Part shown: one piece after another, positions 1 to 41,321 of the stretch
Numbering within the stretch: position 1 is the stretch's first letter
Layout: every line of letters begins with the position of its first letter
Origin: a virus
DNA: 41,321 bases
Direction: 5' to 3' (one strand)
IMG/VR virus record: IMGVR_UViG_3300006112_000643
Span: 1-41,321 of that record
Notes under the pieces: model-generated
Databases searched by the model: none
What the model was told of the DNA's origin: nothing
The model's input: the letters and a program-made list of their open reading frames with translations, nothing else
Program-made: the position numbers and the translations under genes

Positions 1-231
1 TTTTTCTCCCCGACGAAACTGACGACGCAGATCCTGCATATACTCACTATGATATATAACTTCAAGATTAGTTTCGTTTAAATCATACTTGCGACCTGTA
101 TCATCTACAATCTCATCGTTAGCCAAACAGCAAGGACGTGTAGTACCTAGTGGGCTAGTTTCAATACTAACCCACGGTAGCATACAAATTGTTTTAGGTA
201 AGTTATTTTCCACAGGTTTTATTACACTCAT
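1..231 (-). CDS. Radical SAM protein with N-terminal twitch/SPASM-like Cys segment, partial (3' end outside window)
   Basis: An ATG at 231 on the minus strand opens a frame that runs to the window edge without a stop (77 codons). The N-terminus carries a Cys-x-Leu-Pro-Trp motif (C16) and, about 17 residues later, Arg-Pro-Cys-Cys (C34, C35). It then runs through a region ending in DLRRQFRRGEK. The same pattern stands before the radical SAM barrel in the proteins at 1176-2513 and 37574-38971 (for example C43 and C61/C62 in the former). I therefore read it as another member of that family whose barrel with the CxxxCxxC cluster lies outside the window. It overlaps the upstream gene by 29 bases, so it should be translationally coupled to it. 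Substrate unknown. Confidence 0.8.
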   Translation of the reverse strand, partial: MSVIKPVENNLPKTICMLPWVSIETSPLGTTRPCCLANDEIVDDTGRKYDLNETNLEVIYHSEYMQDLRRQFRRGEK

Positions 232-1189
232 AAATTTTTCCCTCGGGTACTGTACGATCCCAAGTTTCTTCTATAGCATTGAACCATCCAATGGCAGTTT
301 CTAATCCGTATTCTAGTGCATTGTTGTTTTTGATTAGGGGTTTTAATTGTATGTTACTGGGTCTTGCGTTACTATGCAAAGGATAGTAACCTAACCAACA
401 GCAAGGGTACACTTCCCCATTGCTGGCTACATAAATTTCTTGCTGACGTTTAGCATAGCAGTCTACTGTACGATTTTCAGTCTCATTGCGTATAGCAATA
501 TCAGGTTCTATTTTATAGTAAGAATAAGATGTAAACAATTTGTCAAAGTCTGTACTACCCTGCCAATTGCCAATTGTGTGAGTCAGTTGACGTTCGCTGT
601 TAAACACTGGCATTGTATTGCGACCAGCATCTACTAGATCAAAACGATCAAATCCCAAATCCTGGGACATTTGCTTACATTCATCAATTTGATGTTCGTT
701 ATGATCAAACTTAATCATTGCCCATACTGCACGGCCACCAGCGGCAATAAATTTCTTGGCGTTATCTAAAATAAAATTAAAGTCTGTATTTTGTCTGTAT
801 AAGTGATGCGTATCTGCTAGTCCATCTAAACGGAAGTAAACAGTTACACCCAATCGACCAAGGGGTTCCCATAACTTTGGTCTTGCACTAGCATTTGTGC
901 TGATTTCTACCTGAATCCTGGGATTAACTTTGAGCATATACTCAACAATCTCTAGACCGTCACGTGCTGTAACAAAGTCACCGTAGTTACCATTAATTGT
1001 GAAATGCTGTAATTGCTGTAGGAAGTCTTGAGTAAAAATCTGCTGGAACTGATCTAGAGTCATATCACATACAGGATATGTATCCATCACATCAACACCA
1101 CGAAAGTTACGCAGGCAATCTGGACAAGCAGCATTACAACGGCTGCTAATTTCTAAATGTACACTACGTAGATTTTTATACTGTAGCAT
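203..1189 (-). CDS. Radical SAM/SPASM-domain protein (328 aa)
   Basis: The radical SAM cluster motif CNAACPDC is at residues 18-25 (C18, C22, C25), almost at the N-terminus. The expected barrel follows, including an INGNYGD segment where the SAM-binding GGEP-type motif would lie. The C-terminus holds a SPASM-like Cys set: a Cys before a YVASNGEVYPCC segment near residue 260, then CNKTC at the end. Such enzymes usually modify peptides or proteins, with an auxiliary iron-sulfur cluster in the SPASM part. Unlike its neighbours, the auxiliary Cys region is C-terminal. The ATG start overlaps the previous gene by 14 bases, and the next gene starts inside this one. Family is clear; reaction and substrate are unknown. 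Confidence 0.88.
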   Translation of the reverse strand: MLQYKNLRSVHLEISSRCNAACPDCLRNFRGVDVMDTYPVCDMTLDQFQQIFTQDFLQQLQHFTINGNYGDFVTARDGLEIVEYMLKVNPRIQVEISTNASARPKLWEPLGRLGVTVYFRLDGLADTHHLYRQNTDFNFILDNAKKFIAAGGRAVWAMIKFDHNEHQIDECKQMSQDLGFDRFDLVDAGRNTMPVFNSERQLTHTIGNWQGSTDFDKLFTSYSYYKIEPDIAIRNETENRTVDCYAKRQQEIYVASNGEVYPCCWLGYYPLHSNARPSNIQLKPLIKNNNALEYGLETAIGWFNAIEETWDRTVPEGKIYECNKTCGK

Positions 1190-2513
1190 TTTTTGCTGGT
1201 ATTAATTCTGGAAACGTGTCCCAAAATTTTTCTTTACGTAAGGTATCCAAGACATAAGTTTCTTTAATGAACTTGTCCCAGTCATTTTTATTTCCTGGAT
1301 TAGACATAAAGTTAATAACACTTTCAAATCCAACAGTAGCACGACGTAGTTTGTCTAGGGGATCTAACCACTCAATATGTTTTCTATAAGCTGGTATGAC
1401 TACTTCTTGTTTAAACCATTCAGGTAGTATGTCAATTCGATACCATTTAGGTCCTTGTAAAATATTAACATTAAAATCTTTTGGATCTATTAACCCTAAT
1501 TCAACCCACTCTTTATGAAAATCTAGTACATGCAACACATTCATAACACTAATAGTAGAGCTAATATAAAAATCCACATGCGGAACTTCTTCTTTCATAC
1601 GCCGACGATTTTCAACTGTTTGATTCCAATCAGTACCTTTACGTATTAGTTCTCCTCGTGCATATGATGCATCTAGACTTGCTCCTACATTTACTGTTTC
1701 AAATTTTTTCCAATAGTCAAATACATGTTTGTCTTTAAAATGTAATTCACTAAAGTTTGTATTGTAGATTAGTCGAGTATTAGTTTTATCGCGTTCCAAC
1801 AATTTATCTAATAAGAAATAATGTTCCTTCATAATAAGTGGCTCACCACCAGCAAAATATACCTGCTCCATATATGGAATATGAGGCTCCATCTGTTTCA
1901 TTATCGATTCTTCGTCTCCTGCTGCGTATTCCACTCGTAGCATGTCGCGACCAAGAACATCTGGCTTGCGATTATATAGCTTGACATGATCGTTGTACCA
2001 GTTGCTACTGAAAATAGGACCGCAGGTACGACAGCTGAAATTGCAGAGATTGCTAAAACGGATATCCCAATACCTAATTTTGAATTCAGGATGCGTGCCA
2101 TCGTCGAGGGTTTGATCAACGTCATTTATGTAGTGTCCTAAGTTTCTATTTGCTTCGTTACGCATACTGAAAAAGCCGCTGGCTTCTTGTTCATAGCATT
2201 TGGTACATTCCTTGCAAGGTTTATCCTCTAGCATGTTACGTCGCATAGTCTTGTAACCATCTTGGTTCCAAATTTCTTCCATGGTATTTTTGCGCAGGTC
2301 TCCGACGGGATGCCAGTAATCTGCTAGACAACAGGGATAAGTACGACCATCCGGGAAAGCATGTGTATGCACCCAAGGTAGTATACAAAAGTGTTTATCG
2401 CTAGTTAATCTGCGTGTCTGTTCTTCTGTTAGTTTATCTTCACTGATATAGATAGGCTTCTTTGACATATAGTCATAGCCCTTTTTATAAAACTCTTTTT
2501 GACGTTCTGTCAT
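1176..2513 (-). CDS. Radical SAM protein, twitch-like segment N-terminal (445 aa)
   Basis: Residues 43-106 carry an auxiliary-cluster-like set: C43 in CILPW, C61/C62 in a TYPCC turn after a DGR segment, then C100, C103 and C106. The radical SAM motif CNFSCRTC follows at 157-164, and AGGEPLI further on is the SAM-binding GGEP motif. The C-terminal third has no obvious Cys cluster. The spacing 'C-LPW...dG...pCC...CxxC' resembles a SPASM/twitch half-domain placed before the barrel. The ATG overlaps the preceding stop in an ATGA arrangement, and the following gene overlaps this one by 14 bases, so it belongs to a coupled operon. Protein or peptide modification is the family expectation; no substrate can be named. 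Confidence 0.88.
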   Translation of the reverse strand: MTERQKEFYKKGYDYMSKKPIYISEDKLTEEQTRRLTSDKHFCILPWVHTHAFPDGRTYPCCLADYWHPVGDLRKNTMEEIWNQDGYKTMRRNMLEDKPCKECTKCYEQEASGFFSMRNEANRNLGHYINDVDQTLDDGTHPEFKIRYWDIRFSNLCNFSCRTCGPIFSSNWYNDHVKLYNRKPDVLGRDMLRVEYAAGDEESIMKQMEPHIPYMEQVYFAGGEPLIMKEHYFLLDKLLERDKTNTRLIYNTNFSELHFKDKHVFDYWKKFETVNVGASLDASYARGELIRKGTDWNQTVENRRRMKEEVPHVDFYISSTISVMNVLHVLDFHKEWVELGLIDPKDFNVNILQGPKWYRIDILPEWFKQEVVIPAYRKHIEWLDPLDKLRRATVGFESVINFMSNPGNKNDWDKFIKETYVLDTLRKEKFWDTFPELIPAKNATV

Positions 2514-3859
2514 ATACTATTGTACCATTCTTCTAAATTTGGGAACGTTTGGGCAAAGTTTTTACCGCGACGTTGGTCATACTGAGTGTAAAACTTTTTA
2601 AAATCTTGTTGTAGGACTGATTGCTCTGCTGCACCTACGTGGGGTGTTTTAACTACATCAAGGTAATCAATTAATCTACGTAACTGATTACGTTCCATTT
2701 GATGCATACAATCATCGTAGGCATTTTGATCAAACCATTCCTGTAATTGTTCTCTATAGTAAGTCCTAATTGAATCCGGTAATACTAGGGGTGATTGAAA
2801 ACTTGGGAAGCGTAAAATATTTAGTGTAAACGTAGGAAAGTCTTTTCCATACTCACGTTTCCAATTCATTACACATTCTAAAAAACTAACCAAACTGTCT
2901 AAGCATAATGCGTTAACGGTACACATCATGTGAAATCCTTCAAGTCTACCGTTAGTCAATATTTTTTCTACATTGTTGGCCCAGTTATCCCAAACTAGTC
3001 CATCACGAATATATTCGCTTTGTTGACTGATTGATTCATTACTAGTATACAAATGAAAGTGTTTGATCGAATGCGTTGCATCAATTAATCGATCAATTAG
3101 CTCATCCTTGGCACCAAGATTGCTGTTCATAGCAAACTTCATATCAGTGTCATTGTTTTTAAACCAGTTTAATAACTTCCACGTGTCGCCTGACATAAGC
3201 GGCTCGCCACCCGTTAGTCGCAGTTCTTTTAGTGTTCTATGGAGGTCTGATTCCCACCATTTAAAGAAGGCATCCACGTAAGGATTGCTTTCATTAAAGC
3301 GATAAAGTTGACTGCTATCATGACCGTGAGTAAAATGATTTCGGCCATCACTAACCAACCCTGTGTAAGGGCCGTTGCGATCCAAATCATTAACCCAAGT
3401 TGAACTGAAAGCAGGGTTACAGTAAGAGCAAGCAAAATTACAGGTACGATCGAATGCAATTTCCAAAGTTTGTAAATCCACGTCTGCATCTGCTGGAAGG
3501 TTATATGCTTGATCCAGGTCTTCGTCTGAATAGATAACTGTTTTATATACTCTATCACTGATGTTGTCACGGCCAATGTCCTCTATTTTCCAACAATACT
3601 CACAACCGCCTGGGCGTTCGCCCTGTTGCATTTGAGCACGTTCTTTTTTCTTTGTTAGTGTATTATGTAGTGCTTTAGGATTATTTAGTATATCTTCTAC
3701 TGCAACTTTATGTGGCAGTGGGTGATGGCAACTTGTAGTCTGTCCTGATCCCAACCATATGGTAGCATTGTACCATTTGGCACCACAAAATGAGTCTGAT
3801 TTAATATCGATTACTCTACGTTTATATTCTAAATCTGTTTCGTTGTTGAGTCTTGGCAT
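2510..3859 (-). CDS. Radical SAM protein, paralogue of the gene at 4181-5566 (449 aa)
   Basis: The radical SAM motif CNFACSYC is at residues 140-147 and the SAM-binding TGGEPLM motif lies further on. The N-terminal Cys set is C25 (FCGAKW), C44 (SCHHP), C86 and C89 (CEYCW). It matches the protein at 4181-5566 in this derived Cys set, in an NPxALHNT..KK segment, in NPYVDAF..WW before GGEPLM, and near the C-terminus (RRxxxF..TFP). The two are tandem paralogues. ATG start at 3859, with no clear Shine-Dalgarno upstream (A-rich leader). It is separated from the upstream paralogue by about 320 bases holding a radical SAM relic. The 3' end overlaps the next gene by 4 bases. Confidence 0.88.
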   Translation of the reverse strand: MPRLNNETDLEYKRRVIDIKSDSFCGAKWYNATIWLGSGQTTSCHHPLPHKVAVEDILNNPKALHNTLTKKKERAQMQQGERPGGCEYCWKIEDIGRDNISDRVYKTVIYSDEDLDQAYNLPADADVDLQTLEIAFDRTCNFACSYCNPAFSSTWVNDLDRNGPYTGLVSDGRNHFTHGHDSSQLYRFNESNPYVDAFFKWWESDLHRTLKELRLTGGEPLMSGDTWKLLNWFKNNDTDMKFAMNSNLGAKDELIDRLIDATHSIKHFHLYTSNESISQQSEYIRDGLVWDNWANNVEKILTNGRLEGFHMMCTVNALCLDSLVSFLECVMNWKREYGKDFPTFTLNILRFPSFQSPLVLPDSIRTYYREQLQEWFDQNAYDDCMHQMERNQLRRLIDYLDVVKTPHVGAAEQSVLQQDFKKFYTQYDQRRGKNFAQTFPNLEEWYNSI

Positions 3860-3910
3860 ATTTTTTTAAGTAAGTTTACACTTTTTATATTTGTTGATAC
3901 TATCGATAAT

Positions 3911-4180
3911 TTAAATAGTTCTTCCGGAACTATTACTTTTTTCACAATTTTGATAATGATATTGGCCAATTGGATTAAATCCAAGGGTTGGGCCAAGTTC
4001 GGACAATGTCCAGCGTGTGATTCCTGTGCTTTCTATCCATTGCCCTAGTTCTAATAAATGATTGATATTGTCACGTTGTAGTACGGTGTTTATTTGTATA
4101 CAGGAATACCCGCCATATCGATCAGCTAATGTGTTTATATTTTTAACTATTTTTTCCCAAATACTATTTTTTCTTTTAAA
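3911..4180 (-). pseudogene. Relic of a further radical SAM gene (C-terminal half fragment)
   Basis: This is the only stretch of more than 300 bases without an intact gene (3860-4180). Read on the minus strand from 4180, in the same frame as the preceding gene and directly after its TAA, there are 89 codons open to a TAA at 3911-3913. There is no ATG or GTG, and the first TTG comes about two thirds of the way in. The translation contains SIWEKIVKNINTLADR, then an INTVLQRDNINHLLELGQWI segment. This has the pattern W..I..NI....(12-15)..TV...N...L....WI found after the GGEP region of the intact radical SAM proteins here (for example SWESVCTNIKKYNE and PTVSIMNVLYLPELMDWI in 37574-38971). The barrel's Cys motif is missing. 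I infer remains of a deleted or recombined paralogue. Stop-codon read-through is a less likely alternative. Confidence 0.6.
3914..3934. other. Perfect 8-bp hairpin in the relic
   Basis: AATAGTTC - TTCCG - GAACTATT forms a perfect 8-bp stem with a 5-base loop, just before the relic's stop when read on the minus strand. On the plus strand it is followed by ACTTTTTT. On the minus strand it is followed only by TAAATTAT, so it is a poor intrinsic terminator for the leftward operon. It could be a processing or stability element, or chance. Confidence 0.3.
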
Positions 4181-5566
4181 TTAATTTTGGGCATAGTATC
4201 GGCATTGGCTCCAAAATTCCTTCATTTCGGGGAAGGTTGTTAAAAAATCAGTATTCCGTCGTTTATCGTGTTCGTTAAAGAAACGATAAAAATCTGCTCT
4301 TTGTAGTTTAACATATTCTGGATCAAGTTTGCTACCTTCTTTCATCCAATCTATGTCACGACGCATACGTTGTACTTCGTAATCTTTAAAGCCTTGAAAT
4401 GGCTTGTCTGGTGTTTCTAAATGTAGTTCCATCCAGTCTGCTACACGTTCTAGTACTCCTACATAGACTTCTGGGAGTATTTGTAAACTTTGCCAAGAAG
4501 GTTGGCGTAATAGTGGTGTATCAAACCAAACACGTTGATAAGTTGTGCTATAAGACTTGCGGAGGTTAAGAATCCATTCTAACTGTTGCTGTATGCCCAA
4601 CACGCTTAGATTATTCATTGTAATAATAAATGTAAGACTATTGCGATATGGAATCTCGTGTAAGAATCTATGTACATTATTTTGCATACGGTGAAAGTTT
4701 AGTCCGTGTCTAATGTACTCAGCGTGTTGATATTTGCCGGAGTCTAAACTAACATACTGCATAAAGTGTTCTATGTTTGTGTTACATAATTGTTTAACAT
4801 AGCCCAAATATTTTTCAAACAGGGAGTCATCTACTGAAAAGTTACTGGTTACATTTAGGTGTAGTTCGGGGTTGGGTAGAGCCAGGACATAATCAAATAC
4901 CCGATAGGTATTTCGATCCATTAGTGGTTCACCACCAGTCATCCGGAAGTGTTTGAGCTTTGGGTACAATTCTGGCCACCACTGCCAGAAGGCATCGACA
5001 TAGGGGTTGTCCTCTCTTGCAGGGATAGGACGATTACGACCCACAAAATGGCTGGGATCATTATGAGGACTTGATGTCGGATAGGCTCCCCAACGTTCAA
5101 CCTCTTGTGCCCAGGAACTACTAAATTGTGGACTGCAATAGCTACAAGCGAGATTGCAGGCGTGATTAAAATTAACTTCAACATAACTTGGAATAACGTC
5201 ATCTTCTTCTCCTGTGGAATTTTTAATTACTTCATAGTCTTCAGCAGCCCACGGTTCTCCTGATCGATAGTGTCGATCACTTAATTGATCGTGTGCTTCT
5301 ATATTCCAGCAGTAACTACATTCACTAGGTTTTTCATTCTTAAGCATGATAACACGTTGCTGTTTCTTATGCTCAGTATTATGTAATGCGCCAGGATTAT
5401 CTTTTAATGCGTCAGCATCAATTGGATGTAGGGGTGGATGGTAACAGGAGTTATTAAGTCCTGTGGGCAAGTGTAGGCTCACTTGTTTCCATTTAGCCAA
5501 ACAGAGTGCAGGACCTAGATTCTCCTTCATCCACTCAGCTGATGCCATAAAATCTGATTTACTCAC
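4181..5566 (-). CDS. Radical SAM protein (461 aa)
   Basis: The radical SAM motif CNLACSYC is at residues 137-144, with MTGGEPLMD as the SAM-binding segment. N-terminal Cys residues are C22 (LCLAKW), C41 (SCYHP), C83 and C86 (CSYCW), a variant of the 'C-LPW...PCC...CxxC' set of the other family members. The start is GTG at 5566, overlapping the upstream stop by 8 bases; an in-frame ATG six codons downstream is the alternative. It is a tandem paralogue of 2510-3859. The C-terminus, with a FxxxFNEHDKRR segment and a TFPEM motif, is the conserved family end. This argues that the protein stops here and is not naturally extended into the open frame that follows its TAA. Substrate unknown. Confidence 0.88.
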   Translation of the reverse strand: MSKSDFMASAEWMKENLGPALCLAKWKQVSLHLPTGLNNSCYHPPLHPIDADALKDNPGALHNTEHKKQQRVIMLKNEKPSECSYCWNIEAHDQLSDRHYRSGEPWAAEDYEVIKNSTGEEDDVIPSYVEVNFNHACNLACSYCSPQFSSSWAQEVERWGAYPTSSPHNDPSHFVGRNRPIPAREDNPYVDAFWQWWPELYPKLKHFRMTGGEPLMDRNTYRVFDYVLALPNPELHLNVTSNFSVDDSLFEKYLGYVKQLCNTNIEHFMQYVSLDSGKYQHAEYIRHGLNFHRMQNNVHRFLHEIPYRNSLTFIITMNNLSVLGIQQQLEWILNLRKSYSTTYQRVWFDTPLLRQPSWQSLQILPEVYVGVLERVADWMELHLETPDKPFQGFKDYEVQRMRRDIDWMKEGSKLDPEYVKLQRADFYRFFNEHDKRRNTDFLTTFPEMKEFWSQCRYYAQN

Positions 5567-6458
5567 GGATCATTGGTCCTTGATTACGAAACTGACTTTT
5601 GTAATGATGTTTAAAAAACTTACTTGCATCCGGATCCATATCAACAATAGGTAGTCCTAACTGATGACGCAGTATATCCCCTAACTCACTGCACCGATCA
5701 GTGTCTTGATCCTCTGCTCCGTTGTTTTGCCAAATTTGTTCTAGTACAGAAAAGTCCTGTACTACTCGATAGTCCCACTCGGTCAGCATGGTCATATAAG
5801 TACCTGTTCTAGCACCCAAGATACTATAAAAACCGTTGTCAGCATCGGCACCAACTGATTGCCAAATACACAAGTGATCGTAGTTGCGGCCATGCACACG
5901 TGATTCAAACTCTTGTAGCGTGGGCTTTGCTCCGCGATCTAAACACATCTTAACACCTTCACGGAAGCCAGCACGCCAAGCCTGGAAAGGAGTAGCATTA
6001 GGATAGGTAGTTGAATAGCAGTCACTCATAGCCCAGTAGTTAGGGTAAAAACAAAACTCTACATCGTTTTCTGTGGTGCCGTCACTAGCTTCGTGTGTAC
6101 GCATACTGTAGACGAAGTCTCGAGTCCAGCAACTTAATCCGCCATTGCCATACATTAGGCCATTAATAGCGTTACGAGCCCGCCAACGGAATACACAATC
6201 TTTATTTGTATCGTCTAGTGCCAGCTGGAGATTAAAGAAATTAGGATCTGGGATATTGTCACCGTCAATAAGAATAAAACGGTCAGTGCTACTTTCATCA
6301 GCGGCGGCTTTGTGGGCGGCGTCTGACCCTTTAACACCATCCACACGACGGGCCCAGGGAACCATATTTTGTATATGGATCCAATTTTGTTCTTTATTTG
6401 GTTCATCATAGGTTAGGTAAATGCAGTCTAAATCTGCTACGTCAATTATTTGGCTCAT
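5559..6458 (-). CDS. Putative GT-A-fold glycosyltransferase (299 aa)
   Basis: Near the N-terminus is FILIDGDNIPDPNFF (about residues 61-75). It is a strand followed by an acidic DGD motif (D65, D67), as in the metal- and sugar-nucleotide-binding DxD of GT-A glycosyltransferases. YLTYDEP and NWIHIQN earlier fit the first Rossmann-like strands. The middle has a Trp/Tyr/Asn-rich region (NGGLSCWTRDF) of the kind that lines acceptor sites. No membrane segment or signal is visible, so it is probably cytosolic. The ATG start overlaps the gene before by 17 bases. It lies between two smaller-module genes and the radical SAM series. Assignment rests on the motif and context; the donor and acceptor are unknown. 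Confidence 0.55.
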   Translation of the reverse strand: MSQIIDVADLDCIYLTYDEPNKEQNWIHIQNMVPWARRVDGVKGSDAAHKAAADESSTDRFILIDGDNIPDPNFFNLQLALDDTNKDCVFRWRARNAINGLMYGNGGLSCWTRDFVYSMRTHEASDGTTENDVEFCFYPNYWAMSDCYSTTYPNATPFQAWRAGFREGVKMCLDRGAKPTLQEFESRVHGRNYDHLCIWQSVGADADNGFYSILGARTGTYMTMLTEWDYRVVQDFSVLEQIWQNNGAEDQDTDRCSELGDILRHQLGLPIVDMDPDASKFFKHHYKSQFRNQGPMIRE

Positions 6459-6789
6459 AGTATTCTACGTTATTATATACTTCATCTGCTTCTATTACAA
6501 GTCCTGCGTGTCCTGCTACTGTAGGAAATCCCTTTGTAGATTTTTTAAGTCTGACACGATATTTTGAATTATGTTCAATTTTAACTAGTTGTCCTTTGAC
6601 CACACAATACCGAAAATAGTTATCATATTCTTCTTTTGTTACTACAATATACTGAGTTGATTCTGGGTGTTGTTGCATACTACACATTGTAATATCACCA
6701 TCATCATTATAATGCAATCTATATTCAAGTTGTGTTGATATTTCGGGTTTTACCTCTGCCCAATATGCTTTAAGTTCTTCTGGACTCAT
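6442..6789 (-). CDS. Small cassette protein of unknown function
   Basis: I do not recognise this protein. From the ATG at 6789 it has 115 residues: an acidic/aromatic N-terminus (MSPEELKAYWAEV), a beta-rich middle (YIVVTKEEYDNYFRYCVVKGQLVKI) and a C-terminus rich in Asn and Tyr. A TTG three codons upstream (6798) is the alternative start. I prefer the ATG because nothing favours the TTG. It has no signal peptide or membrane segment. It overlaps the gene upstream by 20 bases and the glycosyltransferase candidate downstream by 17 bases, so it is part of one coupled operon and probably serves the same process. Confidence 0.7.
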   Translation of the reverse strand: MSPEELKAYWAEVKPEISTQLEYRLHYNDDGDITMCSMQQHPESTQYIVVTKEEYDNYFRYCVVKGQLVKIEHNSKYRVRLKKSTKGFPTVAGHAGLVIEADEVYNNVEYYEPNN

Positions 6790-7621
6790 AATATTCAATT
6801 AGTTCTTTAGTGCAGTAATTCTTATCGTAGTAATGTACAGGGCCATATTGGTTTAAGTTATTGATTCGAATAACATCACCGTCTCGTTCTGTCATAACAG
6901 TTTCTAACCAACTTTGTGTGTCCGACCATCCATTGAATCCAGACTTCATATGTACAAAGTTTATAAAGTCCATACTAGGCATTGTGCAGGTTTCTTCACC
7001 AACCATTAGTGCAGCTAATGCGTATAGCACATCTGTACTGGGTTTGTCTTCAACGCATTTTTTAAGACCAGTTTTTACATATTCCCAATACTGCTGTATA
7101 TAACGTGCGGCTTCAAAAAAATTGTGTGCGTCTTGACTATAGCGGAAATACATTAGGCCGTTGTAGACATCCGGTAACTGATTAGCATCAAACAATTCCC
7201 GATACTTGCGTATAGTTCCATTGATTCCGCCAAATGTTTTAGCACCTGTGCTTAAACAAACATTCCGTAATCTAAATGCAGTCCACCAATGTTCAATACT
7301 TCTTGTAAACAATAAATCTGATTCTAATTTAATAGTCTCTTTAAAAGGCGTAAGACGAAAGACTTGCCATTCGTTAGCAAACTTTCTATCAGAGGAAGTG
7401 TCATTATAATCGGTGGGCAGATCAATAATATAATCAAAAGTATTACGATGAGAGTCATTTACTTTCTCCTTAGTGGTTGCATCAACAATTACCGCATACC
7501 GGTTATTCTTCTGCGTTGCCTTAATGTTAAGTGCCTGCAGGTAAGCAAGCTCCAAATAATCCACTGCGTCTGTGTTTTGTGCAAAGGTAACAAATCCTTG
7601 TTGTTCTTTATGTTGGCTCAA
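6770..7621 (-). CDS. Glycosyltransferase-like protein, divergent DxD (283 aa)
   Basis: It shares a layout with the protein encoded just upstream at 7608-8420: a short N-terminal strand (GFVTFAQNTDAVDYLELAYLQ), then VIVD, a DYIIDLP segment, and an acidic motif after a hydrophobic strand. The motif here is KLESDLLFTRSIEHWW (E100-S101-D102) rather than DTD. This suggests a nucleotide-sugar-transferase-like fold with an altered metal site. Whether it is active cannot be told. The start codon is TTG at 7621, overlapping the preceding gene by 14 bases. No ATG lies close inside the conserved N-terminus, so TTG is the likely real start. Confidence 0.5.
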   Translation of the reverse strand: MSQHKEQQGFVTFAQNTDAVDYLELAYLQALNIKATQKNNRYAVIVDATTKEKVNDSHRNTFDYIIDLPTDYNDTSSDRKFANEWQVFRLTPFKETIKLESDLLFTRSIEHWWTAFRLRNVCLSTGAKTFGGINGTIRKYRELFDANQLPDVYNGLMYFRYSQDAHNFFEAARYIQQYWEYVKTGLKKCVEDKPSTDVLYALAALMVGEETCTMPSMDFINFVHMKSGFNGWSDTQSWLETVMTERDGDVIRINNLNQYGPVHYYDKNYCTKELIEYYESRRT

Positions 7622-8420
7622 CTATAGCCTCCACTAATTGTTCAAATTCACTACTTTGTAAATACCACTTATCCATCACATGTATATTTTGGTATGGCAC
7701 CACTGTAGCTGTTTCGTTGTGATGTACGTGTATAAAATTATCCTTTAATATTATACGTTCAATTTTCTTTTCTAGTGTAAACATGCGCCAAGGAATGCCT
7801 TGGTCTTCATTTAAGGAATAACCACTAATGATATTGTTAGCTATAGCAAATGCATAGTCATTACGGAAATTTCCTTCACGAATATTGTACAAAGCACGAT
7901 AGTAGGCGTAGTTCCGTTGAACTCGCCCTACAAGATCAAAAAATAACCTAGCACGTTCTGTTTTTCTAAAAAGGACTACTGTGGCCCAAATAAACGGAAG
8001 GCTTGTTTCACCCATTAGTTCATAACTTGGTCCTTCGGGTGTTGCATTGTGGTGCATTAACCGATAATCAAAATCTGTAGCAAACAATTTTAATAGGCTA
8101 TCATCCAATACAAGATAATCAGTATCCAGTAAAACTGTTTCATCGTAGGGACTGAGATCATAGGCTAAATGTCTACCAAGATTTCTCCAGCGGAACGACA
8201 TATCTTCTGTTTTAAATGTGTCGCCCTGTTTTTCTATTCGAACAATATGATCGTATGCAAACTTGGGTGTGCTATCTAAGTCAGTGATCAGTGTAATGGG
8301 TAAATTTAATGTGTGGCCAATCAGTCGACTTGTTTGATCTGCAATAGCAACATAGTCTATGGTAGTATTAAAAGCAAATACTACTACACCTCTAGACTTT
8401 ACGGATTCGTTTGAGTTCAT
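7608..8420 (-). CDS. Putative GT-A-fold glycosyltransferase, GT8-like layout (270 aa)
   Basis: After an N-terminal strand (GVVVFAFNTTIDYVAIA) come ITLITDLDS and then ETVLLDTDYLVLDDSL (about residues 94-109). The latter is a clear hydrophobic strand with a DTD motif (D99, D101), as in GT8-type enzymes that move sugars from nucleotide donors. Later segments SLPFIWATVVLFRK and a C-terminal FIHVHHNE would supply the substrate pocket and the second metal ligand in that fold. No membrane segment is seen. The ATG start is 29 bases inside the preceding gene, giving translational coupling. A virion-protein or surface-sugar acceptor is possible but not shown. Confidence 0.58.
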   Translation of the reverse strand: MNSNESVKSRGVVVFAFNTTIDYVAIADQTSRLIGHTLNLPITLITDLDSTPKFAYDHIVRIEKQGDTFKTEDMSFRWRNLGRHLAYDLSPYDETVLLDTDYLVLDDSLLKLFATDFDYRLMHHNATPEGPSYELMGETSLPFIWATVVLFRKTERARLFFDLVGRVQRNYAYYRALYNIREGNFRNDYAFAIANNIISGYSLNEDQGIPWRMFTLEKKIERIILKDNFIHVHHNETATVVPYQNIHVMDKWYLQSSEFEQLVEAIVEPT

Positions 8421-8706
8421 TATGTTCTTGATGCCATCGATTCATTACTAGTTGATAGTGTTCTTCACATAGTGTACGAAACTCGTCACGTTCAACTTCA
8501 ATGGGATTATGATATGTGTCTTCAATATACATTGTAGTATATCTATATGTAGCTACAAATGCCAACAGTTCAGGAGTTACTTTGAACAGGCCACCGTTAT
8601 ATGCAACGTGCAAATCGGTTTGGATCTTCTCGCGAAGAATCTTTTTGTTGATCTGATAATCAGTTGCCCGACGGATTTCGTCAGTAATTTTTTCGAGTTC
8701 GCTCAT
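8392..8706 (-). CDS. Small conserved-looking phage protein, first gene of the radical SAM/glycosyltransferase cassette (104 aa)
   Basis: No named family is recognised. The protein is charged and mostly helical by eye (SELEKITDEIRRATDY at the start, RWHQEHNELKRIRKV at the end), with a hydrophobic strand in the middle (LLAFVATYRY). It starts with ATG at 8706, about 18-20 bases after the expected transcription start of the strong sigma70-like promoter, and the next gene starts 29 bases before its end. Similar small proteins occur beside fibre genes in aquatic T4-like phages as far as I remember, without a known role. As the leader gene of the cassette it may be an adaptor or regulator, but nothing in the sequence proves it. 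Confidence 0.75.
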   Translation of the reverse strand: MSELEKITDEIRRATDYQINKKILREKIQTDLHVAYNGGLFKVTPELLAFVATYRYTTMYIEDTYHNPIEVERDEFRTLCEEHYQLVMNRWHQEHNELKRIRKV

Positions 8707-8730
8707 ATAGAATAAAAGGTGTAGATAGTT

Positions 8731-8759
8731 ATTATACTATACTACACCCCGGATGTCAA
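8731..8759 (-). promoter_or_regulatory. Perfect sigma70-type promoter for the cassette
   Basis: On the minus strand, TTGACA (8759-8754), a 17-base spacer (8753-8737) and TATAAT (8736-8731) match the bacterial housekeeping consensus at all twelve positions. The expected start near 8724 lies about 18 bases before the ATG at 8706. It stands between the last structural gene and the cassette, in the only gap there. Confidence 0.85.
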
Positions 8760-8770
8760 CTTAATATGGA

Positions 8771-9709
8771 TTAAGCGATTGTTACTGTACCCCAAGTGTT
8801 AGTTAGGTTAGTTGTTTCTGGATATACCACGTCAATACGATGGTTTGGGGTAATGTTAATTGAGTCGTTAAACTGAGCACCCAATGTTGGGTCAGTACGT
8901 GCTGCACTATAGATAGTCACGGTGAATGTAATAACGCTACCAACGTCAGCATGTGCGCCCTGTACACCATTTGATTTCACCGCCAAAATTACATAATCTC
9001 CGGTGTAGCCAGAAGTAGTTGATGTGATTTGCGTCAATGTTTGATTGGTTGTAGTTAATTGGTAGTACCCGATGTTGGTTGCGTTGGTGTTGACTGTTCC
9101 ACCTGTGCCACTACGTCCGCCGCCTGTAGCGGAACGGAACGCTGGATAGCTTACCAAATTGGTACTGATCAATGTTTGTAGATCAGTTGAGCGTGCTGTG
9201 CCGTCACCTACTGTGGTACTTGTGAAAATAAAGTTAAGTTGGCCGCCAGCATTAAAGAAGTAGCGTGCAGCATCGCCCGAACTAAATGTTGCTGTACGAG
9301 TAATTGTATATGTTTGGGCAGTAGCACCGTTTACTGCTGTAAAGTTTGGACTGAATACTGAACCAGTAGTTGTAGAACCTTGTGAAGCAAAATTTGAACG
9401 GTTTGTGTAAGCAGTATTGACGTTTGTGGATAGTGTACTTAGGTAGTTGATAGTTTGTCCACTAGTAATACTACCACTGATGCCGGATCCGCTACCACTT
9501 TGGTGTGTTAAAACACTATTTAATGTGTTAATTAAACTAGCCCATTGTGTGGCTGTTACTAAGCCGCTACCAGATACTGCTGATATCGCAGTTTGTCCGT
9601 AGCCAGCGTTACCTGTGCCAGTGGACCAAACGGTGTTTAACTGGTTTGAACCGTTGACAAAACCATTATAATCTGATGCAGCAATTAAGCCACCTTGTGA
9701 GTACGCCAT
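8771..9709 (-). CDS. Fibre/appendage-like virion protein (312 aa)
   Basis: The N-terminus (MAYSQGGLIAASDYNGFV) and a GNAGYGQTAI segment followed by VTATQWASLINTL form a module often seen at the start of tail-appendage proteins of T4-like aquatic phages. The rest is Ser/Thr/Gly/Asn-rich and beta-rich with few charged residues (TSTTSGYTGDYVILAVKSNG near the C-terminus), typical of trimeric fibres or decorations. There is no collar, S74 or glycine-rich domain. It is the last gene of the structural block. An AATAAATA motif lies 21 bases upstream of the ATG, with an AGGA-type ribosome site between. Role as a virion protein is inferred from composition and position. Confidence 0.62.
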   Translation of the reverse strand: MAYSQGGLIAASDYNGFVNGSNQLNTVWSTGTGNAGYGQTAISAVSGSGLVTATQWASLINTLNSVLTHQSGSGSGISGSITSGQTINYLSTLSTNVNTAYTNRSNFASQGSTTTGSVFSPNFTAVNGATAQTYTITRTATFSSGDAARYFFNAGGQLNFIFTSTTVGDGTARSTDLQTLISTNLVSYPAFRSATGGGRSGTGGTVNTNATNIGYYQLTTTNQTLTQITSTTSGYTGDYVILAVKSNGVQGAHADVGSVITFTVTIYSAARTDPTLGAQFNDSINITPNHRIDVVYPETTNLTNTWGTVTIA

Positions 9710-9730
9710 ATTTTTCTATTCCTGTGAATA

Positions 9731-9738
9731 TATTTATT
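9731..9738 (-). promoter_or_regulatory. Late-promoter-like motif AATAAATA
   Basis: On the minus strand this octamer differs from the T4 late consensus TATAAATA at one base. It lies 21 bases before the ATG at 9709, with CAGGAA in between. That gives room for a start point and a short leader. Confidence 0.45.
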
Positions 9739-9741
9739 TAC

Positions 9742-11607
9742 TTATTTTGTTGCTAAAATTGATTTTATGTCGTCAATTTGACCTTTTAATTCTTTAATAG
9801 CTTCGACCAATAGTGCAGATAGTCGATCATACTTAACAGTTAAGTATTGTGGATCAATCGGGGCCGGCGCAGTAAGTTCTGGTAAAATACGTTTAGCATC
9901 TTGAGCACTAATACCAACATCTCTACGTACTTCATAACCCAAACCTTGTGCTATCTCGTTTGGTTCGTATATGAATCCTGTCAATGATAACACCTTATCC
10001 AGGGCATTGTCAATCTTACTGACTCGTGTTTTTAATCGATCGTCCGAATAATTGGATGTAATATCGCCCGTAGCGTTTATTGATCCGTTTACTGTTAGGC
10101 CAGCAAAAGTTGGACTATTACCTGTGCCAACTGCTTGTCCAATGCTAACTGTAACAGCACCAGTTGATCCCGATAGGGAAACTCCTGTACCAGCTGATAA
10201 ACTAGTAACTGCGCCGGAACCGGCTAAACTAACAGTTACACTACCGCCTAGAGCGACTGTTCCGCCACCAGTTAAACCTGTACCTGCTGTAACTGTAATA
10301 GAGTTGTTAGTTAATGCACCGTTTGGAATACTGCTAAAATTTGTACCGGTTAGGGTTGGTGCTGCTCCGCTAGCAACACTTTGATTTAATGTGTAGCTAC
10401 CAGATAGGGTCAGTGTGTTAGAACCATTGTTGACGCCAGTACCACCATAAGTTGGTGAAATAACGTTGGCATGCCATGTTCCTGCTGTAACAGTACCGAT
10501 ATTAGCTAAAGTCAGTGCTGTTGTTAAATTTGGTTGTACCGCGGTAGTTAGTGTACCTGCCAGTGTAGTAAATGCACCAGTACTTGGTGTAATATTGCCA
10601 ATTGGTGTATTATTAATAGACGAGAACGATGCAGATCCACCAATTGTTGCAATAGGCGATCCGTTGTAGTAGCCTGATCCATTTATGTTAGTAGTACCTG
10701 ATAGTGTTGTGGTACCGTTAGTATTTAAATTAGTAATATTACCTAGTCCAGTTATGTTAGTCTGACTAGGTGTTAGTAGTGTTCCAGTAAATCCAGATAG
10801 TGCTGTAAATACCTGGGACGTCATTGTTGTTGCGCTGACTGTGGTTGCTGAAACGTTTCCGTTTAAAGTTCCATTGAATGTACCGTTGAGTGATCCAGCA
10901 TTAACTGTTGATGCTGTAACAACTGTACCGTTAATTGCCGCGCCAGTAATTCCAGATGCGCTGTCTCTCAATACCAGTGTGCTAGGTAAGGCGCTAGCAC
11001 TTTGAGTATTCAATCCCAGTGTTTGGGCAACAGATAAATTAAAATTAAGACCTGGTACAATATTAGTGAACCCAGGTAGTGTAGTAGAAAATGTATCTTT
11101 AGAAAATACTGCGTAAATGGTACCAGCAATGATAAACTGTATTACTACGTGTGTACCAGAACTGGTATCAGTCATTAGAACTGGGAATGTTCCTGTGTTG
11201 CCCGTAGCAGGTGTACTCGGAGGACCAACTACAAGGAATCCTGTACCAGTATATACTTTTAGCTGTTGATTAATAGTATCAAACCATAAGTCGCCACCGA
11301 GGGCACTTAGGTCAGTTGGTGCTGTACCCGACGATGTTGCACCGGTTGAAATTTTCCAACTTGTACCAGACCAAACACGCAGGACGTTGTTGGTAGAATC
11401 CCACCATAGTTGTCCTTTTAAGGGACTGGGTGGACTTGATGTATTAGAGAAATTCTCTAACATTTTAACAAAGTTTTCGTTTAAAAAAGCTCCGTAGCCG
11501 GAATAGTCTCTACCAATTAAGGTTAAACTGGAACTGGTAATATCAATTGTTCCATCAGAAACAGTTGATAATAATGATCCGTTAGTTAAGTTAATTGTAT
11601 AAGACAC
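9742..11607 (-). CDS. Tail fibre protein with shared N-terminal module and C-terminal S74 chaperone domain (621 aa)
   Basis: The first ~190 residues match the other two fibre proteins: LTLIGRDYSGYGAFLNENF, a KGQLWWDS turn, and a second GGDLWFDTINQQLKVY turn. The middle is a low-complexity Thr/Gly/Asn beta-rich shaft. The last 103 residues (519-621) are an intramolecular chaperone of peptidase family S74. They begin NYSDDRLKTRV, with the Ser-Lys pair (S521, K526) used for self-cleavage in this family, and end in a helix (LSALLVEAIKELKGQIDDI). Such domains trimerise the fibre and are then usually released. The start is GTG at 11607 with AAAGGA upstream. Position after the baseplate and beside the collar protein supports host attachment. 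Confidence 0.88.
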   Translation of the reverse strand: MSYTINLTNGSLLSTVSDGTIDITSSSLTLIGRDYSGYGAFLNENFVKMLENFSNTSSPPSPLKGQLWWDSTNNVLRVWSGTSWKISTGATSSGTAPTDLSALGGDLWFDTINQQLKVYTGTGFLVVGPPSTPATGNTGTFPVLMTDTSSGTHVVIQFIIAGTIYAVFSKDTFSTTLPGFTNIVPGLNFNLSVAQTLGLNTQSASALPSTLVLRDSASGITGAAINGTVVTASTVNAGSLNGTFNGTLNGNVSATTVSATTMTSQVFTALSGFTGTLLTPSQTNITGLGNITNLNTNGTTTLSGTTNINGSGYYNGSPIATIGGSASFSSINNTPIGNITPSTGAFTTLAGTLTTAVQPNLTTALTLANIGTVTAGTWHANVISPTYGGTGVNNGSNTLTLSGSYTLNQSVASGAAPTLTGTNFSSIPNGALTNNSITVTAGTGLTGGGTVALGGSVTVSLAGSGAVTSLSAGTGVSLSGSTGAVTVSIGQAVGTGNSPTFAGLTVNGSINATGDITSNYSDDRLKTRVSKIDNALDKVLSLTGFIYEPNEIAQGLGYEVRRDVGISAQDAKRILPELTAPAPIDPQYLTVKYDRLSALLVEAIKELKGQIDDIKSILATK

Positions 11608-11633
11608 GCTTTATCCTTTGAATACTGTTATAT

Positions 11634-13304
11634 TTAGTACATTTTTTGTATGTAACATAGGGCATAGAATGGTGGTAAAGTACTAACTGTAATAGGATTA
11701 CCAACACCTGTATTAGCAGTTGTACCAGAATATGATCCACTACCACTGAATGTATGTGCATGGCCCGAGTCTGTAATACCTGTTGTTACAGTTCCAGTAT
11801 AGCGTTGTGTTGTTTGATATCCGCTATCTCCAACTAAATCGTTACCTGAGTTTACTGATCCTTGACCGCCAGGAGTATATATTGGATGTCGATGTCCAGG
11901 ATCATTTATTGCTGCGGTGCCTGTATTTGTAGTACCGGTAGTTGTAACTGTACCGCTATAGGTATGTGAGTGTGCGGGTAAATTAAGATTAGTTATAGTA
12001 ATCCCAGCACTAGTAGCTCCGCCAGTATTGCCAACTGTGTATGATCCACCTGCACCAATGATGAATTGACCACGTAAATCTGGAGTTCCGTTAGATCCGT
12101 CACATAGTTGCCAACCGGAAGGAATTGATGATGTTATACCTCCCCACATAATAATCATACCACGTGGTAGTACACTTTGTACAAATGCTGTAGTTGCTAC
12201 TGCTGTGTTGCTGGTATTGTATGGTAGGGTAGCGGCACCTATTACACCTGAGTTTGTTGGTAAGTATGCGGCTACGTTGCTGTTGTTATAAACGTTGGCA
12301 GTCAAATTAGCAATTTGTGTCTGTTGACTGGCTGCGTTAGCTTGCCACGCCACAGAAACGTTAGCAACATTGGAATTAATAGCCGATACATTTGATGCCA
12401 ATGCTGTGGTCAATAATTGTACATTTGAATTAATGTTAGTTAAACTGGTTTGAGTTGTTGACGCTAGTGTTGAAACGTTAGAGTTTATTGCAGCAACGTT
12501 ATTAACTAAATTAGTGTTAACTGTGCTAATCTGAGCATCAGTATAAATTTTTATATTAGCGTTGGCAGCTATGATTGAAGTATTGACCAATGACAAGTTA
12601 GCCTGTGTTGCCACTGCCAGTGCTGACACGTTTGCATTAATACCTATGATTGTTGGGTCAGTTGGCAAATAAGCAGCGGTATTAGAATTTGTGTAAAATT
12701 GTCCAGGGCCATTAAACAAACTATTATTAATAGTCAGTCCAGAATAGACCGTTGGGAAACCAGTAATAGCCGGGGATGGAGTAAAAGCGCCATCACTGCT
12801 GAGTGTGGCTAGAGTAACGTTGCCGAACTGTAGTTTTAAAATATTGTGTGTTTGCCCAACTGCTACTGCATCGTTGACTGTAACAGGAATTGCACCGCTA
12901 ACTCCCTGTGCTTTGGTATAGATTGGGCCAATTAATAACCATGTAGTACCATCATAAAAATAGTATTGATTAGTTGTTGTGCTGAACCAAGTATTTCCAG
13001 AAACTGCATTAACTGGCTGGGAAGCAGAAACGATAAGTCCATTAACTGGCAAATATCCTTCTGTTGTGAATACGTTTAGAGTTTGATCACCCTTGTTAAA
13101 CCAAAGCTGACCTTGAAGATTTGTTCCTGACGGTGCAGAATTACTAGCAAAACTTTCTAATAATTGTAGCAAATTTTGATCTAGATATTGTCCGTAACCA
13201 GTGGCATTAGGTCCTGGTAAAATAAGACTAGTGGTAGAATTAAAACCACCATCTGGTATGGTAATTTGTACGGATCCGTCGCTTGTTGTTATTGTATATG
13301 ACAT
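11634..13304 (-). CDS. Tail fibre protein with C-terminal phage collar domain (556 aa)
   Basis: The N-terminal module (GYGQYLDQNLLQLLESF, then LQGQLWFNKGDQTLNVF and NTWFSTTTNQYYFYDGTTW) is shared with the two neighbouring fibres. Residues in the middle are long Asn/Ala/Ser repeats of the form 'NSNVSTLASTTQ', likely a trimeric coiled coil. A TAVATTAFVQ segment leads into the tail collar domain: RGMIIMWGGITSSIPSGWQL, CDGSNGTPDLRGQFIIGAGG, and a C-terminal LPPFYALCYIQKMY. Collar domains are found in T4 gp12-type short fibres. His-rich turns (AHSHTYSG, GHRHPIY, GHAHTF) could bind metal ions as in gp12. A GATAAATA motif lies upstream. Confidence 0.88.
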   Translation of the reverse strand: MSYTITTSDGSVQITIPDGGFNSTTSLILPGPNATGYGQYLDQNLLQLLESFASNSAPSGTNLQGQLWFNKGDQTLNVFTTEGYLPVNGLIVSASQPVNAVSGNTWFSTTTNQYYFYDGTTWLLIGPIYTKAQGVSGAIPVTVNDAVAVGQTHNILKLQFGNVTLATLSSDGAFTPSPAITGFPTVYSGLTINNSLFNGPGQFYTNSNTAAYLPTDPTIIGINANVSALAVATQANLSLVNTSIIAANANIKIYTDAQISTVNTNLVNNVAAINSNVSTLASTTQTSLTNINSNVQLLTTALASNVSAINSNVANVSVAWQANAASQQTQIANLTANVYNNSNVAAYLPTNSGVIGAATLPYNTSNTAVATTAFVQSVLPRGMIIMWGGITSSIPSGWQLCDGSNGTPDLRGQFIIGAGGSYTVGNTGGATSAGITITNLNLPAHSHTYSGTVTTTGTTNTGTAAINDPGHRHPIYTPGGQGSVNSGNDLVGDSGYQTTQRYTGTVTTGITDSGHAHTFSGSGSYSGTTANTGVGNPITVSTLPPFYALCYIQKMY

Positions 13305-13323
13305 TTTATCTATCGCTTTTACT

Positions 13324-13331
13324 TATTTATC
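13324..13331 (-). promoter_or_regulatory. Late-promoter-like motif GATAAATA
   Basis: GATAAATA on the minus strand, 19 bases before the ATG at 13304, in the short gap after the adhesin gene. One base differs from T4 TATAAATA. Confidence 0.5.
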
Positions 13332-13341
13332 GCTAATTCAG

Positions 13342-14736
13342 TTATGTATTGAGTCCAACCAATGAATATGTACCCGGAGTTTGGAAAATGTGTACGATAT
13401 TCGCAGAGAAATCTGCATTTGTTACAATGTTTATGCTGTCCCCGCCTTGAAATAATGGTTGTCCAGTTGGGCTTACATAACCAACATAAACTCCACCCGA
13501 TCCGCCCTGTCCGCCAGGTACGATGCCCGAGTGTTCGTCGCCACCGCCACCACCCCCAGTGCCATTTACTCCATTACCGCCATTACCTGAGCCGCCACCG
13601 CCAAATCCACCTTGACCGCCAGGACCTGTACCGCCAGAACTTTGATTTCCGTAGCCGCCACCGCCCCCACCGCCTACTGAGTAAGATTGACCAACAACTG
13701 TAAATATTGCACCATCACCACCATCACCGCCTTGGTTACCGTTAGAACCGTTGCCTGCGGTAAGATATCCTCCCCCGCCGCCGCCGCCAGCTTGTCCGTA
13801 ACCTTGCCAGACACCCACACCGCCCGGGTTTCCTTGACCAGGATATCCTTGCCCACCTGAGGCTGATTGAACGTATCCTGAGCCTCCTCCGCCAGATCCG
13901 CCATTTGCTCCCGGGCCATTTTGTGTAGGGCCGTATCCGCCATGGCCACCACCCAAAGCTAATAGTCCTGCTATGTGTGTTTGACCGTTTAAGGGACTGC
14001 GGGTGTTCCAAACAACATTGCCACTAGAATCAATTAGAGCTGCTGCTACGCTTGCAGGACCCTCATCATTTGTTGCTGTGATGGTTATAGTGTTTGTTCC
14101 TGGTGGAAGTGATACTGTAGTGGATGCTGTATTCCACCATTGATCTTCACTCAGGACAGATGATCCGCCGTTGAAGCTAATACTGTTAGTGTGATTATCT
14201 GCACTGGTTATTAGTGTGTATGTCCCACCATTTGCCAAATAAGTTGTATAATTTAATGTAATTGTTCCAGCAGGAGCACCTGATGGTGGATTAGAATTCC
14301 ATACTCCGTACTGATTTAAAAATCCAGTATATACCGGATAAGGTGCTTCATATATTGTTTGATCTACGGTGTCAACTACTAAGCTAGCAGATCCAAAACT
14401 AGAATTGCCACCATTGTTATCTTGTGCACCACCTGCGCCAACTACCACAGTATATGTAGTATTAATTGCTGAGATGACTGTGCTCGAGCTATAGACTACT
14501 CCGCCAGCTCCTCCTCCGCCGCCACCTTCGTATCCGGATGGGCCGCCTCCGCCACCGCCTCCACCCACTACTAGAATCTGTGCAGTAACAGGATCAGGTG
14601 GCCAAACACGTACCCAAACGCCATTTTGATTTTCCCACATGCCTTTGGCTTGTGTCCATGTACCGCCGTTATCAACCCACAGTCCTTTTACCGGACTCCA
14701 TGTGTTGTTATTATTCACATAGGGTTGACGTGACAT
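13342..14736 (-). CDS. Glycine-rich adhesin with an inserted beta-sandwich domain (464 aa)
   Basis: The N-terminus has three WSPVKGLW / WTQAKGMW / WVRVW-type Trp repeats, probably an anchoring module. A first Gly-rich block (ILVVGGGGGGGG) is interrupted at about residues 125-255 by a beta-rich, Gly-poor domain. That domain contains YTLITSADNHTNSISFNGG and LPPGTNTITITATNDEGPAS, a pattern like PA14/GLEYA-type or related sugar-binding sandwiches. A long region of Gly tracts then follows (GGSGGGGSG, QAGGGGGGGYL, GGGGGGDEHSG). Gly-rich tandem motifs resemble the polyglycine-helix distal adhesins of some T4-like phages that recognise outer-membrane proteins. It sits among the fibre genes and starts 2 bases after the previous stop (TAATAATG). 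Receptor recognition is inferred. Confidence 0.72.
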   Translation of the reverse strand: MSRQPYVNNNNTWSPVKGLWVDNGGTWTQAKGMWENQNGVWVRVWPPDPVTAQILVVGGGGGGGGPSGYEGGGGGGAGGVVYSSSTVISAINTTYTVVVGAGGAQDNNGGNSSFGSASLVVDTVDQTIYEAPYPVYTGFLNQYGVWNSNPPSGAPAGTITLNYTTYLANGGTYTLITSADNHTNSISFNGGSSVLSEDQWWNTASTTVSLPPGTNTITITATNDEGPASVAAALIDSSGNVVWNTRSPLNGQTHIAGLLALGGGHGGYGPTQNGPGANGGSGGGGSGYVQSASGGQGYPGQGNPGGVGVWQGYGQAGGGGGGGYLTAGNGSNGNQGGDGGDGAIFTVVGQSYSVGGGGGGGYGNQSSGGTGPGGQGGFGGGGSGNGGNGVNGTGGGGGGDEHSGIVPGGQGGSGGVYVGYVSPTGQPLFQGGDSINIVTNADFSANIVHIFQTPGTYSLVGLNT

Positions 14737-14738
14737 TA

Positions 14739-16307
14739 TTATACCTGGAACCAGAAACTATATGTTGGGGTACCGGATGGTGGATTACTTGATACAGTAT
14801 AAGTAACTTGGTTAGCTATCGCTGTTTCCACAAATGCTGTGGTCGCTATCCGTGTGCTGTTATCTCCCGCTGTTGGGGTGGGCGCTTTTGGTGTACCGGT
14901 AAATGTTGGACTTGCAATAGTAGCCAATGGTGCTACAGCAGTTGCTAGATTAGCCGCAGTACTAGTTGCCAAAAGAGCAATACTATTGGTCAAGTTAGTG
15001 TTTACCGTATTTAAATTAGAAGTTTGTCTAGCATTTAAGGTATTAACATAACTAACTACACCGGTATTGGCTGTTACAATAGCATTGGCCAATGCAAGTT
15101 CGTTCGCATTGTTGATCTGTATACTGTTTGCCAAAACTCCTGTGTTTGATACTAATGCAGAAATAGCCAAGTTAGCAGCTGTGATATTGGCATTGGTACT
15201 TGTTTGGAAAATAACAGCATTGGCATTGATATTGGCTACGTTAGCCGTCATGTAATTACCAGTATCAGTACGTAATTGATTAATTCCAGATGTCAATGAT
15301 GAATTAACAGAAGTAATTATTGTATTAACATTGGCAATATTGTTATCAACATAATTTTTTGTAGCTATTTGATATGGAGTTGTTGGATCATTTAATACGG
15401 TAATTAACCCCGATGATCCACTGACTTCTAATGCCTTAACATTACCAACTGTTGAATTTACATAGATATCAACGTTGCCCAAATATGCACGATTATGTAA
15501 AATTAAATTATTGTTGCTGGTAAAGTGAATGTTTGCATAAGCAAATGCAATATTTCCACTTAAATTTATATCATTATATGTTTTTGTTCCAGAACCTAAA
15601 TTATATACGCCGGTAGTATTTGGAACAATAGACTGCGAATTTAACTGTGCATTTACTGTAGCAGGACTATTGAATGTTGAAGTACCATTGGTTGTCAATG
15701 ATTGATTTATTACAACATTGTTAGCAACGTTTAATCCGGCGGTGATTGTAGTAAAGCCGTGGTATTGATTGGGTAACGTGAATGCGCCACTACTCGTGAT
15801 AGATACCAGCTGACCCTGTGCGTACTCACTCGATACTGCGTGTGTTGTGGGGAAGCTATCAGTTAGGGACTCAATTTGAATTCCGCTAAGTCCTTGACTT
15901 ACTGAATATGCTGGTCCAATTAGTTGCCAGTTTGTACCATTCCATTGTTTAGTCTGTTGATTAACCGTATCATACCATTGGTCGCCAACATTGTCAGCTA
16001 CCGGAGCAGAGCTAGCGTTAATGCGCTGACTCACTGGATACCAATTTGATCCATCATAAACTTTGATTATTTGATTAACACTATCGTACCATAGAGTTCC
16101 AACCAGCGGAGTATATGCTAGCGAACTGATTGTTGGCGGATTTGCGTCAGCAAAGTTTTCTAATAACCTAACAAAGTTATCGTTTTGTGTTTGACCGTAG
16201 TTAGTGTAATTACGACCAATTAAGGTTATACCAGTATTGGTATTAGTGGTACCATCTTGTACTTGTGTTAAAACGTTTCCGTTTGTTAAGTTAATAATGT
16301 AACTCAT
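14739..16307 (-). CDS. Tail fibre protein with coiled-coil shaft and phage-tail repeat (522 aa)
   Basis: The N-terminal module (ITLIGRNYTNYGQTQNDNF, VGTLWYDSVNQIIKVYDGSN, GDQWYDTVNQQTKQWNGTNW) matches the other two fibres and contains the internal WYD-turn duplication. A Ser/Asn/Val beta region follows, then a long Asn/Ala-rich coiled-coil-like stretch (ANVANINANAVIF onward). Near the C-terminus is a phage tail-fibre repeat (ASPTFTGTPKAPTPTAGDNS, then TRIATTAFVETAI). There is no collar or S74 domain, so the tip may be another protein such as the adhesin encoded next. The ATG is preceded by AGGTATAATATC, formed by the previous gene's end. Confidence 0.82.
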   Translation of the reverse strand: MSYIINLTNGNVLTQVQDGTTNTNTGITLIGRNYTNYGQTQNDNFVRLLENFADANPPTISSLAYTPLVGTLWYDSVNQIIKVYDGSNWYPVSQRINASSAPVADNVGDQWYDTVNQQTKQWNGTNWQLIGPAYSVSQGLSGIQIESLTDSFPTTHAVSSEYAQGQLVSITSSGAFTLPNQYHGFTTITAGLNVANNVVINQSLTTNGTSTFNSPATVNAQLNSQSIVPNTTGVYNLGSGTKTYNDINLSGNIAFAYANIHFTSNNNLILHNRAYLGNVDIYVNSTVGNVKALEVSGSSGLITVLNDPTTPYQIATKNYVDNNIANVNTIITSVNSSLTSGINQLRTDTGNYMTANVANINANAVIFQTSTNANITAANLAISALVSNTGVLANSIQINNANELALANAIVTANTGVVSYVNTLNARQTSNLNTVNTNLTNSIALLATSTAANLATAVAPLATIASPTFTGTPKAPTPTAGDNSTRIATTAFVETAIANQVTYTVSSNPPSGTPTYSFWFQV

Positions 16308-16311
16308 GATA

Positions 16312-16998
16312 TTATACCTGACTGCTTAAATTTGTTAGTGTTTGAATTCGAACAGTATAGTCAATTTGAATTAATCGATTCAGTGATTTTTGTACAGGCA
16401 TAAACACCACGTGTGTTAGTAGTAAACCTGTTGAAGTTAATCCTGAGGTGCCATCTGTTGAGCGGCCACGTAGACCCAACTCATCAAATACAAACTCGCC
16501 GTTTAAGTTTTGGCTGTTGTCAAAATTTAACTGTCCGTTGGGCTCACCGTAGTCTAACAAACAACTGACTAAAATGTCTGTATAAACTGTACCAGGAATA
16601 TGTGTCACAGTCATGTTGTTATTAGCAGGATTTGGATTTGCAGCACTAGTATTATCAACAATTTTACTGTATGTTGGATTATAGAGATTAGCATTTTGAC
16701 CTACTGTATTTGTAGGCAGATATGTGATAATACCCGTGGGGTCTACTGAAGTACCACCGTTACCAAAATCCATTTCGTAAATAAAATTTTCGCCCTTGTT
16801 GGCAATTGACCAAGCCAACGCCTGACTCATGTTTTCATAGTGGATTGCATTAGGCTTGTCAATAAAGACTTCCTTAGTCTCAGGATCAAAAATTTTGATG
16901 TGTCCACGTACATAAATTCCAGTATTTTCATCTGGACGTTTTGTTGTTTTTTCCACTGCTTTTTCCTCTAAATTTTGTTTGTTATCTGTATTTATCAT
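16312..16998 (-). CDS. Putative baseplate/fibre-attachment virion protein (228 aa)
   Basis: I do not recognise a characterised family with certainty. After a charged N-terminus (about 25 residues) comes YVRGHIKIFDPETKEVFIDK, then PNAIHYENMSQALAWSIA. This start is common to structural proteins encoded between the giant baseplate protein and the fibres in this type of phage. The C-terminal half ends in a beta strand, LIQIDYTVRIQTL. It lies where T4 encodes gp8, so a wedge or fibre-socket role is possible, but this is positional. The ATG overlaps the giant gene's stop by 4 bases (ATGA), indicating translational coupling. Another GATAAATA octamer spans its first codons and may be chance. Confidence 0.6.
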   Translation of the reverse strand: MINTDNKQNLEEKAVEKTTKRPDENTGIYVRGHIKIFDPETKEVFIDKPNAIHYENMSQALAWSIANKGENFIYEMDFGNGGTSVDPTGIITYLPTNTVGQNANLYNPTYSKIVDNTSAANPNPANNNMTVTHIPGTVYTDILVSCLLDYGEPNGQLNFDNSQNLNGEFVFDELGLRGRSTDGTSGLTSTGLLLTHVVFMPVQKSLNRLIQIDYTVRIQTLTNLSSQV

Positions 16999-19900
16999 GG
17001 GGTCGTTCCTGGTATAGCATAGTAGCTTAGGCTAGCTTTTAAGAAAGTAGCTTGTGCGGTAGTACTTGAATCTAAACTAGAATTAGCACTAGTCCAAATA
17101 TTGCTGGTTGCTAAGACTGTGTTAGCCGCAATAGTCACATTACCAGCTGAATTTACTGTACCTAAAATAGATGCACTTACTACGTTTGCACCTGTAGCAG
17201 TTACACCGTTAACAGTAATGGTATTAGCTAGTGTGCTGATATGGCCAGCAATAAAAATAACTGGTACAGTATTTCCTGTAGTATTTCCCAAAACACGTAG
17301 ATTTGCTGCTACCGCGGTGTTAGCAAAGACTTGGTTAATGTAATCACCAACGTTAGCTGTTATATTGGCACTTACTCTTAGTTTGTAACTTACATTTCCT
17401 GTTACAGTATAGGTTTTATTGTATAAGCCAATATTTGCAGGAGTTGTGTAGCTGCCCGGAACCATTTGTTGTATACTTGCATCTACCACGCGGCTATTGG
17501 CCAATTGGATTGCTGGAGTATATGTTCCATCCACACCACGACGTATCTGTGCCAGGGTATTAGCAACAACCTGTGTGATATTGGCAGAAATATTTGCAAA
17601 TGAAGTGCTATAGACGTTTCCTGTAACTAGATAAAGGTTGCTAGTGTGAGTTATCAAAGTATTAACAGGAATACTAGCATTAGCTGTCCAAGTAACCGGA
17701 GTTTCTAACGCATAGTTTCTCCAGTAGGTAATTCTTTCGCCGTTGATAATAACAGAACCCGGAGTGTTTAGTGCTGGATTTGGTTTGGGCAAGTTTGCAG
17801 CGTTAGCGACTAAAATACTTGTGTCTGTTAAGCGTAGATTTGATGCTAGAGTAGTAACATTGGCATTAGCAATTCTGTAGAACTGCAAATTGCCAGCGAT
17901 TGTATTAAATTCTCTAAATGCTACATTAGCAGTATCATAGACTGTTAGATCCAAACTATCACGCATGTATCCAGGAACCAATTCTTCTGGTGCATGACTA
18001 CTAAAGTTGCTGATATAAGCACCACCGTCGATGTTAATATCATAAGGATTAATACCTAAGGTATTACCATAGAAACTTTGTATAGTGGTGTCAAATACAT
18101 TTCCAACAAATGTGTTGCCGTCGACCTTAACTCCTGGATATTCTATCCCCCACTGAGTCAGAGCAAGATCAACATTTCCATTGAATGCAATTATACGATC
18201 GTTGGCATTGTTAAAGCTACTAGAACTAATAGTCGACACATTAGCAAATGGGAAGTCAACGTTTGCATCAATAGTAACAGTATTACCTACAAGATACAGG
18301 AGACCATTATTAACAATAATAGTATTGGCAGGAATTGTTTGTCCAACATTTGCACTGGTAATATTACTCCAGAATACAAAAGTATTAGGAGCAGTATAGT
18401 TAACACGATCAAACTTAATGGTCGTATTAATTGTTCTAACCACGTTATGACCCTGTTGATTTCCATCATACACGTTTCGTAAAACCGCGTATGCGCTAGC
18501 GCCAGTACCTGTGCCATTTATTACAACTGTTGGTGTAGTTGTGTAGTTGTTTCCTGCGGCGGTAACAATGATCTCGCCAATACCGCCAGAGCCATTGAGT
18601 GTTGCGTAAGCCACTGCTGCATTAGCTACAGTTCCGTCGCCACCGACAATACTAATCTGAGGCGGAGATATATATCCAGTACCGGGGGTTTCAACAACAA
18701 TCGCCACTACTTGAGATTTATAATTGTTATACCAAGAACTGTATACACTATCGGTAGTGCTTAATAATGCTGTGTCATATGACTGTTCGCCACTTGGACT
18801 ACGATACACAGATAAATTGGCATCCCAATATGGTGGCAAATCAAAGTCACTCATATCGCCCGAATATTGATCGTTGCCTTGATAATCTACAACGAACTGT
18901 CGAACAGTTGTACGATATGGTTTAATTTCATTAATGTAATCTAAGTAGTACTGTTGATTATCAGCAATATAACTTGGGAATTGTGCCAGTGCGCGAATAT
19001 ACTGTTTTGCACTTAGGAAACTTGTTTTAAATACCCAATCTAAATTCTTTTGTTCAGTCAGTGCATACTTGACCATTGTAAAGAACAATTGATTATAGTT
19101 GCTGGCTAGGTCATTGATAAAGATATCATTTTGAATTGCTAGAGCTAACTCTCGCATTTCAAGTGCAGGTATTGTGCCAGTTGAGAACTGTATAGTACCA
19201 TTCTGTATACCCACTAATGTTGTGGTTAAGTCGCTGTTGACATAGTACACAACAAATTGATCGTTACCATTGTTTAATACTTTAATGTATTGTCCAGCAA
19301 CTAAAGTTAATTTACCATAATCTAATAGATTGCTGACTGTAACATCTGGAGCCACTGTATAATCGTATCCAGTTTCATACCAATCAGCATAATTCCAATA
19401 ATGGTTTGTTTTATACCTCTGTACTCGACTTAAATTCCATTTGCCAGTGGTAGGAGTATTCCAAGTGTATATGGCCCACTTATTATGGTTATTGGTGTCA
19501 GTGTTGACGAGAACTGCGTACCCTGTAGTTATTAATCCAGTGTCGATGTAACTTAATTCGCTGTAAGTATCTACAGTTAAACTATATGCGCCTGCGTTAG
19601 GACCCGGCGGATTTTCTTGGCTGTTTAGTGTCGTCAATAACTTATTTTCAATTACTGGATAAGCTATTAAGACATCATTTACATAGGTAATATAGTTGCT
19701 TCTTGCTAGAGTCTGGTCAATAAACATACTTTGACGAGGACGAATCTGTATACCATAGGCCTGTGCTGGTGTTAATGCAGGATCTGGAACTGGATTACCC
19801 GCACTATCTTGCCCTGCTAGGCTGTCAACTAGTTTGCGTTCAATTACTGAAGGAATTTGGCTGATAGGATTGCCTTCTTGTACCAGTGAATATTCACTGT

Positions 19901-22900
19901 GTATCAATCCCATTGAAGCAATATTTTTACTATCAATATGCAGAACACTATTTTGTCCAACTAGGTATTGATTAATGTTATATAATGCTATGGTATCATC
20001 ACGCAATACGGTTGCATAAGGAATTCCTTGGGCCTGCGGATTTTTAATTGCAATAGCAATATTGTAAGCACTATTTGATTTACCAGCAGAAGTATTAATA
20101 GAAGTTTTATTTACTACCCAGAAATAATATGTTACTGTGACATTACCCGACGGGCCAACACTTCCATAGGTAGAGTATGCTGTGTCATCTGGGTACAGAG
20201 GAACTCCGTCGCCCACGGTAGCTACATACTGACTAGGCAATACAGGACTTTCAACCCATTCACATACTAAAATTTGACTTCCCGGGAATGTTGCACCCCA
20301 GTTGTTTAATCTATAGATCAATGCATCTTGTTCATAGTTAATATAACGCACTTGATCAACATTCCACCAAATTTTGCCAACCTGTTGTGGGCCCCAGTAG
20401 AAGTTTGTTTGCGTTTCTCCAGTGCCAGCACTATAGTATGCAGGGTCTGTAGTCAATTGATAATCAATGTCTTGACCAACTGCATTTAATACCTTGCCTT
20501 TGGCTGGATCAACAAAATCAAGTGCAGCTAAAATAACGTTATTCAGTTTATTATAGATAAATGTTCTATTAATGCTGGTGATATCAACACTCGGTTGTTG
20601 TTGTCGAGTGCGTGACCAAGAAGACCCATTATATGTATAGGTTGCCCATCCAGTTGCACTAGGCTCTAAGTCATTGGTAACCCATACTATGTCTCCGCTG
20701 ACCCAACCACCATATGGAGGATTATTTCCAATGGTGTTAGAAGTTGCAAGCACCACTGATTGGAATACAAATACGGTACCAACCCCTGTAATAGCCCCAC
20801 CAACTCCAATCAGAGTAGATGGATTTTGTAGGGTAACAGTCACGCTAGTTGAAGTTGGAATACCAGCTACTTGGTACAGCCCATCATACGCGGTGTTGAA
20901 GTTTTGCAGTACGATATAATCGCCAATATTAAAACTGTGTGTGGTATTAAAGACCACTTGTGCAAAATTATCAAGTGTATAATTTAATGTAGTTGCTGTA
21001 AGACCAGTGCTATTGACTCTAAACACGTTCCAGTTTGCATTAGCATCTTTAGCTACCCAAATTGTATTACCAGCTGATAATGTTGGAAGTGTAGTTACAG
21101 TTGTTATATCAAAAATTTGATAAGTAACATCGGCTAAATTTACATATCCACAGGTAGGCAAGTCTGCAGGATAAGTTACATTGTTTCGATTGTTGTATAA
21201 ACTTGTAGTAGTGCTGTAGATATTACTTGCATTATAGACGTTAGATGTTGTAGTGTTACCAGTTACCGCAAGGTTAACAATAATATTTCCAGCATTGTAA
21301 GAATTATAAGCGGTGAATGCCACAGGATTAGTTAAGAACACACTTTGGTCTAATACAAATTCTGTGTACTGATTGCTAGTAATATCTCCGTATTGACCGA
21401 CTTGGAACGCCCATTCTTCATAGGTACTGATAGTACTCTTTAAATTATCAAATGTGGCTTTAGTCAAAGAAGTTATTGCATTCTGTGTGCCTTTTTGTTT
21501 GATATATCCTTGATAGAATTTTGTTTGTGTTGGAATACTCAATCCCAAATTGCCCAAGAATGGTCGATCGCGGAAACCTATTAGGCCTGCGCTGAATGTT
21601 TGGAAGTTTTTATCCTGCGGAGGATTATCTACGTCGTAGATATTTTGAAATACCTGTGCATTGTGTCCAAAACTAGGTAGGAGACCTGTTTGAATATCCG
21701 ATGCGCTGATCTGTGTCCAAGATGTCAATGAAAATTGTTGGCTAGCCACAATGTCGTTTGGTGCAGTATAGTAGTTGTTATTATACAGGACTATATCACC
21801 TTGACGATAATCTGTGCCTGGTTGCCAGTTTTTGATCTGTGGGTTACTGTAAATGTAGCCGGTTGCACTTATCGAACCGTCCCATAGGCCTGTTTTAGCA
21901 CCAGATAATTTTAATCGATATTGTCGAGTGCCTTGACTTGGTACATAAATGATATCGCCAAAATTATCAACGTTGTCAAATATTAGTGTTGTTTCAAACT
22001 GAATTAAATTTAACTGTGCAAAGCCAATGCCTGTTAGGCCATTGAGTGTATTAATTTGAAATGCATTGCCAAAAGGTGTATCCTGTCTAAGTATATCAAA
22101 ATTGTTACTCTTAATTGGTGCAAAGTTTGTGTCTAGCAATCGACTGTCGTTTGGCAGATTTGTAATTTCACCAACCACTGATCCATTGGCTTGGAATTTC
22201 AGTGTATCAAACACAGGATTTAAAACAATTACTGTACCCACTGACCAATTTTGTTGAACCCAGTATAAAAACTCTTGTACACTTAAAGTCCAGTCACGAG
22301 TCATTGATAAATCTGAATCAAATTGATCAAATACAAAACCTTGTTTTGTTAAGTAGCGTTGATAACTAACTAAGAAATCTGCTACTTGTTGTACTGTTGA
22401 AAATGTAGTTCCATATGGAATTGCCATTGTCGTAGTAGCGCCATCTTGATATATGGTAGCAGTCAAGTTGTTTGATTTAACTGTTGACGATTTACTATTA
22501 ACAATACTTGGTAAAATAGTAAAGAACGGATAGGTAGTATCGTATCCTGCAACGCTGTACCCTGTAGCAGTTCGTGTTACAACCACTCCGCTATAGGTAA
22601 CAACAGAGGAAGGCATTGGATCGCCAACATAGATATTAAAATTTTCGTTAGGTATGATAATTGACGCATTGGTACTGCCAGGACTAGTTTGTTCTGCTGA
22701 AACTGTAATTAAATTTTGATCAGTGAATCCGGCAACACGATACGCAAGCTGTACATTAAAATTACTAAAATAACTTTCTATTTTAGCAACAGGATCTATT
22801 CCAAGATTTTTAACATAATCACTGATCCAGTTGAGATAGCCCGCTGTTCGCAATACTGTACCAGGTTTAGTAACGGTATCTCCGTTAACTGTCAATAGAC

Positions 22901-25900
22901 TTGGAGTAATTTTTTGATTAACTGAATTAGAAAATTGTCCGGTCACTGAATTTTTGTAAAATCTGCTGAGATCAATTTGTGTGCTAAAGTATTCTGCCGG
23001 ACGTGCCAGTGCTAATGCTTGTTGTATAGCATAAGGATAATCGCTACTTCTGCGCCAGGCTGTTTCTACAGGACCTTGTTCTCCTACTTGCCAACTATTG
23101 CCTGCAGAACTGCTATTTAATATTCCAATAATGCCAATTCGAGTAGGATCTAATAAGTTGCCAGCAGAGTCTACTGGAATAAATCCTCGAGTACCAGTTA
23201 GGGTGCCACTGAGTCCAGGCCGTGCAAAACGTGTGTCATTGTAAGCGGTTGTGTTACTACCGTTCCAGATGTATCCTGTTTCAAGGTCTTCCCATAATGT
23301 TGTGTTACCGTTTGTATAAGGTGCAGGACCATATCGAGTTGACCACCAGGTTGGTTGTTGACTAAAGCCCAGCATTTCCCAAGGAGATAAATGTGGTTGA
23401 TCTGTGTCAAACCAGTATTTGTAAACCGCACGCCAAGAACCTTGTAAATAACTTCCATCAACTGAGTCAGGGAATTGACTGTAGTTCCATGTCCACGGAT
23501 TTCCTTGATTATAAGTGCTGTTAGTGGTATAGTCAACGCTGTTACTACCAACCCACTGTAGGAAATTCTTGGTTATTAATTGATTCCACTCCGACAAGCT
23601 GTAGTCAGTTGTGCGGAATCTACCAGGAACAGTATCATATAAATTTAAAACATTTAAGGTGTTGTAATCTGTTTTAAGAGTATTGTAGATACGTTTTTCA
23701 AGTTCTAATAGATACTGATCACGGAAATCACCAAATGCAGGAGTAATACTGCCATCATGGCCAAGTATTACTTGAGTCGTTGTTACATAAGTATCGTCAG
23801 TGTAGATAGAAGGAATAAACTCTTGATATAGTCCCAGCTTAGTTGGAGTTTCTGGTACATAATTTCCATCAGTATTTGAATAATCTCTAATGGTTATTAC
23901 GTCTCCCACTTTAAGTGGCACTAGTATTACTACCGACGGGCTAACCGAGTCATAGTAGAAATCAATATGATTGGCTACTAGTTGCTTGCCATTTAAATAG
24001 ACCAATACTGCTCGATTACTTAATTTAGTAACATCAAAAATACTGTTGATTTCATAAGCAGTTTGGCGTGCATTTAATACTGTGTATGTTGTGGTAGTAT
24101 AATTGTTACCTTGTGGAACCATATCACTGTAGTACCAAGGGAACGTGTTGTTCTTAACAGCATTAATGTTGGATAAAATTGCGTCTACGCCAGCAGCCGG
24201 ATCATTGTAATCCAATCCCTGTAGAGTAGCACACAGGCTCAAAAATTTATTTTTAAATCTTTGATATTCTTTACGTGCAAGAGTTATACCTTTGATATAA
24301 TTAACTACAGGGTCCGACAAGAATGTCATGCCATACACTAAGGGACTACTTTGTTGTAGTATTGTGCCGCCTTGTGCTTTTAAATATTGATCTTGATGGG
24401 GTATAGATTCTGTTGCACTAATCGATGTATTTTCAATTAATTTATTATAGTGTGTGCGTAATTGCCCAAGTGTAATAGTTGTAAATGTTTCGTTTAATGG
24501 ATTAAAGTCAAGATTCTCTGGAACTTCGTAGTAACCAAATGTACTTGTGGCTGAACTAAAAATTGCGACATCAATCTTGTCACCTGAAGCAGGCATGGTG
24601 TTTAGTGTAACAACATAATAAATTCCATAGTTAACTATTTGATAGTCGGTGTTAGGATTTAATAGTGTGTTGTTTAAGAAAACTTTAACATAAGGGATAT
24701 TAGTTGATGATTCTGGCAGAACATCAATTTGCACAAACGCATAGTTAACACCATTAATTTCAGCAACATATCCATCAAAGAATTTAGTAATAACTTGATA
24801 TTGCTCAGTAGGTTGAACTCCTGTGGTCCAATTAGTTAACTTAGTGGTTGCGGTTAGATCTATATTTTTTTGGATATAGCCCGAATCACATGCTACAGTT
24901 TCTACTGTACCGCTGTTGTTATAGGTAAATGTGCCTGTATCGTAAAAATTATTAAAAACTATATCACCAACGTTGTTAAAATTTTGATATGTTAAAGGAA
25001 AGCCCAATACAGAATCATTAGTTCCTGTGCCATGAGCATAGCCAAAGATTTTAGTTCCAGTAAACGTGCTTGATGGATATACAGTAGAGTCACTAAAACT
25101 ATATCCATTAGTATCTATTAAATCAAACAAGGGTTCTTGATTAAGAGCTGTTTTTTCTTGACATTCGTGCCAATTGGTTCCATCGAACCAATAAGTTTTT
25201 CCACTGTTGGCACCTTGTGTTACTAGTACGTTTTCGCCAGTTACTACTGGATCATCACTGGTAGGTATTAATCTTAGATAAGGATTACCTGTCACACTAT
25301 CAACCACTTCAAAATCAACTTGCCATATTTCATTACTGACAGTAGTATCGTAGTCGTTAGCAAAAATAACACGCATGCCTTTTACTAGTGGTGTACCGTC
25401 TAAAGTATAACTTTCTTGACCCTCAATGTTCACAAAAGCATCAGTTGAATCAAACGTAATTAAATCAACGTTTGCCTTGGCTTGACGACCAAAATTAAAT
25501 AACTGTAGGTTAGGTTCAAATTCTATGATAGCACGGCGACCAGGAATATTAGGACCATAGTTAACAGGAGTTTGATTGTATTTTGATACAGCATTTAATA
25601 CATCCACGTGGAACCAACTATTTGTTCGGCTCCATGCATTTCGATCTTGGCTGGCACGATTAATAGTAATATAATCGGCTGTAGTTAAAATCTCTGTGCC
25701 AAATGATTCTGGTACTACTAGTTGTGCTACAGGAACCAATTGGATGCTTGTACCAACACCTTCTACATAGTATTGGTTATTAGCATAGCTGGCAGGCACT
25801 ACTAAACTGTCAAGTTGAATTTTTAATCCGTTAGTAAAAACTACTCCGTTCGGACTGGTGTAGTATTTTTGCCCAATGATATCCGAAGTGATGTTAATAG

Positions 25901-27167
25901 GAACAGTAGTATTGTCAACTATTTTAATTTGTCCAACAAAATCTGGATTTGCGCTGTCCTGATAATACAAGTAATCAGCCGCAGCAGTAACAACAGGCAC
26001 AGCCAAATATTGATAGTTTGTGTTTAACCAAAATTGAGTAGATGCATAAGTTTTTCCTGAATCGACAAACACTCGTTGTTGTACTGCAACTGTACTGTCA
26101 GGCTGAACTTGAATTAGGTAATCGTTACCGCTAGGTACCAGATTGATTTTCCATGTGTTAGTAAGAGCAACACCAGTAATAACTGATCCAGCAGCAATAG
26201 GGCTGGTATTAACGCCAGTAAATGCATCAGGTATAGCCGGAGTCGTCCAGTACGCTGGATCTGTTTGATTATTGATGAAAATAAATGTTTTGTTTTGTAA
26301 TTGATTAGTAACACCATCTAGGCCATCTGGAAAGTTTTTCAAAAACGTACTTAACAGTTGATTTTGTATGTCGGTGTAATTAAAGGTCACTGCGGCATTA
26401 ACTGTAGCGGCAATTGGCATCTCTGTATAAAAGTCTTGTGCAGATGCTTTTGGTACATTAAAAATAATTTGACCATTATCGGTTCCATTATTTTGTACAC
26501 CAAATATTTGACGTGTACTAACTGTACTAATATTAGGGTCAACACCACTGGTGCCAGGTTTAGTCTGTATCCAGAAATTGAATCCAGGTTGATTGACATT
26601 AAATGTGTAAGTACCCCCACGTGCCAAAGTAATTTGGATATCAGGGTTTGGACCAAGTCCGCTAAATGTGTATCCGTTGACTGATGTATTTCTAGTAACT
26701 GTGTAGGTTGCTAGATAAGGAGTTGAACCAGCAGAAACAGAAACTGCATCTGGACCGCCTGGGATCCAATAATAATTATTATAGTTTACAAATTTATCGT
26801 AGTCAAAATGCCCATCAAAATTATAGTATTCTGATGTAAACAATCTTTGTTGGTTGTTTGCAAATCCGCCAGCGACTGAAATATTTTGCAGGAAATCTTG
26901 GAAGGTGCTGTTTAATACCACATTTTGATTTGCATCTTTTACCACAACGCTTGGCTCAAGTTGATAATTTTGACGTAAGCTAGTTGTTTCAGCGACGTAG
27001 TTGTCACCCAATTTATATGTTGGTGCAAAGGTACGACCAATATATCCATTGACTGGAATATTAAATGCATCAATGGTCAGTTGATCAAGAGTCGCACCGA
27101 GGAATCGTTGATTGGTGGTTGTTCTAAAAGGACTAGGTAAAAAATTGATTGTATTAATTAAAGGCAT
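16995..27167 (-). CDS. Giant baseplate/tail structural protein in gp7 position (3390 aa)
   Basis: One open frame of 10,173 bases. N-terminal region: FLPSPFRTTTNQRFLGATLD, then an EYYNFDGHFDYDKFVNYNN-type segment typical of very large structural proteins encoded after gp6 in aquatic and rhizobial T4-like phages. It is rich in Asn, Thr, Tyr and beta strands throughout. Around residues 2580-2680 there is a more helical, conserved-looking segment with NLDWVFKTSF and INEIKPYRTTVRQF. At about 2815-2890 are GTGYISPPQISIVGGDGT and NNYTTTPTVVING, a tandem 'GYxxxPxVxIxG' repeat known from tail proteins. The Ala/Asn-rich C-terminus looks like a surface tail. It overlaps the gp6 stop by one base (TAATG). 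T4 gp7 is about a third as long, so extra domains have been gained. Confidence 0.8.
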   Translation of the reverse strand: MPLINTINFLPSPFRTTTNQRFLGATLDQLTIDAFNIPVNGYIGRTFAPTYKLGDNYVAETTSLRQNYQLEPSVVVKDANQNVVLNSTFQDFLQNISVAGGFANNQQRLFTSEYYNFDGHFDYDKFVNYNNYYWIPGGPDAVSVSAGSTPYLATYTVTRNTSVNGYTFSGLGPNPDIQITLARGGTYTFNVNQPGFNFWIQTKPGTSGVDPNISTVSTRQIFGVQNNGTDNGQIIFNVPKASAQDFYTEMPIAATVNAAVTFNYTDIQNQLLSTFLKNFPDGLDGVTNQLQNKTFIFINNQTDPAYWTTPAIPDAFTGVNTSPIAAGSVITGVALTNTWKINLVPSGNDYLIQVQPDSTVAVQQRVFVDSGKTYASTQFWLNTNYQYLAVPVVTAAADYLYYQDSANPDFVGQIKIVDNTTVPINITSDIIGQKYYTSPNGVVFTNGLKIQLDSLVVPASYANNQYYVEGVGTSIQLVPVAQLVVPESFGTEILTTADYITINRASQDRNAWSRTNSWFHVDVLNAVSKYNQTPVNYGPNIPGRRAIIEFEPNLQLFNFGRQAKANVDLITFDSTDAFVNIEGQESYTLDGTPLVKGMRVIFANDYDTTVSNEIWQVDFEVVDSVTGNPYLRLIPTSDDPVVTGENVLVTQGANSGKTYWFDGTNWHECQEKTALNQEPLFDLIDTNGYSFSDSTVYPSSTFTGTKIFGYAHGTGTNDSVLGFPLTYQNFNNVGDIVFNNFYDTGTFTYNNSGTVETVACDSGYIQKNIDLTATTKLTNWTTGVQPTEQYQVITKFFDGYVAEINGVNYAFVQIDVLPESSTNIPYVKVFLNNTLLNPNTDYQIVNYGIYYVVTLNTMPASGDKIDVAIFSSATSTFGYYEVPENLDFNPLNETFTTITLGQLRTHYNKLIENTSISATESIPHQDQYLKAQGGTILQQSSPLVYGMTFLSDPVVNYIKGITLARKEYQRFKNKFLSLCATLQGLDYNDPAAGVDAILSNINAVKNNTFPWYYSDMVPQGNNYTTTTYTVLNARQTAYEINSIFDVTKLSNRAVLVYLNGKQLVANHIDFYYDSVSPSVVILVPLKVGDVITIRDYSNTDGNYVPETPTKLGLYQEFIPSIYTDDTYVTTTQVILGHDGSITPAFGDFRDQYLLELEKRIYNTLKTDYNTLNVLNLYDTVPGRFRTTDYSLSEWNQLITKNFLQWVGSNSVDYTTNSTYNQGNPWTWNYSQFPDSVDGSYLQGSWRAVYKYWFDTDQPHLSPWEMLGFSQQPTWWSTRYGPAPYTNGNTTLWEDLETGYIWNGSNTTAYNDTRFARPGLSGTLTGTRGFIPVDSAGNLLDPTRIGIIGILNSSSAGNSWQVGEQGPVETAWRRSSDYPYAIQQALALARPAEYFSTQIDLSRFYKNSVTGQFSNSVNQKITPSLLTVNGDTVTKPGTVLRTAGYLNWISDYVKNLGIDPVAKIESYFSNFNVQLAYRVAGFTDQNLITVSAEQTSPGSTNASIIIPNENFNIYVGDPMPSSVVTYSGVVVTRTATGYSVAGYDTTYPFFTILPSIVNSKSSTVKSNNLTATIYQDGATTTMAIPYGTTFSTVQQVADFLVSYQRYLTKQGFVFDQFDSDLSMTRDWTLSVQEFLYWVQQNWSVGTVIVLNPVFDTLKFQANGSVVGEITNLPNDSRLLDTNFAPIKSNNFDILRQDTPFGNAFQINTLNGLTGIGFAQLNLIQFETTLIFDNVDNFGDIIYVPSQGTRQYRLKLSGAKTGLWDGSISATGYIYSNPQIKNWQPGTDYRQGDIVLYNNNYYTAPNDIVASQQFSLTSWTQISASDIQTGLLPSFGHNAQVFQNIYDVDNPPQDKNFQTFSAGLIGFRDRPFLGNLGLSIPTQTKFYQGYIKQKGTQNAITSLTKATFDNLKSTISTYEEWAFQVGQYGDITSNQYTEFVLDQSVFLTNPVAFTAYNSYNAGNIIVNLAVTGNTTTSNVYNASNIYSTTTSLYNNRNNVTYPADLPTCGYVNLADVTYQIFDITTVTTLPTLSAGNTIWVAKDANANWNVFRVNSTGLTATTLNYTLDNFAQVVFNTTHSFNIGDYIVLQNFNTAYDGLYQVAGIPTSTSVTVTLQNPSTLIGVGGAITGVGTVFVFQSVVLATSNTIGNNPPYGGWVSGDIVWVTNDLEPSATGWATYTYNGSSWSRTRQQQPSVDITSINRTFIYNKLNNVILAALDFVDPAKGKVLNAVGQDIDYQLTTDPAYYSAGTGETQTNFYWGPQQVGKIWWNVDQVRYINYEQDALIYRLNNWGATFPGSQILVCEWVESPVLPSQYVATVGDGVPLYPDDTAYSTYGSVGPSGNVTVTYYFWVVNKTSINTSAGKSNSAYNIAIAIKNPQAQGIPYATVLRDDTIALYNINQYLVGQNSVLHIDSKNIASMGLIHSEYSLVQEGNPISQIPSVIERKLVDSLAGQDSAGNPVPDPALTPAQAYGIQIRPRQSMFIDQTLARSNYITYVNDVLIAYPVIENKLLTTLNSQENPPGPNAGAYSLTVDTYSELSYIDTGLITTGYAVLVNTDTNNHNKWAIYTWNTPTTGKWNLSRVQRYKTNHYWNYADWYETGYDYTVAPDVTVSNLLDYGKLTLVAGQYIKVLNNGNDQFVVYYVNSDLTTTLVGIQNGTIQFSTGTIPALEMRELALAIQNDIFINDLASNYNQLFFTMVKYALTEQKNLDWVFKTSFLSAKQYIRALAQFPSYIADNQQYYLDYINEIKPYRTTVRQFVVDYQGNDQYSGDMSDFDLPPYWDANLSVYRSPSGEQSYDTALLSTTDSVYSSWYNNYKSQVVAIVVETPGTGYISPPQISIVGGDGTVANAAVAYATLNGSGGIGEIIVTAAGNNYTTTPTVVINGTGTGASAYAVLRNVYDGNQQGHNVVRTINTTIKFDRVNYTAPNTFVFWSNITSANVGQTIPANTIIVNNGLLYLVGNTVTIDANVDFPFANVSTISSSSFNNANDRIIAFNGNVDLALTQWGIEYPGVKVDGNTFVGNVFDTTIQSFYGNTLGINPYDINIDGGAYISNFSSHAPEELVPGYMRDSLDLTVYDTANVAFREFNTIAGNLQFYRIANANVTTLASNLRLTDTSILVANAANLPKPNPALNTPGSVIINGERITYWRNYALETPVTWTANASIPVNTLITHTSNLYLVTGNVYSTSFANISANITQVVANTLAQIRRGVDGTYTPAIQLANSRVVDASIQQMVPGSYTTPANIGLYNKTYTVTGNVSYKLRVSANITANVGDYINQVFANTAVAANLRVLGNTTGNTVPVIFIAGHISTLANTITVNGVTATGANVVSASILGTVNSAGNVTIAANTVLATSNIWTSANSSLDSSTTAQATFLKASLSYYAIPGTTP

Positions 27168-30100
27168 TAATATGTACCTACTAAAGTATTTCCAAGATTA
27201 AGTTCTGCTGCAGTCACAGCACTAATAATATCCACATCGGCTACTGTTGCTGCTGAAGTAATAATTTCCCATGGCTCAGCGTTAATTTGGAAATAGTTAC
27301 CAAATACTAGACTATCATTTGTTGGTACAATTAATACGCTGGCAATATTAGGAACTAGCGTTGTATGTAGGTATGCGGCTAATTCAGAGAAATAAAATGT
27401 TTCACCAAAGTCCCAATTGTTGACATTGAAATAGTCATTGATCGCAGCAATTACCTGACTCTTAACTTCATTAGCAGTAATGCTCACAGCAGGATTAATA
27501 ACTACTTTAAATCTTGCTTGTAGGCTTGAATCTGCTTTGGCGCCAAATAATGGTTTAAATTGTGCAGGATTAAAAATTAATGAATCGCTGACAGTTTTAA
27601 AATTATCTAATGTGCTGTAGGCAATTTCTAAACTACTTGAAGTAGGTGGAGTTGGTTCTTTGACTGTGCCGGTCAAATCTTGTAGCCAATTTATGTATGA
27701 TGTTGCATAGTCGGCTGTTAAGATATACATGTCAATTAAATTAACACTGGTAGGATCGATTCGATTGTTGCCAGGACTATTGTGTTTGTATTGGAAATAT
27801 AAATTATTTCGGCTGGTTGCAACATTAGCCACTGTAGTATATAAATCTGGATTATCCGGTACACCAGTTAACTGTGTTTGAGGGAAAGCAACTATAACAC
27901 TGGTAGGGTCTACGTAACCGTCAGTTTCTGTTATAACGTCGGTAATATTCCAAGTTATGTCAGTGCCCAGAGGAGTAACGTTTCCTGGTTTTGTGTTAAT
28001 GTTTAGAATTTTAATAATATCACTGATGCTACTGCCAATCACGCTGTCGTAGACTTTGACTGTCGGATCAAAGTAAAACTGTGTTTGGCCCGCACTACCA
28101 AATATATATCGTAAATTTTGATATTGAATGTTATACAGTCCAGCAGTATACGTAAATTTTAATAGCCAATTAGTACTTGAACCAATTTGGCTTGGAGGAA
28201 TGTTTACCCATATCTGATTAGTTTGATCGTAAGTCAGTCCAAAATTAACATTTGATTGAATCTGAGTAGCAATAGTACTGATCACATTACTGGTTAAGGC
28301 ATTGCTGAGTTTAGGAATAATTGTTTTTACTACGGATCCGGTGGGAACAACCATACCAAAGTAGGTTTGACTATTTCCCACAGTATTAGTAACAGAACTG
28401 TAGAATGTTGTAGCATTAGCAAAGGCATTAGTTAAAAACTGTACACTTGCTCCTGCTGTAACATATTTCAAATTGCCGCTGGCCACAGGGCCAACATTGA
28501 TTACGTTGCCATTATAAGTTAAATTACCATAGCTACTAGAGGTTGTATTTCCAGTCTGTACCCAAGTTACGTTGCTGTGTGTTGGTGTTAGTCTAGGATA
28601 GTTAGCGTAGTAATAGTTACTGATTCCGTTACTTGAAATGATTGGAATAATATCATTATAAATTGCTTTGTAAACATCGCTAGTAGTTAAAAAACTAAAA
28701 GTTGTACTACCAACTGTTGAGTTTGCTGACAGTATGCCGTCATCGCCAAAAATATTAGTTGAACTAAAACTGCCAGTTGGATCCAGAGTATCAAGATACA
28801 GACTCACACCTGAACTTAAACGGTTTACGGCTTTGATCTTTTGAATACTAGTAAAGTTTGTCAGTGGGAAGATTTGATAATCTTCCGATGTTATCATACG
28901 ATTTTGTGTGTAGTAATTTTGTGGTGCGTAGGTCTTAATGCTAGCTAAACTTTGTGTGGCCGACGCATTGGTTACAGTATACTTTAAGCTGGCTGTGATA
29001 GTTAAAGTTTGAGTTACTCCGTGTAGATCAACATAAGGAATAGCAATGTTTACTCGAGCTAGATCATCGGGAGTAATTGTATAAGCGAGGCCGTTGCTGG
29101 TACGGAAATAATATCTAAATGCACCCTGTGGAATGTTTGCAAATGAACCATCACCAAATACTAGATTAACTTGGTCATTGTTTAATGTATTAACCTGATA
29201 TAGATTTTTGTTAGTCAATTGATTGTAAATCACGTTGATACCGGGTAGTGCTGGAACCTGTGTCCATAAGGTCTGCACACTATTGTTTACATTTAAACTG
29301 TATAGCCATCCATCAGTGTTGTTAATGTTATTTGTAGTAACGGGCACATAATTATTTGGTATAGCATTTTGAATAGTAAAGTTTGTGCTCTGTAGTGATC
29401 CCTGTTTAAAATACAGGAAGAAACCAGTGTTGTTACTGCCATTACCATTGTTGTCATTTTGATAAAGAATGTTAAACCCAGTCATGGTTGGGTCACGTTC
29501 ATAGATATATGTTTGACCCAGCGTAGTTGCGCTGACTGCTTCAAAACGTGTTGGTGTAGTTTGGATGTTAACTGAGAACGGTGCTACAGGCAAACTATTG
29601 GGATTTAAATTTACAGTATATTCGTCAGTTTGAATTCCGTTGATTACTTGACTGTTTCCTGGTTTGCCAACTGCTTGATTTGTGATCAGTGCGGCATTAA
29701 GTATCGCAGTAAACTGTTCTAACCAATTATCGTTAGTGATGTCGTTCCAATATACTGTGGTATTGGCTAGATTAATTCCGTTGCTGTCAGTAATTGCCTG
29801 CGATGTGCTGATAGCATCAAATTTTAATAATCCACTGGCACTGATTGTTCTTGTGGGATTATAACTCAGCATGCGGGCTAGTTTTAGGATACTGTCACGA
29901 CGTTGAGCTGTATCAATGAAATTTTCACGTGCATTTAAATCTGTACGGAAACTTAAACTCTGCCCCAGGAATGCAACCATATCTATTAGAGCTAGATATT
30001 CACTGGATTCTAAGAAATCGTTAAACGACTCTGGATAGTACGTTTGGAGATAGTTAATCATTGAGTTACGAAGTGTTTCAAAATCGTAACTGGTGAAGTC

Positions 30101-30178
30101 CGCATTAGTAAACGATTGATAGACCTTAGTCCAGTCCTGATTTACTAAAAGATTTGATTGACGGGTTGTTTGTGCCAT
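27167..30178 (-). CDS. 6: Baseplate wedge protein, T4 gp6 family (1003 aa)
   Basis: The N-terminus has the gp6 signature: FETLRNSMINYLQTYYPESF, ESSEYLALIDMVAFLGQSLS, then RTDLNARENF and RRDSILKLARMLSYNP. gp6 dimers form the inner ring that joins baseplate wedges and drives the sheath-contraction switch. The C-terminal part has a YFSELAAYLH..VPNIASVLIVP segment and an INAEPWEIIT turn, as in J/gp6-type baseplate proteins. It is longer than T4 gp6 (about 660 aa), with the extra length in the beta-rich middle. It follows gp25 and precedes the gp7-position giant, the T4-like order. A GATAAATA motif lies 22 bases before the ATG with AGGTTAG between. Confidence 0.9.
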   Translation of the reverse strand: MAQTTRQSNLLVNQDWTKVYQSFTNADFTSYDFETLRNSMINYLQTYYPESFNDFLESSEYLALIDMVAFLGQSLSFRTDLNARENFIDTAQRRDSILKLARMLSYNPTRTISASGLLKFDAISTSQAITDSNGINLANTTVYWNDITNDNWLEQFTAILNAALITNQAVGKPGNSQVINGIQTDEYTVNLNPNSLPVAPFSVNIQTTPTRFEAVSATTLGQTYIYERDPTMTGFNILYQNDNNGNGSNNTGFFLYFKQGSLQSTNFTIQNAIPNNYVPVTTNNINNTDGWLYSLNVNNSVQTLWTQVPALPGINVIYNQLTNKNLYQVNTLNNDQVNLVFGDGSFANIPQGAFRYYFRTSNGLAYTITPDDLARVNIAIPYVDLHGVTQTLTITASLKYTVTNASATQSLASIKTYAPQNYYTQNRMITSEDYQIFPLTNFTSIQKIKAVNRLSSGVSLYLDTLDPTGSFSSTNIFGDDGILSANSTVGSTTFSFLTTSDVYKAIYNDIIPIISSNGISNYYYANYPRLTPTHSNVTWVQTGNTTSSSYGNLTYNGNVINVGPVASGNLKYVTAGASVQFLTNAFANATTFYSSVTNTVGNSQTYFGMVVPTGSVVKTIIPKLSNALTSNVISTIATQIQSNVNFGLTYDQTNQIWVNIPPSQIGSSTNWLLKFTYTAGLYNIQYQNLRYIFGSAGQTQFYFDPTVKVYDSVIGSSISDIIKILNINTKPGNVTPLGTDITWNITDVITETDGYVDPTSVIVAFPQTQLTGVPDNPDLYTTVANVATSRNNLYFQYKHNSPGNNRIDPTSVNLIDMYILTADYATSYINWLQDLTGTVKEPTPPTSSSLEIAYSTLDNFKTVSDSLIFNPAQFKPLFGAKADSSLQARFKVVINPAVSITANEVKSQVIAAINDYFNVNNWDFGETFYFSELAAYLHTTLVPNIASVLIVPTNDSLVFGNYFQINAEPWEIITSAATVADVDIISAVTAAELNLGNTLVGTY

Positions 30179-30200
30179 ATTATTTCTAACCTATATTGTA

Positions 30201-30208
30201 TATTTATC
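30201..30208 (-). promoter_or_regulatory. Late-promoter-like motif GATAAATA before gp6
   Basis: GATAAATATA on the minus strand in the gp25-gp6 gap, 22 bases before the gp6 ATG. Spacing leaves a short leader containing AGGTTAG. One base differs from the T4 late octamer TATAAATA. Confidence 0.55.
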
Positions 30209-30228
30209 GGTCGGAATAATATGCGCAG

Positions 30229-30603
30229 TTAATTTGTGGTTAGTGTAGTTGATGCTTTGTCGAAGTTTAACAGTATCGTTTCTGCTTGATTTGACGGGAT
30301 ATAAGTTAAACTCAGCTGTATTTGAATGCCGTTAGTTTGTTCTGTAACATTGATTTGATTGACTCGTAAACGAGGATCATATGCAACAATTTTTTTAATG
30401 TCGCCGGTAATGATATCACGAGTAGTTTCATTCAGGGGCTCAAACAACTGTTCCCAAATTACTGTACCAAAGGAAGGTTGCATTAGTTTACTGCCCTTGC
30501 GAATTTGAAAATAGTTCATAAGATCTTGTTTAGCCAGGGCGTAATCCGTTAGGCTAAATTTTTTCTTATTAACTAGGGTACTAAATCCGCGATATACTGT
30601 CAT
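30229..30603 (-). CDS. 25: Baseplate wedge protein gp25 (124 aa)
   Basis: It has the usual length for gp25. The start (YRGFSTLVNKKKFSLTDYAL, then KQDLMNYFQIRKGSKLM) leads to PSFGTVIWEQLFEPLNE and an ITGDIKKIVAYDPRLRV segment. The latter is the conserved GPW/gp25 core, where the E-P-R-type residues are found (here YDPR). The C-terminal strands (INVTEQTNGIQIQLSL) complete the fold. In T4-like and type VI systems gp25 holds the wedge to the sheath-initiating end. It lies between the lysozyme-like gene and gp6. A CATAAATA motif lies just before the ATG. Confidence 0.92.
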   Translation of the reverse strand: MTVYRGFSTLVNKKKFSLTDYALAKQDLMNYFQIRKGSKLMQPSFGTVIWEQLFEPLNETTRDIITGDIKKIVAYDPRLRVNQINVTEQTNGIQIQLSLTYIPSNQAETILLNFDKASTTLTTN

Positions 30604-30608
30604 GATAA

Positions 30609-30616
30609 TATTTATG
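30609..30616 (-). promoter_or_regulatory. Late-promoter-like motif CATAAATA before gp25
   Basis: CATAAATA on the minus strand overlaps the stop of the upstream gene and ends only 5 bases before the gp25 ATG. If used as a T4-like late promoter, transcription would begin at or next to the start codon. It could be chance in AT-rich sequence. Confidence 0.35.
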
Positions 30617-31274
30617 CGCTTAGGACTGCCACACTATAACGACCTTGATTGTAGCTGGTTGCACCAGAACCTACGTTATTGTAACGCCATGCCCAAGCGC
30701 CAGTGCCCTGCGGGCTAGCAATAGTTGGGCCTGTACCCACACTCAGTGTCCACCCCACATAAATCATACCAGCAACAACTTCTGAAGGGTCACCGGGCTG
30801 TATTGAACCAATATCCAAACTAGTTATGTAAATATCCACCAAGCGTTGATATGCTAGGTGCTCTTGAGCAATCGTGCCCGTTAAGAAACCGTTTAGGCTT
30901 GTGACGTTATAAAAATAATTTTGATAAGAATTAATTCCGTTGTTAATATAGGTTGGTTGCCAACAGTGACGATAGTTCACCGAATCTGTTCCGTAGGCCG
31001 TGTTAGATCCAGATGCTAGTAGTCCGTATGACTCTAAAATTTGACTGGTAAATTGGTATCTGCCTAATTGATTAGAACCGCCAATTAAATCATAGTTCCA
31101 CTGACTAGTACTGTAGGCTATCTGTGCTTGTAGGTTACGTACTTGAATAGATGTCAATGCCGCAATATTGGCCCAGGTTGGGGGTGTAGGAGGCATAGCA
31201 GGTAAGCCAAGCCAACTGACGGGCATTGGAGTTACTATTGGTTGTCCTGCGGCTGCTTGTATTCCTAGATCCAT
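30612..31274 (-). CDS. Lysozyme-like baseplate protein, possibly non-catalytic (220 aa)
   Basis: The core segment WNYDLIGGSNQLGRYQFTSQ followed by ILESYGLL resembles the 'xNYxxIGxxxxxGxYQF' core of transglycosylase/lysozyme-like domains that open peptidoglycan. In those, a catalytic Glu stands a few residues before the Asn-Tyr. Here the matching stretch is IAYSTSQWNY, with no acidic residue. Either the fold is kept for structure, or the catalytic residue lies elsewhere (candidates E86 in ILESYG or the Glu of IAQEHLAYQRL). The gene sits between the spike and gp25, where a tail-tip cell-wall enzyme is expected, and the spike here lacks T4 gp5's lysozyme domain. The family call is tentative; a baseplate role from position is firmer. 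Confidence 0.5.
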   Translation of the reverse strand: MDLGIQAAAGQPIVTPMPVSWLGLPAMPPTPPTWANIAALTSIQVRNLQAQIAYSTSQWNYDLIGGSNQLGRYQFTSQILESYGLLASGSNTAYGTDSVNYRHCWQPTYINNGINSYQNYFYNVTSLNGFLTGTIAQEHLAYQRLVDIYITSLDIGSIQPGDPSEVVAGMIYVGWTLSVGTGPTIASPQGTGAWAWRYNNVGSGATSYNQGRYSVAVLSA

Positions 31275-31282
31275 AAGTTATC

Positions 31283-32788
31283 TCAAATTAATTTTGAAGC
31301 CGCGCCAGCCCCGATACTAGCAGCAGCTCCTATCAGTGACGCTCCGCTTGATGACTGTGGTTTAGGACGTAAGTTTGTACCTGGATCCAACCAAGGTTCG
31401 TGTGCAGGAACAACTGTACATATTGATCGTACTGCTCCCGGGGTATAAGTCCAACTAGTACCTGCCCAAGTAACATCCGGCAAACTTGTCCCTAAATTAG
31501 GCACTACCGGAATTGGTGGAACGGGTAAGTACGGGCTGTTTAGATTTACTATTGTTCCAGATACATAGCAAGGTCCAAGACTGCTGACTTTGGTGCTAAC
31601 ACCGCCGGTTAGAGAAGCTGAGCCCACACCCGAAAGTGACAACATGCCATCACTGGCTACTGATACGCTTACTAGGGCACTGATTCCCACTGACACTAAA
31701 CTGTCAATTTTTACTCCCATGTCGCCGTGAATAGCAACTGAACCGCCACTGTTAATATTGACTGCACTATCACTATGAAAGTTAAGTGCCCCTTCAGCTC
31801 GCACATTAAATCCTGCAGCACCGTAGATATTGATACTGCCATCACTACTAAATTCTAACCACTGATTGCCTGATGCGCTGGCAATGTATAGTACTCCTTT
31901 ATTACCTTTATCAGTTTTGTCTGCGGTATCATTCATTAGGATTTGATGCCCGCCTGCGGTACGCAGTCTAATCAATTGATCGTTGCCATCCTTATCTCCG
32001 TCATCCATAACAAATGTATGACCACCTTTGCGAGCTATAACAGCTTGACTGGCTTCAACTGAGGATGATGCAGAAACCTGAGGATTAGCGGTTGCTGAAC
32101 GACCAGGAGTACTAATACCATAGACATTGCTGGGTGCTTCGCGTAGGCTACTTGAACTGATTGCCCCACGCACAGGATCTCTATCTAAACCCTGCGAAAT
32201 AAGTGTCATTGACTGAAATTCGTGCGGGTAACGAGGAGCCTGACTTGGGTCAGAACCATAAGTAGAAGATTGTCCAGCACTGGATTCTACTACTGGTAGT
32301 ATTTGACTACTGTTTAGATAACTGGCAATGTCAGTAGCTACACTGGTATCTGTAGATCCACCAATGTTGTGTGCTAGTCCTGGAACCATATGATGACTGG
32401 TGCTGTCATAACAACAAGCAAACCAATAACCACGTGACCTATCACCGGCAGCAAATGTAACCAATACTTTATTACCAACATCTGGCGGTACCATCCACAT
32501 ACCGTAACTTTGACCGGCACTCATAGGAGTATTAGGTGTTTGCTGACTGTCTGTGCCAAATGTATGGCCGTAAAATGGACTAGCATAACTTACCACTATT
32601 TGATTCTGTGGGTCAGTTTGTACTCCGCCCCAGTCTGGTATATAAACCTGTAGTTGCCCTGTACGTGACCCAACTACATGTTTAACAACCACAGCTTCAT
32701 AAGGACCCGGGTCAACTGTATAACCTGTTTTTCCATCTGCTTTTGCGCTGTCAGCAGCACCAGTTCGTCTTATTTGATTATCTGCCAT
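31283..32788 (-). CDS. 5: Baseplate central spike, gp5/VgrG-type OB-fold plus beta-helix (501 aa)
   Basis: Residues ~28-130 form an OB-like domain: YEAVVVKHVVGSRTGQLQVY, IPDWGGVQ, then MWMVPPDVGNKVLVTFAAGD and RSRGYWFACC. This is the pattern of gp5-N/VgrG spikes. After a Ser-rich linker comes a HTFVMDDGD segment with RLRTAGGHQILMND, then short repeats (LEFSSDGSINIYG, GALNFHSDSAVNINSGGS, VAIHGDMGVKIDS) that build the intertwined beta-helix needle. No lysozyme domain is present between the OB part and the helix, unlike T4 gp5. A trimer should cap the tail tube and pierce the outer membrane. It follows the hub gene by 13 bases, with AGGAAAA ahead of the ATG. Confidence 0.87.
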   Translation of the reverse strand: MADNQIRRTGAADSAKADGKTGYTVDPGPYEAVVVKHVVGSRTGQLQVYIPDWGGVQTDPQNQIVVSYASPFYGHTFGTDSQQTPNTPMSAGQSYGMWMVPPDVGNKVLVTFAAGDRSRGYWFACCYDSTSHHMVPGLAHNIGGSTDTSVATDIASYLNSSQILPVVESSAGQSSTYGSDPSQAPRYPHEFQSMTLISQGLDRDPVRGAISSSSLREAPSNVYGISTPGRSATANPQVSASSSVEASQAVIARKGGHTFVMDDGDKDGNDQLIRLRTAGGHQILMNDTADKTDKGNKGVLYIASASGNQWLEFSSDGSINIYGAAGFNVRAEGALNFHSDSAVNINSGGSVAIHGDMGVKIDSLVSVGISALVSVSVASDGMLSLSGVGSASLTGGVSTKVSSLGPCYVSGTIVNLNSPYLPVPPIPVVPNLGTSLPDVTWAGTSWTYTPGAVRSICTVVPAHEPWLDPGTNLRPKPQSSSGASLIGAAASIGAGAASKLI

Positions 32789-32801
32789 TTATTGAATTTT
32801 C

Positions 32802-35255
32802 CTATTGTCGTGCTTGAGTACTATTTTCTTGGGCATTTGGACTTGCTACTGAGCCATTAGCTGGAGTTGCTGTACTACCAGAATTTTGTTGTACTGTTTG
32901 ATTAAGTGAGTTTTGTTTTGTTTGTGTTTGACTAGCACCACCATTAGTACTAGAATCTCTACCGTTGGTTGCTGCCGCTGGAGCTGCCGAATTTATTAAA
33001 TCGCCATTAATAACACGGTTTAGCGTAAGGGTCTGTTCAAATTTACCATTGGCAAAACTATTTTTAATTCCGGTGCATTGGTATTGCCCACTAAACAAGC
33101 TCTTGTAAGTGCCAGGTTGCGGAAACACCACCCCTTGATTGGTCCAGTCAGTGTCTATGTCCAATGGAGTATTAATAGTTACCGAGAACATCAAAGATCC
33201 GACATCCATACGCACATGTCCGTAACGTCCTGCAAAGTCATTTTGACTTTGACTGTCCCAACTGTTGTATATTGTACTTGTTGTTGGACTAGGCACATAC
33301 AACCAATCATCTTGTTTAATTAATGTTGGGTCGCCAACTATCTGTAGTTCTAGTGTGACCATATCCCCTTTGAAATTGGTGTATAGACTTTTCATAACAT
33401 TGGCCACAGTTTGCGCTGTGGGGTCATTAATAATGCCTAGACCGATGGTTTCTCTTTGATCGTTGTTGACTGCACGATATTTAAGTGGAGTTAAGTTAGT
33501 AATATTTTTGAATCCAGCTACTGCGCCACTTGCAGCCAAGAGTTGTGGACTCAACAGGATCACACCCCCATTGGCTATTGATGTATTAAGTCCAGTACTA
33601 GGAGTTGCTTGTGTTGCGGCAAACTGTGCAGTATATGCCGCTACCGCAGTATAGTACGTAGCATCAAAATCAATTTTAAGATCTAATATGTCTACATTTT
33701 TACCAGTATAGATATAGTTATAATTTTTAACAGTATGAGCTCGACTGTCAGTTAAAAACGGCGCTGCTGGATGATTGGCTGGATTTAGGTTGGGGTACTG
33801 ATGTATATTATAGGTAAACTGTGCTGGATAAGTGTTTCGTATATTATCAAATACTCCAGAATTTACATTTCCGGCAGCATCAGTTCCTGCATAATTGTTT
33901 GTACAAACAGTTTTGAAAGTGTTTAAAATTTGTGTTAAATTTGTTTGTTGCTGTGCGGCTGTTAGGTTTTGAAAGTCCAATCCTAATTGGTCACGTAAGT
34001 AACTTGATTTTTCAAGAACTTTTTGTATTACTGTAGTAATTTGTGTACCGGCCGGGATATCAAATGCTCCGCCAGTTAATTGTATAGAATTGGCATCGGG
34101 ATTGGCCTGCGTAACGCTGTCCTGATCTGGGTAAATGATCTTGCTTGATGCAATGGCAGGATCCATATCAAATTTTATAGTATCAGCGTATTGGGCTTTG
34201 CCGTCATTGACTTCAAGTTGCCAATAGGTGTTTAAGATTATTGCAAAATTATTAAGAAATTCTTGTACTGTACCGCCGGGTACTGTTACTGATACGTTCT
34301 TGGGAGTTCTTGAATGCTCTGGATAGTGCGCTTGATGGCCGGTTGGGGTGTAGGCAATTTGATACTCTGCACCTTTGTTAGTCACCTTGACTTTCATAGT
34401 ATTAATTTTAATTGGAAAACGTTTTCTATAGAGTGTAGTAGTACTGTCTGGAATAGGATTTCCAGCATTGTCGTAGCCTTTAAAATCTAACTGCAACATA
34501 TATGGTTGTTGTAAATAATTGTAACCCGAATTTAAGCTAAGAGCTGCTTGTGCTAGGCTATCAATCAGTGTAACACCATAAGGCTCTAAGATTGTCAAAG
34601 TGCCGTCGATTATGTTAGTGCTTTTAGATTTTGAATTGTTGCCAATAATTGTGTTAAAGTTTACTGTTTGTATATTGTAGTTTAGGCCGGCCTGTGTTGG
34701 CAGTCTGCGATTGGGATAAAGACCGCTGTCCTCAGCAACAACATAACTTTTTGGACTCAGCACATAAGAATTTCCAGCACCTGCATCAGCACCAACCATC
34801 ATGCCATTGTAGTCAGCAACGTCAAGCCACCATAGGCTCCATGAATAAGTCCAACTAGCAAACTGATGCAACGGATTAGGCACCACTGTGGTAGTTGCAG
34901 GAATTTTAACTGTTCCAGGACCAGTACTAGTATTAGAATTTGTGCCAGTTCCATTACCAGTTCCATTACCAGTTCCATTACCAGTACTACTGTTATTAGT
35001 TGCACTTCCTCCTACGCCATTGGCATTGTTATTGGAATTAGAGTTAGTAGTAGATGCAGTAGCAGTAGTAGGCGTTAGCCAAGCATTCAATGTGTCGTCG
35101 TAATAGGTTCCCGAAGTTGCTGGTACACCATCTACAAATCCTGCTTGGGCCTGTGTTGCGACTTGATAACCAGTTGGTGGAACTATTGTTGCAGCAGCAG
35201 TTGGATTGACATCGGCAAGTATAGCAACGCCATTAATTGTAATTGGATCAGCCAT
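32802..35255 (-). CDS. Baseplate hub protein, gp27/gpD-like (817 aa)
   Basis: After a short N-terminal part (GVAILADVNPTAA) and a YYDDTLNAWL motif comes a linker built of Asn/Ser/Thr/Gly repeats. The protein then begins a folded region with WTYSWSLWWLDVADYNGMM. In the last third, GDPTLIKQDDWLYVPSP and FSGQYQCTGIKNSFANGKFEQ before TLTLNRVINGD match the layout of hub proteins (T4 gp27, gpD/late-control-type). There, two barrels form the ring that holds the spike. The C-terminus is Gln/Asn/Ser-rich and disordered. The spike gene lies next downstream and gp53 upstream, which supports the hub role. T4 gp27 is about half as long. Confidence 0.65.
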   Translation of the reverse strand: MADPITINGVAILADVNPTAAATIVPPTGYQVATQAQAGFVDGVPATSGTYYDDTLNAWLTPTTATASTTNSNSNNNANGVGGSATNNSSTGNGTGNGTGNGTGTNSNTSTGPGTVKIPATTTVVPNPLHQFASWTYSWSLWWLDVADYNGMMVGADAGAGNSYVLSPKSYVVAEDSGLYPNRRLPTQAGLNYNIQTVNFNTIIGNNSKSKSTNIIDGTLTILEPYGVTLIDSLAQAALSLNSGYNYLQQPYMLQLDFKGYDNAGNPIPDSTTTLYRKRFPIKINTMKVKVTNKGAEYQIAYTPTGHQAHYPEHSRTPKNVSVTVPGGTVQEFLNNFAIILNTYWQLEVNDGKAQYADTIKFDMDPAIASSKIIYPDQDSVTQANPDANSIQLTGGAFDIPAGTQITTVIQKVLEKSSYLRDQLGLDFQNLTAAQQQTNLTQILNTFKTVCTNNYAGTDAAGNVNSGVFDNIRNTYPAQFTYNIHQYPNLNPANHPAAPFLTDSRAHTVKNYNYIYTGKNVDILDLKIDFDATYYTAVAAYTAQFAATQATPSTGLNTSIANGGVILLSPQLLAASGAVAGFKNITNLTPLKYRAVNNDQRETIGLGIINDPTAQTVANVMKSLYTNFKGDMVTLELQIVGDPTLIKQDDWLYVPSPTTSTIYNSWDSQSQNDFAGRYGHVRMDVGSLMFSVTINTPLDIDTDWTNQGVVFPQPGTYKSLFSGQYQCTGIKNSFANGKFEQTLTLNRVINGDLINSAAPAAATNGRDSSTNGGASQTQTKQNSLNQTVQQNSGSTATPANGSVASPNAQENSTQARQ
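34945..34985. repeat. 12-bp tandem repeat in the hub gene
   Basis: The unit CCAGTTCCATTA occurs three times in a row (34945, 34957, 34969) and again in part (34981-34985). On the coding minus strand it gives Gly-Asn-Gly-Thr repeats in a flexible linker, so copy number can change without a frameshift. Confidence 0.85.
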
Positions 35256-35258
35256 CGA

Positions 35259-35567
35259 TTACAATCCTAGTGCTGTCTGCACGGTTTCTTTTGTTGGAAT
35301 GTATATTACTGCTGGTGCTACAAAATTAAGCAAGGGATCTATTAGGACATCTGGATTACGAACAGCAAATACCCACCATAGGTTACTGTCTCCGTACAAG
35401 TCGTGGGCCAGTAAATCTGGACGATTGTCGTAGGGTGGATCAATTTGATAAAGTGCATCTGTTACCGCAGCAGGAATAGTTAGGGTATTGTATTTCCAAA
35501 CATCAAGAAACTGACCCCAGGTAGATGTACCATAATATGGACTAGTGGTAGCGTATTTTGCTGTCAT
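35259..35567 (-). CDS. 53: Baseplate wedge protein gp53 (102 aa)
   Basis: The diagnostic stretch is PYDNRPDLLAHDLYGDSNLW followed by WVFAVRNPDVLIDPL, the gp53 family core. This is a small LysM-like domain in the inner baseplate that binds wedges to the hub. The protein is shorter than T4 gp53 (about 196 aa) but similar to the minimal versions in other myophages. Its ATG overlaps the previous gene's stop region by one base, and its stop is 3 bases before the hub gene. It belongs with the hub and spike in one operon. Confidence 0.88.
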   Translation of the reverse strand: MTAKYATTSPYYGTSTWGQFLDVWKYNTLTIPAAVTDALYQIDPPYDNRPDLLAHDLYGDSNLWWVFAVRNPDVLIDPLLNFVAPAVIYIPTKETVQTALGL

Positions 35568-36559
35568 TATAAGAATCCTCCAGCGCCCGGTGTGCCTCCG
35601 TTGAGTGGTGTTTGTGTTGCACCAAATGCGCTTGCTGCTCCACCACTGCCCGCGGCATTGATTAATGCACCACGAGCAAAGTCTTGTAGACTAAATCCTT
35701 GGCTCTGTGAAAGTCTGCTGTAGACTGGTTGTAGCGTAAGGCTAATTGTACTAGTAGTTGGCAAGCGTGTACTATTTAATACAGGATTAGTTACGGTAGG
35801 ATTATAATTTAATCCAGGTTCTGGAATGTCAACGTAGTCCACAGTATCCGGCATAGTATGACTGAAGTTGGTACAAACACAAGGCACGTTTGGTAGATAA
35901 TATTGTCCGTAACCGTTTAGGTAAACAATCGGCGGCGGATTGCCTGCTGCTGAGTCTGCCCCAAAAAACATTTTGGTAATTGATCTAAAGAAGTAAATTG
36001 TTGCTAATAGATACTGACCTTCGTTTACGTTCTGTACTGTGAATTCGCCGTTGATAGTAATTGCACCAACTTCTGAATTATCATAGTAGTACTGTGTGTA
36101 ATTGTTATGTGTTAATTTTTGTGCTGAATAGTTTGCAGTATGTGTGACCTGTACTGTGGGAGTATAGGGAAACACAACACCAATACGTGTTTGTCCGCTG
36201 GCTCCAAAAATATTATTAACACTTTGTACTACTGCACTGGTCACATTGTTACTAGATTCTGTGCGTAGCGGGCTTAATAAATTGTTACTGGTATCGTTAT
36301 AAAAGTATGTACTGTTGGGTGCTAGCGTTACACGAACACGCCAATCGTAGTTGGCCTGCGGATAATTTACCACTATATTAGGTCCCTGTGTATTATGAGT
36401 ATAAGCAAACATACTAGACACGTTTTGGCGTGACATTGATGGGTTTAACCCAAGGGACCCTTCCAAACTGTTAGTAACAGATTGGGCAATTTGGGCACCG
36501 AAACTACCAGTTTGGTTAGTTACGGCTGTCTGTAGAGGTTGATTAGGTAGCACTGGCAT
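35567..36559 (-). CDS. Tail-tube/baseplate adaptor candidate (gp48/gp54 position, 330 aa)
   Basis: First gene of the leftward block. A Gln/Ser/Asn-rich N-terminus leads to YDWRVRVTLAPNSTYF, then a region IGVVFPYTPTVQVTHTANYS. After this come a strand GAITINGEFTVQNVNEGQYL and LLATIYFFRSITKMFFG, with the next conserved part VYLNGYGQYYLPNVPC and FSHTMPDTVDYVDIP. The last two motifs occur in baseplate and tube-initiator proteins of many myophages, beside gp53. It would lie between tail tube and hub as T4 gp48/gp54 do, but homology to those is not visible by eye. The C-terminus is Gly/Ala-rich and flexible. An upstream GATAAATA motif marks a possible late promoter. Confidence 0.6.
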   Translation of the reverse strand: MPVLPNQPLQTAVTNQTGSFGAQIAQSVTNSLEGSLGLNPSMSRQNVSSMFAYTHNTQGPNIVVNYPQANYDWRVRVTLAPNSTYFYNDTSNNLLSPLRTESSNNVTSAVVQSVNNIFGASGQTRIGVVFPYTPTVQVTHTANYSAQKLTHNNYTQYYYDNSEVGAITINGEFTVQNVNEGQYLLATIYFFRSITKMFFGADSAAGNPPPIVYLNGYGQYYLPNVPCVCTNFSHTMPDTVDYVDIPEPGLNYNPTVTNPVLNSTRLPTTSTISLTLQPVYSRLSQSQGFSLQDFARGALINAAGSGGAASAFGATQTPLNGGTPGAGGFL

Positions 36560-36564
36560 ACAAG

Positions 36565-36572
36565 TATTTATC
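36565..36572 (-). promoter_or_regulatory. Late-promoter-like motif GATAAATA at the head of the structural block
   Basis: GATAAATA on the minus strand ends 5 bases before the ATG at 36559, in the divergent gap. Two TATAAT sequences lie further upstream on the same strand (one at 36585-36580) without a convincing -35 box. Position at the start of the whole leftward cluster favours a real promoter; the short spacing would give an almost leaderless mRNA. Confidence 0.45.
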
Positions 36573-36615
36573 GGTAGCTATTATATGCGTATATTATAAT
36601 TATTTTAAAAATAGG

Positions 36616-36645
36616 TTGACCTTTGGAAATTAAATATGTTAGTAT
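36616..36645 (+). promoter_or_regulatory. Candidate sigma70-type promoter for gp55
   Basis: TTGACC (36616-36621) is followed after 18 bases by TAGTAT (36640-36645): five of six and four of six consensus bases. The start point would fall near 36652, ahead of a purine-rich AAAGGAAACAAAGG and the gp55 ATG at 36671. Host-polymerase transcription of a late sigma factor gene is expected. Confidence 0.5.
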
Positions 36646-36653
36646 GTGCTAAC
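36638..36653. promoter_or_regulatory. Inverted repeat over the gp55 promoter -10 region
   Basis: GTTAGTATGTGCTAAC has 7-base arms (GTTAGTA / TGCTAAC) with one mismatch around a 2-base centre. It covers the candidate -10 box and start point, where a repressor or activator could bind. No regulator gene is seen in the window. Confidence 0.35.
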
Positions 36654-36670
36654 TTTAAAGGAAACAAAGG

Positions 36671-37564
36671 ATGGCCCGCAATAACTATCTCAATAACAAA
36701 GATATTCTCAAAGAAATTCATAAAAGTAAAAATAGCTACTGTTACTTCCAAACACCAAATGTAGCAGACTATGATATGATTCTCCCAGATGTAAAAAAGA
36801 TCAATAAAAAGAACATCATGCAAGCACGCAAAGACCGTGCTGTCCGCTTACAAAAATTAGCACACGAAGCCGCTACCGCAGATGGTACTAAACGTAAAAT
36901 GGATGAATTTGAAATCAAACTTAAAGATGTTCCAGATACCGATGTAGTATTCCGTGTTATGACTTGGGATCATATTCCTGTAGATGATGTCAAATCACGC
37001 AAGGCCGCAGTCAAAGCCATGGAATTGGAAGATGACGGGCCAGCACGTTCAGAATACGACGATGACGAACTAGATATTGCAGGCAATACCAAATATGTTA
37101 AAGTAAACTTTCCGCCGTTTGAACACTACAAAGTCGACGAAGAAGGAACTCCTATTCTAGTGGGACGTAGTCATTGGAAGGGTGATTTAGCCAAAGGGCA
37201 TTTCTCAAAAGACCACGGCAAGATGACTCCTAAGCTAGCTCATATGTTTATTAAACTGTGCGAACGCTATGCCACACGTAGCAACTGGCGTGGTTATACC
37301 TACAACGACGAAATGCGCTCACAAGCACTACTACAACTATCACAGATTGGACTACAATTTGACGAATTCAAATCACAAAACCCGTTTGCCTATTATACTG
37401 CTGCTATCACCAATTCATTTACTCGGGTACTTAATATCGAAAAGCGTAATCAAAATTTGCGAGACGATATTCTGGAAATGAACAACCTAACCCCAAGTTA
37501 CACACGCCAAGGTGCTAAGATCAGTAGCACCGCAGGTGGTAGCGACGGCGGTTACGACGATTAA
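36671..37564 (+). CDS. 55: Late transcription sigma factor, T4 gp55 family (297 aa)
   Basis: The N-terminus NNYLNNKDILKEIHKSK parallels T4 gp55 (YVNNKELL...). The sigma region-2-like core is at about residues 186-262: TPKLAHMFIKLCERYATRSN, WRGYTYNDEMRSQAL, then QNPFAYYTAAITNSFTRVLN and IEKRNQNLRDD. The protein directs host RNA polymerase to late promoters such as TATAAATA. It is longer than T4 gp55 (185 aa), with a charged insertion of roughly 130-150 residues between the N-terminal motif and the core. The C-terminus (GGSDGGYDD) lacks the hydrophobic sliding-clamp-binding end that T4 gp55 has. AAAGGAAACAAAGG precedes the ATG. It heads the rightward operon with gp47 and gp46, as in T4-like genomes. 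Confidence 0.88.
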   Translation: MARNNYLNNKDILKEIHKSKNSYCYFQTPNVADYDMILPDVKKINKKNIMQARKDRAVRLQKLAHEAATADGTKRKMDEFEIKLKDVPDTDVVFRVMTWDHIPVDDVKSRKAAVKAMELEDDGPARSEYDDDELDIAGNTKYVKVNFPPFEHYKVDEEGTPILVGRSHWKGDLAKGHFSKDHGKMTPKLAHMFIKLCERYATRSNWRGYTYNDEMRSQALLQLSQIGLQFDEFKSQNPFAYYTAAITNSFTRVLNIEKRNQNLRDDILEMNNLTPSYTRQGAKISSTAGGSDGGYDD

Positions 37565-37573
37565 AAGGGCAGT

Positions 37574-38971
37574 ATGCAAGTATTAGACAGGATAGTATTG
37601 CCTGATTATACCAGTATACCGCCACTTTACAACAGAATACTAGCACTTAAAAAAGATCCATATGGAGATGATGAGCGTATTATTTTTTCTTATAATCCTG
37701 ATTCTGTTGATACTGTAAAATTAGTTAAAGAAATACTAGAATTCGTAGATATTCCTGATTTTTTTGTGATCTTTGACTCAGACACGTCTTTACCTGTACA
37801 AGACCTATCTATTCCAGATTCTCACTGTATCTACCCTTGGATCAATACAGTTGTTTGGACTAACGGCGAAATGCAACCTTGTTGTGTTTTTGATGGTCGC
37901 GTCGGCAATCTCAACGATGATGATCAATTGGTTACTTTTTACACCGGCAATCAAATGCAGACTCTGCGTGAACAATTTCGCAAGGGTCAAAAACCCGATG
38001 GGTGTCACTACTGCTGGAAAAATGAGGCCAGCGGTATTACTAGCATGCGACAAGCAGCACGACATAAATTTCGCGACCTGTACTTTTCTGTAGACTATCA
38101 AAAAGATGACGTCAGTAACCTACAGATATTGGATTTAAAATTAGGCAATGCTTGCAATTTATCCTGCCGAATCTGTGCTCCGTCTGACAGTTCTCGTATT
38201 GCAGATCTGTATCTCAAGAGCAAAAGAATTTCCCAAGTCAAATTCGATATTATCAAACAATCAACTGCATGGAGCGAATCTGACGATTTTTACAACCAAA
38301 TTGAACGCTTGGCTGGGAATCTTAAATACCTTGATTTGTATGGCGGTGAGCCGCTAATGTCAAAACGTCACTTTGTATTTTTACGTAGACTAGTAGATTT
38401 GGGAGTGTCTAAGAATATTAAAATCGATTACAACAGCAACGGTACTATATATTCAGAAAAATTTTTTGAGCTATGGAAAAATTTTAAAGAAGTTAAGATT
38501 AGTTTTAGCATTGACAACACGGGCAAAAGATTTGAATTAGAACGAAACGGTGCTAGTTGGGAATCTGTTTGTACTAATATTAAAAAATATAATGAACGGA
38601 GATCTGATTGGTTTTTAACTGACATATACCCCACTGTCAGCATCATGAATGTATTGTATCTTCCAGAATTAATGGATTGGATTAGATCGTTGGATTGTTC
38701 TACACCACCCTTATTGAATAATCGCGTAGTTACTCCATCTGAACTTTCTATTGACATGCTGACCAATCGTGCCAAACAATTGGTTTTAGACAAATTGCGC
38801 CAATATCGAAATGACCCGTCTATTACTCCAATAATTACCTATATAGAAAATGTAACCGCAGTGGATGAAAACTTAAAATTTGTTGAGTATATGAAACGTT
38901 TTGATGCCGAACGTGAGCAGAGCTTTATGGATACTCATACAGAAATTGCCAAAGCCATGGGTTACTACTAG
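37574..38971 (+). CDS. Radical SAM protein, twitch-like segment N-terminal (465 aa), inserted between gp55 and gp47
   Basis: About 80 N-terminal residues not seen in the leftward paralogues come first. They are followed by C85 in CIYPW, C103/C104 in MQPCC after a NGE turn, and C144/C147 in CHYCW. The radical SAM motif CNLSCRIC is at 194-201, and YGGEPLMSK supplies the SAM-binding GGEP motif. The C-terminal part (SWESVCTNIKKYNE, PTVSIMNVLYLP) matches the family. It starts 9 bases after the gp55 stop with AAAGGGCAG as ribosome site, so it is transcribed with gp55, unlike the leftward set. It is closest in its Cys pattern to 1176-2513. Substrate unknown; being in the rightward operon it may act at another time. 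Confidence 0.88.
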   Translation: MQVLDRIVLPDYTSIPPLYNRILALKKDPYGDDERIIFSYNPDSVDTVKLVKEILEFVDIPDFFVIFDSDTSLPVQDLSIPDSHCIYPWINTVVWTNGEMQPCCVFDGRVGNLNDDDQLVTFYTGNQMQTLREQFRKGQKPDGCHYCWKNEASGITSMRQAARHKFRDLYFSVDYQKDDVSNLQILDLKLGNACNLSCRICAPSDSSRIADLYLKSKRISQVKFDIIKQSTAWSESDDFYNQIERLAGNLKYLDLYGGEPLMSKRHFVFLRRLVDLGVSKNIKIDYNSNGTIYSEKFFELWKNFKEVKISFSIDNTGKRFELERNGASWESVCTNIKKYNERRSDWFLTDIYPTVSIMNVLYLPELMDWIRSLDCSTPPLLNNRVVTPSELSIDMLTNRAKQLVLDKLRQYRNDPSITPIITYIENVTAVDENLKFVEYMKRFDAEREQSFMDTHTEIAKAMGYY

Positions 38972-39005
38972 ACTTTTATATCAACAAGACTGTATACTAC
39001 AAAAC

Positions 39006-40025
39006 ATGACAAACCTTTTTAAGAAAGCGGCTATTTTTACTGACATCCATTTTGGACTAAAATCAAATAGCACGCTACACAACGAAGACTGTTTAAATTT
39101 TGTAAAATGGGCCACTGCTAAAGCTCTGGAAGAAGGCTGTGATACCTGTTTATTCTTAGGTGACTGGCACAATAATCGTGCTAGCATTAACATCCTTACA
39201 CTACAATACAGTTTACAAGCACTGGAGCATTTGAATGCTAACTTCGACAACACGTACTTTATTCCGGGCAACCATGATTTGTATTATCGCGATAAGCGTG
39301 ATGTACAAAGTGTGGAGTGGGCCAAACACCTTACTAACATCCATATTTGTAACGATTGGACTACTATCGGCGATGTCACTATTGCTCCGTGGCTTGTTGG
39401 CGACGATTTTAAAAAGTTAAAAAAACTAAAGGGCAAGTACATGTTTGGGCACTTTGAGTTGCCCGGCTACCTAATGAACGCTATGGTTGCTATGCCAGAT
39501 CATGGTGAAGTAGATCCCAAGAATGATCTAGCTGGATTTGAACACGTGTTCTCCGGACATTTCCATAAACGTCAAACTCGTGGTAATGTAACTTATCTAG
39601 GCAATTGCTTTCCTCACAACTATGCTGATGCTGGCGACGACGATCGTGGCCTAATGATCTTAGAGTGGGATAAACCTCCTGTGTATCATGCTTGGCCCGA
39701 GCAACCTATGTATCGTGTGTTTAATCTAAGCGACGTGCTCAAACATACCGAAGTCATGCTCAAACCCAACATGCATGTGCGTGTGAATTTGGATATCGAT
39801 ATCAGCTACGAAGAAGCCACGTTTATCAAAGAAACATTTATTGATACTTACCAGCTGAGAGAGATCACATTGATTCCGGCCAAAGTAACAGACCTGACTG
39901 ATTACGAAATAGCTGGTAATATTGAGTTTGAGTCGGTCGATCAAATCGTGTATAGTCAGTTAAGCAACATTGACAGCAATCAATACAATCCAAATTTATT
40001 GTTAGACATCTATAGAAATCTATGA
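39006..40025 (+). CDS. 47: Recombination nuclease subunit gp47 (SbcD/Mre11-like, 339 aa)
   Basis: Metallophosphoesterase motifs appear in order: FTDIHFG (D13, H15), LFLGDWHNN (D53, H55), FIPGNHDLYY (N89, H90), FGHFELPG and FSGHFHKRQ. With gp46 it forms the phage Mre11/Rad50-like complex for recombination-dependent replication and host DNA breakdown. Its length fits T4 gp47 (339 aa). An in-frame ATG at 38901 would lengthen it by 35 residues inside the radical SAM gene; those residues are not family-like, so I use 39006. No clear Shine-Dalgarno precedes it. The stop overlaps the next gene's ATG by 4 bases (ATGA). Confidence 0.93.
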   Translation: MTNLFKKAAIFTDIHFGLKSNSTLHNEDCLNFVKWATAKALEEGCDTCLFLGDWHNNRASINILTLQYSLQALEHLNANFDNTYFIPGNHDLYYRDKRDVQSVEWAKHLTNIHICNDWTTIGDVTIAPWLVGDDFKKLKKLKGKYMFGHFELPGYLMNAMVAMPDHGEVDPKNDLAGFEHVFSGHFHKRQTRGNVTYLGNCFPHNYADAGDDDRGLMILEWDKPPVYHAWPEQPMYRVFNLSDVLKHTEVMLKPNMHVRVNLDIDISYEEATFIKETFIDTYQLREITLIPAKVTDLTDYEIAGNIEFESVDQIVYSQLSNIDSNQYNPNLLLDIYRNL

Positions 40026-40734
40026 AGATTTATACCAATGGATGTTCATTTACTTACGGTGACGAATTACAATCACCCGAAACGTCTGCATGGCCAGTGC
40101 AGTTGGGTACCTTGTTAGGTGCAACAACTGTAAATGATGCAACGAGTGGCGGCACAAATTATAGAACTATGTACCGCACTATTAAACAATATCAATATAA
40201 TTTTGATTTGTATGTTATAGCGTGGACTACCAATACTAGATTTACTTTTTATAAATCAGATAACAATTATGAAGTAAACTTTAATCCGGGCTTGCGACAC
40301 AGTATGTATGGTAAAGATTCATTTTATCATAATTGGGGGAGACCTTATACAATGTCTGGTATAATGAACTTTATGCTTTTAAATTATGGCTTCAGCAAAT
40401 TATACAATTACAATCTTTTATTAAAGCACCGTGTTTAATGATTAATACTATGCATAATAATATGGATAAATGGTTTGCACCCAAAGGACAGTTTATAGAT
40501 TCAGTTAGAGAGTTAATTAATTTTGATATCATGACTGATGAACAAATATTTGACGAATACAACGAAATACAGTACTATATACAACTAATCGACACATCAA
40601 TGTTTTATAATTGGAATAAGTTTTATATTCAAGATTTATGTAAAAAATTTCCGTGTGGGCCAAACGGACACATATTAGAAGATGGTCACACTCACTTGGC
40701 AGAATTATTATATAATCACTTATGTTTAAAATAA
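40022..40734 (+). pseudogene. SGNH-hydrolase-like protein broken by a frameshift in a G run
   Basis: The first part (ATG 40022, ending at 40438 if unshifted) starts KIYTNGCSFTYGDELQ. This is a GDSL/SGNH block I with the nucleophile Ser in GCSFTYG; GGTNYRTMYRT and DLYVIAWTTNTRF fit blocks that follow. The C-terminal part is in another frame (open from 40333 to 40734). It continues NVWYNELYAFKLWLQQIIQL and ends HILEDGHTHLAELLYNHL, where the D-x-x-H pair completes the catalytic triad. The frames meet at GGGGG (40335-40339); a sixth G would restore one protein of about 237 residues. It is either a sequencing/assembly error or a true mutation. The hydrolase may act on an ester or sugar acyl group. 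It lies between gp47 (4-base overlap) and gp46 (13-base overlap). Confidence 0.75.
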
Positions 40735-41321
40735 AAGACCTAACCGTTAAGAATTTCATGAGCGTGGGTAATAGTACCCAGGCTGTTAACTTTGACCGGC
40801 AAGATTTAACGCTAGTCTTAGGTGAAAACTTGGACTTAGGCGGTGATGATAGCGGAGCACGCAATGGTACGGGTAAGACTACTATTATTAATGCACTGAG
40901 TTTTGCACTTTACGGCAATGCTCTTACTAACATTAAGAAAGATAACTTAATTAATAAGACCAATGGTAAAAACATGATGGTCACCATTGATTTTGAAAAA
41001 GATGGCATTAACTATCGCATCGAACGTGGTCGTAAGCCAGGTGTTATGAAGTTCTTTGTGGGCGATCAAGAAAAAGAAATTACCGACGATGCACAAGGTG
41101 ACAGCCGTGAGACACAGGCCGAAATAGAACGTATGTTGGGTATGAGTCACGATATGTTCAAACATATTGTAGCTCTTAATACCTATACCGAGCCATTCCT
41201 TAGTTTAAAAGCCAATGATCAACGTACCATTATTGAACAGTTATTAGGTATTACACTATTAAGTGAAAAGGCTGATCGATTAAAAGAGTCTAATAAAGCT
41301 ACTAAAGATGCTATCACACAA
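40722..41321 (+). CDS. 46: Recombination nuclease subunit gp46 (SbcC/Rad50-like), partial
   Basis: From the ATG at 40722, 200 codons are open to the window edge. The start FKIKDLTVKNFMSVGN is the family's first strand and turn, followed by TLVLGENLDLGGDDSG and the Walker A region GARNGTGKTTIINALSFALY. IDFEKDGINYRIERGR and MLGMSHDMFKHIVALNT (Q-loop region) are also typical. The rest, coiled coil and Walker B, lies outside the window. With gp47 it forms the ATP-driven nuclease complex. It overlaps the SGNH gene's end by 13 bases. A second frame for it is not possible. The residues before the Walker motif (GENLDLGGDDSGA) form an insertion relative to T4 gp46. Confidence 0.93.
   Translation, partial: MFKIKDLTVKNFMSVGNSTQAVNFDRQDLTLVLGENLDLGGDDSGARNGTGKTTIINALSFALYGNALTNIKKDNLINKTNGKNMMVTIDFEKDGINYRIERGRKPGVMKFFVGDQEKEITDDAQGDSRETQAEIERMLGMSHDMFKHIVALNTYTEPFLSLKANDQRTIIEQLLGITLLSEKADRLKESNKATKDAITQ

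Follow-up and report, generated by a model that had tools for sequence, protein, structure and literature searches.

A radical SAM and glycosyltransferase cassette beside the tail genes of an uncultured jumbo T4-like phage, with a probable role in sugar tailoring

The stretch of DNA analyzed here (the window, 41,321 nucleotides) is 100% identical to part of a longer record of 84,964 bases (G001), which completes a gene cassette truncated at the window edge. The source is a large uncultured virus of bacteria, a jumbo T4-like phage. The features at the locus are listed leftward from the last structural gene, followed by one distant gene.

8771..9709, minus strand: GLYR, a Ser/Thr-rich protein of 312 aa, last gene of the structural block and candidate acceptor
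8731..8759, minus strand: sigma-70 type promoter, TTGACA-17-TATAAT (12/12), between GLYR and sml8
8716..8750, minus strand: terminator-like hairpin, stem GGTGTAG/CTACACC and then a T-rich tail, overlapping the -10 element
8392..8706, minus strand: sml8, a conserved small protein of 104 aa, first gene of the cassette, found in 11/11 genomes
7608..8420, minus strand: GTb, a GT-A/GT8-like glycosyltransferase with invariant D99 x D101 (alignment A4)
6770..7621, minus strand: GTa, a GT8-like glycosyltransferase with an E-S-D motif, E100 and D102 invariant (alignment A3)
6442..6798, minus strand: sml18, a small protein of 118 aa, in 8/11 genomes
5559..6458, minus strand: GTc, a divergent GT-A-like enzyme with invariant D65-G66-D67 (alignment A1)
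4181..5566, minus strand: RS2a, N_Twi_rSAM, 461 aa, 299 bits to NF033640
3974..4174, minus strand: relic of another radical SAM gene
2510..3859, minus strand: RS2b, N_Twi_rSAM, 449 aa (alignment A7)
1176..2513, minus strand: RS0a, N_Twi_rSAM, 445 aa
203..1189, minus strand: divergent radical SAM protein, 328 aa, optional
1..231, minus strand: RS0b, N_Twi_rSAM, truncated at the edge of the window (411 aa where complete, in G001/L039)
37574-38971, plus strand: a sixth N_Twi_rSAM-type gene, outside the cassette stretch

A reading of the letters alone (the sequence-only reading) had described overlapping genes running leftward from 8706, and all of these ORFs are present, every one on the minus strand, with successive overlaps of 29, 14, 4, 8, 17, 29, 14 and 29 bases. 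The sole wide gap (321 bases, 3860-4180) does hold a relic, which has 57% identity over 67 residues to an intact radical SAM protein of 331 aa (L007/L101). In G001 the cassette encodes seven radical SAM proteins, of which five are N_Twi_rSAM and two are divergent, along with three predicted GT-A-type glycosyltransferases, a pair of small proteins, a protein of 361 aa, two proteins of the SGNH type and an O-carbamoyltransferase of the sugar type. Content and order were compared across 11 related genomes (long records), and the order FIB-GLYR-sml8-GTb-GTa-(sml18)-GTc-RS2a-RS2b-RS0a-RS0b-RS0c is constant in nearly all genomes and loci. The cassette proteins are soluble; no consistent membrane segments were found in them. 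Searches by tblastn of 50,697 phage records gave no match for GTc, RS2b, sml8 or GLYR.

Five radical SAM proteins, the last cut off, had been counted in the window; four of these match NF033640, the N-terminal twitch radical SAM model, and the fifth (203-1189) is divergent, falling at 21.9 bits below the curated cut-off of 170 bits, while the gene at 37574-38971 had been missed. The cut-off was exceeded with 397.6 (RS0a), 300.7 (RS2b), 299.1 and 316.5 bits, and with 339 bits for RS0b when complete in G001; for the three full proteins and the cut-off one, E values ranged from 1e-14 to 6e-119. In the tree the five radical SAM groups form separate orthologous clades, RS2a in its own, with order fixed in nearly all 11 genomes, and the motifs are intact, CX3CX2C and at least four N-terminal cysteines occurring in every member of all five groups (for RS2a, CX3CX2C and four N-terminal cysteines in 10/10). 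For RS2b, the related stretches in IMG/VR number at least 599. The twitch region of RS0a matches BtrN (E = 1.3e-3), a weak match covering that region alone, with no other PDB match. A defence role was rejected since PADLOC gave no confident match; for viperin-type proteins (pVip) there were only weak partial matches at superfamily level (E 7e-7 to 1e-4).

Of the three proteins proposed to be GT-A-like, GTa has a profile that matches glycogenin-1 (E = 1.1e-4, profile positions 4-112), GTb is a GTa homologue (profile homology 98.5%), and GTc resembles GT-A folds only weakly; Pfam gave no match for any of the three. The AF2 model of GTc (pLDDT 83) has weak matches to GT-A folds (E >= 3e-3), its mean identity of 69% makes it very conserved, and its profile is homologous to the C-terminal part of a downstream gene of 811 aa in G001. 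Profile searches of the PDB returned nothing useful for GTb, GTc, SGNH1 or the c6 family. The GT block and its small proteins are co-inherited, the distances of sml8 tracking those of GTb and GTa (r 0.88-0.89) and those of sml18 tracking sml8, GTb and GTa (r 0.84-0.88).

Separate transcription signals lie between GLYR and sml8, among them the perfect sigma-70 promoter, which the sequence-only reading had overlooked. A promoter score of at least 10 was found in 48% of 128 homologous GLYR-sml8 gaps, compared with 3% of shuffles and 0-1% of gaps preceding fibre genes and GLYR. Terminator-like hairpins occur in 60% of 125 such gaps, 5% of shuffles and 0-9% of other gaps, and the hairpin in the window folds at -17.6 kcal/mol (z -2.4). 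The exact T4 late promoter TATAAATA has no match in the window, and NATAAATA/TAAATA late-type motifs are enriched upstream of fibre genes. Because a terminator and a sigma-70 promoter separate the cassette from GLYR, and the tail genes carry TAAATA, these signals suggest that the cassette is its own transcription unit, probably expressed early. It would thus not simply be part of the fibre operon, which leaves the host surface as a possible target.

Several lines of evidence bear on the chemistry. An O-carbamoyltransferase like NovN/GdmN/TobZ occurs in 10/11 long records, and optional neighbours in relatives include an amidinotransferase, a DegT aminotransferase and more GT-like genes. The amidinotransferase, AGAT/StrB1-like with its Cys and His kept, lies in or beside the cassette of two relatives (G016 and G018) and was not found in the 84,964-base G001 fragment. 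Bacterial homologues adjoin genes for DegT, carbamoyltransferase, GT2 and polysaccharide-type ABC exporters. This companion set, the BtrN twitch match and the bacterial loci with polysaccharide-type exporters speak for sugar chemistry rather than peptide crosslinking, and we infer that the radical SAM enzymes of the cassette likely act on sugars. The cassette very probably builds and decorates an unusual sugar destined for a virus tail protein or the host surface.

The acceptor that we tentatively favor is GLYR, as part of a reading that taken whole falls somewhat short of an even chance. The cassette would be transcribed from the sigma-70 promoter of host type that directly follows the final structural gene. 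Its three GT-A-type glycosyltransferases would assemble a short glycan, the sugars of which five non-redundant radical SAM enzymes would oxidise, epimerise, deoxygenate or otherwise tailor, with SGNH-type enzymes and the O-carbamoyltransferase sharing in this and, in relatives, an amidinotransferase and a sugar aminotransferase also contributing. The most likely acceptor of this glycan would be the Ser/Thr-rich tail-region protein encoded immediately upstream, in which case virions would be released with a decorated receptor-region protein. GLYR is 30% Ser and Thr, and its AF2 model (pLDDT 93.5) found three uncharacterised viral matches and no PDB match in a fold search. The cassette is co-conserved with a virion-type gene, GLYR lying upstream of GTb in 129/130 testable loci. 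One candidate target named earlier, a glycine-rich adhesin (13342-14736), was rejected because relatives of it occur in only 3/11 cassette-bearing genomes, the constant neighbor being GLYR. Distances of GLYR correlate with those of GTb (r 0.69), c14 (0.59) and the adjacent fibre gene (0.27), and the excess for GTb over fibre or c14 persists after control, with physical linkage confounding the co-variation of GLYR and GTb.

Counting against GLYR as acceptor, it occurs without the cassette at three loci (L301, L313 and L307), and an early-type promoter and a terminator part the cassette from it, an arrangement that fits remodelling of the host surface at least as well. The lack of a confident fold match for GTc and the weakness of the BtrN match also tell against the reading as a whole. 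Such remodelling is a close rival, and we regard it as a serious if somewhat doubtful possibility. The same sugar chemistry would act on a glycan of the host surface, be it the LPS core, the O-chain or a capsule precursor, altered early in infection so as to exclude competing phages or suit progeny adsorption. The sigma-70 early-type promoter, as against the late-type TAAATA of structural genes, is consistent with this, as are the GT8-type enzymes, the bacterial homologues within surface-polysaccharide-type loci and the genes seen by eye behind GLYR where the cassette is lacking (a lipoprotein resembling OmpA in L301/L313, a protein with a signal peptide in L307), and the same role has been proposed for pelagimyophage glycosyltransferases (PMC7029224). 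However, the cassette contains no membrane GT, flippase or polymerase, and its near-invariant pairing is with a virion-type protein whose divergence follows GTb.

Peptide maturases are common among SPASM/twitch radical SAM enzymes, and the radical SAM proteins here have weak cross-matches to peptide maturase models, so that they might instead modify a protein or peptide (by epimerisation or C-C/ether crosslinks, in GLYR or a fibre), with the glycosyltransferases acting on the same protein. We consider this improbable. The cassette gaps contain no shared small ORF or conserved precursor peptide, as the sequence-only reading had noticed, and ORFs of 69-76 aa between RS0c and c21 were rejected as RiPP-type precursors, being present at few loci and not RiPP-like in their features. 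Neither a protease nor a peptide exporter was seen, and the radical SAM proteins and GTc (61-69% identity) are far more conserved than GLYR (41%). The thioether-type crosslinks once envisaged are unlikely for GLYR because the window copy has no Cys and an alignment of 46 homologues has no conserved Cys column. The proposed modification pathway is supported in its multi-step nature, its place beside receptor-region genes and its co-conservation with a virion-type gene; the adhesin as its substrate is not supported.

It is very unlikely that the pathway yields a diffusible product, whether a small molecule resembling aminoglycosides or a cofactor: the combination of radical SAM, amidinotransferase, carbamoyltransferase, DegT and GT genes resembles aminocyclitol antibiotic clusters, with matches including BtrN, TobZ, NovN and StrB1, but no cyclitol synthase or exporter was seen in the cassette, which is strictly positioned beside structural genes. 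Phage glycosyltransferases often glycosylate DNA, and early expression from a sigma-70 promoter would fit base hypermodification with sugars, but we rejected this, and hold it to be just as remote, since a search that covered the thymidylate-synthase (TS) family found no more than one such gene in each long record (3/11 have none), the five checked keep the Asn that marks a genuine dTMP synthase and thus indicate no TS-family base hydroxymethylase, and base-modification genes do not adjoin the cassette.

The closest published relative of the tailoring cassette is the module CPT_0080-0089 of Campylobacter phage CP220/CPt10, described in 2010 (PMC2853527). It likewise belongs to a T4-like phage, and its overlapping genes encode an amidinotransferase, radical SAM proteins, five in number, and further proteins that were annotated as GT-A or can be read so. 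The 203-1189 family model matches CPT_0080/0083/0084 (E 3.5e-32 to 5.8e-34), and the CP220 amidinotransferase is homologous to that of cassette relatives (E 3e-19). Unlike our cassette, the module has no annotated carbamoyltransferase, GLYR or sml8, its radical SAM proteins (249-342 aa) are not confidently of the N_Twi type, and it includes the amidinotransferase that only some cassette relatives have and that was not seen in G001. The host recognition cluster of pelagimyophages, with glycosyltransferases and radical SAM cassettes (PMC7029224), shares the tail fibre location and gene classes but, compared by description rather than sequence, varies among close relatives, whereas here there is a fixed core of five orthologues. 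Bdellovibrionota have N_Twi_rSAM arrays, e.g. Bacteriovoracaceae L320, where counterparts of RS2a, RS2b, RS0a, RS0b and RS0c are adjacent; other such arrays include carbamoyltransferase, DegT or amidinotransferase genes, as in the phage set. The arrays are chromosomal, with polysaccharide-type exporters at some loci, and are without GLYR, sml8, GTa, GTb and GTc. Glycans on phage virion proteins have a precedent in mycobacteriophages (Freeman et al. 2023, as cited in PMC12619734). The glycosylation there affects the capsid and the tail tube, compared with the candidate GLYR here. BtrN (an aminocyclitol enzyme), TobZ, NovN and StrB1 are of the same enzyme classes and act on sugars or cyclitols, but make secreted antibiotics, and the twitch is C-terminal in BtrN and N-terminal in the cassette proteins, with the radical SAM parts related weakly by sequence. 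We know of no radical SAM tailoring in mycobacteriophage virion glycosylation, and of no virus in which such enzymes tailor a protein glycan. That five radical SAM enzymes with carbamoyl-, amidino- and aminotransferases act early to put an aminoglycoside-like glycan on a virion tail protein, across a widespread uncultured jumbo lineage, is a more speculative proposal, and we think it rather doubtful.

Phage radical SAM/GT cassettes have been known since 2010 without an assigned function. New here are five orthologous radical SAM enzymes that form a fixed core, a partner protein, GLYR, that is constant and testable as acceptor, and a transcription-unit map together with bacterial counterparts suited to laboratory study. 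If the interpretation is true, phages would make rare sugars by radical chemistry, for virions or for hosts, which would bear on adsorption and on competition among phages, and they would offer a new pool of sugar-tailoring enzymes.

The open reading frames described at 1-8706 in the sequence-only reading were all found on the minus strand. They overlap by 4–29 bases and leave a single gap of 321 bases, and the relic in that gap proved to be the remnant of a further radical SAM gene that relatives keep whole. Of the five radical SAM proteins, three intact ones and the cut-off one are members of NCBIfam NF033640 (N-terminal twitch radical SAM, N_Twi_rSAM); the fifth is a radical SAM protein of another, divergent type. 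The window, a virus record, is contained reversed and 100% identical at 17371-58691 of a longer IMG/VR record (G001, 84,964 bases), in which the cassette continues.

8771-9709, minus: GLYR, 312-aa candidate acceptor
8392-8706, minus: sml8, small protein
7608-8420, minus: GTb, predicted GT-A-like glycosyltransferase
6770-7621, minus: GTa, likewise
6442-6798, minus: sml18, small protein
5559-6458, minus: GTc, putative divergent GT-A-like glycosyltransferase
4181-5566, minus: RS2a, N_Twi_rSAM
2510-3859, minus: RS2b, N_Twi_rSAM
1176-2513, minus: RS0a, N_Twi_rSAM
203-1189, minus: divergent radical SAM protein
1-231, minus: RS0b, N_Twi_rSAM, cut
G001 continuation: complete 411-aa N_Twi_rSAM
G001 continuation: 410-aa radical SAM protein
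G001 continuation: 430-aa N_Twi_rSAM
G001 continuation: 361-aa protein without Pfam match
G001 continuation: two SGNH-type proteins
G001 continuation: 493-aa O-carbamoyltransferase

Downstream of the cassette lies an 811-aa protein (L219:8383-10818; G001 68383-70818), kept in 10 of 11 records; it contains repeated units, and its C-terminal portion is a homologue of GTc. Remote from the cassette, an additional N_Twi_rSAM (37574-38971, plus strand, 316 bits), the window's strongest Pfam radical SAM match, directly precedes SbcD-/SbcC-like genes, between which sits a DUF6071/SGNH-like ORF (40022-40438); one ORF of 3390 aa occupies 16995-27167 (minus) between baseplate and fibre genes. Pfam matches to Gp23 and Gp20 and a baseplate protein with 35–36% identity to RaK2/GAP32-like phage counterparts identify the virus as a T4-like jumbo phage, and related records reach 374 kb with 5–16 N_Twi_rSAM matches apiece.

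One radical SAM protein matched at least 599 related IMG/VR stretches, as did one glycosyltransferase; loci were gathered by similarity to the window and are not a random sample, and genes of relatives were called with a simple longest-ORF script. Co-conservation of radical SAM, glycosyltransferase and fibre genes, suggested earlier as a check, was borne out by a fixed order, fibre-GLYR-sml8-GTb-GTa-(sml18)-GTc-radical SAM genes, in eleven long records and nearly all of the 80 GLYR loci whose sequence is long enough. When 64 radical SAM proteins were placed in a tree, five well-supported clades emerged, one per position (RS2a, RS2b, RS0a, RS0b and RS0c, the last beyond the window), each drawn from most records and each retaining the CX3CX2C motif and four or more N-terminal cysteines, which indicates that the groups are five non-redundant steps and not copies of one. 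Optional genes between them encode SGNH-type proteins, a family that by eye is sulfotransferase-like (c126), an amidinotransferase and the c6/c12/GT32 family; one record (G008) has a reduced set of only GLYR, sml8, GTb, GTa, GTc and two or three radical SAM genes. Fast-evolving ORFs of 69–76 aa between RS0c and the 361-aa gene (G003 54433-54642, G004 49484-49705, G010 78885-79109) share a loosely conserved C-terminus in which acidic residues precede FxLKY.

All cassette functions are assigned from sequence and predicted structure, and the chemistry is quite probably sugar tailoring. Companion enzymes are of classes working on sugars: the O-carbamoyltransferase (10 of 11 long records) matches NovN, GdmN and TobZ; the optional amidinotransferase, with invariant Cys and His, matches AGAT, HsvA and inosamine-phosphate amidinotransferase; a DegT/DnrJ aminotransferase is nearby; GTa, homologous to GTb, matches glycogenin (GT8); and the GTc model has a GT-A-like fold with weak matches. 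The sole PDB match of the RS0a profile was weak (E 1.3e-3), of its twitch to BtrN, an aminoglycoside biosynthesis enzyme. Bacterial neighbours point the same way. RS0a relatives among genome contigs are in Bdellovibrionota chromosomes, where L320 has a counterpart of each of the five groups, next to one another and adjoining obgE, L327 a carbamoyltransferase, DegT and an ABC-2 type exporter pair, L340 a carbamoyltransferase and L333 an amidinotransferase with an ABC ATPase; radical SAM, SPASM and GT2 were the commonest families among 121 flanking proteins. As the sequence-only reading had noted for precursor peptides, no shared one was found on search. Nor was there a hydroxymethylase of the thymidylate synthase family: no record has more than one gene of this family, and the five examined keep the Asn that marks a true dTMP synthase. 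No cassette family had consistent membrane segments. An array of eight N_Twi_rSAM genes lies near obgE on L320:6040-18036, a Bacteriovoracaceae MAG contig. Contigs binned in Betaproteobacteria, Pelagibacter, Verrucomicrobia and Rickettsiales MAGs (L315, L317, L318, L319) also bear the phage cassette along with fibre and GLYR genes; they are probably viral contigs binned with bacteria.

Only 3 of 11 genomes have a relative of the glycine-rich adhesin, formerly an obvious candidate substrate. Our preferred, still tentative, reading is that a glycan is made, tailored and put on GLYR, which precedes GTb in 129 of the 130 loci where this could be tested, contains 30% Ser+Thr and zero cysteine, and has a high-confidence predicted structure (pLDDT 93.5) with no match to its fold in the PDB. 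Pairwise distances of GLYR tracked those of GTb (r 0.69; 0.63–0.76 as the 95% range in subsamples) more closely than those of family c14 (0.59) or the adjacent fibre (0.27); partial correlations were 0.50 for GLYR-GTb given c14, 0.26 for GLYR-c14 given GTb and about 0 for GLYR-GTc given GTb. Together with sml8, GTb, GTa and sml18 forming one tightly co-inherited block and slower change in GTc and the radical SAM proteins, this agrees with one block that recognises the acceptor and a second, conserved block for the sugar chemistry, although physical linkage alone could explain part of the pattern. One locus without the radical SAM cassette (L307:9883-14221) encodes two GLYR homologues lengthened to ~700 aa, in which long linkers are rich in Thr (mucin-like).

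Within the 64 bases between GLYR and sml8 lie a perfect TTGACA-17-TATAAT promoter and a hairpin followed by T-rich sequence. Among homologous gaps, 48% reached a promoter score of 10 or more out of 12 (3% shuffled) and 60% a terminator-like hairpin (5% shuffled), against 0–1% and 0–9%, respectively, in gaps before fibre genes and GLYR. The fibre genes are preceded instead by NATAAATA/TAAATA, a T4-late-like signal that is mostly 23–32 bases upstream (52–83% vs 4–16% shuffled); TAAATA occurs in 29 of 131 GLYR-sml8 gaps, none of those 29 with a strong sigma-70 site. NATAAATA motifs closely upstream of structural gene starts (9731-9738, 13324-13331, 30201-30208 and 36565-36572, minus) look like T4-type late promoters of the lineage; exact TATAAATA was not found within the window. 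Judged by these signals, many members probably use host polymerase to express the cassette early, and separately from GLYR. Such timing is compatible with virion decoration and also with remodelling of a host-surface glycan as the target. The latter is a close rival, somewhat less probable than decoration of GLYR, given this early, separate expression and the three relatives having GLYR without the cassette, where the slot behind GLYR holds, by eye, an OmpA-like lipoprotein in two and a GT-like and a signal-peptide protein in one. The lipoprotein gene (L301:3011-3718, L313:11248-11955) may be a host-envelope gene.

Phage cassettes of radical SAM and glycosyltransferase genes are a kind already known. 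Campylobacter phages CP220 and CPt10 encode 11–12 radical SAM proteins, with an interchangeable module of five plus an amidinotransferase (PMC2853527). The CP220 module genes (CPT_0080-0089), as we read them, encode five radical SAM proteins, three of them homologues of the window's 203-1189 protein, the amidinotransferase, two proteins annotated as nucleotide-diphospho-sugar transferases and a third of similar look. In pelagimyophages, too, the host recognition region contains cassettes of glycosyltransferase and radical SAM genes, with the glycosyltransferases interpreted as O-chain modification (PMC7029224). What is new relative to these is the five-orthologue core, the carbamoyltransferase branch, the constant GLYR partner, the probable separate transcription unit and the bacterial counterparts.
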